From the NCBI RefSeq assembly GCF_019175385.1, contig NC_083343.1, forward strand, positions 51,482,457-51,546,456: a DNA stretch of 64,000 bases, in the 5' to 3' direction. Within the stretch, counting starts at the first letter, position 1. Each line of letters begins with the position of its first letter. Made by a program: the position numbers and the translations under genes. The notes beneath the pieces were generated by a model that was not told the DNA's origin, ran no database searches, and saw only the letters and a list, made by a program, of their open reading frames with translations. Of the stretch, positions 1 to 64,000 are shown in pieces. This stretch comes from Lycium barbarum (Eukaryota; Streptophyta; Magnoliopsida; Solanales; Solanaceae).

Positions 1-2701
1 GTGGGCCAAAGAAATAAAAAAATTACAATTGAAGCCCAAAGGAAAGAGAGGGGCCTGCCAAGCCCATTTTAAAAGGGTCATGTGCTATGCACATGACCCC
101 AAAAGGATATATATCACTTGAAGTCTTAGTAATTTAGATCAAATCAAAAAAAATCAAGAACACACAAAGGAAAGGGGCATTCGGCCGAATAGTGAAGAGA
201 AAGAAAGAAAAATTCCAAGCTTTCTTGTGATCCAAAAATCTTGTTCTTCTCATATTTGTGAAGTACTCAAGGCCCTCTTCAACGGGGTATAATTAGTTTG
301 GCGTAAAATCGACGTTTGCGACAAGTCGGGGTTTCAAGGAAAGGTATGAATTTTGTCCCCTTTTGTTATAGAATTGATGTGAATGTGTTAAGCATTGGAA
401 GTAGATGGAGATCCCGTAATTATAACGCAAATAGAAAGTCGTGGGTGTGTGTGTGTAGTGTGTTTGGCCGTGAGTTATGGAAGGAAAGAAATGGTTTGAA
501 TTGATCTTGTTTAAGTTGGCATAATGTGTTGTTGTGACCCTTAGATCGTAATTGATTGATTGTTGAATTAAATTGGCGGTGGAAAACGAATTCAGATATT
601 ATCGGAAAGTGTATATCCTTGGTATTCTTATGTATATCAATGTATATTTTGGGGTGCTATAGACTTTAGATATGAATCTATATCGATGTTGACGAATTCG
701 GATTGGAACGACGTTAGTTAGAATGTTCGTCGTGAATTTTAATGTTTTGAAGAATTATGGAACTAATGGATTTTGGTGCAATTTCGTGTATGGTTTGAAT
801 TGTAATGAGAATGTGGTTGTATAAGTTTGAATGTGGGAATGAATACAAATATGTAGATATAGAATTGGAATTTTGAAAGTTTGAATGGAAAGTTGCCAAC
901 TTTAGAAATCATGTAGAACTTTAAAGCTAGAATGGCTTGATTGTTGTTTATATTGTTTGGTTGATGTGTGGGCTGTTGTGGTTGGTTAATTTGAGCCGAG
1001 CTACGCCTCGGGGATGTTAGATTTATAGGGGAAGTGCTGCCGAAATTTCGGTAGGCAAATATGGAGTTAAAGGCATTTTTGAGCCTAAGAATCTCATTTG
1101 GTAACTTTGACCATTTGCAGATTTTTGACGAAACGGGACGGGACTTTTGGAGGAGCTTACGACATCTGAGAGGTATGTAAAGCTTCCCAATTCTTTATTT
1201 GGCATATCTTAGTGTGTTAGTTGAATATGAGACCTTCCGGAGCATTTCTGCTCCTCGAAACCCGATCCACATGAAAGTTACTATTCATTCAATTCGATTG
1301 AAGCCTAAAGGCTCCCTTTTGGCTAGAATGCCATTATTCGTCCGAAACCTATCGAAATGTGGTCGGGTAACCTAGAAATGATTATGTATGACCCTTGGCA
1401 TATAACTGCTCGTAAAAATATGTTCGCCACCTCACTTCGACTCGAGGTGGGTCCGCTACCCCAAAATGCCCGATTTGCCCTTCGGGCCATCTTTGAGAAT
1501 AGAGTTGAACATACCACTTCTGATCTTTGGAACATCCTTCCACGGGGTATGTTTGGACTATTCGATGCACTAATCCTGGTTTTGAACTATATGGACCATT
1601 TTGGAATCGTTTTGCAAAATGAAACCTTATATCGACTAAGTATTCGACTATTTTGTAATAGGATATGATTTATGAGTTTACTTTGTTTTGAAACACTATT
1701 TCGAAATACGATTTGCATTTGTTTGCTCACGACTCTGCTCGTGCCTTATTATGACTTCGTTCACCGGTTCCCGGGCCGGTTTTGATTCGTGCGTTTTATG
1801 ATAATTCGGCCGTATGCTGTGTTACGGTTCCCAAGGCTTCGCCATAGGGCCGGGTTCCGTTTGGAGTTATGCTGTGATATGGCTCGGGATGCGATACGCT
1901 CACCGATGATTATGATTATGTTCGGGGATGTACGGAGATTTGAAACCTTCTGGTGTTATGCTGTGTGTGGTGCCAGCGTCGGAGTGGCGACCACGTTCTT
2001 AAGCGTTTGCATGATTTTATTTGCATAAAATATATGTATATGATTCCGATACAGATTTTGACATACCAGTTTGTACCCCACTTTGACATTTGATTTGCTT
2101 TCGGTTTTGATCCATAATTCTGTACTCCGTGCTTTACATACTCAGTACATATTTCGTACTGACCCACTCTCTCCGGGGGCTGCATTTTATGCCCGCAGGT
2201 GCAGACATCGGTGATCCTCCGCAGTAGGCTTCACTTCTTGCTTTCCGGAGTACTTTTACTTGATCCGGAGCCCACTCTTGGTACAGACTCCTCCACTTTG
2301 TATATGTACTTTGTATATTTGACAGTTTGGGGTACGGCGGGGCCCTGTCTCGCCATATGTCATGTTTTGAATTCGTAGAGGTCTGTAGTCATCTTTGTGG
2401 GGCGAGGGTCCTATGTGTATGTTGTCTGATTTTGCTTTCGGGTCTTAAAGCGGTCTGTTTGATATGATGGCCCCAAATGGCCCTTTTGTATATATTTGTA
2501 TTTTGACCGGCGATGTCTATTCCGCCGCTTTGTTTGAGTTTGATTTGATATGACCGCTTAAGATATTTTTTCGATATAAATTATGTGTGATATAACTTTT
2601 GGAAAATCCTGAAATAAGTTTGGGTTCGGAAATGAATATGCGATTTGGTCTGGGTACCCAGGTAGGGTGCCAGTCGCGGCCCACGGGGCTGGGTCGTGAC
2701 A
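1..2701 (+). mobile_element. LTR N, right part of a long LTR (sense +)
   Basis: This non-coding block reads as a long LTR in plus sense. It ends in TGGGTCGTGACA at 2701, followed directly by element A sequence rather than a primer-binding site, so it is the outer end of a 3' LTR or a solo LTR. The end matches, in reverse complement, the start of LTR I at 46253. The stretch near 990-1050 (TTTGAGCCGAG, then GCTGCCGAAATTTCGG) is the reverse complement of a segment found in the A LTRs near 7388, so the families are related. The left end lies outside the window. Short reading frames inside show no recognisable protein. Confidence 0.75.
2674..2699 (+). other. U5-end hairpin of LTR N
   Basis: The arms are TCGCGGCCCA (2674-2683) and TGGGTCGTGA (2690-2699). 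In the plus-strand transcript all ten pairs form, two of them G-U. On the opposite strand those two would be A-C mismatches. LTR I has the same pairing. Confidence 0.55.
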
Positions 2702-3209
2702 AGTTCTCTCCTTCCATCAATCATACGATGTTGAAGAGGGCCTTCAAATTAGTGGAATACTAGAAGAAAATAATTTTTGGATCAAACTTGGAGGCTCCAA
2801 TGTTTTCTCTCCATGGCCGAAATTGGAGTGGTCTTTCTTTCTCTTCAAGGTTCTTGAAAATTCTAAGGATAGAGATGAAATATATAGCCCTCTTTATCAT
2901 ATTTGGCACATGGAAAATTAATTAAAATCCATGGGCTTGGGCCATTGCATGGCCGGCCACCCCTCTCTCTTTTGGGCCTCATTTTCTTATATTTGTTTTT
3001 GAGCCCAATTGGCTACAAATCTTGTTTTGTAATTCCCAAAACAAATTTCGAAATTCCAATTTTGTCCCTAGCCTTCCTCGGTATTTCCTCACCAATGTTA
3101 TCATAGCCGGCACGTTCATACTAAGTAAGGTCTAAATATAGCCTCAGTCATTACAAGTCAAGTTATCTCAAAAAAAAAATTCGAATATGCAAAAATGCCG
3201 GATGTAACA
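2702..3209 (-). mobile_element. LTR A1, right-hand fragment
   Basis: It is nearly identical to the right ends of the three full A LTRs (compare 8154-8664) and ends in GGATGTAACA at 3209. The left part is missing at the junction with LTR N at 2701/2702. In element sense (minus) this is the 5' start of the 3'-most LTR of the array. Confidence 0.85.
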
Positions 3210-3246
3210 TCCTCCCCCCCTTTAGAACATTCGTCCTCGAATGTTC
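3210..3246 (-). promoter_or_regulatory. Polypurine tract and pol-tail remnant, A internal 1
   Basis: In minus sense a palindromic GAACATTCGAGGACGAATG-type tail is followed by AAAGGGGGGGAGGA, directly upstream of LTR sequence TGTTACA. This is the expected second-strand priming tract. The palindromic tail resembles the 3' coding end of Tekay/Del-type pol genes, which is inference. The same module recurs at 8665, 13568, 27711 and 30788. Confidence 0.75.
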
Positions 3247-3397
3247 AATTTTCCTTAGGGGGTCTCATGACACTTCGGGGAGGTTCCTTTCTTTCCTTCA
3301 AAATTCTTTTCAATGTTACATTTGCCATCAACGTCATTCACCTCTCGTCGCACTTCTCGGTTCCTTACAACGTTATCATAAGCCCACGTCATACCAA

Positions 3398-3579
3398 ACA
3401 GATTCATAACTAGAGCCAGACACACAGAAGCATATCGGACAGATTCATAATCAGGGTCAGATGTATTGGACTATGGCGGACAGATTCGTAGTCAGAGTCA
3501 GACGTATGGAAGTATGTCAGACAGATCCGTGATCAGAATCAGGCGTACAGAGATGTATCAGACAGAAATGTAATCAGGG
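3398..3579. repeat. Minisatellite of about 41-43 bp, A internal 1
   Basis: There are about four and a half imperfect units built on CAGATTCATAATCAGGGTCAG plus a GTATGGAAGTATGTC-like part. The array recurs at 8853-9034 and 13755-13936. It is longer in element G (31072-31383), so copy number has changed between families. Confidence 0.8.
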
Positions 3580-3960
3580 TTCATCTATTCTTTTACAACT
3601 TTTGTATCCTAACCTCCGCTTCGTCCCATGCATTCCGTTTAATAAAACCTTTCGTCTATCGCAACATTAGTCGCTGGAACTCGGCACTTGATCAATATGG
3701 TCACCAGAGGAGAATCATACACATACATATACGTTTACTACTATCTTACCTGTAAACGTATCCAACCACTTTTCAAATTCGCCAAATTCCCGAGCGGTAT
3801 TGCACCTTTCTGTTTTTTTTTTCTTTTTGCCCATTTAGTCCGCCTTGGTCTGCGCGACTCCTGCAAGGGTACTAGCTGCCCCACACATTCTCTTTTCCTT
3901 TAAGTTACTCAAAATTTCTATTTATATGTAATACTTATACTCGTGAAAAATTTCGTATCC

Positions 3961-4062
3961 CTCCCAGGGGGGGCACCCATCCTGAAATTGCTCCCAGCTT
4001 AGCACGTTTAACCTCGAAACGTTGGCGGAATTTGATGCCTTAACGCCGATATAATCGCGTCC
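3961..4062 (-). ncRNA. 5S rRNA-like domain in A internal 1
   Basis: Read on the minus strand from 4062, the sequence begins GGACGCGATTATA and continues through an A-box-like GAGGTTAAACGTGCT to a C-box-like GGATGGGTGCCCC and CTGGGA. These stand in the order and spacing of plant 5S rRNA (GGATGCGATCATA, AAGTTAAGCGTGCT, GGATGGGTGACC, CTGGGA). Against the 5S sequence I recall, roughly six in ten positions agree over about 95 nt without a gap. The last 20 or so nt of 5S are not recognisable, and a TTTTT run follows within about 15 nt in sense. It is a derived 5S sequence, not a functional rRNA gene. The same domain occurs in element G. Confidence 0.75.
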
Positions 4063-4594
4063 TTTTTCTCATATGGCCTTTATTACATGACCCAGGGCGA
4101 GTCGAGGTTTCACAGATCCCGAGACATTGTCGGAGCACGTCCTTCCTTATACATTTACTATTTTGCCCTTTTTGATTCCTAATGTGCACTTTTCACTTAT
4201 GTATATAATTATTACCTATTCTGGGCTTCCAGATTCTCGATGGTGGCGAACATACCTTCGTCGCCGTTACTTACGAATATTTCGAATATCAGCTCGTCCG
4301 TGCTCTTACTCACTATCCTTACATAACAATCTCCATTTACCATTCCTGCTATTCAGAATCTGCACATGGCAAATATCAACATTATCTCACAGAACATACA
4401 GTCATATATCATATTCCAACCATTCGGAACTTCCAATTTCCAGATAACAGGGCAAACATGGCTTTTCATACCATTTCCCCTCTCATGCCGTCGTATATAG
4501 GGCTCACATAAGGAATTTCATTTCCTATGACTTGGCTCTATCGCACGATCTGAGACAGAAAGAAGGTCAACAATCTCTAAATGCCTCGTAGCCT

Positions 4595-4633
4595 CCTGTT
4601 TATGAATGTGGCGCGCTACACACCATAAGCAGG
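4595..4633 (-). other. Leader hairpin with GCGCGC loop, A internal 1
   Basis: In sense: CCTGCTTAT, GG, TGTG, loop TA-GCGCGC, CACA, TTC, ATAAACAGG. The outer stem has nine positions with one C-A mismatch and the inner stem has four pairs. The six-base palindrome is at 4611-4616. The hairpin lies 44 nt downstream of the primer-binding site, the same place as in B, F, G and I. Confidence 0.6.
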
Positions 4634-4677
4634 ACTCTACCGGACACGAATTTGCAGACAACCCCTAGGACAAACCT

Positions 4678-4689
4678 GCTCTGATACCA
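4678..4689 (-). promoter_or_regulatory. Primer-binding site, A internal 1
   Basis: The minus strand reads TGGTATCAGAGC, complementary to the 3' end of plant initiator tRNA-Met. It is separated from the LTR end (TGTGACA) by AAG. Confidence 0.95.
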
Positions 4690-4694
4690 CTTTG

Positions 4695-4721
4695 TCACAC
4701 CCTAATTCCGCTAGGGTGTGA
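4695..4721 (-). other. U5-end hairpin of LTR A2
   Basis: TCACACCCTA (4695-4704) and TAGGGTGTGA (4712-4721) are perfectly complementary over ten bases. The stem ends two bases from the LTR terminus, next to the primer-binding site. LTRs A3, A4 and M carry the same stem. Confidence 0.65.
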
Positions 4722-5556
4722 TGGGCACCCGACCCTTAGTTAGGGTCAAGCGAACCCTCAGAGTCTTGCTGCACATAAAAGTCACGTCAAACTTTTTAAA
4801 TCAAACAAGATAAAGTACGTAGTAAAAATTTTTTTTATTTTTTTTCAGAGATATTCTTTCTCATAGCTTCCGAGCAGAACAAATCTACAGTCATACAAAA
4901 TTCAATACATAGCACAGACTGGCATATCGGCTGACGGAGCCGCTGACAGACTGACAAACAATACCCACGACGCTGTCTGCAAAGTCTCTAACATAAGTCC
5001 AGAAGCATAACATGCAAACTCTAACTCGGCGGCACTCCGGAAACAAAAGGAGCTTGCCATCTGCACTGGAATATCTTCTATATTGTCTTCAACTCAGCTG
5101 GGAGTACCTGCGCGGCATGAAACGCAGCCCCCGAAGAAAGGGGTCAGTACAGAATATGTACTGAGTATGTAAAGCGGAAATGTAACAAATATAATCATAA
5201 ACTGAACCATAAGTATAGAGATATAGCGGACAGAATCAAACCCGAATCCGAATCAGAAAAATAAAATAAAATATATATAGTGAATACAGGGTATGACAGG
5301 GAGAGTCGTAATCTGAATCAGAGGTATTGAGTATGACAGACCGAATTCATATCCGAATCAGACTTTCAGAAATGCAACAGACAGAGTCATGCATGCAGAG
5401 TCATAAGCATATACAGAAAGTAAGGGTATTAACCAAAGTACCAAAATACTTATTCTACAATTACAGATCGCATGTCCGAAGAGGTGCCGAAGATACAGAA
5501 TACAGAATGGAGTACGGAACGCACAGAGGTGATGTCACACGCCAGACGAGGTACAG

Positions 5557-5755
5557 AACGTACAGAATAATCAGACGATGTCATATATCGGACGGAATGC
5601 AAAACGTACAGAATGCTCAGATGATGTCATGTATCGGACGAAATACAGAACGTACAGAATGCTCAGACGATGTCATATATCGGACGGAATGCAAAACGTA
5701 CAGAATGCTCAGATGATGTCACGTATCGGATGAAATACAGAGCGTACAGAATACC
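5557..5755. repeat. 46-bp minisatellite in LTR A2
   Basis: There are just over four units starting AACGTACAGAATGCTCAGA. Two alternating variants (CATATATCGG and CATGTATCGG) suggest a 92-bp higher-order period. Equivalents lie at 10457-10655 and 15367-15565. Confidence 0.9.
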
Positions 5756-5818
5756 AGAATGCTTATTTTCCGGACAAAATTATACATATCAAAAACATGT
5801 AATTTTTTTCACAGATGA

Positions 5819-6060
5819 CAGATCCCGGCCCTGTGATAAGGGACGCGGTAACAGAATCATCATATGTCAAAATCATATGTCAAAGTATACATATGCAGAT
5901 AGCAGATAACAGATCCCGGCCCTGTGATAAGGGAGGCGGTAACAGAATCATCATATGTCAAAATCATATGTCAAAGTATACATATGCAGATAGCAGATAA
6001 CAGATCCCGGCCCTGTGATAAGGGACGCGGTAAAAGAGCCCGGCCCTCAAGGAAGAGACG
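5819..6060. repeat. 91-bp minisatellite in LTR A2
   Basis: There are two full units (5819-5909, 5910-6000) and a partial third. Each begins CAGATCCCGGCCCTGTGATA and contains a doubled CATATGTCAAA. Equivalents lie at 10719-10935 and 15629-15845. Confidence 0.9.
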
Positions 6061-6180
6061 CGGTGAACAGAATCATATGCCATCCTGGACGCCATCCCCA
6101 TATCATCATATACAGATAACAGAACCCGGCTCTCCCACCGAGGGGCGCGGTGAACAATGCAGAGGAAACGCACGGTAACA

Positions 6181-6372
6181 GAACCTGGCCCGGGTCGCAG
6201 TGAAAGAGGCATTAAGTCATGCATGAAGCAGAAGAAGGGCACGATAACAGAACCTGGCCCGGGACGCAGTGAAAGAGACATTAAGTCATGCATGAAGCAG
6301 AAGAAGGGCACGATAACAGAACCTGGCCCGGGACGCAGTGAAAGAGACATTAAGTCATGCACGAGCAGAGTC
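6181..6372. repeat. 69-bp minisatellite in LTR A2
   Basis: Three units (6181, 6250, 6319) start GAACCTGGCCCGGGACGCAG. Because 69 is a multiple of three, both strands stay open across it (151 codons on minus, 102 on plus) and would encode 23-residue repeats. I treat these frames as a by-product of the repeat. Equivalents lie at 11081-11270 and 15991-16180. Confidence 0.9.
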
Positions 6373-6555
6373 ATGAGAAACCATATGCACATAAATCCAG
6401 ACTCAATGAATAGGCACACTTGCCGACATTCGAAGACTCAGAAACGAGTTTCGGTCTCTTCCTAGTTAGTATCAGGAAGTTATGAGCATTTGGAATACAG
6501 AAACCTCTTCGGACTTTTAAGCGATCCGAGATCGTACATAATGAACGTTAAGGCT

Positions 6556-6860
6556 TACAGAGAATACTCATATCAGAATACTCGGACCAGAAAACTCATA
6601 TCCAGATATTCATATCCAAATACTTATATCGGAATACTTATATCGGAATACCCGTATCAGAACACTTATACCAGACACTCGTACCAGTATACCTAACTCA
6701 GAATACTTATATCAGAATATTCATATCGAATTATTTATATATATATATCGGGTACTTATATCAAAATACTTATATCTGAATATTTACATCAGAATGCTTA
6801 TATCAAAATATTCGAATCGGATCGTTCGTATCGGGATGTATATATCAAAATAGTCGAGTC
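6556..6860. repeat. Short A/T-rich tandem repeats (about 14 bp) in LTR A2
   Basis: These are many imperfect units of the type ATACTTATATCGGA and TCAGAATACTCATA. In LTR A4 a 42-bp stretch of this block is missing between two copies of TATATCAAAATA. Confidence 0.8.
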
Positions 6861-8664
6861 AGAATACTTATAACTGAGTTACTAAATACTTATAGCAAAC
6901 TCGGAGCAATATCCAAGGTTTCTCTTAATTATCATACGGAAGTAGGGCAAATAAAACAATACAAATAGCTCTCGGGGTGGTGGGCCCACCTTGGGTCAAG
7001 TCGAGGTGACATACGTCAGACTATAATTGTTTGGTCTTAACAGGTCATCCACAAAAGTTTCAAAGCGATTCTCTCACATTTGCGCAATTTATAGATGTTT
7101 GAATAGTTTCCAACAAAATGTAGCAATTGTGCTTCAATGCCATTGAATGAATAGTACCTAAAATCCAACTCGGATTTCCACGAGTAGAGTAACCCCCGAG
7201 CCTTCAAATCCAAACCTAACATACCTAGGACATGCCAAAAGAAGGAGGGGTACATCTTTACATACCTTTCTTGCCTTGTACGCTCGCCAAATTCAATTCC
7301 CGTTTCGTCAAAAATCTGCAATTGGTCATCTTTGCCAAATGTTGACTATAGGGCTTTGGCATTCAATCTTGAATTAGTACTTGTCTACCGAAATTTCGGC
7401 AGCACCTCCCCTGTAAATACAACGCCCCGAGAATTTAACTCGGCTCAAAACAATCAACAACAACCCAACACAACATCAACAGTAACAACAACCAATATAA
7501 AACATAACATAACACAACTAGTCCCCTTTTTTTTCCAACATAATGTGGTAACTTCCATTCCGACTTCCCATTTCCAAACCAAACTCAATGTTTTCATATT
7601 CCTTACTAATCAAAATCATTGCAATACCATTTGGAAACATTTCATACCATTTCTACAAAATAGTCACAAAATATACAAAATGTACCAACTTTCCGCCAAA
7701 GCCATAATGCCTCCAAAACTTCTAATCTTTAACATTCATATTCATAGTATGTCTCCATCTTCCAATTTCATCAACAACTACCAAAGTCCACATTTAAATT
7801 CTTATTTTCACAATTATACAAAAATCATATAAAAATCACATAAATTCCCCATAACGACATACAACTTATTTCAACCAAATTCCTTCAACTTTCACTTCCA
7901 ATATAGATTTCACCATAGCCACAACTATATTACAACATAAAATTCAACTCATATTATCAATACAACTTTGCACCTACACGGCTCATGCACGCATACATAC
8001 CTACCATGCAAACTTCCATATTTTCATGAATTCTATCCATTTCTACACACCATAACATAAACAAAACCTTCAGAACATATAAAAGGGAATGAAATCTTAC
8101 CTTTCTTCACAACTTCTTCACTTAACTAGGGTTAGAATTTTGTTCCAAAGAGTAGTTCTCTCCTTCCATCAATCATACCATGTTGAAGAGGGCCTTCAAA
8201 TTAGTGGAATACTAGAAGAAAATAATTTTTTTGGATCAAATTTGGAGGCTCCAATTTTTTCTCTCCATGGCCGAAATTGGAGTGGTCTTTCTTTCTCTTC
8301 AAGGTTCTTGAAAATTCTAAGGATAAAGATGAAATATATAGCCCTCTTTATCATATTTGGCACATGGAAAATTAATTAAAATCCATGGGCTTGGGCCATT
8401 GCATGGCCGGCCACCCCTCTCTCTTTTGGGCCTCATTTTCTTATATATTTTTTTTAGCCCAATTGGCTACAAATCTTGTTTTGTAATTCCCAAAACAAAT
8501 TTCCGAAATTCCTATTTTGTCCCTAGCCTTCCTCGGTATTTCCGCACCAATGTTATCATAGCCGGCACGTTCATACTAAGTAAGGTCTAAATATAGCCTC
8601 ATTCATTACAAGTCAAGTTATCTCAAAAAAAAAATTCGAATATGCAAAAATGCCGGATGTAACA

Positions 8665-9598
8665 TCCTCCCCCCCTTTAGAACATTCGTCCTCGAATGTT
8701 CAATTGACCTTAGGGGGTCTCATGACACTTCGGGGAGGTTCCTTTCTTTCCTTCAAAATTCTTTTCAATGTTACATTTGCCATCAACGTCATTCACCTCT
8801 CGTCGCACTTCTCGGTTCCTTACAACGTTATCATAATCCCACGTCATACCAAACAGATTCATAACTAGAGCCAAACACACAGAAGCATATCGGACAGATT
8901 CATAATCTGGGTCAGATGTATTGGACTATGGTGGACAGATTCGTAGTCAGAGTCAGACGTATGGAAGTATGTCAGACAGATCCGTGATCAGAATCAGGCG
9001 TACAGAGATGTATCACACAGAAATGTAATCAGGGTTCGTCTATTCTTTTACAACTTTTGTATCCTAACCTCCGCTTCGTCCCATGCATTCCGTTTAATAA
9101 AACCTTTCGTTTATCGCAACATTAGTCGCTGGAACTCGGCTCTTGATCAATATGGTAACCAGAGGAGAATCATACACATACATATACGTTTACTACTATC
9201 TTACCTGTAAACGTATCCAACCACTTTTCAAATTCGCCAAATTCCCGAGCGGTATTGCACCTTTCTATTTTTTTTTCTTTTTGCCCATTTAGTCCGCCTT
9301 GGTCTGCGCGACTCCTGCAAGGGTACTAGCTGCCCCACACATTCTCTTTTCCTTTAAGTTACTCGAAATTTCTATTTATATGTATTACTTATGCCGTCGT
9401 ATATAGGGCTCACATAAGGAATTTCATTTCCTATGACTTGGCTCTATCGCACGATCTGAGACAGAAAGAAGGTCAACAATCCCTAAATGCCCCGTAGCCT
9501 CCTGTTTATGAATGTGGCGCGCTACACACCATAAGCAGGACTCTACCGGACACGACTTTGCAGACAACCCCTAGGACAAACCTGTTCTGATACCACTT
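8665..9598 (-). mobile_element. Element A internal region 2 (short form, 934 bp)
   Basis: It has the same layout as internal region 1 but lacks the 548-bp segment with the 5S-like domain. The join reads ACTTAT then GCCGTCG near 9390. The polypurine tract is at 8665-8680, the minisatellite at 8853-9034, the leader hairpin at 9501-9539 and the primer-binding site at 9584-9595. That site has one change (GTTCTGATACCA on plus). No protein-coding capacity is visible. Confidence 0.85.
9501..9539 (-). other. Leader hairpin with GCGCGC loop, A internal 2
   Basis: It has the same stem and loop as in internal region 1, with the palindrome at 9517-9522. Confidence 0.6.
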
Positions 9599-12500
9599 TG
9601 TCACACCCTAATTCCGCTAGGGTGTGATGGGCACCCGACCCTTAGTTAGGGTCGAGCGAACCCTCAGAGTCTTGCTGCACATAAAAGTCACGTCAAACTT
9701 TTTAAATCAAACAAGATAAAGTACGTAGTAAAATTTTGTTTTCTTTTTTTCAGAGATATTCTTTCTCGTAGCTTCCGAGCAGAACAAATCTACAGTCATA
9801 CAAAATTCAATACATAACACAGACTGGCATATCGGCTGACGGAGCCGCTGACAGACTGACAAACAATACCCACGACGCTGTCTGCAAAGTCTCTAACATA
9901 AGTCCAGAAGCATAACATACAAACTCTAACTCGGCGGCACTCCGGAAACAAAAGGAGCTTGCCATCTGCACTGGAATATCTTCTATATTGTCTTCAACTC
10001 AGCTGGGAGTACCTGCGTGGCATGAAACGCAGCCCCCGAAGAAAGGGGGTCAGTACGGAATATGTACTGAGTATGTAAAGCGGAAATGTAACAAATATAA
10101 TCATAAACTGAACCATAAGTATAGAGATATAACGGACAGAATCAAACCCGAATCCGAATCAGAAAAATAAAATATAAATATATATAGTGAGTACAGGGTA
10201 TGACAGGCAGAGTCGTAATCTGAATCAGAGATATAGAGTATGACAGACCGAATTAATATCCGAATCAGACTTTCAGAAATGCAACAGACAGAGTCATGCA
10301 TGCAGAGTCATAAGCATATACAGAAAGTAAGGGTATTAACCAAAGTACCAAAATACTTATTCTACAATTACAGATCGCATGTCCTAAGAGGTACCGAAGA
10401 TACATAATGGAGTACGAAACGTACAGAGGTGATGTCACACGCCAGACGAGGTACAGAACGTACAGAAAAATCAGACGATGTCATATATCGGACGGAATGC
10501 AAAACGTGCAGAATGCTCAGATGATGTCATGTATCGGACGAAATACAGAACGTACAGAATGCTCAGACGATGTCATATATCAGACGGAATGCAGAACGTA
10601 CAGAATGCTCAGATGATGTCATGTATCAGACGGAATACAGAGCGTACAGAATACCAGAATGCTTATTTTCTGGACAAAATTATACATATCAAAAACATGT
10701 AATTTTTTTCACAGATGAGCAATCCCGGCCTTGTGATAAGGGACGCGGTAACAGAATCATCATATGTCAAAATCATATGTCAAAGTATACATATGCAGAT
10801 AGGAGATAACAAATCCCGGCCCTGTGATAAGGGACGCGGTAACAGAATCATCATATGTCAAAATCATATGTCAAAGTATACATATGCAGATAGCAGATAA
10901 CAGATCCCGGCCCTGTGATAAGGGACGCGGTAACAGAGCCCGGCCCTCTGGGAAGAGACGCGGTGAACAGAATCATATGCCATCCTGGCCGCCATCCCCA
11001 TATCATCATATACAGATAACAGAACCCGGCTCTCCCACCGAGGGGCGCGGTGAACAATGCAGAGGAAACGCACGGTAACAGAACCCGGCCCGAGACGCAG
11101 TGAAAGAGGTATTAAGTCATGCATGAAGCAGAAGAAGGGCACGATAACAGAACCTGGCCTGGGACGCAGTGAAAGAGACATTAAGTCATGCATGAAGCAG
11201 AAGAAGGGCACGATAACAGAACCTGGCCCGGGACGCAGTGAAAGAGACATTAAGTCATGCACGAGCAGAGTCATGAGAAACCATATGCACATAAATACAG
11301 ACTCAATGAATAGGCACACTTGCCGACATTCGAAGACTCAGAAACGAGTTTCGGGCTCTTCCTAGTTAGTATCAGTAAGTTATGAGCATTTGGAATACAG
11401 AAACCTCTTCGGACTTTTAAGCGATCCGAGATCATACATAATGAACGTTAAGGCTTACAGAGAATACTCATATCAGAATACTCGGACCAGAAAACTCATA
11501 TCCAGATATTCATAGCCGAATACTTATATCGGAATACTTATATCGGAATACCCGTATCAGAACACTTATACCAGACACTCGTACCAGTATACCTAACTCA
11601 GAATACTTATATCAGAATATTCATATCGAATTATTTATATATGTATATATCGGGTACTTATATCAAAATACTTATATCTGAAAATTTACAACAGAATGCT
11701 TATATCAAAATATTCAAATCGGATCGTTCGTATCGGGATGTTTATATCAAAATAGTCGAGTCAGAATACTTATAACTGAGTTACTAAATACTTATAGCAA
11801 ACTCGGAGCAATAGCCAAGGTTTCTCTTAATTATCATACGGAAGTAGGGCAAATAAAACAATACAAATAGGTCTCGGGGTGGTGGGCCCACCTTGGGTCA
11901 AGTCGAGGTGACATACGTCAGACTATAATTGTTTGGTCTTAACAGGTCATCCACAAAAGTTTCAAAGCGATTCCCTCACATTTGCGCAATTTATAGATGT
12001 TTGAATAGTTTCCAACAAAATGTAGCAATTGTGATTCAATGCCATTGAATGAATAGTACCTAAAATCCAACTCGGATTTCTTCGAGTAGAGTAACCCCCG
12101 AGGCTTCAAATCCAAACCTAACATACCTAGGACATGCCAAAAGAAGGAGGGGTACAACTTTACATACCTTTCTTTCCTTGTACGCTCGCCAAATTCAATT
12201 CCCGTTTCGTCAAAAATCTGCAATTGGTCATCTTTGCCAAATGTTGACTATAGGGCTTTGGCATTCAATCTTGAATTAGTACTTGTCTACCGAAATTTCG
12301 GCAGCACCTCCCCTGTAAATACAACGCCCCGAGAATTTAACTCGGCTCAAAACAATCAACAACAACCCAACACAACATCAACAGTAACAACAACCACTAT
12401 AAAACACAACATAACACAACTAGTCCCCTTTTTTTTCCAACATAATGTAGTAACTTCCATTCCGACTTCCCATTTCCAAACCAAACTCAATGTTTTCATA

Positions 12501-13567
12501 TTCCTTACTAATCAAAATCATTGCAATACCATTTGGAAACATTTCATACCATTTCTACAAAATAGTCACAAAATATACAAAATGTACCAACTTTCCGCCA
12601 AAGCCATAATGCCTCCAAAACTTCTAATCTTTAACATTCATATTCATAGTATGTCTCCATCTTCCAATTTCATCAACAACTACCAAAGTCCACATTTAAA
12701 TTCTTATTTTCACAATTATACAAAAATCATATAAAAATCACATAAATTCCCCATAACGACATACAACTTATTTCAACCAAATTCCTTCAACGTTCACTTC
12801 CAATATAGATTTCACCATAGCCACAACTATATTACAACATAAAATTCAACTCATATTATCAATACAACTTTGCACCTACACGGCTCATGCACGCATACAT
12901 ACCTACCATGCAAACTTCCATATTTTCATGAATTCTATCCATTTCTACACACCATAACATAAACAAAACCTTCAGAACATATAAAAGGGAATGAAATCTT
13001 ACCTTTCTTCACAACTTCTTCACTTAACTAGGGTTAGAATTTTGTTCCAAAGAGTAGTTCTCTCCTTCCATCAATCATACCATGTTGAATAGGGCCTTCA
13101 AATTAGTGGAATACTAGAAGAAAATAATTTTTTTGGATCAAATTTGGAGGCTCCAATTTTTTCTCTCCATGGCCGAAATTGCAGTGGTCTTTCTTTCTCT
13201 TCAAGGTTCTTGAAAATTCTAAGGATAGAGATGAAATATATAGCCCTCTTTATCATATTTGGCACATGGAAAATTAATAAAAATCCATGGGCTTGGGCCA
13301 TTGCATGGCCGGCCACCCCTCTCTCTTTTGGGCCTCATTTTCTTATATTTGTTTTTGAGCCCAATTGGCTACAAATCTTGTTTTGTAATTCCCAAAACAA
13401 ATTTCCGAAATTCCAATTTTGTCCCTAGCCTTCCTCGGTATTTCCGCACCAATGTTATCATAGCCGGCACGTTCATACTAAGTAAGGTCTAAATATAGCC
13501 TCATTCATTACAAGTCAAGTTATCTCAAAAAAAAAAATTCGAATATGCAAAAATGCCGGATGTAACA
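9599..13567 (-). mobile_element. LTR A3 (3969 bp)
   Basis: It runs from TGTCACACCC to GGATGTAACA and is flanked by a primer-binding site (left) and a polypurine tract (right), like A2. It differs from A2 by scattered substitutions and small indels only, so the array is young relative to most of the window. It carries the same minisatellites (10457-10655, 10719-10935, 11081-11270, 11456-11770). Confidence 0.9.
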
Positions 13568-14508
13568 TCCTCCCCCCCTTTAGAACATTCGTCCTCGAAT
13601 GTTCAATTGACCTTAGGGGGTCTCATGACACTTCGGGGAGGTTCCTTTCTTTCCTTCAAAATTCTTTTCAATGTTACATTTGCCATCAACGTCATTCACC
13701 TCTCGTCGCACTTCTCGGTTCCTTACACCGTTATCATAATCCCACGTCATACCAAATAGATTCATAACTAGAGCCAGACACACAGAAGCATATCGGACAG
13801 ATTCATAATCAGGGTCAGATGTATTGGACTATGGCGGACAGATTCGTAGTCAGAGTGAGACGTATGGAAGTATGTCAGACAGATCCGTGATCAGAATCAG
13901 GCGTACAGAGATGTATCACACAGAAATGTAATCAGGGTTCGTCTATTCTTTTACAACTTTTGTATCCTAACCTCCGCTTCGTCCCATGCATTCCGTTTAA
14001 TAAAACCTTTCGTCTATCGCAACATTAGTCGCTGGAACTCGGCTCTTGATCAATATGGTCACCAGAGGAGAATCATACACATACATATACGTTTACTACT
14101 ATCTTACCTGTAAACGTATCCAACCACTTTTCAAATTCGCCAAATTCCCGAGCGGTATTGCACCTTTCTGTTTTTTTTTTCTTTTTCTTTTTGCCCATTT
14201 AGTCCGCCTTGGTCTGCGCGACTCCTGCAAGGGTACTAGCTGCCCCACACATTCTCTTTTCCTTAAAGTTACTCCAAATTTCTATTTATATGTAATATTT
14301 ATGCCGTCGTATATAGGGCTCACATAAGGAATTTCAATTCCTATGACTTGGCTCTAACGCACGATCTAAGACAGAAAGAAGGTCAACAATCCCTAAATGC
14401 CCCGTAGCCTCCTGTTTATGAATGTGGCGCGCTACACACCAAAAGCAGGACTCTACCGGACACGACTTTGCAGACAACCCCTAGGACAAACCTGCTCTGA
14501 TACCACTT
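13568..14508 (-). mobile_element. Element A internal region 3 (short form, 941 bp)
   Basis: It shares the 548-bp deletion of internal region 2, so these two descend from one deleted ancestor. The minisatellite is at 13755-13936, the leader hairpin at 14411-14449 (loop palindrome 14427-14432, one extra stem mismatch) and an intact primer-binding site at 14494-14505. No coding capacity is visible. Confidence 0.85.
14411..14449 (-). other. Leader hairpin with GCGCGC loop, A internal 3
   Basis: The loop is identical to that of the other two A copies. The outer stem carries an additional T to A change at 14442. Confidence 0.55.
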
Positions 14509-17500
14509 TGTCACACCCTAATTCCGCTAGGGTGTGATGGGCACCCGACCCTTCGTTAGGGTCGAGCGAACCCTCAGAGTCTTGCTGCACATAAAAGTCA
14601 CGTCAAACTTTTTAAATCAAACAAGATAAAGTACGTAGTAATTTTTTTTTTTTCAGAGATATTCTTTCTCGTAGCTTCCGAGCAGAACAAATCTACAGTC
14701 ATACAAAATTCAATACATAACACAGACTGGCATATCGACTGAAGGAGCCGCTGACAGACTGACAAACAATACCCACGACGTTGTCTGCAAAGTCTCTAAC
14801 ATAAGTCCAGAAGCATAACATACAAACTCTAACTCGGCGGCACTCCGGAAACAAAAGGAGCTTGCCATCTGCACTGGAATATCTTCTATATTGTCTTCAA
14901 CTCAGCTGGGAGTACCTGCGCGGCATGAAACGCAGCCCCCGAAGAAAGGGGGTCAGTACGGAATATGTACTGAGTATGTAAAGCGAAAATGTAACAAATA
15001 TAATCATAAACTGAACCATAAGTATAGAGATATAGCGGACAGAATCAAACCCGAATCTGAATCAGAAAAATAAAATATAAATATATATAGTGAGTACAGG
15101 GTATGACAGGCAGAGTCGTAATCTGAATCAGAGGTATAGAGTATGACAGACCGAATTCATATCCGAATGAGACTTTCAGAAATGCAACAGACAGAGTCAT
15201 GCATGCAGAGTCATAAGCATATACAAAAAGTAAGGGTATTAACCAAAGTACCAAAATACTTATTCTACAATTACAGATCACATGCCCGAAGAGGTGCCGA
15301 AGATACAGAATACAGAACGGAGTACGGAACGTAAAGAGGTGATGTCACACGCCAGACGAGGTACAGAACGTACAGAATAATCAGACGATGTCATATATCG
15401 GACGGAATGCAAAACGTGCAGAATGCTCAGATGATGTCATGTATCGGACGAAATACAGAACGTACAGAATGCTCAGACGATGTCATATATCGGACGGAAT
15501 GCAGAACGTACAGAATGCTCAGATGATGTCATGTATCAGACGGAATACAGAGCGTACAGAATACCAGAATGCTTATTTTCCGGACAAAATTATACATATC
15601 AAAAACATGTAATTTTTTTCACAAATGAGCAATCCCAGCCATGTGATAAGGGACGCGGTAACAGAATCATCATATGTCAAAATCATATGTCAAAGTATAC
15701 ATATGCAGATAGCAGATAACAGATCCCGGCTCTGTGATAAGGGACGCGGTAATAGAATCATCATATGTCAAAATCATATGTCAAAGTATACATATACAGA
15801 TAGCAGATAACAGATCCCGGCCCTGTGATAAGGGACGCGGTAACAGAGCCCGGCCCTCTGGGAAGAGACGCGGTGAACAAAATCATATGCCATCCTGGCC
15901 GCCATCCCCATATCAACATATACAGATAACAGAACCCGGTTCTCCCACCGAGGGGCGCGGTGAACAATGCAGAGGAAACGCACGGTAACAGAACCTGGCC
16001 CGAGACGCAGTGAAAGAGGCATTAAGTCATGCATGAAGCAGAAGAAGGGCACGATAACAGAACCTGGCCCGGGACGCAGTGAAAGAGACATTAAGTCATG
16101 CATGAAGCAGAAGAAGGGCACGATAACAGAACCTGGCCCGGGACGCAGTGAAAGAGACATTAAGTCATGCACGAGCAGAGTCATGAGAAACCATATGCAC
16201 ATAAATCCAGACTCAATGAATAGGCACACTTGCCGACATTCGAAGACTCAGAAACGAGTTTCGGGCTCTTCCTAGTTAGTATCAGGAAGTTATGAGCATT
16301 TGGAATACAGAAACCTCTTTGGACTTTTAAGCGATCCGAGATCGTACATAATGAACGTTAAGGCTTACAGAGAATACTCATATCAGAATACTCGGACAAG
16401 AAAACTCATATCCAGATATTCATAGCCGAATACTTATATCGGAATACTTATATCGGAATACCCGTATCAGAACACTTATACCAGACACTCGTACCAGTAT
16501 ACCTAACTCAGAATACTTATATCAGAATATTCATATCGAATTATTTATATATATATATCGGGTACTTATATCAAAATACTTATATCTGAATATTTACATC
16601 AGAATGCTTATATCAAAATAGTCGAGTCAGAATACTTATAACTGAGTTACTAAATACTTATAGCAAACTCGGAGCAATAGCCAAGGTTTCTCTTAATTAT
16701 CATACGGAAGTAGGGCAAATAAAACAATACAAATAGGTCTCGGGGTGGTGGGCCCACCTTGGGTCAAGTCGAGGTGACATACGTCAGACTATAATTGTTT
16801 GGTCTTAACAGGTCATCCACAAAAGATTCAAAGCGATTCTCTCACATTTGCGCAATTTATAGATGTTTGAATAGTTTCCAACAAAATGTAGCAATTGTGA
16901 TTCAATGCCATTGAATGAATAGTACCTAAAATCCAACTCGGATTTCTTCGAGTAGAGTAACCCCCGAGGCTTCAAATCCAAACCTAACATACCTAGGACA
17001 TGCCAAAAGTAGGTGGGGTACAGCTGTACATACCTTTCTTGCCTTGTACGCTCGCCAAATTCAATTCCCGTTTCGTCAAAAATCTGGAATTGGTCATCTT
17101 TGCCAAATGTTGACTATAGGGCTTTGGCATTCAATCTTGAATTAGTACTTGTCTACCGAAATTTCGGCAGCACCTCCCCTATAAATACAACGCCCCGAGA
17201 ATTTAACTCGGCTCAAAACAATCAACAACAACCCAACACAAGATCAACAGTAACAACAACCACTATAAAACACAACATAACACAAGTAGTCCCCTTTTTT
17301 TTTCCAACATAATGTAGTAACTTCCATTCCGACTTCCTATTTCCAAACCAAACTCAATGTTTTCATATTCCTTACTAATCAAAATCATTGCAATACCATT
17401 TGGAAACATTTCATACCATTTCTACAAAATAGTCACAAAATATACAAAATGTACAAACTTTCCGCCAAAGCCATAATGCCTCCAAAACTTCTAATCTTTA

Positions 17501-18432
17501 ACATTCATCTTCATAGTATGTCTCCATCTTCCAATTTCATCAACAACTACCAAAGTCCACATTTAAATTCTTATTTTCACAATTATACAAAAATCATATA
17601 AAAATCACATAAATTCCCCATAACGACATACAACTTATTTCAACCAAATTCCTTCAACTTTCACTTCCAATATAGATTTCACCATAGCCACAACTATATT
17701 ACAACATAAAATTCAACTCATATTATCAATACAACTTTGCACCTACACGGCTCATGCACGCATACATACCTACCATGCAAACTTCCATATTTTCATGAAT
17801 TCTATCCATTTCTACACACCATAACATAAACAAAACCTTCAGAACATATAAAAGGGAATGAAATCTTACCTTTCTTCACAACTTCTTCACTTAACTAGGG
17901 TTAGAATTTTGTTCCAAAGAGTAGTTCTCTCCTTCCATCAATCATACCATGTTGAAGAGGGCCTTCAAATTAGTGGAATACTAGAAGAAAATAATTTTTT
18001 TGGATCAAATTTGGAGGCTCCAATTTTTTCTCTCCATGGCCGAAATTGGAGTGGTCTTTCTTTCTCTTCAAGGTTCTTGAAAATTCTAAGGATAGAGATG
18101 AAATATATAGCCCTCTTTATCATATTTGGCACATGGAAAATTAATTAAAATCCATGGGCTTGGGCCATTGCATGGCCGGCCACCCCTCTCTCTTTTGGGC
18201 CTCATTTTCTTATATTTTTTTTTGAGCCCAATTGGCTACAAATCTTGTTTTGTAATTCCCAAAACAAATTTCCGAAATTCCAATTTTGTCCCTAGCCTTC
18301 CTCGGTATTTCTGCACCAATGTTATCATAGCCGGCACGTTCATACTAAGTAAGGTCTAAATATAGCCTCATTCATTACAAGTCAAGTTATCTCAAAAAAA
18401 AATTCGAATATGCAAAAATGCCGGATGTAACA
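14509..18432 (-). mobile_element. LTR A4 (3924 bp), 5' outer LTR of the array
   Basis: It runs from TGTCACACCC to GGATGTAACA. To its right there is no polypurine tract but LTR C sequence, so this is the outer 5' LTR in minus sense. It is shorter than A2 and A3, mainly through a 42-bp deletion near 16620 between short direct repeats. Minisatellites are at 15367-15565, 15629-15845, 15991-16180 and 16366-16640. Confidence 0.9.
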
Positions 18433-19222
18433 ACACTAACATTCATGATTCAATTCTATTACCATTCACTCATGGCACTATTCACTCATTTATGACCCAT
18501 TTGTTATGCTTTTCTACAACTCGGGTATCTTAACCTTCCAATACATTAAACAACATGATAAAGTCATGAAACTTACCTTAGATGATGGTTGAACAAGTCT
18601 TGGGTGGAATTGCTCATCTACCACCAAACCCTACTTCACTCTTTTTTTTTGGAACTTCTTGGTTTGGATGAACTTCACTTGAGTTTCACACACTTTGTTT
18701 CATGGATTTAATGTTGTTGATCTTGATCTCCCTTTGATTCTGTTAAATTCTTGTGGATAAAGTGTTTTGGAGTACTCTAGAGAGTTCTTGAACCGTGTAG
18801 GTGAGAAATGAAATAAAATGAGCTTAGGGTCCCTTTTTAATAACTCAAATTGTGGTTTTTAATGAACAGAAGTCAGGGTGTACAGTGGCCGTAAACCCAG
18901 TTTACGGGCCGTATACTGGTTTACGGTCCGTCCTCCACGACCGTATTTAAGCATATCAGAAACAGAAAGGTTTGCTGTAGGTCATGGTGGTTTACGGTCA
19001 CAGTTTACGGACCGTATTTCAATTTACGGTCCGTATTCTATGTCGTATTTTACCATTTAACATTTGGCAGAATGTTGAAATTTTTGGAATGCTGAACGAC
19101 GATGGCACTTTACGGTCCGTAAATCACTTTACGGGCCGTATTCCATTTTACGACCACTGGGCTGGAATGATATTCTGCAACTTTTCACTGTACGCTCACG
19201 GGGAAATTTCCGAGGTGTAACA
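18433..19222 (-). mobile_element. LTR C fragment interrupted by the A array
   Basis: It is colinear with 51790-52641, beginning at an internal ACATTCATGA-containing site and ending in CCGAGGTGTAACA at 19222. The A array is inserted at its left edge. The missing left part would lie outside the window. Confidence 0.8.
18889..19160. repeat. Cluster of TACGG(T/G)CCGTA palindromes in LTR C
   Basis: About a dozen near-copies of TTTACGGTCCGTAAA or TTTACGGGCCGTA are spaced irregularly within about 270 bp, starting some 60 bp inside the sense start of the LTR. The same cluster occurs at 52231-52500, and a related one (ACATACGGTCCGTACA) occurs in LTR F at 27222-27371. Confidence 0.8.
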
Positions 19223-20824
19223 GTAGTGAGCAACCATATGCAAGTTAAATCATATCTGAGACTCGATAGAATAATCAAAACGAGCTATCACTCGAAAATC
19301 AAGACAATAGTCATATCAAGTACCTTTCAAATGTCACTATGGATTATATCAAAATAGAACTTCTAGAATCATATACACGTATCAAAACATAATGAAATAG
19401 CTTCTGGAAATCAAGAACATTGGCCATCCTAGTGGCGCTAAGAATAGGAACTTCTTTGGAATCATATACACGTCGTCTTTTTGTTTCATAAAGATCATGC
19501 GAAAAAGAAAGAAGGGTTAACTTTACATACCTGTTATAGGTTAACCGTTATCAAGTCCGCTTCGTCGCCCCCTTTAGCCTATTTGATATGACAGTAACGC
19601 TATAGTTAGTAAACTATACTTTTTAGCTTATACATCTGCAACCAATTACCTATAGCAATCATTCTTCAATTCATACTTTCTTGATTAGGATTTTTATTAG
19701 TTAAGAACTTAACGGAAATCGGACAACATTTCCCCTATATAACTCGCCTAACCCGAACTTCCAATTAACCTCCTGTTACCACAGCAATACCAACAGCGAC
19801 AGTAATAGAAATATTCATATTAAATCCTTACATAAACAACTCAAACAACCCAATAACCTTTCTTAATCCTTTTCCAATCCAAATCACTAACATTTAAGAT
19901 TATACACCAATCATACCAACATACGCTTTATATACGATACGTTATACACTTCTTTATTCCAAATTTAGAAGCCACATCAACGGAAACACAACAACCACAC
20001 GAACAACAACATATGAACATAACCACACTTTTATTCTTTCAACTCAACAATTCCATTTAACAACTACAATTCCTAATATCAACGAATTCATGCAATTTCT
20101 TACTTCCAATTTCATCTAATCCAATTTTAATCCTTCCATTACAACACCATTAATCCAATTATACCATAAAATGAGAAAATCTTACCTAAATTTTATCGGA
20201 GCAAATTCTATACTCACTTGCACCAATTGCACCCTTTCTTCTTCCTCAATTCAATACCCAATGTTGCTATCACCTCCTTGGACTTGAAAATTACCTTAGA
20301 ATCTAATCTAAGCAAGAAAAATATTTTTTTTAAACCACTGCTGGCCGTGTGCCAACAGCCATGGCTACTCATGTTTTCTCCTTTTTTTTTTTAAAATTGC
20401 AATGAAGATGACAATGTGCTAAATGCCTAATTCTAGTCATCAACTTGCTACTTATATGTGTCCTAATAATCCTACACGTGTCCATCATAGTGACTCATCC
20501 TTTGATTATATTTTATTTGTTTTATTTTATTTTATTATTATTAGTATAATTGTTTTTATTAATTACGGGTGGGGCCCACTCCAAACATAATTAACTTAAT
20601 TAATCTTAATTAATCACTAATCCCTACTTAATAATCTAATTATGGCTAATTAGTTTCCTAATCTCCAATAATATTTCTACACTAATTATAGTTAATTAGT
20701 AAACCGAGCAATAATAAAATCGGGAATTAAAAGCCCTAGTCTCATATCCCAAAATAATCTTGTCCTTAAACTTATGTCGATTAGCTTATGAATAATTCTA
20801 CGTACAAAAAGACTGGATATAACA
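19223..20824 (-). mobile_element. LTR D fragment
   Basis: It begins directly after LTR C with sequence like that near 28727 in LTR G (GTAGTGAG, then an ACTCGATAGAATAATC-like block). It ends in CTGGATATAACA at 20824, the usual right end of these LTRs. The interior is A/T rich with ACATTTCCCCTATATAAC near 19727. The left part is lost to the LTR C insertion. Confidence 0.7.
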
Positions 20825-21135
20825 CCGTCCTTATGATGTTATGCATGCCAAGTAGAGGCTCGTAGACAGATATACATAGTTAGATGTTTTATAACCTCTT
20901 CGGTTCACATTTTGGTGAGTCATTTTTGGTAGCCATGTCGGCTTGTATATAAGGGCATAGTTTGATGGTAAACATACATGTGCACCTATCTCTTGGACTT
21001 ATGCCCTTTTCAGATTATGGCATTCACGAGTTAGCTTTGTGGTCCACTTAGATATAGATTATGGAATGTATGTCATCTGGTGCTCGGTATGTTACCTCCG
21101 GGCACCCGTCATGGCACTGGGGTTGGGTCGTGGTA
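20825..21135 (+). mobile_element. 5' LTR end of chromovirus B
   Basis: It is colinear with the last 300 bp of LTR E2 (53005-53309). It ends in a decayed terminus (GGGTCGTGGTA where TCGTGACA is expected), followed by a primer-binding site. LTR D is inserted at its left edge. Confidence 0.75.
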
Positions 21136-21139
21136 AAAG

Positions 21140-21151
21140 TGGTATTAGAGT
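21140..21151 (+). promoter_or_regulatory. Primer-binding site of element B (decayed)
   Basis: TGGTATTAGAGT matches the initiator tRNA-Met site TGGTATCAGAGC at ten of twelve positions, four bases after the LTR end. Confidence 0.8.
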
Positions 21152-21193
21152 AGTTCATCCTAGGGTTTGTCTTCGAGTCGTGTCCAGTAGAGT

Positions 21194-21233
21194 CTTGTTT
21201 ATGGGTGTGAAGCGTGCCACACTTATAAATAGA
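21194..21233 (+). other. Leader hairpin of element B, loop GCGTGC
   Basis: The order is CTTGTTTAT, GGG, TGTG, AA-GCGTGC (21212-21217), CACA, CTT, ATAAATAG, 42 nt after the primer-binding site. The loop hexamer is not self-complementary, but it is the exact complement of the loop in element F (GCACGC). Confidence 0.55.
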
Positions 21234-21331
21234 AGGTTGTAAGGCATTTAGGAATGATTGACCTTTCTTTCTCATCTTAGATCATGCGATAGACCTATGT
21301 TATAAGGATTCTCCTTTTCTGACCATATGTT

Positions 21332-24300
21332 ATGATTTCAACGATGCTTGTGAAAATAAAAGCTTCAGCGGCCCAGAAGGGTAAGTCTATGGCCAGAAGG
21401 AGAACTGGACAGGTACCCTTGGTAGAGATCGAGGAGGAGTACCAAAATGAGGTCCTATCTCGGTGTCTCATACTCCGCCCGCTCCAGAGGAGCATAGAGC
21501 AGCCCAGTTCCAGCTCCAGCACCCCTAGTTCCTCCACATGATGATTCCGGCCAGGAGATGCGAGAGGCCACTCAGTTGCTGCCTCAGCTAGTGGCTGCTC
21601 AAGCCCAGTGATAGGGTACAGGTCATGGTGATAGGGCTCTTAGTGTCAAGCTTCAAGATTTTATTAATTTAGACCCTCCAGAATTCTTTGGGTTGAAGTC
21701 GGATGAGGACCCGCAGAACTTTATTGATGGGATGTTGAGGACGTTGTGAGTGATGCATGCTTCAGATACTGATTCGGTAGAGTTGGCTTCTTACAGATTA
21801 CGAGACGTGATTGTTCATTGGTATGATACTTGGATGTCTTCCAGAGGGGTTATTGTACCTCTACCCGTATGGCACGAGTTTGTAGATTCATTCCTTCGAC
21901 ATTATTTGCCGCCAGAGATTTGATGAGCCAGAGTTGATTAGTTCTTGAACCTTAGACAGGGTAACATGAGTGCTCGGGAGTATAACCTTTATTTTAAATC
22001 ACTGGCTAGGTATGCTCCAGCTATGGTAGCTGATATAGGAGATCATGTCTACCGATTTGTGAGTGGTTTGGGATCACATTTGATTGATGATTGCTTGACG
22101 GCCTCACTTCAGTCAGGTATGGATATTTCCCGTATACAGGCACATGCTCAGAATCTTGAGGAATGTCAGCAGTAATGGAGGGTTGAGCACGAGCATGATA
22201 GGGGTTATAGCAAGAGAGCTAGATCTTTCGAATTTGTCAACGAGTCTAGAGATGGTCAGAGACAGCAGTTCTCTAGACATTCAGTCCATTCAGTGGCCAG
22301 TGCACCTCCGCAATTTGCAGGTCAGAGATTTGATCGACCTATTTATTCAGGACCGAGTCAGAGTTCTAGAGACTCATGTTCTCTACTATAGAGGTGATTC
22401 CGGCCAGATGAGACCACATTTACCACGGTGTACTCAGCGTGGTAAATTACATTCTAGACCGTGTCGTCTGGTTTTAGATACTTGTTCTGCTTGTGGCCAG
22501 TCAGGCCATATTATGCGCAAGTGTCCGTCGAGGGGTGGTAGAGGTATATTTTAGCCTAGAGTATCTGTAGCTGGTTTGTCATCATTTGTACGCCCTCTTG
22601 GATAGACTTCTCAGACTCTAGCCGGATGCGGTAGAGGCAGAGAGAGAGCGTCTAACTCGAGTGGTCCTCAAAAAAGCATTTATGCAGTAGCTGGTAGACA
22701 AGATCTTGAGTCTTCGCCTAATGTGGTTACAGGTATACTATCAGTATCTTCTCATGATGTATATGCATTGGTTGATCTGTGTTCTACGTTTTCATAAGTT
22801 GCACATTTTGTTGCTAGTAAGTTTGGGGTGATTCCTGAGTCAATTAAACCTTTTGAGGTGTCCACACCTATTGTTGATCTAGTAATAGCCAGATGAGTAT
22901 ATAGACATTGTGTGGTTATAGTTTGTGATCATCATACCATGGCAGATTTGATTGAGTTATATATGGTAGGCTTTGATGTCATTATAGGTATGGATTGGTT
23001 GGCCTCTTCTTATGCTAATGTAGACTATAGAACAAAAATGGTTCAAATTCAGTTTCCAGGGGAACCAGTTCTAGAGTGAAAGGGTAATACAGCATCACCG
23101 AGATGTAGGTTTATTTCCTATTTCAAGGAAAGGAAAATGATAGCCAAGGAGTGTATTTATCATTTAGTCCGGGTTCAGGATACAGAAGTGAAGCCACCGG
23201 CTCTTCAATCTATTCCAGTAGTTAATGAGTTTCCAGATGTATTCCCGGACGAGCTTCCAGGTCTTCTGCCAGAACGGGAGATTGACTTTGCCATTGATTT
23301 ATTACCAGATACTAAGCTGATATCCATTCCTCCTTATAGAATGGAACCAGAATTGAAGGAGCAGTTGAAGAACTTGCTTGAGAAAGGCTTTATCATGCCT
23401 AGTACGTCACCGTGGGGAGAACCAATCTTATTTGTGAGAAAGAAAGATGGCTCCTTACGGATGTCCATTATTTTAGGCAGCTGAATAGGGTGACAATAAA
23501 GAATAAGTATCCACTTCCGAGGATTGATGATTTATTTGACCAATTGCAGGGTGCTAAATGGTTCTCGAAGATAGATTTGAGGTCAGGGTATCACCGGGTG
23601 AGAGTTAGAGAGAAATACATTCCGAAGACAGCCTTCCGAACCATATATGGCCATTTCGAGTTTCATGTAATGTCGTTTGGGTTGACAAATGCACCGACAG
23701 TATGTATGGATTTGATGAATAATGTGTTTAGGCCTTTCGTAGATCTGTTCGTGATTGTGTTTATCAATGATATTCTGATATACTCTCTATCAGAGGCAGA
23801 GCATGCAGACCATTTACGTGTTGTTCTTAAAGTTTTCCAAGCTTCGAAATTATATGCAAAATTCTCTAAATGTGAGTTCTGGTTGAACTCTGTGACTTTT
23901 CTGGGGAATAATATTTTAGCTGATGGTATCTGGGTGGATACGCAGAGGATTAAAACCCGAAGAATTGGCCTAGAGCCACAACGCTGATGGAGGTTCATAG
24001 TTTTCTGGGCTTGGCAGGTTATTATAGATGATTTGTAGAGGGGTTTTCTTCCATCTCGGCACTACTGACGAAGCTGACTCAGAAATCAGCTAAGTTCCAG
24101 TGGACAGAAGCTTGTGAGCTAGTTTTCAGGTGTTGAAGAATAGATTGACTTCAGCTCTGGTTCTGATACTTGCGAAGGAATCTGAAGGCTATGTTATTTC
24201 TAGTAATGCTTTAGGTGTTGGATTAGGTTGTGTGCTGATGGAGCACAGTAAAGTTACAGCTTATGCTTCAAGGCAGTTGCAGAAGCACGAGAAGAACTAT

Positions 24301-25088
24301 CCAACACATGATCTAGAGTTAGTCGCGGTCATGAATTGAAGATGTGGAGGCACTACTTGTATGGTGTTCATGTTGATATCTACACGGACCATAAGAGCCT
24401 TCATTATATTTTCAAGCAGAAGAGTTTAATTTACGTCAAAGGCGATGGTTGGAGCTATTGAAGGACTATGATGTCACTATCTTATGTCATCTTGGGATGG
24501 CGAGCGGAGTAGCCGATGCCCTTAGCTTGTCTTATGTTCGGCCGGAGAAAAGGGATTTAGTTATTGAGCTTCAACGGTTAGCTAGCCTAAGAGTTCGATT
24601 GTTGGACTCGGGGACAACAGGAGTCACTATTCAGGATGCAACAGTCTCATCTTTAGTAACTGAGGTGAAGGAGCGCCAGTACGAAGATCCTATGTTATTC
24701 CATTATAGAGATACATCTCCTCAGAAGAAAAGTCACCATTTAAGGTTTTTGCATGTGGAGTTCTCAAATATCAAGGTATACTGTGTGTTCCTGATGTTGC
24801 AAAATTACGCCATCGGATTATGGGAGAAACACATTATTCCCGTTATTGTATTCATTGGGGGACGACAAAGATGTATCATGATATTAAGGAAGTCTATTGG
24901 TGGGATGGACTAAAGAAAGACATAGCAGAGTTCGTAGCCCAGTGTCCTAACTGTCAACAGGTGAAGATTGAGCATCAGAAGCCCGGCGGGTTATTGCAAG
25001 TTATCAAAATTCTAATGTGGAAATGGGAGGCAATTAATATGGATTTCATTACAAGCTTGCCTCGTTCTCAGCATAAGTTTGATTCCAT
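21332..25088 (+). pseudogene. Broken gag-pol of chromovirus B, cut inside integrase
   Basis: Gag starts at 21332 (MISTMLVKIKASAAQKGK), a close relative of the F gag start. Its capsid part has NLDPPEFFGLKSDEDPQNF (about 21670) and a CCHC zinc knuckle CSACGQSGHIMRKC at 22492-22533. A protease-like stretch (22700-22990) has lost its active-site motif. Reverse transcriptase spans about 23220-23990; its catalytic motif reads FINDI near 23762 where FIDD is expected. RNase H (24130-24340, 24350-24480) and the integrase zinc-binding part with CPNCQQVK (24820-24960) follow. Many stops and frameshifts break it, for example at 21749, 22173 and 23481. The gene ends at 25088 just after the first integrase-core residues (NMDF), where LTR F is inserted, so the rest of integrase and any chromodomain are missing. 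Family features point to the Tekay/Del chromovirus lineage. Confidence 0.9.
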
Positions 25089-25090
25089 TG

Positions 25091-25114
25091 TCACGACCTG
25101 ACTAGGGGCCGTGA
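25091..25114 (-). other. U5-end hairpin of LTR F
   Basis: In sense TCACGGCC pairs with GGTCGTGA (eight pairs, one G-U). LTR E2 has TCATGGCC with GGTCATGA, a compensatory C-G to U-A change at the fourth pair. Confidence 0.55.
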
Positions 25115-25275
25115 CGGGTACCCGGGTCCAACCACCGAGCACCGCTCATTTCCTTACTCGGCATAGCCATTATACAATTCTTTACCATTTATATACTCAT
25201 AATCATAAGACAACCATTTTTCATTTGAAAACATGATTAATTTTATATACATATGCCCTTCGGCAATCAAAATAA

Positions 25276-25276
<1 letters not shown>

Positions 25277-25316
<40 letters not shown>
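25277..25316. repeat. (TA)n microsatellite
   Basis: About 20 uninterrupted AT dinucleotides in the 3' LTR of F. The 5' LTR has a shorter run at 41459-41489. Confidence 0.98.
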
Positions 25317-25320
<4 letters not shown>

Positions 25321-25769
25321 TGTAGCATCATGAGACCATACTACCCACACATGCGTATCTACGAGCCTCTACTAGAGTACTAGACATATGGACGGGACGA
25401 GACCCCGTCGTGCCCAAAATACATATACATATATATACACAAAAGAATAAACCAAGTAGCACCTCCGGAACGATGGAGTGCTCTCAAGTCAGCTAACAGC
25501 TTCTACGAGTCTGGATCAAGCTCACCTCCCTGTCTACCTGTGGGCAGGAACACAGCGTCCAAAGAAAACGGACGTCAGTATGAACATTGTACTGAGTATG
25601 TAAGACATGAATGAAATAAGCATAATAGAAGAATAATAAACCATAGGAGGAAGATATGACCTGCATGATTTTTATAGGTGAATACATTTCATACATATAT
25701 CGTATATTTATATAATCATAGTACATGTATCATCGCATCATCATCATCATCGTTCACCCGCGTCCGGGA

Positions 25770-25984
25770 CCATCATATGCCGCCCACTAGTGGTTTCATG
25801 TCCGGCCCTCTAAGCACGGTGTAATCATAAGCAGCCCACATTAGCGGTGACAGGTCCGGCCATCTAGGCACGGTGTAATCATAAGCAGCCGCATTAGCGG
25901 TGACATGTCCGGCGACCTAGGCACGGTGTAAGCATAAGCATCCTGCATTAGTGGTGACATGTCCGGCCATTTGGGCACGGTGGA
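25770..25984. repeat. 54-bp minisatellite in 3' LTR F
   Basis: There are four units of the type GGTGTAATCATAAGCAGCCC followed by GCATTAGCGGTGACATGTCC. The repeat also occurs in the 5' LTR (41962-42172), where units are more uniform. Confidence 0.9.
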
Positions 25985-27221
25985 ATCGTATTGTCATAAA
26001 CCCATCGTAACTTAACATTTTCATACATGGCATAGGAATATTATAAACTTACATTATTGATCATCTCAGAGACATATCATGACTTAACATCATTATACAT
26101 TTATCATTAAAAACATACATTAGAACTTGAAGGCAACTACGACTATGTCAGGGTGACATAGGGTCGTGAACCCCCGATTCCATTATGGAGCATTTATAAG
26201 TATTCTGCCTCACCTTGAAGGAAATAGTTTATAAGGTGAGTGTATACGATAAACGACATCATTAACTATATAGGAACAACATATCATGAACTCTAGAATC
26301 TTTATACTTAAGCTCATCATCATGAACATAGACTCTTAGCTATTCATGAACATAGACTCTTAGCTTTCTGGGATATAGAGGATTCATGGAGAAGAAAGAA
26401 AAATCATGCCATAGAAAGAAAGGACTAGTCTCACATACCTCTTTCATTTAACTAATCTATCGCTTGCTTGTTCTCCTTCAATGCCCACGTTTCTAGCTTT
26501 AAGAGAAGTCGCATGAACATTAACTAATCGATTACTTAAACGTTCTTACTAAAGCTAAGGAAAATTGGGCAGCATTTCCTTTGTTTATACAACTTTTCCC
26601 ATAATCCATATCAACTCCCAAACATTCATAACAACATTCACAATATATTAAACAACAATCATCATTCATCTTACATTATCCGCATTTCACAATTCCTCTT
26701 CAATTTCTCCATAATTGTGGTTATAGTTCACCATTGCATTTTATCATATATAATACTTATTCCATGTTCCAAATGTCATTCACAACATGCTTACAACTAC
26801 AACATATCGATAATCACAACTCAATCCAAACCTTTACTCAACAATGTCACTATTCCCACATTTATGACCCATTTTCTATATCTTTCTACAATCCATGTGT
26901 TTTGAAAATTCAACACCTTAAACAACCAAGAATTATCATAAAACTTACCTTAGATAATGGATGAACAACACTCGAGTGGAACTTCTCTTCTTGCACAAAA
27001 ACCCTAGTCCACTTCCTTTGAGTTTTTTCTTTACTTAGATGGACTTTAATATGTTTTCTACCCTTGATTTTGTGGTTTTGATGTAGTTGATCATCAATTT
27101 ATCTTCGTTTCTTGTGGATGAATAATGGAGAGTGTTCTAGAGGGATCTTGAGGTGTGGAAAAGTGAAATGAAATGATAGAGAGGGGTCCTTATATCAACT
27201 TAAATTCAGTCCCGACCAAGA

Positions 27222-27371
27222 TATACAGACCAACATACGGTCCGTACATTTTATACAGGCCGTATGTATGGCCGTATGTTTGGTCCAGTGAATGATTCCC
27301 CTCTTGGCTAATTATACAGCCTAACATACAGCCAGTATAATTTATACGGCCAGTATGTTGGGCCGTATAAT
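27222..27371. repeat. Palindrome cluster in 3' LTR F
   Basis: It contains ACATACGGTCCGTACA, ATACAGGCCGTATGTATGG and further CCGTATG half-sites. It shares the TACGG-CCGTA core with LTR C although the surrounding sequence differs. Confidence 0.65.
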
Positions 27372-27710
27372 GCCCAGCTGTTCCGATTTCGTTCTCGTCG
27401 ACTCGTTTGATCTCCAATCCTTATGGAACCTTCTTGACACTTGTTTAACAACTAAATACCAATATACGGGACGTTATCACTCATCTATAAAACACCATTA
27501 AGCCGTCGTTAAATCGTCGCCCATAATTCTTACCCAACACACAACATATCCCTTACTTTCCTTGTCAACCTTCTTCCCTTAAGTCAAATATCTTCGAATC
27601 TCGATTAGGATCATCAAATGCTATTTCTTTCTTATCACAATATTTTATACGTCGTGCCCTTTGCTATCCTATTCACTGTACGGTAACGGGGAATTTTTCA
27701 AGGTGTAACA

Positions 27711-27827
27711 TTCTTCCCCCCTTTTGAAACATTCGTCCTCGAATGTTAAACACCCGGGAATTCTACGAAGATTTCGCCAGAGTTTCCCCTGTAATATGGC
27801 CCTACCATCCTGTCACAACAACCCATA
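27711..27827 (-). mobile_element. 3' end of F internal region with polypurine tract
   Basis: In minus sense a decayed GAACATTCGAGGACGAATG-like tail and AAAAGGGGGGAAGAA sit directly upstream of the LTR. The remaining roughly 80 bp join to 36189 once element G is taken out. Confidence 0.8.
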
Positions 27828-27832
27828 ATAAC
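27828..27832. repeat. Target-site duplication of element G, left copy
   Basis: ATAAC directly precedes the G 3' LTR (TGTCAGGACC). The second copy is at 36184-36188. Confidence 0.9.
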
Positions 27833-30787
27833 TGTCAGGACCCAACCCCGTAGGCCGCGACTCGTGTCCGAGCAGGACACCTTACGTACCCAGAAACCCC
27901 AAACCAACATATAAATTAGATACATAAATATATAAAGCCAAACGGAGTCACAAGCTATCGTACATAAGCAGATGTAGCGCACAGAAGCCGATAAGGCCAT
28001 CACAGAATATGTATTTCCCAGAACATATACACAACCCACATATGTGTCTACAGACCTCTACGAACAGTAATAACAGAAACATAAGACGGGACAGGGTCCC
28101 GTCGTACCCCTGAATTGCGTACATATATACAATAGCAGAATACTATACCAAAATATAGGCTCCGGATAAAAGAGCGCTCCAAAATAGCAGAACAAAGTCC
28201 TAAGCGGGCGGATCAGCAAACCTGTCGTCTGTACTTGCGCGGCATGAAAACGCAGCCCCCGAAGAAAGGGGGTCAGTACGGAATATGTCCTGAGTTTGTA
28301 AAGCATGAAGTACAGTAGACGAAATCATAACCGGAACAGTAAATACAGAAAATGAGTGCAAAGTCCATGATATCAAACTGTATACTTACAAAACGTAAAT
28401 AATGCATGCAGAAACATATGCCAAATCCGTCCTCAATACGGGACTCGGTGAACAGAACGTGGCGCCACCCCGTCACTGGCGCCATAACACATTATACTTC
28501 AGAGTAGGGAATAGCTCCGTAACATATCATAACATATCAGATGGCCACATCATATCATATCATATCATATCAGAACATAGGTGTACATGGCACATCATAC
28601 TCCGGACCCATGTACATGTCATACCTGCCCCCTCACATCGAGGCACGGCGAACAATGCAGTGGAATACGCTTGATAACAAATACTGGCCCGGGCTCAGTG
28701 AAGGAAGCATTGAGACATCCACGAGTGGAGTAGTGAGAAACTTTTGCATCATAAAATATTTACAAAGACTCGACAGAATAATCCGAATGACAGGTCATTT
28801 AAGAAAGAAATCAGACGATAGTCATAGCACGTACCTTTCGGATGTCGCGGGGGATTATATCGAATTAAAGCTTTTGGTATTGTTTGAACATATCAAAATA
28901 TAACATTTACAGAATCTCGATAGCATAACTCAGATGGAAAATCATATAAAAGAGATTGAACGGTAATCATAGCGTATGCCTTTCGGATGTCACGATGGTT
29001 TATATCAAAATAAGCTTTCTGAAATCGTTTTCATGTTTCAAAATGCATTATGGAAGTCAACGAAATAATTCAAACAAACGTCATATGGTAGTTAGGAGAG
29101 TAGCCAAGAGTTTCCTTTGAATTCTACTTCAGAACAAGTCAAACGGAACAAATCAGAAAAATCCGGGAGTTGTGGGCCCACCTCCGGTCAAACGAGGTGG
29201 CGGACACAAAGTATGTGTAATAAAATTTATGGAGTCTCTTATGAGGGTTTTAAGGTAATCGGATTTTATTTACACAAGTTCTAGGTATTTAAACAACTTT
29301 TCTAACCATTTGCAACATAATTAGTTCAATTCCACTGAATGGAAAAGGGGCAAATTTAGACGCGGATTCCGAAGAGTAGAGTAGTCCCCGAGGTCCAACT
29401 TCAAACCTAATACATCTAGGACATGCCAAGAGAAGGAAAGGGTGAGCTTTACATACCTTTTCCGCTTCTTACGCTCCTCCAATTTCAAGTCCCGAATGCC
29501 CCAAAATCTACAATTGGTCACAAATACCAAACATTTATTATAAGCCTTTAAGAATTCAATCTTAACTCAACACTTGTCTACAAACATTTGGGCAGCATCT
29601 CCCCTGTTTATATGCCTAGCCCAGAATTACAATTCAGCAACCAACACATCAACAACAATACCAAATATATTAACATCATTTCCAACACCAACATATGCCG
29701 TAAAACAGCCCGCACATTATTTTCCAAATTTTCCAACCAACCAATTAGCGATATAATTATTTAATAATTTTATTTCCGTAAAGAAGTCGAAATTAACACT
29801 AACAACATCCTCCGCATTCTACAAGTTAAATACATTTTTTTTTTCATCCAAAATTTTCTTCAAACCCCATTCCACAATTCAACCATACCAACAAACGAAT
29901 TTATCACGCTATTTTCTTCGTTCTAATCCGTTAAAACTCTAAATAAACTTGTTAACAATGAAAAGGAACCTTATTCATACCTTAAGTGCACAGCCACCAC
30001 GTCCACCCTCTTCTCGTTAGTTGATTTTTAGCTCAAATCGAAAGCAACGCGACGTAGAACACTTTTCTCTTCATGGGCTTTGGGATTCGGGGCTCCGATT
30101 TTGGTCAAAATTTGATTTTCTCTCTAGGCTCTCCTCTCTCTTTTTCTCTAGAGTTTTCTAGGTTCTCTTGGTCTAAAAATGAGGGAGAGAAACCGAAAAT
30201 TTTAGTTAAAAAGCATGGGTAATGGGCCTGACCCGAATTGGATTTGGGTTGGGCCGGATTTACTGTTCAACTCGACCTCCTGCCTTAAAACGTTCATATC
30301 TCCTTATCCTGATGTCACCTGTAGGCCCACGACCTACCGTTGGAAAGATAATTCAATTATATACAACCTTTATTTCTGGGAGTTTTCCCAAATTCCAAAC
30401 TTATAATGTCGTTTTTGCCCCTCCAAGTTAGGTCATCCGAAAACGTTTTCTTAAATCGTCCTTTTGGAGGGCTTACACTCATTTTTGGCTTATGGGTCCT
30501 TCTTAGGACTTGCTCAAATTCACATGTACTACCCATATATCTCTTCATATGTCTTTTATAAGGTCCCGATATGTGGGCCCCACCTTAACTTACTGTAACG
30601 AGGGTTTTTCGTTAAATAACTTATAAACCAATTCACACCATATTGTCTCCAAATGTCGTATGTGTATATATTCTTAGACTTAGATCACCCAATCTTCATC
30701 CTTAATCCTTGTTTGACTTAACTCCTTTTCGAGCTCGTACTACGCCGTCTATGATTTTGTAGCGCGAAATTTTTTCGGGGTGTAACA
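27833..30787 (-). mobile_element. 3' LTR of element G (2955 bp)
   Basis: It runs from TGTCAGGACCCAACCCC to TTCGGGGTGTAACA and is nearly identical to the 5' LTR at 33232-36183. A polypurine tract follows on the right (minus sense 3' LTR). Inside are GTGGCGCCAC (28459-28468) with a second GGCGCC copy downstream, a short ATATC-type repeat near 28553, and the conserved GCAGCATCTCCCC block near 29593. The frames it contains lack known domains. Confidence 0.92.
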
Positions 30788-31071
30788 TCCTCCCCCCCTT
30801 TAGAACATTCGTCCACGAATGTTCGACTGTCCTTATGAAGCTTCATCATATTTCGGGGAGGTCCCCTTACCAACGATGTACTCGTATTTAATCAGCCCAC
30901 TTATGAGGGAATTCATTTCCTAACTCCTGCTTTTCCTATTCTAACATATCTTTCGCTTTTATATTCAACAATGCTATTGTCCTTTCTTTTCCGGCCCAAC
31001 CATCCACATCTTTCACTTCTTATCACACTTTTCGGTTACTTACAACGTTATCATAATCCCACGTCATATCA

Positions 31072-31383
31072 AACAAATTCATAACTTGGGTCAGACGCAT
31101 AGAAGCATATCAGACAGATCCATAATCAGAGTCAGATGTACTAAACTATGGCGGACAGATTCATAGTCAAAGTCAGACGTATGGAAGTATGTCAGACAAA
31201 TCCGTGATCAGAATCAGATGTACAGAGATGTATCAGACAGATTCGTAATTAGAGTCGAACGTGCAGAGGCATATCAGACAGAAACATAATCAGATTCAGA
31301 AGTACAGAGGCATAATAGACAGAGCCTCATCAAAGTCAGAGGCGCAGACGTATAACACACAAAATCTTAATTAGAATCAGACC
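31072..31383. repeat. Minisatellite of about 41 bp, G internal region
   Basis: There are about eight imperfect units of the type AGACAGATTCGTAATTAGAG plus GTACAGAGGCATATC. It is homologous to the shorter arrays in element A. Confidence 0.85.
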
Positions 31384-32029
31384 ACTTCCACTAAGGCTTC
31401 AGTGATTTACGAAAATTTCCCCTGTCGACGTTTCATTACTCACCTTGATCGTTGTACCACGAGTTATTTCATCAAAACCTGTTCACTCATTTAGAGACTT
31501 GTTCGTCAAATTTCCACACAAATAGGTTTATGTGTCGCTTGTCGACTCTTTCGAAGGTTTTGCTTAATCACATTTCTTATCCTTCATCTTTTCTAATGTC
31601 CGTACTCATTTTCTTTTCCAGTTATCGTCGCACTAGACTAATTTGTAATGTAGTCAGGGTTTGTCTATTCTTTGACAACATTCGTACCCTAATCTCCGCT
31701 TCGCTTCATGCATTCCGTTTAGTAAAACCTTCCGTCTATCGCAACATTAGTCGCCGAGACTCAGCTCTTGATCAAAATGGTCACCAAAGGAAAATCATAC
31801 ACATACATATACGTTTCCCACTATCTTACCTGCAAACGTCTCCAACCGCTTTTCAAATTCGCCCCAAATTTCCGAGCGGTATTGCACTTTTTCCTTTCAC
31901 CCATTTAGTCCGCCTCGGTCTGCGCGACTCCTGTGAGGGTACTAGCTACTCCACACGTTCTCTTTTTCTTTAGGTTACCCCAAATTTCCATTTATATCTT
32001 ATACTTACACTTGTGAAAATTTTTGTATC

Positions 32030-32132
32030 CTTCCCAGGGGGTCACCCATCCCAGAATTGCTCTGGCCCCAGCACGCCTAACCTCAAAACTTTCATGCGTT
32101 TTGATGCGTTAATGCTAACATAATTGCGTCGA
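32030..32132 (-). ncRNA. 5S rRNA-like domain in element G
   Basis: On the minus strand from 32132: a diverged start (GACGCAATTATG), GCATTAACGCAT (compare GCACTAATGCAC), an A-box-like GAGGTTAGGCGTGCTGGGGC, then a nearly perfect C-box GGATGGGTGACCCCCTGGGA. Order and spacing match plant 5S rRNA over about 100 nt. The 3' arm is not recognisable, and TTTT follows about a dozen nt later. The A-box and C-box parts are closer to 5S than in element A. A functional gene is unlikely, because the 3' arm that closes the 5S structure is missing. Confidence 0.78.
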
Positions 32133-32406
32133 CTGCCCCACACGACCTTTGTCAAAAAGTTCCCGTAACGGGCCCCACTCCGGTTTAAACCATACAATTA
32201 CCATATTGCTCTTCTGAATCTTCAATATTCACTTTCATCTGGGGTTTCTAGATTCACACTGGTGGCGGGGACATCTCAGTCGCCCTTGCTTTTAACCACT
32301 GGGTCTTTAATCATTTTAAAATTGTTCCGTTGCCGTCACTGAATAATATTCTACAGAAATCATACACACATAGGAAATTCTAGGAAACTCATATACTTAT
32401 AAATGA

Positions 32407-32944
32407 TCAATCTCGGGCCTGACCTGGGGAGCTGCTGTGGGAAATGTGTCCATCATCATCGTCTGTCTGCCCCCCACTCATCTGGCTCCCGCTATTACCT
32501 GCATCCGAATTGGAGGAGTATAGGTAGCCCGGCAACTCCTAGTTCACTGATGGCCAAGACAAAGGACTGGAGTAGGGCGTAACACTCTCCGGGGAGGCCT
32601 GTCTAACATAGTGCTCCACCACAGGAGCTGCTGGCATGTCCCCGGAAACCTCCTCCTCCGGCGTCCCAGAGGAATGCTCTAGTGGATCTGTATCGTGGCT
32701 ATCCTCCTCCCTGGGGTAAGAAACTCTAGAGGTATCGTCGCCGGATCCTCCGAAGGGTCAGTATCATAACTATCTTCTCTGAGATCCCCTGCTCTGGGAT
32801 CAGAAACTCTGGAGGAATTGTCTCTGGATCCTCCGAAGGGTCTGTCTCAATCGAGTAGCTGGGGCTCTGCTTACTCGGTCCTGGTGATATCCTGGGGGCC
32901 TTCTTAGCACCCCTATCCCCATCGTCAGGAGCTGTCCTTTTCAT
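32407..32944 (-). pseudogene. Decayed acidic, internally repeated ORF of element G
   Basis: This is the first sense frame after the leader. It opens MKRTAPDDGDRGAKKAPRI, a short basic stretch, and becomes acidic and rich in Ser and Pro. A motif of the form DTDPSEDPxTIPxEFL occurs in three diverging copies with a DNA period near 86 bp (copies around 32870, 32770 and 32680). The copies lie in different frames because of single-base changes in G runs. An in-frame stop is at 32539-32541, after which the same frame stays open and ends near 32409 in an Asp-rich QTDDDDGH tail. I recognise no known domain. It could be a degenerate gag-like or chromatin-binding protein, or a captured host fragment. 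The elements A in this window lack it. Confidence 0.55.
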
Positions 32945-33059
32945 TCTTTGTCAATCTACAGTCATCTGCAAAAAGAGGATCAGAAACGATTTCCCAAATG
33001 CTGACACTGTTGCTCGTTGGAGCCTCGCTGTAGATACAGCAATTCGTAGGAAGAGAAAC

Positions 33060-33231
33060 ATCCTAACCATACAGCTCTATCGCACGATCTACGATTCAAA
33101 GAAAGGGTAACATCCTAAATGTCCTGTAGCCTCCTGTTTATAGATGTGGTGCACAACACACCGATAAACAAGACTCTACTAGACACGGCCTGTAGACATT
33201 CCGAGGACAAACCTCGCTCTGATACCACTTC
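33060..33231 (-). promoter_or_regulatory. Conserved 5' leader and primer-binding site of element G
   Basis: The primer-binding site TGGTATCAGAGC (33216-33227 on minus) is followed by the leader shared with A, B, F and I, ending in the AGATCGTGCGATAGAGCTG block near 33080-33100. Confidence 0.85.
33133..33172 (-). other. Leader hairpin with GTGCAC loop, element G
   Basis: In sense: CTTGTTTAT, CGG, TGTG, TT-GTGCAC, CACA, TCT, ATAAACAGG. All nine outer pairs form (one U-G) and the inner stem has four pairs. The loop palindrome is at 33149-33154, and the hairpin lies 43 nt after the primer-binding site. Confidence 0.65.
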
Positions 33232-36183
33232 TGTCACGACCCAACCCCGTAGGCCGCGACTCGTGTCCGAGCAGGACACCTTACGTACCCAGTAACCCCG
33301 AACCAACATATAAATTAGATACATAAATATATAAAGCCAAACGGAGTCACAAGCTATCGTACATAAGAAGATGTAGCGCACAGAAGCCGATAAGGCCATC
33401 ACAGAATACGTATTTCCCAGAACATATACACAACCCACATATGTGTCTACAGACCTCTACGAACAGTAATAACAGATACATAAGACGGGACAGGGCCCCG
33501 TCGTACCCCTGAATAGCGTACATATATACAGTAGCAGAATACTATACCAAAATATAGGCTCCGGATAAAAGAGCGCTCCAAAATAGCACAAAGTCCTAAG
33601 CGGGCGGATCAGCAAACCTGTCGTCTGTACCTGCGCGGCATGAAAATGCAGCCCCCGAAGAAAGGGGGTCAGTACGGAATATGTACTGAGTTTGTAAAGC
33701 ATGAAGTACAATAGACGAAATCATAACCGGAACAGAAAATACAGAAAATGAGTGCAAAGTCCAGGATATCAAAATGTATACTTACAAAACGTAAATAATG
33801 CATGCAGAAACATATGCCAAATCCGGCCCCAATACGGGACTCGGTGAACAGAAGGTGGCGCCACCCCGTCACTGGCGCCACAACACATCATACTTCAGAG
33901 TACGGAATAGCTCCGTAACATATCATAACATATCAGATGGCCACATCATATCATATCATATCAGAACAGAACATAGGTGTACATGGCACATCATACTCCG
34001 GACCCATGTACATGTCATACCTGCCCCCTCACATCGAGGCACGGCGAACAATGCAGTGGAATACGCTTGATAACAAATCCTGGCTCGGGCTCAGTGAAGG
34101 AAGCATTAAGGCATCCACGGTGGAGTAGTGAGAAACTTTTGCATCATAAAATATTTACAAAGACTCAACAGAATAATCCGAATGACAGGTCATTTAAGAA
34201 AGAAATCAGACGATATTCATAGCACGTACCTTTCGGATGTCGCGGGGGATTATATCGAATTAAAGCTTTTGGCATTGTTTGAACATATCAAAATATAACA
34301 TTTACAGAATCTCGATAGCATAACTCAGATGGCAAATCATATAAAAGAGATTGAACGGTAATCATAGCGTATGCCTTTCGGATGTCACGATGGTTTATAT
34401 CAAAATAAGCTTTCTGAAATCATTTTCATGTTTCAAAATGCATTATGGAAGTCAATGAAATAATTCAAACAAACGTCATATGGTAGTTAGGAGAGTAGCC
34501 AAGAGTTTCCTTTGAATTCTACTTCAGAACAAGTCAAACGGAACAAATCAGAAAAATCCGGGAGTAGTGGGCCCACATCGGGTCAAACGAGGTGGCAGAC
34601 ACAAAGTATGTGTAATAAACTTTATGGAGTCTCTTATGAGGGTTTTAAGGTAATCGGATTTTATTTACACAAGTTCTAGGTATTTAAACAACTTTCCTAA
34701 CCATTTGCAACATAATTAGTTCAATTCCACTGAATGGAAAAAGGGGCAAATTTAGACGCGGATTCCGAAGAGTAGAGTAGTCCTCGAGGTCCAACTTCAA
34801 ACCTAATACATCTAGGACATGCCAAGAGAAGGAAAGGGTGAGCTTTACATACCTTTTCCGCTTCTTACGCTCCTCCAATTTCAAGTCCCGAATGCCCCAA
34901 AATCTACAATTGGTCACAAATACCAAACATTGATTATAAGCCTTTAAGAATTCAATCTTAACTCAACACTTGTCTACAAAAATTTGGGCAGCATCTCCCC
35001 TGTTTATATGCCTAGCCCAGAATTACAATTCAGCAATCAACACATCAACAACAATACCAAATATATTAACATCATTTCCAACACCAACATATGCCGTAAA
35101 ACAGCCCGCACATTATTTTCCAAATTTTCCAACCAACCAATTCGCGATATAATTATTTAATAATTTTATTTCCGTAAAGAAGTCGAAATTAACACTAACA
35201 ACATCCTCCGCATTCTACAAGTTAAATACATTTTTTTTTTCATCCAAAATTTTCTTCAAACCCCATTCCACAATTCAACCATACCAACAAACGAATTTAT
35301 CACGCTATTTTCTTCGTTCTAATCCGTTAAAACTCTAAATAAACTTGTTAACAATGAAAAGGAACCTTATTCATACCTTAAGTGCACAGCCACCACGTCC
35401 ACCCTCTTCTCTTTAGTTTATTTTTAGCTCAAATCGAAGGCAACGCGACGTAGAACACTTTTCTCTTCATGGGCTTCGGGATTCGGGGCTCCGATTTTGG
35501 TCAAAAGTTGATTTGCTCTCTAGGCTCTCCTCTCTCTTTTTCTCTAGAGTTTTCTAGGTTCTCTTGGTCTGAAAATGAGGGAGAGAAACCGAAAATTTTA
35601 GTTAAAAACCATGGGTAATGGGCCTGACCCGAATTGGATTCGGGTTGGGCCGGATTTACTGTTCAACTCGACCCTCCTGCCTTAAAACGTTCATATCTCC
35701 TTATCCCGATGTCACCTGTAGGCCCACGACCTACCGTTGGAAAGATTATTCGATTATCTACAACCTTTATTTCTGGGAGGTTTCCCAAATTCCAAACTTA
35801 TAATGCCGTTTTTGCCCCTCCAAGTTAGGTCATCCGAAACGTTTTCTTAAATCGTCCTTTTGGACGGCTTACACTCATTTTTGGCTTATGGGTCCTTCTT
35901 AGGACTTGCTCAAATTCACATGTACTACCCATATATCTCTTCATATGTCTTTTATATGGTCCCGATGTGTGGGCCCCACCTTAACTTACTGTAACGAGGG
36001 TTTTTCGTTAAATAACTTATGAACCAATTCACACCATATTGTCTCCAAATGTCGTATGTGTATATATTCTTAGACTTAGATCACCCAATCTTCATCCTTA
36101 ATCCTTGTTTGACTTAACTCCTTTTCGAGCTCGTACTACGCCGTCTATGATTTTGTAGCGCGAAATTTTTCCGGGGGGTAACA
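33232..36183 (-). mobile_element. 5' LTR of element G (2952 bp)
   Basis: It runs from TGTCACGACCCAACCCC to CCGGGGGGTAACA, followed by the target-site duplication ATAAC (36184-36188). It differs from the 3' LTR by few changes, so the insertion is relatively young. Its U5-end hairpin (33234-33243 with 33250-33259) forms ten pairs in sense, three of them G-U. Confidence 0.92.
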
Positions 36184-36188
36184 ATAAC
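36184..36188. repeat. Target-site duplication of element G, right copy
   Basis: ATAAC directly after the LTR end is identical to 27828-27832. Confidence 0.9.
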
Positions 36189-36269
36189 ATTGCCTCATAG
36201 GGCAATAACACAATGAAACAATAAATTGGCCATACACGACCAAAAGCATGAAAAGTAAGCCTACATACC

Positions 36270-39200
36270 TCATAATGTTAGTGTTTCATCTTGAATCTCT
36301 CTTGGTGGTTGGAATAGGTGCGGATACTTGGATTTCATTTTCTCTTCCGCCTCCCAAGTCATTTCTTCTTGGTTGTTGTTTCGCCACAAAACTTTGACTG
36401 AAGCTACTTCCTTATTTCGATGTCTTCGTACTTGCCTGTCTAATATGGCAACGGGCTCTTCTTCATATGCTAGCTTTTCTGTCACTTGAACATCATCTAT
36501 CAGAACAATCCATGCAGGATCTCCGACACACTGGCGGAGCATTGAAACATGGAAGACTGGGTGGACTGATTCAAGCTCTGAAGGCAAGTCCAATTCGTAG
36601 CCTACATGACCCACCTTGCGGATAATTTTATAGGGTCTAATGTATCAGGGACTTAACTTCCTTTCTTGCCAATTTTCATCACCCCTTTCATTGGCGACAC
36701 TTTCAAAAACACCCAATCATCAACCCGAAATTCCAAGTCTTCCCGGCGGTTGTGCACATAAGATATTTGGCGACTTTGGGCTGTCAACATTCAATCTTGG
36801 ATCACTTTGACTTTCTCTACCGCTTGCTGAATCAATTCAGGGCCTATTAGCTATAATTCTCCTATCTCAAACCATCCAACTAGGGATCTGCACTTCCTTC
36901 CATATAGAGCTTCATACGGAGCCATTTGGATACTGGAATGATAGTTGTTGTTATATGCAAACTCAATCAAAGGAAAATGATCATCCCAACTACCACCAAA
37001 GTCTAAAACACATGCTCTTAGCATATCCTCCATGTTCTGAATTGTACGTTCGGCTTGTCCATCAGTCTGCGGATGAAATGCCGTGCTAAGCTTCACTTGA
37101 GTACCTAAACCTTCTTGGAAGGATTTCCAGAACTTGGCTGTAAATTGGGCTCATCTATCTGTGAGAATGGATATAGATATACCATGGAGTCGCACAATTT
37201 CTTTGGGATACAACCTTGCATAGTCTTTCGCTAAGTATGTGGTTCTGACTGGAAGAAAATGAGCTGCTTTCGTGAGTCTGTCCACGATAACCCATATGGA
37301 ATCATACTTGCCTCGGGAACAAGGTAACCCCACGATAAAATCCATGTTGATCACTTCCCATTTCCAAGTAGGGATTTCCATTGTTTGCAATAATCCTTCT
37401 GGCTTTTGATGTTCGATTTTCACTTGTTGGCAATTTGGACATTGGGCTACAATTCTACTATATCCCTCTTCATGCCATCCCACCAATATATCAATTTGAG
37501 ATCGTGATACATCTTTGTTGCACCTGGGTGAATAGAATACCAAGAATAATGGGCTTCTTCTAGAATTCGTTGGCGCAATTCTGTAACATTCGGCACACAT
37601 AGCCTGCCTCGGTATCTAAGAATTCCATCCATAGAAGTTTCAAATGGGGACTTCTCTTTTCCATGAATTACGTCTCTATAATGGCTCAACTGAGGATCTT
37701 CATATTGTTGCTCCTTCACTTCCATATTCAGGGACGAAACTGTGGGATAATTAATACCAATCCCGGCTCTGCCCGAATCAATTACACGTACTCCAAGATT
37801 AGCTATTTGGTGGAGCTCATGAATCAATTCTTTCTTTTCCATAGGAACTTCGCATAGACTGCCCATTGATCGGCGGCTAAGTGCATCAGCTACTACATTT
37901 GCTTTTCCGGGGTGGTATAAAATGTTCACATCATAATCTTTCAATAGTTCTAACCACCGCCTCTACTGCAGATTCAACTCCTTTTGTTTGAAGATGTACT
38001 GAAGACTCTTGTGATCTGTATAAATGTCAACACGCACACCATAAAAGTAATGTATCCACATTTTTAAGGCATGAATAACTGCGGCTAATTCGCGATCATG
38101 TGTTGGATAGTTCTTTTCATATTTCCGCAGTTGTCTCGAAGCATAAGCAATGACTCTACCGTGCTGCATTAACACACATCCTAACCCAACGCCGAAAGCA
38201 TCACAGTACACCACATAACCATCTGACCCTTCTGGAAGTGTTATGACCGAAGCTGAGGTTAATCTATCCTTCAACTCTTGGAAGCTACGTTCACAAGCAT
38301 CATTCCACTTAAATTTAGCTGACTTCTAGGTTAGCTTCGTCAATGGGGATGAAATGGAGGAGAATCCCTCTACGAACCTTCTATAGTAACCTGCCAATCC
38401 TAGAAAACTACGGACTTATATAGGCGTCGTAGGCCTTGGCCAAGTCTTCACAGCTTCAATTTTCTGAGTGTCGACTCGAATTCCATCATCTGAAATAACA
38501 TGGCCCAGATATGTTACAGAATTCAGCCAAAACTCGCACTTTGAAAATTTTGCATGCAATTCTCTGGTTCGAAGAATTCCAAGAACAATACGTAAATGAT
38601 CTGCATGTTCTGATTCTGTGCGAGAGTATACTAGAATATCGTCAATGAATACTATCACAAATAAATCCAAGAGAGGCCTGAATACGTTATTCATCAAATT
38701 CATGAACACTGCCGGAGCATTAGTCAACCCAAACGACATCACCCGGAATTCATAATGGCCATATCTCGTTCTGAAGGCTGTTTTGGGAACATCTTCTTCT
38801 CTAACTCTCACTTGATAATAACCCGACCTCAAGTCGATTTTAGAAAACCACTTGACACCCTGTAGTTGATCAAACAAATCATCAATCCTTGGGAGAGGAT
38901 TTTTGTTCTTTATCGCAACCTTATTCAACTGCCTATAATCGATGCACATTCGTAGGGAACCATCTTTCTTTCTCACGAACAAGACTGGTGCTCCCCACGG
39001 TGATGAACTGAGTCTAATAAACCACTTCTTAAGCAAATCTTTCAACTGTGCCTTTAGCTCTTTCAATTCTGCCGGAGCCATTCGGTAAGGAGGAATAGAA
39101 ATAGGCTTGGTGTCCGACAACACATCAATAGCGAAGTCAATCTCTCTTTCTGGAGAAAGGCCTGGGAGTTCATCTGGAAATACATCCGGAAATTCATTCA

Positions 39201-41076
39201 CTACCGGAACGGACTGGAAAGTTGGTGACTTTGCTTCGGTGTCATATACTCGGACTAAGTGATAAATATAGCCCTTAGCTATTATCTTCCGTGCCTTAAG
39301 GTAGGAAATAAACCTACCTTTTGGAGAAGCTGTATTACCCTTCCATTCAAGCACGGGCTCTCCCGGAAATTGGAATCGAACTACTTTCATTCGGTAATCA
39401 ACATTAGCATAACATGAAGCCAACCAATCCATACCCATAATCACATTGAAATCTAACATTTCCAGCTCGATTAAATCAGCTTTGGTCTGGCGATTACATA
39501 TCACAATTACACAATTTTTATACACTTGTCTAGCTATCACGGGATCACCAACCGGAGTAGATACCTCAAAAGGTTTAATTGGTTCAGGTTTCACCGCAAT
39601 ACGACCAGCAACATACAGAGTAATATAAGATAAGGTAGAACCAGGATTTATCAAGGCATATACATCATGGGAAAATATGGACAATGTACCTGTAACCACG
39701 TCCGGGGAGGACTCAAGATGTCGTCGTCCGGCTAAAGCATACACACGGGGCTGAGTGGCACCTGAAGTAGATGCTCCCCCTCTGCCCCTACCTCGACCTG
39801 CTGAAATTTGGGGAGTCTGCCCTATCGAGCGCACTGAAGAGGAACCAGCTGCTGATCCTGTGGGCTGAACCCCACCTCCACCATACCTCGAGGGACAATC
39901 TCGCATAAAGTGCCCAATATGTCCATAAACATAGCAAGAATCTGTGCCCTGGCGGTATGGCCCCGAGTGTAATTTCCTGCACTAACTACATCGTGGAACT
40001 GGTGGTCTCCTCTGACTATAATCACCCCCAAACTGAGAACCCGAAGCTCTCGAACTCTGACCTGGTCCTGAAGGAAAGGAACGACAAAATCTCCTATCTG
40101 CAAATCGTGGATGCGCACTAGTCACCCACTGGCCTGAATGTCTGGAATAAGTCTGCCTCGATCCCCCTCTATAATCGCTATCTGCCCCCATAGATCTAGC
40201 CCTCTTGCTTTGCCTTCTATCCATGTCACAATCACCCCTTTGCGGATGTCGTTGTCCTTCTAAATTCTGGGCATGGGCTTGTATTCGGGAAATATCCATC
40301 CCTTCTTGCAACGAAGCCATCAAATAATCCTTGAACAAATGTGGCCCCAAGCCACTCACAAACCTATGTACCCTATCTCCTATATCGGACACCCTTGTCG
40401 GGGCATATCTAGCCAATGAATTAAATATAAGGTTATATTCCCGGGCTTTCATGTTTCCTTGCCTTAGATTTAAGAACGTACCCGCTCTAGCTTGGCGAAC
40501 CTCGGATGGCAAATAGTGGCGGATGAAAGCATCTACAAATTCTTGCCACACGGGAGGAGGCGCATTTTCTTTTCTTGATGCTAGCCAATTATTGTACCAT
40601 AATACCGCCACATCCCAGAGTCTATAAGATGCCAGCTCCACAGATTCAGTCTCGGAGGCATGGATAATCCTCAATGTTCTCAGCATCTCAACAATAAAGC
40701 CTTGCGGGTCTTCATCCGGCTTTAACCCGAAAAACTCAGGAGGATTCAAACTTATAAAGTCACGAGCTCTGGTACTAGCCGCCCGATCACTTGAACTCGC
40801 AGTCTGCTGCTGTGCCTGGGCGGCAACTAACTGTGTTGATAGGTGAATGGCCTCGGTCACTTGTTGACCCAAAGCAACCGGTGGAGGAATTGGAGCTGAA
40901 GCTCCTCCTTGTTCTTCGACATTAGGCGGGGAGGAGGAAGTATTAGATAGAGCCTCATTATGTGACTCGCCCTCTTCTACATTCATGGGCGGCTCTCTTT
41001 CTGTCCGCCTTTTCATCATAGTCTTGCCCTTCTGAGCGGCTGTAGCTTTTCCCTTTGGCGGCATTTTTGAAATCAT
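36270..41076 (-). pseudogene. Broken gag-pro-pol of Tekay/Del-type chromovirus F
   Basis: This single ancestral frame starts at 41076 (MISKMPPKGKATAAQKGK). Gag carries NPPEFFGLKPDEDPQGF and ends in a zinc knuckle near 39910-39950 in which the second Cys is Tyr ([14 protein letters not shown]). The protease motif reads [11 protein letters not shown] near 39640, with Asn where Asp is expected. Reverse transcriptase (about 39200-38450) keeps [10 protein letters not shown] near 38640. RNase H keeps its Asp and Glu residues (38250-37980). Integrase has an HHCC zinc domain (37560-37420, ending CPNCQQVK), a core with NMDF, LTDR and QAERTIQ, and a C-terminal chromodomain with WRNNNQEEMTWEAEEKM near 36350. 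Lesions: stops at 39982, 38416, 38326, 37963, 37151 and 36851, and frameshifts near 37447 and between 36615 and 36850. It is not functional as it stands but is the most complete coding element here. The first lesion is a TAG between gag and pol; readthrough there is possible but the later stops argue for decay. Confidence 0.93.
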
Positions 41077-41172
41077 AACACACTATTAAGAGGGGAAAAT
41101 CTTATAACACAGCTCTATCGCACGATTTCTTAAGATGAAAGATGGTCATTTTTCCAAAATGCCATATAGCCT

Positions 41173-41211
41173 CCTGTTTATCAGTGTGGCGTGCAACACA
41201 CCATAAACAAG
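41173..41211 (-). other. Leader hairpin of element F, loop GCACGC
   Basis: In sense: CTTGTTTAT, GG, TGTG, TT-GCACGC, CACA, CTG, ATAAACAGG. The stem is intact and the loop hexamer (41189-41194) is not self-complementary. It lies 43 nt after the primer-binding site. Confidence 0.6.
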
Positions 41212-41254
41212 ACTCTACTAGACACGGCTCGTAGACACTTCCTAGGATTGAACT

Positions 41255-41266
41255 ACTCTGATACCA
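41255..41266 (-). promoter_or_regulatory. Primer-binding site of element F
   Basis: The minus strand reads TGGTATCAGAGT, one change from the initiator tRNA-Met site, four bases from the LTR start at 41271. Confidence 0.9.
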
Positions 41267-41270
41267 CTTT

Positions 41271-41456
41271 TGTCATGACCTGACTAGGGGCCGTGATGGG
41301 TACCGGGGCTAACCACCGAGCACCGCTCATTTGCTTATTCGTCCTAGTCATTATACAAATCTTTACCATTTATATACTCATAATCATAAGACAACCATTT
41401 TTCATTTGAAAACATGATTAATTTTTAATACATAAGCCCTTCGACTATCAAAATAA

Positions 41457-41493
<37 letters not shown>

Positions 41494-42510
41494 CGTAGCA
41501 TTGTGAGACCATACTACCCACACATGCGTATCTACGAGCCTCTACTAGAGTACTAGACATCTGGACGGGACAAGACCCCGTCGTGCCCAAAACACATATA
41601 CATAGATATACACAAAAGAATAAACCAAGTAGCACCTCCGGAAAGATGGAGTGCTCTCAAGTTAGCTAACAGCTCCTACTAGTCTGGATCAAGATCACCT
41701 CCTTGTCTACTTGTGGGCATGAACACAACGTCCAAAGAAAACAGACGTTAGTACGAACATTTTACTGAGTATGTAAGACATGAATGAAATAAGCATAATA
41801 GAAGAATCATAAACCATGGGAGGAAGATATGACCTCCATGAGTTTTATAGGTGAATACATTTCATACATATATCATATATTTTTATAATCATAGTACATG
41901 TATCATCGCATCATCGCATCATCATCATCATCGTTAACCCGCGTCCGGGTAACCATCATATGCCGCCAACTAGTGGTGTCATGTCTGGCCCTCTAAGCAC
42001 GGTGTAATCATAAGCAGCCCGCATTAGCGGTGACATGTCCGGCCATCTAGGCACGGTGTAATCATAAGCAGCCCGCATTAGCGGTGACATGTTCGGCCAT
42101 CTAGGCACGGTGTAATCATAAGCAGCCCGCATTAGCGGTGACATGTCTGGCCATCTGGGCACGGTGGAATTGTATCGTCATATACCCATCGTACCTCAAC
42201 ATTTTCATACATAGCATAGGTATATTATAAACTTACATTATTAGTCATCTCATAGACATATCATGACTTAACATCATTATACATTTATCATTAAAAACAT
42301 ACATTAGAACTTGAAGGCAACTATGGCTATGACGGGGTGACATATGGTCGTGAACCCCCGATTCCATTATGGAGCATTTATAAGTATTCAGCCTCACCTT
42401 GAAGGAAATAGTTTATAAGGTGAGTGAATACAATAAACGACATCATTAACTATATAGGAACATCATATCATGAACTCTAGAATCTTTAGACTTAAGCTCA
42501 TCATCATCAT
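41271..42510 (-). mobile_element. 5' LTR of element F, truncated
   Basis: It starts TGTCATGACC and is colinear with 25089-26330, including the (TA)n run (41459-41489) and the 54-bp repeat (41962-42172). Similarity stops after AAGCTCATCATCATCAT near 42510. The sense start of this LTR (about 1.4 kb) is missing. Confidence 0.88.
41962..42172. repeat. 54-bp minisatellite in 5' LTR F
   Basis: There are four units. Here they are more homogeneous than in the 3' LTR, and since 54 is a multiple of three an 18-residue repeat frame is open on minus (41956-42162). I do not take it as a gene. Confidence 0.9.
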
Positions 42511-42545
42511 TATTGGGCTCGTAATGTATCTCTTATCTCATGTAG
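42511..42545. other. Junction filler between LTR F and LTR H
   Basis: These 35 bases match neither LTR F nor LTR H by eye. They may be a remnant of a further element or repair filler. Confidence 0.4.
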
Positions 42546-45414
42546 TGTTATACCCCGTATTTTTGCATATTCGGAAAATTCGAAATAATTACGATTTGTA
42601 AGGAATAAGGTCATATGTGGATTTGAACGTATATATGTAGGTTGTTCATGAAAAATATTGGTGTGGAAGTGTTGGAGAAGGCCAAGGGCAAAAATTGGAA
42701 TTTTGGAAATTTGTTCGGGAATTACAAAACGAGATTTTAATGAATTGAGCTCAAAATAAAATAAGAAAAATTTGAAGCCCAAAGCAAGGGGGTGGTCGGC
42801 CATGCAATGGCCCAAGCCCTTGGAGTTTAATTAATTTTCCATGTGATTAATTATATAAAGGAGGCTAGGTTCAAGAAACTTCAAGAAAAACAAAGTGAAA
42901 TCAAGGACAAACAAGGAGGAGAAAAACGGCCAAGAGAAAGGAGAAAAGAAAAGGAAGAGAAAAGAAAGAAAAAATTCCCAAGCTTTCAACCTTGATTCAA
43001 GACTTATAATTTTCTTGAATTCTTATCAAGTTCAATATTCTCTACAAAGTAGTACAATTATTTTGGCAAGAAACTATCTTTGGTGGCAAGGAGAACTTGT
43101 TGGAAAAGGTAAGAATTTTTATGTTCTTTTTATGTTATGAAGGTTTGTTTGTGTTGTAGTATATGGAAATGAGTAGAAACTATGAAAATATAGAAGTTTG
43201 CAAGTGGATGTGTATGTATGTAGTTGGCCGTATGTGAGCATTTTTGTGTAAGTAATATGAGTTGAATTTTTATGTTGAATTCTAGTTGTGGATATGGTGT
43301 AATTCATATTAGAAATGAAAGTGGAATGAAATTGATGGAAGTTGGAAAAATGGATGTTGGCCGTGTGGTATGGGAATTGAAATGAAAATGAATTAACTTT
43401 GTTTGATATGTTAATTGTGTTGTTATGGCCTTGTGAAGTGGATGGAAGAATAATGGTTTAAGCTAAAGAATTTGTTGTTAAGTTGTTGTCGGAAAGTATG
43501 TTGTTTTAGTATGATCATATGAAATTAAGAAAAAGAAGTGGTTAAGGTGTAAATTATGATTAATGTTGATGAACTTGGAAGGTGGAAATGTGTTATGAAC
43601 TTGTATGTTAAAGATTAGAAGAATTTGATAAATCATGGCTTTGATGGAAAGTTTGCATGTTTTGTATATTTTGTGTATATATTGTAGAAATGTTATGATA
43701 TGCGTCCGAATGGTATTGTAATGATCTTAATGAATGTGAAAATATTGAGATTGAGTTGGAAATGCGAAGTTGGAAATGAGAGTTATTGCACTATGTCGGA
43801 AGGAGGCCTAATTAGTCTATATTGTGATTGTTGATGTTGTTGTTGGGTTGTTGTCGGTTGTTTTGAGCCGAGTTGAATCTCGGGGAGGCTATATGTATAG
43901 GGGAGATGCTGCCCAAATTTTTATAGGCAAGTATTGGTTAAGAATAGAATTTTTAAGTCTCATGAATAGTAATTGGTAAATGTGACCATTTGCAGTTTTT
44001 GGACGAAACGGGAATTGAGATTGGGCAAGCGTAAGGCGCAACCAAGGTATGTAAAGCTTTGCTCTTTATTCTTTGGCATGTTCTAAATGTAGTAGGCTCG
44101 AACGCGAGCCTTGGAAACGACCCTGCTCCTCGGATTACGAGATTGAAATTGGCTCCAAATCCTTTAGTGAGATTGAATCAATTTTTCCTAAATTGCCTCC
44201 AAACTGACCTATAAGTATGCAACTTTCATAAATGGAACCGGAATGCCCTAAAACTCTCATGAATGACTCTACAAGGTCTATGATTCATAATTTGAGTTTA
44301 CCACCTCGATTGACCCGAGGTGGGCCCGCAGATTCCGAGACCTCCTACTATTGCTTTATTTGTCTTATTTCTATATAATGCTTAAAAGAATCTTTTGATT
44401 ATTGTTCCGTCTGTCAGATAGTAAATGTGATGAATCTATATTACATTTTGATATGTGCTATGACCTTAGAAACATGATTTGATATAATGAATCGTGCCAT
44501 CCCCAAAAAGGGCGTCCATACACACTATGACTAATATCCGACTCCTTTGAAATGATTTGTCATTTAAACAGTCCCATTTGTTAAGGAACGACCATTCTGA
44601 CTATTCAGTCAAACCCTATGGTTTATTTATTATGTACGAACAATCTCGGGAGTCTGCTTTGATATAATCCGTCGCAGGTTACGAAAGGTACATCCTATGA
44701 CTTATCATTTGGTTTGTCTATTAAGTCTGGACTTATATGCATATGTTTCTGCATTACTCTGTTCGTGCAAGTCACAGTATGTCTTTTCACTGAGCCCGGG
44801 CCAGGACATGATCTCGTGCACATTTCTCTGCATTTCCCACCGAGTCCCTCGTACTTGCGGGCCGGGACACGTTATTTGTATATGTTTATGAGATGATGAT
44901 ACGGGGATGGCGGCTAGGATGACACATGATGATTATCCACCGAGACCCGCAGTAGAGGGCCGGGACATGTTATGTATACACAGTACATGATTCTGACATG
45001 CATGATTTCACCACCCAGTCCCTTAACAAAGGGCCGGGACACGCTATTTGCATATATGATATATGATTTTGTTATACATGATTTCATCCACCGAGTCCCT
45101 TATCAGAGGGCCGGGACACGTTATATGTGTTTATATGATGTTATACGACTTGGCATGCATCATCTATGCTTTGACATTACTTTTCTGAGTTCTCGGATAA
45201 GGTATTCACCTTTTGTACTTCGGACTCTGACTATAGCTCCGTCTGTCTTATTCTGGATCTACGACTCCGAGTATGATTCTGCTATCTATATCTTTGTACC
45301 TGCCGCTCTGACTGTGATCCTGACAGTTATCATTCTCTACTTCTGTTCTTGATTATGATTTTATTTGTTGCATTTCCGCTTTACATACTCGGTACATTTT
45401 CTGTACTGACCCCC
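42546..45414 (+). mobile_element. LTR H (sense +), 3' truncated
   Basis: It begins TGTTATACCCCGTATTTTTG, the reverse complement of the usual right end of these LTRs, and has no polypurine tract on its left, so it is a 5' or solo LTR. Shared landmarks are TTTGAGCCGAGTTGAATC near 43860 and GCTTTACATACTCGGTACAT near 45378. Sequence homologous to other LTRs ends at GACCCCC (about 45414), before the expected U5 end and primer-binding site. No coding content is recognised. Confidence 0.75.
44791..45125. repeat. GTCCC-loop-GGGCCGGGAC modules in LTR H
   Basis: There are five dispersed copies (near 44791, 44843, 44940, 45008 and 45092), for example GTCCCTTATCAGAGGGCCGG. Each can fold with GTCCC against GGGAC. 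The reverse-complement module is in the A LTRs (5819-6340). Confidence 0.7.
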
Positions 45415-46252
45415 TGTGGAAATTAATCGCTGGACATTTTTGCCCTTCAGCATAGGCTTTTCTAAAGCAAAGTGTGGTCGGAACGTATTCTGGTCCGTTT
45501 AAATGAATTGCCAATTTGCTGCTCATACATGTTTTCTCAAAATAAAATTTCCCAAATAAGGATGGTGCTTGTTACAAATGACATGGAGGGTATCTCTTAA
45601 ATTTTAATCCAACATAATAGATTTACCCTATCGGTATCGACTTTCAAGACATGTTAAGAACTTATATCTCATTTTCCTTTTTATACTTCTGGAAAAAGTT
45701 GGGCAGAGGTTCCTCTGTACTTCTTACTATCCCAACACCTGCACGCAGAAATACCAGCAATGCCTCACAGGGCCAACATATATACGAACGTATCATATCA
45801 TATCATAGCCATACAGGGCTAACAATTTCAAGTAAAAAAAAACATGGAGATGTCGAGACTTACCTCACATACATAACTCACACGGCACCGGTGGCACTTT
45901 CCTGTTTACTTTCCTTTACAATCTTCTAACTTTATATTTCAATCATACTTCAAATAACTTCCCCGACATACATCTTTCATACCATTGCTTACCTGTGTAC
46001 TGTGTAGCTTCCAATATCATCAGTCACTGTCTTCTGTCGATGCCGTTCTTCGGCTGAAATCAAGGGTTAGTAAAAGGAATTCAGTTCTTATGGCTGGGCT
46101 CTATCGCACGATCTAAGATCCAAAGAAAGGTAACACCTTAAATGTCCTGTAGCCTCCTGTTTATAGATGTGGTGCACAACACACCGATAAACAAGACTCT
46201 ACGAGACACGGCCTGTAGACATTCCGAGGACAAACCGCTCTGATACAACTTT
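45415..46252 (-). mobile_element. Leader and internal fragment adjoining LTR I
   Basis: The right 200 bp are the conserved leader in minus sense: primer-binding site at 46237-46248 with one change, hairpin at 46156-46195, and a GATCGTGCGATAGAGCCC block near 46110. The left 600 bp (45415-46030) hold no recognisable gene; I see only weak LTR-like phrases (GGGCAGAGGTTCCTCTG near 45701). Cut at LTR H. Confidence 0.6.
46156..46195 (-). other. Leader hairpin with GTGCAC loop, element I
   Basis: It is identical in stem and loop to element G. The palindrome is at 46172-46177, 41 nt after the primer-binding site. Confidence 0.62.
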
Positions 46253-49200
46253 TGTCACGACCCAGCTCCGTGGGCCGCGACTGGTGCCCTATTTGAACAT
46301 GCCAAACAGACTTACATACTAACTCGTCATATTCTAACTTAACTCAGATTTCATATTCATCAATTTAAACAGATTGAATAAAAATATTATCTTAAGCGGT
46401 CGCGCGTACAAAATATCATATCGGAACCAACAGAGACGGCGGAAGACACATCGCCGAATATATGCATATATACAAACATACAGGCCATTTAGGCCGCATC
46501 CACATCTGACAGATTGGCGGAATGTACATCGCCAGATACATACACGTATACAGACAAATGGGCCGTTTTGGCCACAACAGCAAACGGGACTGCATTAAGA
46601 CGCAGATCACAAACAAACGAACACACACATGACCCATGACCCACATATATGACTACAGGCCTCTACAAATCAAAACGGGATCATATGACGGGACAGGGCC
46701 CCGCCGTACCCCAAATAGTCAAATATACAGAAGCATATACATCACCGAAGATATGTACCAACATATGGGCTCCGGATCAAAAGGAGCACTCTGTACTAGC
46801 AGAATGTGTGGCATACACTAGCGGATCACGAACCTCTGTACCTGCGGGCATGAAACGCAGCCCCCGAAGAAAGGGGGTCAGTACGAAAGATGTACTGAGT
46901 ATGTAAAGCATAAAGTACAGAAATCCAAACCATAACTGAAGTGAAGGGTACAAAGAGAGAATACCAGATCAATATATCAAAACTTGTACTGAAGATATAT
47001 GTACATAATGCAAACAGAAAATCATGCATAAGGCTCAGGAACGTGGTCACCACTCCGATGCTGGTGCCACAACACAGCATACTCCAGAAGGTTTCAAATC
47101 TCCGTACAAACCCCGAACACAACATATCATATCATCAAGACATATCGTAAGCCATATCACATCATAACTCCATAAACGGTACCCGGCCCTATGGCGAGGT
47201 CTCGGGAACCGTAACACATCATATTGCCGAATATGTCATAATACGCACGATCACAAAACCGGCTCGGGAACCGGCGAACGATATCATAGTAGTAGGCACG
47301 AGCAGAGTAGTGCGGAAACCATATGCATATACACAATCAAATTCCAAGACTCGACAAATAAATACATATACATATATAAAGATCAGAAAGCTCAAAGTAA
47401 GTATCGAGTCTGTCGGAATTAGTATACAAAAGATATGAGCCTTTGAATTTACAAAACTTTCGAAAAATACTTCATAAGCCGTTTTCTGAAAATTTAGTAT
47501 CATTCACATTATGGAGCTTTCAAATAACTTATGGAGCAGATCAGACGGAGTCTTAAATTCATAGGCAAAAGTCCCCTTTTTATATCGTACAAAAATAGAT
47601 CAAGTAAGACAAACGAAGGAAGTCTCGGGACTAGTGGGCCCACCTCGGGTCAAGTCGAGGGGGCGTACGTGAATTACAAACATTAGACTCTATGGAGTCA
47701 TCCATGAAAGCTTAGGGGTGATTCGGTCATGTTTATGAAAGTTACGAATGTTTGAACATTCTTTCCAACAAAATGTCAAAGTTCTAATTCAATTTTACTG
47801 AATGGAATAGTGCTAAAAGTATACTCGGATTTCTATGAGCAGGATATTGCCCGAGGCTCAAATCCAAACCTAGTACACCTAGGACATGCCAAAAGAAGAA
47901 AAGGTGGGGCTTTACATACCTTACTTGCGTCTTACGCTCGCCCAAACTCAACTCCCGTTTCGTCCAAAATCTACAATTGGTCATAGTTGCCAAATATGAG
48001 TTTCAAGCTTTTAAGAATTAAATCTTAAATTCATATTTGTCTACCGAAATTTTGGCAGCATTTCCCCTATAAATTCAACATCCCCGAGAATCAACTCGGC
48101 CAAAATATTAACAACAACACCCATAACAATACCAATAACATCAATAACCACAACAAAACACATTCTAACATAATTATTCTTCTTTTCTACACAATGCAAC
48201 AATTCCCATTCCAACTTCACACTTTCAAACTAATATCAATATTTCCATATTCATTTACTAATTCAAGTTCATTCCAACACAATTTGGAGGCATTCCATAT
48301 CATTCTACAAATTATTAGCAAAACATACAAAAATTCCACCGAAATCATAATTCATCCAAAACCTCCATTCTTCGGCATAAATGTTCATAACACATTTTCG
48401 TCTCCCAAATTCATCAACAACAACCAAGATTTGCACCTTAACCATTTATTTTCATAATTACATAAATTTACCATAAATTCACCAATTTTCCTACAATCAT
48501 TTAACAACCATTCTTCCTACAAATTTTTGGCTAGCATTCTTCCATTTACTCCACAAGGCCACTACATCACAATTAACATAACAAATGAGATTTTAATTAT
48601 CCCTTCTCACTAATACCATTTTCGGCCACCATACACACATACCTATAACACACCATTTTTATACTTTACATTCCTTTCCACATTCTACAACACATATATA
48701 TATTTCTTCCAAAATAAAAGGAGCAAAATCTTACCTTTTTCTTCAAATTTCCACTTGCCACAAACGTGATTTTCTCGCTTAACTAATTATACCACGTTGA
48801 AGAGCGTCTCGAACTTAATAAGAATTCAAGAAGAAAGAGATTTTTAGATCAAAGTTGAAGGCTAAAAACATTTTCCATTCTTTTCTTGAAGGGGCCGAAC
48901 CCCTCTCTCTTGCTCTTACTTTCTTTCTTTTGTTTTGTGTCTTGGAGGAGATAATTATATAATAAATCCTCTCAATTATTTGTCACATAGAAGAATTTCC
49001 ATGGACTTGGGCCAAGGCCTCATTGCCGGCCACCCCATTCATTTGGGCCTCAATTACTCTTATTTATTTTTTTGAGCCCAATAATTGATGGATCTTATTT
49101 GTAATTCCCGAAACTAATTTTTGAAATTCCAGTTTTGCCCTTGGCCTTCCTCAGTATTTCCGCATCAATATTTTTCATGAATATCACACATATGTTGAAT

Positions 49201-49280
49201 AAAATAAAAACATAGTCTTATTTCCTACAAGGCGAGATTATTCCAAATTTTTCAAATGCGCAAAAATGTGGGATATAACA
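46253..49280 (-). mobile_element. LTR I (3028 bp)
   Basis: It runs from TGTCACGACCCAGC to GTGGGATATAACA and is the same family as LTR N. It has a primer-binding site on its left and a purine-rich tract on its right (minus sense), the arrangement of an LTR shared by two internal regions. The U5-end hairpin is at 46255-46280. No coding content. Confidence 0.85.
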
Positions 49281-51015
49281 GTTCTCTCTATTTTCTTCCC
49301 CCCCTTTTAAGGGTTTTACTCGAACCTTAAAATCTCGAATCCACGTACTCCTGGCTACTCTACGCCTTACTTATTTCGTCCCCTACAGTCTATGGCTATA
49401 ACAATTAATACATGGAGTCGTGGAGTCTTAGCGTACTCGCCTTACAGTCTTATAACCAAGAAATGCACCCGATATAACACTCCTAGCAAAAACGTACGTT
49501 ACTTAGCTCATCCAGTAGTTATGTGTCTGTATCTGAATATGCTCCGATTAACAACTTCCTGCCCCATAGGGATGCTTACATTAATAGTGGGTCTAGCTAT
49601 CCACTTCACCTATCTAATGTCACTTGCCCTCTTCTTCGGCGCTCAAAATTTGCTTGTAATGCCATTTTCGTTTCCCTAGGGCTTAGGTCTCTCTTACGCC
49701 GCTAATGCGCCTCATGCCTCCTTATTCTCTTACTCTTGTTTTCGCTTGGAACCGATTTCATATCCGCATTGTACCACTATCATTATTAGTTATAACTCTA
49801 TTTCATCGCTTCATCGTCGTACAGTAGACCCATAACTCATGATCATCTTTTCCTCTTCAACTCTTTACCTCATTCACTTCACTCGTTCTAACTTGGTATG
49901 GGATATTTGTAGGAGATATGTTCTCCTTTAAGTACCACGCCACTATTCTTTAGGCACTCGTACTTCGTACATTTCCTCTTTGCTATCTTATCTCCTCCCA
50001 CTTAATAATAGATCCTTGACTCTTCGCATGAGGAACCATATTCTTAACTTAGTACCGCTTTGTTCTTTAGGATACACCACCTGTGTCAATCCGTCCCTTG
50101 CTGCCTAAAACTAATTCTATCCGTCCTGATTATCCACCATCTCGCTCCTATCACGCTGACCTTCCTCCTACTAATTATCCTACTTTCATTATTTATCTTT
50201 ACCGTAGTCTCGGCCTTATAGGCCCAACTAAAGATATCATCCATGCCCTTAGGCGTCTTCTCGCTATACTTTACATAACAATTCTTGTTACGGCTCATTG
50301 TACCCAGATCATAATCCACCCTATAGAGTGACACTTCTTGATCTCGTTTGCAAACCTGCTCATAACATAGGGTAGCCTCATGAAGCAGGCATACTCAACC
50401 TGTTATACCTTTTAGTCAGTCACATTACATTTACCATATGGCTAATTTGCACACGTATTCGCATTAATCATAAAAGGGTGCTAGCAATATACCTGGAGTA
50501 ATATCAGGGGAAGACTCAGGATCCCGTCATTCAGCTAACGCCTGGGTATGATGCTGGCATCCGCTTGGACTAGGCATTCTTCGATCTCTACCACTGCTTA
50601 CTAGCCCCTGTGGCCCTGACCTTGGAGGGCGTGTCGATGATGAAGAGCCCGTTACCATTCCCGTAGTCCGAACGTCACTTTTACCACGTAGCGATGGATA
50701 ATTTCGCTTTAAATGGCCAGGCCTAGCACAGGCATAACAAACATCTGAGCCCCGGCGACACGGTCCCCAATGTAACCTGCGACACTGAATACATCGTGGT
50801 ACTGGTGACCTCTTCTGACCGGAATCACTCTGAACCCGAGAACGAGAAACTCTGAGACTCTGGGATGACCTTAAATAAGCAGGTCCATCAAATCTGGGTC
50901 TGGGAAACTGTGGAGGTGCATCTCTAATCTCACGGTCAGACCCAAAGGAATTAACTCCCTTTCTCCAACCCCTGTCATCGTGACTCGCATTCTGCCGCTG
51001 AGACTCGCATCCATT
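49281..51015 (-). mobile_element. Internal region J with polypurine tract
   Basis: In minus sense a long purine run (AAAAGGGGGGGAAGAAAA, then TAGAGAGAA) ends at the start of LTR I (49281-49311), so this is probably the 3' part of an element that used LTR I as its 3' LTR. To the right, 49312-50526 is rich in stops with no domain I recognise; the gag remnant follows. Confidence 0.6.
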
Positions 51016-51051
51016 CATATACTTTGGAAGATTTAGAAATAAAGTCATCAT
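50527..51051 (-). pseudogene. Gag C-terminal remnant, element J
   Basis: The frame holds a basic Arg/Ser/Pro-rich stretch (SPVPRCIQCRRLHWGPC) and a zinc knuckle CYACARPGHLKRNY, in which the final Cys of CX2CX4HX4C is Tyr. The order VPRC-knuckle-Pro/Ser-rich linker is that of Tekay/Del gag. The capsid part is absent, because sequence right of about 51015 belongs to LTR C2. After the frame ends at 50527 no protease or reverse transcriptase is seen. It is a fragment, not a gene. Confidence 0.75.
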
Positions 51052-51052
51052 C

Positions 51053-52641
51053 CATGAATAAATTGAGAAATCAGTAAATAGCTCGACGTTCTCGTATAGT
51101 CCTTGAAATCGTAAACTTGAAACTTTTAAACATAAGATTTGCTCTCGTCATGGTCAGTATAATAATATTCTCATTTTTGACATCATCATTGTTATTGAAA
51201 AACATATCCTTCGTCGTTATCATAAGAACTCACATAATCACAACCCTTGGTTTAGGAAAATGGGAGTACTTTGGAAAAACATTTATGGAATATCAAGAAG
51301 GAAATCATGCTTCGGAATCATAGACTATTTAACCTTTGATAGCAAGGAAAAGATGGGAGCATTTATGAAATCGTAAGCTAGGGATCATGCCTTTGAAAGA
51401 AAGGGAATAGCCTCACATACCTTCGACGTTTACAATTCTTATTTCTTGCTCGCTCTCCCTTAATGCACTCGTATATACCTTCAAGAGAATTCATATCGTC
51501 GTTAGCTAAGTAATTATAAGGATGGACTACTATTTATAAGGAAAATTGGATAGCACTTCCTTCATTTCTAATACTTTTCCCATGTTTCATTTCAACTCTC
51601 ACACATTCATAACGACACTCACAAAATTACTTTCAACAATCATCACTTATACACTTTAAGAAAAATCTACCATTTTCCTCCAATTTCTCCACATCCATGG
51701 TTATAGCTCGTTATCACGTTTTCTCGTATATAATACTTATTTCATGGTATAGACGTTATTTATAACATATTCACAACCGTAGCTCATCAACATTCATGAC
51801 TCCATTCAACTACTATTCAATTGTGCCACTATTCACCCATGCAAGGCCCATTTTCTATGTTCTTATACATTTCAAGTATCTAAGCCTTCCAATACCTTGA
51901 ACCATATGGTATAGTCATGAAACATACCTTGAATGATGGTGGAACAAGCCTTGAGCAACAATACTCTTTTTATACCAAAACCCTATTTCAACCCTTTTGA
52001 GATTTCTTGAAGAAGATGACTTCCAATAAAGCCTCATGCACTTGCTTTCATGAATTAGATGTTGATGATCTTGGTTTCCCTTTGATCTCTTGAATTTTGT
52101 GGATGAATATTTGGAGAGCTTCTAGAGTGTTCTTGAAGGTTGTATGGATGAAAAATGAAATAAAATGAGGCTTTGGTCCCTTTTAATAACTCAAAGTTGA
52201 TCTTTAATGAATTCCAGTCGGGGTGAACAGTGGTCGTAAACCACAGTTTATGAGCCGTAAATCGGTTTACGAGCCGTCCTCCCTGGTCGTATTTAAGCAT
52301 GTCCAAAACAGAGAAGTTGGCTGAAGAATATTGCAGTTTACGATCGAGGTTTACGGTCCGTAAACCAGTTTACGGGCCGTATTCCAAGTCGTATTTAAGC
52401 ATTCCCACCCTTTAACAAAAAGTTGGAATTTGAAAGGCTGGAGGACGATGGTGGTTTACGGTCCGTAAATCACTTTACGGGCCGTAAATCACTATACGAC
52501 CACTGGGCTGCATGAAATTCTACAACCTTTCCATTTCAAAAAATTCACGAATCATCACCCCTTGCTTAGTAAAACACCCCACACTCATACCCTTGTCGTT
52601 CTACTCCTTGTACATGTACGGGGACTTTTCCGAGGTGTAAC
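51053..52641 (-). mobile_element. LTR C2, left-truncated
   Basis: It is colinear with 18433-19222 in its right half and resembles LTR F in its left half. It ends CCGAGGTGTAACA at 52641. The sense U5 end is missing at the junction with the J gag. Confidence 0.8.
52231..52500. repeat. Cluster of TACGG(T/G)CCGTA palindromes in LTR C2
   Basis: Many copies of GGTTTACGGTCCGTAAA and TTTACGGGCCGTA lie here, as in LTR C at 18889-19160. Confidence 0.8.
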
Positions 52642-53309
52642 ACTATAAGGCCGGGTACGGTACTATCTATGTATGTATGAAAATGTTTTTTTTTTTTTAA
52701 AGTTAAGCATGCATGAAATCCACCTAAAGAGGCATTCAGATGCACAGGTTATTTCTCTTATCTCATGTTTCTTTCATATCTTTATTATGTTATTATTCAT
52801 GCCTTACATATTCAGTACATCACTCGTACTGACGTTCTTTTGTTGTGGATGCTGCATTCATGCCTGCAGGTAGACAGGGAGACGGACCAGACCCCTAGGT
52901 TGCTTTATTAATGATTGTGCAGGGGCACTCCATTTGTTCCAGAGCTGCAGTTTAGCTGATACTATTCTTTTGTGTATATATGGGCATGGCGGGGTCCTGT
53001 CCCGTCCTTATGATGTTACGCACTCCATGTAGAGGCTCTAGACAGATGTATATAGTTAGATGTTTTATGACCTCTTTGGTTCACATTTTGTTAAGTCAGT
53101 TTTGGTAGCCTTGTCGGCTTGTATATATGAGCATAGTTGACGGTAAACATATATGTGCACATATCTCTTAGACTTATGCCCTTTTCAGATTATGGCATTC
53201 ACGAGTTAGCTTTATTGTCAACTTAGATATAGATTATGGAATGTATGTCATGTGGTGCTCGGTAGGTTAGCTCCGGGCGCCCGTCATGGCCCTCGGGTTG
53301 GTCATGACA
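52642..53309 (+). mobile_element. LTR E2 (right part, sense +)
   Basis: It is colinear with the 5' LTR end of element B (20825-21135) and ends GGTCATGACA at 53309. No primer-binding site follows, so this is an outer end. Its U5-end hairpin is TCATGGCC (53284-53291) with GGTCATGA (53300-53307). Confidence 0.75.
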
Positions 53310-53860
53310 CAAGGTCGCCGCTCTTACGGTACCGCTGCCACGATCCTTGTGCTGCCATAGCGGGCACCAGACACGAGCAACTCCCAAGTTTCACTAATTC
53401 AACCCAAATTCTCGACTATCACTCGAGACCATCTGCTCACAAACCATATATGGAGACATACATAAGAACACACTACGAACGCACTCATGGCCTCGAAATT
53501 CCCAACGTCGGTCTCGTTGACCTAGTCAATCCCCGATACCTCAGTACCAACTTCCCAACCCAAGTCCCAAAATGCACCCGAGTACATTGGGAACCGAACT
53601 AAATACACAAACAAGTTCTAAAAGACCATCCAAGCCTCTCGAAATTGACGAATTCCCGAAAGGGGTCCGTTTGACAAAAAGTAAACTTTGAGTCAGCTCT
53701 TTTTCGCTTAAAACTTAAATTTCTCACAAAGTCAACCAAATCAAATCCAAAGACCTCAGAAAGCGTGCCAACAATCCCCTCTAGTCAAATGTGAGATAAA
53801 AAAGCTCGGAAAACGTTCAAAAACACCAAAAAGTCTATAACAACCAAATGGGTCGTTGCA
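53310..53860 (-). mobile_element. LTR K fragment
   Basis: It ends AAATGGGTCGTTGCA. Phrases such as CGAAATTGACGAATTCCCG and AATTCCCAACGTCGGTCTCG recur in modified form in LTR K2 (58020-58200). It is interrupted at its left by LTR E2. Confidence 0.6.
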
Positions 53861-55378
53861 AAAGGTTTATACATTTAACGCTTAAAAATTTAGTGATGAG
53901 TCATGCATAGCTGAGAAGACACTTAAAAACCAAATTGTAGAATTAAAATTAGAGAGTAAATCAGTAGACCATATTTTTCTTGATGATGCCAATGTTTAGA
54001 CAAGTGCACTAGAGTCTTGTGAGGGAGTAGATAATATTATTTTTTGATGACTCTAGCTTGTGTATATATTAAGATGAAAATAGTAATGCAATTCATGAGT
54101 CTGTGTGCATTGGACATCATTCCAATCATTTTTCAATATTGTGCTTGGATAGTAGATAATAATCAATCCATTTGAACCTTTGGTGGAATCAAAGGATGAG
54201 GAACAAAGTGCCTATATTCTTGAATTTGTTGAGCCAAAAAGCAAAAATTACATTCCTCATCTAAAGGCTGAGAAGTGTAGAGAGAAAAATATGTTACTTG
54301 GCCTAGTTATATTTATACCCCCATCAAATGAGCATAGCCGCGGGCTGGATGCCCTGTTTAGGGTACAATTCATAAGTTCAAGGTGGAGGGAAAAGTTGTC
54401 CGCGATGTGTCGTGACGTTAAATCAAACGCTTGTTGGGAGGCAACCCAACTTGTATTTTATTTTTATAGTGTCATGTTTTATTTTGTTTTTGTTTTTGCA
54501 GATTTGGGGAAGTCTGAGTACCCAGGGTTGAAGCTGAGGCATGTTTGGGCTAAGTGCAGGGTCGTGCGAACCCTTGATGTTCAGGATTATGTTTCTAACT
54601 AGGCCCTAGAGGGTCTCAGGAGTATTTCTCACCCTTATTTTAATTTTTCTCTACTACACATGCATCGAGGACAATGCATATATTTAAGTGGGGAGTGGGT
54701 ATTTCTGATTTTTGAGGCCAAGGATGATTATGCCATAGGATTTTTTTAAAATTTCTTAGCCTTATATATTCAGGAAAAAAAAACAGAAAACCATGAAAAA
54801 TTCAAAAAGATTTAACTTTGTTCTTTCTTTTAAAGCCTTTTCATTAGTGGCATAGATCATCCGCCCTTTGTTTTTTCTTATGGTCTCGGTTCTTTTCCAA
54901 AGGGGAGCCTTTGACCCGGGTAACTTTTTTATTTTTAAGATTAATTTTTTAGGAGTAGTAAAGGAGAGAGAAGAAAGACCCTCTTGACTTGTTTGATACT
55001 AGCATATTTAGGCCTAAGCTTGAGTAGTACTTTCCTGTGAGTGCTTGAATGTTAATATAGAATAGCATACTTTTTGACACCTTCACTCAAGATAGTGACT
55101 CTATAAATAGCTTCTTCTTATTTTGTAGTTCGTCATGACCTTGTCTGTCTTATAGTAGAATTAATCCATCTTGATTGATACTTGTGCCATGTGTGGTGAG
55201 GATTTTCTTGCATATATTCCATGTTTTGCATCTCAGGCTAGAAGTTGTCCAGCATGTTATTGATGCGAAACAAAAAGTGTTGCTCTGTTTAGAAGATGAT
55301 AATCGACTTTCTTTGATATATCTTGTGAATTTTAGCCTTTTGAGAAATCCTACCACTAGTTAGCCCTTTGAGCCTATA
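53861..55378 (+). mobile_element. 3' end of an older Ty3-type element O
   Basis: A partial frame (54180-54602) ends in a stretch like the tail of Athila/Tat-type polyproteins, with GACGTTAAATCAAACGCTTG near 54416 and TTGGGAGGCAACCCAAC. It is followed by GAGGACAATGC and a purine tract AAGTGGGGAGTGGG near 54687. The rest (54720-55378) may be its LTR start. Reverse transcriptase and integrase are not present. The assignment rests on remembered family hallmarks. Confidence 0.5.
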
Positions 55379-58280
55379 TGTCACGACCCAATTTATAAGT
55401 CGTGAAGGCACTAACTCCCCCGAGTCAGTAAGCCATACACAACCCCATTTAAAGAAGGTAAGTAAGTATTAAGCACGGAAATAAGCATATGAATTGATTG
55501 ATACGAATTTAAGCCTTTATAATCATGAAAAAAGTGAATAAGTAATATAATTCCCAAAACTTGGTGTCACTAGTACAAGAACTTCTAAGTTTTGATACAT
55601 GTTTAAAGTAATACAAAGTATACTGTCCGAATATAAAAGACAGAAATAATAATAGAAGAGAATTTGGTACTACAGAGCTGCATGCAGCGCCTCTCGACTC
55701 TCCGAAACAGTCTCCGCCTCGGCCGGTTGAGCATCCTCAAAGGCCATCAGCATGGATACCAAACCTGCACACAAAAAGGTGCAGCAAGTGTAGCGCGAGT
55801 GCAAAATCAACGGGTACTCAGCATGCATTGTCAACTTACTTGATCCAGAACGGAGACGAGGACTCGTCTACAAATTGCCATCAACATACTTAACCGCCAT
55901 TAGTCCAAAGTAATATTAATCGTATAAATCATCTTAACCTCTAGTTGTAAGCCTATGTGAGTGCTTCTAATCCACAATTGCCTTAGCTAGCCTACGAGCA
56001 TATAACTCTTCTATTCATCACATAACATAAATTTGCACTTAAGCATAAATCAAACACCAACTCAAGTAAATCACGATCAATGAATCAATGGTATGATATG
56101 ATATGATATGCATTAGTAGCCACTCCGCACATAGCTAGAGCTGACTTCTTTCGTTCACTTCCTTATCATACGTTTCCACAGTCTTTATCATTAATCTTTC
56201 CATCAGGATAATTACAAATCTAGTAAAGACCCCGGATTTCCATCAATCTTTCCATTGGAACCATATCACAATGTCCCAAAAAATATATAATGAAATGCAT
56301 GTATAAGTGAAGAACACGACAATAATCAGAAGATGTGAATAATCAAAAACATTCGAAATCAGCAATCAATATCAGTCATCAACATAAATCAAACAATGAA
56401 GAGTGTATGCCATGCAATGCAATGCAAGGTTTTATTTGCACTTCCCGATATACACACATTCGAATATTAACGAATCATGACCCATGGGGGCCTCATGAGG
56501 CCCATATATCGCCGCTCCGTAGTTTCCTTAGAGCATGGCCTCAATCATATCATATCTCAATAACCTTTATCATAGCCAACCAGGCTCAAGTGTCAATATA
56601 ATGTGCCAACATCATCACTCATCCGGAACAAGATCCCATTGGACTCACAATAATATCCTCAAATTATATGCATGAATAGATGTAAAGCATGAATATGGCA
56701 TGTATCAAGTCAAGAACAAGTATAAAAGCATGTAATCCATTTTCATGTTCATAATACCATAAAGGCTTCACTTTTTTACTTCTTTTCATTTTAACGACGA
56801 AATATGTATGAGTGATATGCACACGAACAGAGAAGACATGCAAATAATAATGATAAGAGACATAAAGTACGGGCATCAGACCCCAATCACAAATCCAAAG
56901 GATTATACTATTCTATCAGCTAGTGCCCAAAGCATGGCATTCAGACCAACTATACAATTGAAATTGCGCAAATACCCAAACATGATGACCGGTATCCGAT
57001 ACTAGTGCTTGTCACCTCACTAGTATCAGAACCCCCTTAGTAACCCCGTTACCCTCTTATTTAGGTTCATTTAAGTTAACCACAACGTTCTAAAAGGAGT
57101 GCAAAGTCTCAACATGCTTGTAAAGGAGAAGTCTGAAGCTCTACAATCTCCATGTGGCCTCCTCATTCTTTAAATCCTCCAAATGATCCCAAACTGACCA
57201 AATATGAGTTATATGTTAGAGCACGAGTCTATTAATACCCATATTGCTATATAAAATCCAAATCTGAAATAAAACCCAAAATTAGAATTACCGGACCCAA
57301 AAGGGAAAAATAGTAAATTGGGCCTAGTATCATGTTCCTCGTGCTTAATATTACTCACATACCAAAAATCATCCAAAAACAACTACGAATTCATGCTCAA
57401 TTATCAATTTCTCCAATTTCCGAATTGGGTTCAAAACCCTTCACTTTGCCTCTTAAATTTCACTTTCTAAGCATGGATTATTGATCCTAGTCAATGAAAT
57501 AATCATAAAACATGACTCAGAGAACTTACCCACTGACTTCCTTTGAAACCCTTCACGTTTTGCTCTACAATCGTCCTTAGTCTCGGGGTTTTAGAATAAG
57601 AAAGACTTAAGGAAGATGACACTTAAACACATTCTGCCCAACGATCTTGCGCACCTGCGCAGTTAAGCAAGCGTCTATGTGCTTACACCGGCGAGCAACA
57701 CCTCGCCTCGGTGAATCTTCCCAAAATATCTTAGGTTCCCATCGACGAACCAACCTCGCATCTGCAACATCGCGCCTGCCGAACATTCCCTGTAGGTGCG
57801 GAATCAAGCCAACTCCCTAACCTCTCGCTCCTATTCACCTCCCCTCACTGGAGAGAGAGTCCGTAGGTGTGAGACAGGATTCACGCCTACGCATACACCA
57901 GAATAGCTAAAAACTAATTTTTGACTATCATCATCTGAAATCTCGAGACTCTCCCGGAACCTCCCCGATACAAACCAAATAAGCACACATATGTAAAAAT
58001 GCTATACAAACTCACTCGTGCACACAAAATTCCCGAAAGAGGTCTCGTTGTCCAAGTCAACCCCGAATGGGCAAAAACTAACTTTCCAACCAAAATATCA
58101 AAACGCCCCGAGCCCCTCAGGAATAGAACCAAACATTCAAAAAAGCTATAATCGACATTCTGAACCTACCGAAATTAACAGAAAGATTTATTTACCCCCG
58201 ATGTTGACTTTAGTCTACAAAACACTTAAAAGCTTTCAAAAATATCATTTTTTCAACCCAAACACATCCAACTACCTCGG
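55379..58280 (-). mobile_element. LTR K2, interrupted by element L
   Basis: It starts TGTCACGACCCAATTTATAA with a U5-end hairpin (55381-55387 with 55399-55405; in sense nine pairs including two U-G). There is no primer-binding site on the left, so it is the outer end of a 3' LTR. Its right end is cut by LTR L at 58281. The contents are non-coding. Confidence 0.65.
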
Positions 58281-59123
58281 TGATATGACCTTACTAGGCA
58301 CACTTCACTTGAAGGCTCGCATTGAAGACCAAGGCATGGGACTCCAATCCATTCAAGTTAGGAGGATTACCAAAGGAGCATTGGAGACCCATGGAGAGGT
58401 ATACAAGCCCCATAAGAAGGCCTATGAAGTATGGAAAGTAGCTTGGAGAGGAATAGAAGAAGAAGCTACAAGAAAGAAGGCCAACACTCAAAGTGGCTAG
58501 AGGCGCAAAGGGGTAGAAATGAAAATGTGGCTAGATGTGCAAAAGAAGGGGCATAGATGCAAATAGTCACAATTGCAAGCTTTAAGGTTTGGATGATGGC
58601 TATATGTGCAAGAAGAAGCCTTTTTTAATTTCTAGCCAACATCCAACTAGCCAAATAAGGCCCTTGCCTCATTAAGGGAAATAATGTAATAGCTACATGT
58701 CTTCTTATTTCCTAGTAGTATAAGTAGGAGGTTTGACCTCATTTACAATTAGATTATGTTGAATGATGAAACTCTTATGAGAGATTGTTTAGTTTATAGC
58801 TTTAGTTTAATATAGATTGTTTGGTTGGATAACCAAGTGTTGCTTCCTAGTTGTGAAGTGAATTGATTGCTTTCGATCGAATTCAATATTGCTCATTTGT
58901 GGATTCATTTGAGTCATTTGTTGACTCGAATTGTTTAGGTTATAGGGTTTGTTAATCCGATTGGAAGGGTTAGGGTTTCACATACCCTTCTTGTCCATAG
59001 ATTTCTTGCTCTTAGGTTCAAGTATCGATCCTTCTAATCTTTTCATCCCCGTTCCCATACCCCTTTTGGTTGGTTCCTTGTTTTTGTTGTCAAATCTAGG
59101 GTTTCCTAGGTTGAATCTTATCA
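58281..59123 (+). mobile_element. 5' LTR of element L (843 bp)
   Basis: It runs from TGATATGACC to CTTATCA, with terminal inverted bases TGATA and TATCA, and is followed after TA by a primer-binding site. A frame of 160 codons (58018-58500) crosses its left boundary and is therefore not a gene. Confidence 0.7.
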
Positions 59124-59125
59124 TA

Positions 59126-59136
59126 TGGTATCAGAG
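59126..59136 (+). promoter_or_regulatory. Primer-binding site of element L
   Basis: TGGTATCAGAG is complementary to initiator tRNA-Met. The twelfth base differs (A for C). Confidence 0.85.
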
Positions 59137-60342
59137 AAAGGTTGACGAGTTGTTCTATTCAATTCTTCAATCCTTGATTGAACAAAAAAAAATTAAAAAT
59201 TACAAAAATTTCAAAAAAAAAAAATCGAAAATCATGGTTGTGTTGTTTTGTTGTTGGATTTGAGGTTGAATTATGGTTTGTTGCTATCAAAAACCTCTAG
59301 ATCCGAAGTTTCAAGTGATTTGGTTGAGTTTTGAGTCAATCAGTATTGTTGTTCTTAATGAACTTGAAGAACTCAAAAGTGGGTTTGGTGATTGAGTTGA
59401 AATTGAAGCTAATTGGGTAGTGGGATTTGTTCTTCATATCAAAAGGAGCTTAGATTAGGAATTTGGAAGAAAAATGAGTTGGAATAGAGGTAATTGGAAA
59501 TTTGAATGTTCATCATGTTCTTGAAGACATTCATATCTTCATCTTTAGAAAACGACTCAGAAGGAAGATTTAATCCAAAAATATTTCCAAGTCAAGAAGA
59601 AAGGTTATTTGTTGGGCCAAAAAGGGCAAGTCCTAGGTTGTGTGGGGCCCAAGACGTCACCAGATCCAAGAAATTCGGCCCAAAGTTTGAGAAAATCAAG
59701 TATAGGAGTGCGCGTTCTGACCACGCATTGCATGTCCAAAGCACAAGTCGGGCATGCGTTGCACGTGCGACACACGACCATCGCACAAGGGTACAATTTT
59801 TCTGAAATTTTCTTATTCTCTGTAAGGCGCATGTTGCACATATTCAGAGAGGGGTATTTTTTGCGATCATTGTGCCATGCATGACCATCACATGACTCTG
59901 AAAATACCAAAAAAAATTCTAAGTGTTTGATTCAGAGAGAGGTGTTTTGTGCGTTGCTTGCGCGACGCACAGCCCACACACGACCATTAGAAAATCTGTC
60001 TAAGTGTCAAAAATGGTTTGGTTCCTTCTTAACTTCTTCTCTTTGATTCTTAAAACTATTTAACAACTAGTAATCGATTTTATTAGTTGCTAACTAGTTC
60101 TTGTGTCCGAATTCATTTCGTACTAATTCTTCTTAAGTTTTTAAATTTGTTTTTGGGTCGTCCTTCTTTCATCTTCACAAGAATCCATTCTTTCACAAAG
60201 TATAATCAACCGGGTGAATTTTATTGGTTACGCGATTCATCAACAACTTCAAAGGAGCATGAAGTGTGGTAAGGTTGAGAGTTCATTACGAGTGGCGTGA
60301 GGCTATTATTACTAATATCGTTTGCTAGTTTTGCAGGTCACT
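59137..60342 (+). mobile_element. Long leader of element L
   Basis: About 1.2 kb between primer-binding site and gag. It does not share the A/B/F/G/I leader or its hairpin. It contains G/C-rich phrases around 59700-59990 (GTTGCACGTGCGACACACGA) and no convincing gene. Confidence 0.6.
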
Positions 60343-62432
60343 ATGTCTAACCAAGGAAACAGAACGCAAGAGATAAGAGATATGTCATCCATAACAAGTT
60401 CATTAGCTATTCTCATGAATCAAATGTCGGGCTTGACATCGAAGATGGAAAGCCCGGATGGGAAGTTGAGTGGTATAGATGCGCGGATGGTGAGTATTGA
60501 GAAAACTGAAGTGGATGGTTATAGCAGAATGGGCACTCCCCGTTCTTGGAATGAAGGTGATGGAGATAAAACACAGGATACTACACCAACCATTACCCGG
60601 GACAAGCACATACCTTGTGCAATCCTAACACGACAACCACCTCCACCCAAAGAGTTCCACCACCCCAAATATCCATCATTTCACCCCAAACATCCACATT
60701 CCAAAACACCTATCGACAAACCTATCCCCAAGTTTACCAAAAAAACCCGAATGAGGCAATCCCTCAAGTAATCTTACAATAAGCACCCTAGGCTCCACCC
60801 CAAGCCCAAACACAAGATCCCTTTCTTAACCAAAACCAATACCAACGCCAATACCGATACCCAATGAGTGAAGAGGAGTATGAATATTATTAACAAGATA
60901 GGTGGTGGGATGATAACCGACAAGGAGGAAGGCGTGGAGTGGTGAATAACCGGGGAAGGGGAGGAAGAGGAGGCTTTGAGAGATTTTCGGGCTATGAACC
61001 TAGATTCCAAGGTCATGAAGACTTAGGAAGGGCCCAATGTTATGAAGACCGGGGAAGATGGAAACATAATGAGCGAAATTTGAACACCATCAAGGTGAAC
61101 CTTCCTACTTTCCAAAGAGGTAGCAATCCGGAAGAGTTCCTTGAATGGAAATTGCAAAGTGAGCGCATCTTCCTCACAAACAACATCTCTAAGGCCTTAA
61201 AGACAAAGTATACCCTCACTCAATTAGAGGGATACACTTCTACTTGGTGGGAATCCAAGAAGTTACAAATAGCTCAACAATGCATCTATGATCTTCCAAC
61301 TTGGAACCACTTGATTGACCTTATGGAGACAAGGTGGCTTCCACCCACATACAACCAAGATACACTCAAAAAGTTGTACATGTTGAAAAAAGGATTGAAA
61401 AGCGTGGAATAGCACTTTGATGAGTTTGAGGAATTGTAGATGAAGTCCAAGATAGAGGAGCATGAGGATTACACTATTATAAGGTTTGTAGCTAACTTGA
61501 ATCGGGATATTGCTAAACCAATGAGGCTCAAGACTTATAATAGACTCGAAGAGGAATTCCATGATTCATCCAAGGTTGAAGTGGATCTAAAAGAAGAGAG
61601 GTCTTACAAAGACAAAAGCAAATCAACTTCAACTTGGAACAAAGATAAAGCTAAGTGGAAGGCTTCCACTTGGGAAAATCCCGAATCGAACACTCCAACA
61701 CCTCAAGCTAAAAGTGATGACAAGGCTAAAGGAGGTAACAACTCTAAACCTTATTATAATCGTCCTTCTATGATCCAATGCTTTAAATGTCAAGGAAGAG
61801 GTCACATTGCAAGTGAATGTCCCAACCGGAGGACTATCACCATTGTGAGAGATGGGTACCGGACCGATGATGAAAATGAGAAAAGGGTTGGTAATGAACA
61901 TGAGGGAGAAAGTAGTGAGTATGAGGGTGATTCAGATGACGAGGGTGAAATAAGGTATGAAGAAAAATTGAACCATGCCATTGTCATAAGAAGAGCCATG
62001 GGGGCCTTAGCTAGAGAAGAAGTAGGACAAAGGGAAAATCTCTTTAATGCTAGGTGTAAGATTTTGGACAAGGTTTGTTCCTTGATCATTGACGGTGGGA
62101 GTTACACTAATGCGGTTAGCCAACTTTTGGTTAAAACTATGAAATTCCCCACAAGAAAAAACTCTAGCCCCTATAAGCTTCAATGGTTCAATGAATGTGG
62201 AGAAATGCGGACCAACCAAACGATTATCAAATTGAGAATTGGAAGATATGAGGATGAAATCTTTTGTGATGTGGTGCCAATGCAAGCGTGCCATATTTTG
62301 CTTGGAAGGCCTTGGCAATTTGATGTGGATGCTCAACATAGTGGGCGGACCAATAAGTATTATTTTGTGGTAAAAGGTAAAAAGTATGTCCTTGCTCCAT
62401 TGACTCCCCGTGAATTGCGTGAAGAATATATA
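60343..62432 (+). pseudogene. Broken gag-protease of element L
   Basis: Gag starts ATG at 60343 after a leader. The capsid part (61080-61500) has EFLEWKLQSERIF and RFVANLNRDIA. A zinc knuckle CFKCQGRGHIASEC is near 61780-61820, an acidic linker (GESSEYEGDSDDEGE) follows, and then a retropepsin-like part with SLIIDGGSYTN near 62085 and HILLGRPWQFD near 62300. Lesions: a frameshift between 60343 and 60939, stops near 60771 and 60890, and TAG codons near 61410 and 61437; from 61440 the frame is open to the break. LTR M is inserted at 62433, so reverse transcriptase and integrase lie beyond the window or are lost. The proteins differ clearly from B and F. I would place it among Ty3-type elements without naming a lineage. 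Confidence 0.88.
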
Positions 62433-64000
62433 TGTCACACCCTAATTTCCCTAGGGTGTGATGGGCACCCGACCCCATATCCGGAGCTGAGCGAACCCAC
62501 AGATTCTTATTACACACATCATTTCTTCGGACTCTGAAAATCAAATAAAAGTAAAATACATATTAAGCTTTCGAAGTCTTTCTTTTATCGTTCTTGAATC
62601 GAACTAAATTTGTAATCTTATAGAATACATAGTATAATACATAAAGACACATCGGCTGATGGAGCCGCTTACAAAACTGATAGCCAATACCCACGACTCT
62701 GTCTGCAAAGTCTCTAACTTCAAACAAACAATCACAGTACGTACACTCTGACTCGGCAACACTCCAGAAGCAAATGGAGTTGCCAATCCAGCTAAAGCAT
62801 CTTCTAACAATGTCCTGTGCTCGTCTGGGTGTACCTGCGTGGCATGAAACGCAGCCCCCGAAAAAGAGGGGGTCAGTACGAAATATGTACTGAGTATGTA
62901 AAGCATGGAATACAGCAAACAGAATTATAATCGAAAGAAACGATACCAAAGTAAGTACACTTTCAGAATACCAAAATACTTACTCTTCAGAATGCAAATC
63001 GTATATATATATTGATGCCATATGTCAAAAGAGGTACAGAAAGTAAGTAGGTCATCCAGAGTATCAAAATGTGTATTTTCCAAACATGGACCGCACGTGC
63101 CAACGGCGTATGTCATCATATACGTTTATACATAACTGATTCATACGTAACATAGTAGTGCCGAGGAGCGTACAGCCCGATCCACATATATAACATATTA
63201 GCGCCGAGAAACGTTTTGCCCGATCCACATATATACCATATTAGTGCCGAGGAACGTTCGGCCCGATCCACAAATGTAATTGATGCGGAACGTGCAGCCC
63301 GATCCATATACACATATTATTTTGCTGTGGCACGTGCAGAAGGTTAGTACAAACATTAAGCACGATATGCAGAATAATAAAACACTTACTGGGAACACGA
63401 ATCATGCATGCCAAGAACGGTATCCGGCCCCTTACGGGACCCGGGGAAACGTGGCGCCACCCTGCCTTTGGCGCCACACATATCATACGCCAGAAGGTTT
63501 GCTCCGTAAGCTCCGTAAGCTCCGTCACACATCATAATATCATATCATAAGATCAGAACATGCATATACACATATATGGTTCGACAAACCATGAAAACAT
63601 CATAACACCGTAACACATCATACTCCGGAATACATATATGGCACCGGACCCTCAAGCAAGGGACCCGGCGTACTATGCGCACGATATATACCGGCCCGGG
63701 ACTCGGGGAAAGAGATCACAACACATGCACGAACAGAGTAGTAAGACAACATATGCACATAAATAATTAGCTTTCAAGACTCGATGGACAAATATATTTA
63801 CCGACACCTGAAGGCCCAGAACTAGTTTCGGTTCAATCGGAACTAGTAAACAAAAGTTATGAGCTTTTGAAGTACAGAATCTTCTAAAAGCGTTTCACGA
63901 GTTATTATTTATTATTTTGGAAATCAAAGCAACAACCGTGTCAGGTATCTTTTCAGGTATCGTTATAGACCAAATTAAATATAACTCTTGGAACCATATG
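62433..64000 (-). mobile_element. LTR M, A-type start, runs off the window
   Basis: It starts TGTCACACCCTAATTTCCC and shares about 45 bp with the A LTR terminus, including the perfect ten-base U5 hairpin (62435-62444 with 62452-62461). There is no primer-binding site on the left, so it is the outer end of a minus-sense 3' LTR inserted in element L. It also shares the CCCCGAA..GGGGGTCAGTACGAAAT block near 62855 with other LTRs. Confidence 0.8.
63157..63330. repeat. 43-bp minisatellite in LTR M
   Basis: There are about four units of the type AGTGCCGAGGAACGTTCGGC followed by CCGATCCACATATAT. It lies where LTR A has its 46-, 91- and 69-bp repeats, but the sequence is different. Confidence 0.85.

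What the first reader, a model, noticed from the sequence alone, without database searches (positions are those of the whole stretch)
32030..32132. 5S rRNA-derived domain inside the internal region of long-LTR non-autonomous elements
Seen: elements G (32030-32132) and A copy 1 (3961-4062) carry, in sense, a colinear 5S-like sequence of about 100 nt with A-box and C-box parts in correct order and spacing, followed within about 15 nt by TTTT or TTTTT. In G the C-box part (GGATGGGTGACC) is intact. Known: Cassandra-type TRIM elements carry 5S sequence in their short LTRs. Here it lies between leader and polypurine tract of elements with 3-4 kb LTRs, which does not match that description. Inference: an internal Pol III promoter, or an RNA domain used for trafficking or packaging (ribosomal protein L5 or TFIIIA binding), may have been captured.
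Basis: partly seen in the sequence, partly recalled or inferred. Interest (0 to 1): 0.86.

Follow-up and report, generated by a model that had tools for sequence, protein, structure and literature searches.

The report
5S rRNA relic inside long retrotransposons
Two related, gene-less plant retrotransposons carry, in the stretch between their long terminal repeats, a worn copy of most of the 5S ribosomal RNA gene; it is a real ancient capture in an unusual place, but it looks more like a decaying passenger than a working part.

Summary
On the minus strand, in sense with both elements, G 32131-32030 and A copy 1 4062-3962 match plant 5S rRNA from nt 1/2 to ~102 (G 73 of 101 identical, no gap; A 68 of 101). 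A plant 5S model finds only these two places in the window (E 1.9e-8 and 1.2e-6). The last ~17 nt of 5S are missing. The copies share 16 identical changes and homologous flanks, so one capture preceded the split of the two families. G is an intact non-autonomous element (2.95-kb LTRs, PBS, PPT, ATAAC target duplication) in a Solanaceae-like genome. A copies 2 and 3 lost the module. A function is less well supported: helices are kept no better than random substitution predicts, and A and G differ more inside the module (27/100) than in the flank (47/381). Only the box C end is well kept. I read it as a capture during reverse transcription, now mostly a passenger: a new placement of 5S sequence relative to Cassandra. 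No copies outside the window could be examined; nine own-genome searches did not complete.

The parts
32030..32131 (-). 5S rRNA-derived module of element G: 5S nt 1/2 (32131/32130) to nt 102 (32030)
   Evidence: 73/101 identical to plant 5S, no gap; plant 5S model 37.5 bits E 1.9e-8, sequence-only 49.6 bits E 2e-14; Rfam RF00001 18.2 bits
3962..4062 (-). 5S rRNA-derived module of element A copy 1: 5S nt 1 (4062) to nt ~100 (3962)
   Evidence: 68/101 columns identical, one gap; 31.1 bits E 1.2e-6; 36.6 bits E 2.3e-10
32043..32084 (-). box A to box C core of the G module (pattern shared with A)
   Evidence: with up to 3 mismatches the pattern matches only here and at 3974-4015; 0 in 100 shuffles
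3974..4015 (-). box A to box C core of the A copy 1 module
27833..36183 (-). element G, complete non-autonomous LTR retrotransposon
   Evidence: LTRs 97.8% identical over 2,950 aligned columns, TSD ATAAC at 27828-27832 and 36184-36188
33232..36183 (-). G 5' LTR (2,952 bp)
27833..30787 (-). G 3' LTR (2,955 bp)
33216..33227 (-). G primer binding site TGGTATCAGAGC (initiator tRNA-Met type, recalled)
33074..33230 (-). G leader, conserved with other elements of the window (73.7-94.3% identity)
30788..30801 (-). G polypurine tract AAAGGGGGGGAGGA
31647..32029 (-). sequence downstream of the G module, homologous to A 3567-3961
   Evidence: 47 differences in 381 aligned sites
32205..32291 (-). sequence upstream of the G module, homologous to A 4190-4272, so both flanks of the module are shared
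   Evidence: local score 24 against a maximum of 16 in 100 mononucleotide shuffles
3210..4692 (-). A internal region 1, carries the module (1,483 bp)
8665..9598 (-). A internal region 2 (934 bp), module deleted
13568..14508 (-). A internal region 3 (941 bp), same deletion
4693..18432 (-). A tandem array: LTRs 4693-8664, 9599-13567, 14509-18432 with internal regions 2 and 3 between; internal region 1 and a partial LTR (2702-3209) precede it

Best explanation
A and G are two families of gene-less, long-LTR (LARD-type) elements, probably carried by Ty3/Gypsy helpers of a Solanaceae-like plant. Their common ancestor took up a piece of host 5S rRNA (nt 1 to ~102, sense, 3' end missing) into its internal region. 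Shown: 5S origin, position, sense orientation, shared changes and shared flanks on both sides, hence one origin. Inferred: the capture happened by template switching during reverse transcription, when minus-strand synthesis jumped onto a packaged 5S RNA near nt 102, copied to its 5' end and jumped back; a 5' edge at 5S nt 1 and a missing 3' end fit that. Since then the module has ridden along as a passenger and is decaying, mostly by transitions; deletion has already removed it from A copies 2 and 3. Element RNA is made from the LTRs as usual, not from the 5S boxes (inferred).
For: Register match over ~100 nt and E-values. 18 sites changed in both A and G (hypergeometric p 6.7e-5), 16 of them to the same base. 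Homologous flanks downstream and upstream. No significant structural constraint. A-G differences inside the module 27/100 against 47/381 in the flank, p 0.0009. Loss in A copies 2 and 3. A Pol III transcript from 5S nt 1 would start ~1.1 kb (G) or ~0.6 kb (A) past the PBS (coordinates) and so could not serve as a transposition template (inference).
Against: The box C end (nt 80-100) has 3 inferred changes in 21 sites against 42 in 79 elsewhere (p 0.009), which passenger decay alone does not predict; part of this may be an alignment-edge or base-composition effect. G keeps slightly more helix pairs than the neutral mean (12 of 14 in helices II+III against 9.9, p 0.12; 16 of 19 against 13.7-13.9, p 0.10-0.15), not significant. 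The two copies are one lineage, so the sample is small. The 5' edge at nt 1 is judged on decayed sequence. The capture route was not tested directly.
Confidence: 0.66

Rival explanations
1. The module is a working type-1 Pol III promoter (TFIIIA on box A, IE and box C) that makes a short RNA of about 115 nt ending at the T-run, or that opens chromatin or recruits Pol III machinery to the element.
For: The three boxes (positions recalled) are present in order and spacing; box A region 3 (G) and 4 (A) mismatches of 17, IE 1 and 3 of 8, box C region 2 and 2 of 20; box C end is the least changed part; TTTT (G) or TTTTT (A) begins about 11-12 nt after the end of the match.
Against: A has a one-base insertion in or next to box C and 3 of 8 mismatches in IE. 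The T-run is expected in 18% (TTTT) or 4.6% (TTTTT) of 30-nt stretches. Outside the box C end the module diverged faster than its flank between A and G. No expression data here.
Confidence: 0.17
2. The 5S sequence came second-hand: a Cassandra solo LTR or a 5S-headed SINE (SINE3 type) inserted into the ancestral element and then decayed, leaving the 5S part.
For: Cassandra also keeps the boxes and varies around and between them (PMC10853983, sections 14 and 16 read), similar to the pattern here. SINE3 insertion has been proposed as the source for Cassandra and Ajax (PMC10886601, sections 3.7 and 4 read).
Against: The match here runs to 5S nt 1, longer than the ~70-bp core common to all Cassandras of that study, though some Cassandras exceed 100 nt. 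No TG..CA with 5-bp direct repeat within ~300 bp each side of the G module (exact search in G only, weak after decay). No Cassandra or SINE3 sequence was available for comparison.
Confidence: 0.2
3. The module is an RNA domain kept for trafficking or packaging (binding of ribosomal protein L5 or TFIIIA to a 5S-like fold).
For: Sense orientation in the genomic RNA; the minimum-energy fold of G contains pairing like helices II and III; two double changes in G helix III keep pairing, and helices II+III keep 12 of 14 pairs.
Against: Pair retention does not differ significantly from the neutral expectation, sequence-only model beats the structured one, fold energy is ordinary, the 3' strand of helix I is absent, A folds otherwise.
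Confidence: 0.04
4. Chance similarity, or similarity confined to box C.
For: The 5' part alone is weak: nt 1-47 scores 11 (G) and 14 (A), reached by 28 and 3 of 5,000 shuffles; Rfam scores are below threshold.
Against: Whole-module statistics and gapless register over ~100 nt in G.
Confidence: 0.01

Closest known systems
Cassandra (plant TRIM with 5S in its LTRs)
   Same: Non-autonomous LTR element of plants, no coding sequence, Met-type PBS, 5S boxes A/IE/C; tandem arrays are reported for Cassandra (PMC7215508 abstract) and seen here for A.
   Different: 5S lies in the internal region, once per element, not in both LTRs; LTRs 3-4 kb instead of about 200-400 bp; element 8.35 kb instead of 563-968 bp (PMC10853983 section 12). 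A Pol III transcript could not carry the PBS (inference).
LARD (large retrotransposon derivatives)
   Same: Long LTRs, long non-coding internal region, PBS and PPT, presumed helper-dependent (LARDs as non-coding, helper-dependent elements: PMC7215508 introduction; LTR length recalled).
   Different: No 5S domain in a LARD turned up in the literature searches named in the report; internal regions here (2.4 and 1.5 kb) are shorter than the ~3.5 kb recalled for barley LARDs.
Ajax and other TRIMp3 elements
   Same: 5S promoter part captured by a non-autonomous LTR element (PMC10886601).
   Different: Ajax is 421-434 bp, from ribbon worms, with the 5S part in the LTR.
SINE3 (5S-headed SINEs)
   Same: 5S-derived sequence inside a retroelement, boxes kept best.
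   Different: SINE3 are non-LTR elements with the 5S part as head at their 5' end; here the module is buried in an LTR element.

Membership tests
5S rRNA-derived sequence | Colinear homology to 5S rRNA beyond a single box | tested here: met
5S rRNA-derived sequence | Reaches the Rfam RF00001 gathering score (a functional-looking 5S gene) | tested here: not met
   18.2 bits against 38 in G, none for A
Cassandra | 5S region inside the LTR (25-75% of LTR positions; PMC10853983) | tested here: not met
   module lies between PBS/leader and PPT; only two 5S hits in the window, none in an LTR of A or G
Cassandra | Element under 1 kb (563-968 bp; PMC10853983) | tested here: not met
   G 27833-36183 = 8,351 bp
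Cassandra | Met-type PBS, no coding region | tested here: met
   PBS TGGTATCAGAGC (Met assignment recalled); no Pfam match in 11 of the 27 listed internal ORFs, among them all 10 on the sense strand
LARD | Long LTRs, PBS, PPT, target site duplication | tested here: met
   G; for A the LTRs, PBS and PPT only
LARD | Non-coding internal region | tested here: met
   11 of 27 listed ORFs of 50 aa or more tested (all 10 on the sense strand, 1 of 17 on the other), no Pfam match; two of the 11 reach into a G LTR
LARD | Internal region conserved among genomic copies | not testable with these tools
   The genome search gave no answer in nine tries; only A and G could be compared
Functional type-1 Pol III promoter | Intact box A, IE and box C, followed by a T-run | tested here: inconclusive
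   boxes recognisable with mismatches, A has a one-base insertion in or next to box C; T-run not beyond chance by itself
Functional type-1 Pol III promoter | Pol III transcription | not testable with these tools
   no RNA or ChIP data
SINE3 | 5S head at the 5' end of an element with a LINE-like tail and its own target duplications | not tested
   no reference available; only LTR-type TG..CA ends were searched, in G

The most novel reading that the evidence does not exclude
Long-LTR, gene-less elements of a Solanaceae-like plant carry a live internal 5S promoter: TFIIIA and Pol III bind box A-IE-box C in the middle of the element and make a short RNA, or keep the locus open, giving an internal Pol III unit in an otherwise Pol II-driven retroelement, a layout unlike Cassandra.
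Probability: 0.13. Interest if true: 0.75.

Novelty: new variant of a known kind. Interest (0 to 1): 0.45.

Why it matters
In the papers read here, 5S capture by LTR elements is described only for tiny elements, where Pol III is thought to drive the whole transcript. A capture in the internal region of an 8-kb element shows that 5S RNA can be taken up where it cannot serve that purpose. It fits uptake of packaged host RNA as a route, gives a natural comparison for which parts of 5S survive without that role, and warns that 5S annotation by short box matches will pick up such relics.

Tried and rejected
Rfam over the whole window gave nothing at E<=1; of the two narrow cuts, one gave a sub-threshold 5S hit and one gave none. 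The first pair count against the Rfam structure line used a wrong register (known 5S itself paired at 10 of 19) and is discarded; only that call's A-G difference counts are used. One search corrected the register for most pairs (5S 18 of 19), and one search uses a hand-made plant 5S structure in which 5S pairs at all 34 positions. Exact-pattern scans of viral contigs and of the bacterial and archaeal genome contigs for copies elsewhere found none; a plant element is not expected there, so this says little. Protein searches with two short ORFs that cross the module found no candidate. The own-genome search for RF00001 did not complete in nine tries. Considered and rejected: chance match; separate captures in A and G (shared changes and flanks argue for one event); a junction artefact at the module's 5' edge (homology resumes upstream).

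Full report
What was checked. The finding claims a 5S-like sequence of ~100 nt inside elements G (32030-32132) and A copy 1 (3961-4062). Alignment with a plant 5S rRNA (typed from recall) gives, on the minus strand, a gapless match of 5S nt 2-102 to 32130-32030 (73 of 101 identical, 22 transitions, 6 transversions) and of nt 1-100 to 4062-3962 (68 identical, 26 transitions, 6 transversions, one gap); scores 45 and 33 stand against a maximum of 15 in 2,000 dinucleotide shuffles of each segment. In a scan of the whole window with another scoring scheme these two places lead (65 and 37; the next best separate place scores 27, on the plus strand near 38461-38820).

Covariance models. A plant 5S model with 34 pairs, built from two recalled sequences, finds exactly two matches in 64 kb, both strands, E<=10: G 37.5 bits (1.9e-8) and A 31.1 bits (1.2e-6). 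A model without pairs finds the same two, with higher scores: 49.6 bits (2e-14) and 36.6 bits (2.3e-10), ending at 5S nt 102 and 101. Rfam's general 5S model is much weaker on them, which I report as a result against an intact 5S fold. The 5' part alone (nt 1-47) is only suggestive by itself (28 and 3 of 5,000 shuffles reach it); its strength comes from lying in register.

Anatomy. G is complete: LTRs 27833-30787 and 33232-36183, 97.8% identical (66 differences in 2,950 columns), TSD ATAAC on both sides, PBS TGGTATCAGAGC at 33227 reading on the minus strand, polypurine tract AAAGGGGGGGAGGA next to the 3' LTR. Its internal region is 2.44 kb. The 5S module starts ~1.1 kb after the PBS and ends ~1.24 kb before the 3' LTR, in sense. 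A is a head-to-tail array with three LTRs of 3,924-3,972 bp, a partial fourth, and internal regions of 1,483, 934 and 941 bp; the second and third lack about 0.55 kb, including the module, at the same junction; since G has the module, I read this as a deletion. Of 27 listed ORFs of 50 aa or more in or overlapping the two internal regions, 11 were tested, all 10 on the sense strand among them, with no Pfam match. The window also holds gag and pol open frames of Ty3/Gypsy type. The PR-RT frame has its best full-length database match in Lycium barbarum (73% identity), with many Nicotiana and Solanum proteins among the 120 listed of 7,974 scored; I therefore call the host Solanaceae-like. A leader next to the PBS is shared by G, A and other elements of the window.

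One capture. At 100 comparable 5S positions, 57 are unchanged in both, 16 carry the same change in A and G, 11 changed only in G, 14 only in A, 2 differ in all three (the one inserted base of A is left out). The A and G flanks are homologous downstream (47 differences in 381 sites) and again upstream at 4190-4272 / 32205-32291 (score 24, maximum of 100 mononucleotide shuffles 16). So the module was most likely in place before the families split.

Is it kept for a function? Structure: 19 of 22 pairs of helices II-IV remain in G and 18 of 22 in A, against 17.3 and 17.7 when the same substitutions are placed at random (p 0.22 and 0.56); for helices II+III alone G has 12 of 14 against 9.9 (p 0.12) and A 11 of 14 against 10.7 (p 0.57); with pairs taken from the Rfam line G has 16 of 19 (p 0.10-0.15) and A 15 of 19 (p 0.53-0.59). 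G leans towards keeping pairs, but not significantly. Folding energies are those of shuffles (z 0.29, 0.06). Rate: A and G differ at 27 of 100 positions in the module against 12% in the flank (p 0.0009), with nt 1-47 at 15/47, nt 48-79 at 10/32 and nt 80-100 at 2/21. Over the small tree, the box C end has 3 events in 21 sites against 42 in 79 (p 0.009), while the split 1-47 against 48-100 is borderline (27 against 18 events, p 0.055). This is compatible with some past or present value of box C, or with chance in a sample of one lineage. The T-run after the module is not telling: 18% of 30-nt stretches on that strand have TTTT, 4.6% TTTTT.

Mechanism. A 5' edge at the first 5S nucleotide and a missing 3' end are what one expects if reverse transcriptase switched from element RNA to an encapsidated 5S RNA near nt 102, ran to its 5' end and switched back. 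This is inference. A transcript started by Pol III at the module would lack PBS and 5' LTR and could not be a template for transposition; this is the key difference from Cassandra, where 5S boxes sit in the LTR and start the element transcript (PMC10886601 introduction).

Compared with what is known. For Cassandra I saw the abstract, outline, introduction and passages of PMC7215508 and sections 12, 14, 16 and passages of PMC10853983. For Ajax, Helenus and SINE3 I saw the abstract, the first two of six parts, sections 3.7 and 4 and passages of PMC10886601. The LTR elements they describe (Cassandra, Ajax, Helenus) carry the small-RNA sequence in the LTR and are about 0.3-1.3 kb long. Seven answered full-text searches of the open PMC library for 5S with LARD, long LTR, internal region or internal domain, Solanaceae, Gypsy or TFIIIA listed no paper that, by title and start of abstract, reports 5S sequence in the internal region of a large element; the other listed papers were not opened, and most subscription papers are not in the library. 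I therefore file it as a new variant of a known kind: 5S capture by a non-autonomous LTR element, in a new place and a much larger element.

Limits. Only two copies, from one window, could be compared. The host genome could not be searched. No expression data. The plant 5S reference and the positions of the boxes rest on recall. Small samples make the box C statistic fragile.

Noticed in passing
2702-18432: Element A forms a head-to-tail LTR-internal-LTR array (units about 97% identical), in which the second and third internal regions share one loss of about 0.55 kb; likely unequal exchange between LTRs.
   Followed up: partly
33074-33230, 46098-46251, 41109-41269, 4535-4692, 21137-21309: The ~160 nt leader next to the PBS is shared by otherwise different elements (73.7-94.3% identity to the G leader), some with gag-pol and some without: a candidate packaging signal through which gene-less families could use the same helper.
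   Followed up: no
38416-41082: A Gypsy-type gag frame (39982-41082, minus) is followed in the same frame by a protease-RT frame (38416-39981) with a single stop codon between them.
   Followed up: no
7188-7832, 12090-12734: An open frame of 214 codons, antisense to the element, sits in the LTR of two of the A units; no Pfam match for the first.
   Followed up: partly
32539-32950: The G internal region upstream of the module holds short overlapping frames rich in Pro, Asp, Glu and Ser, with a 56-nt imperfect repeat at 83-nt spacing; no Pfam match.
   Followed up: partly
P0004 and P0006: Proteins labelled Corynebacterium sp. MC-13 and MC-10 match the plant Gypsy RT at 75-77% identity, probably plant DNA contamination of those assemblies.
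   Followed up: no
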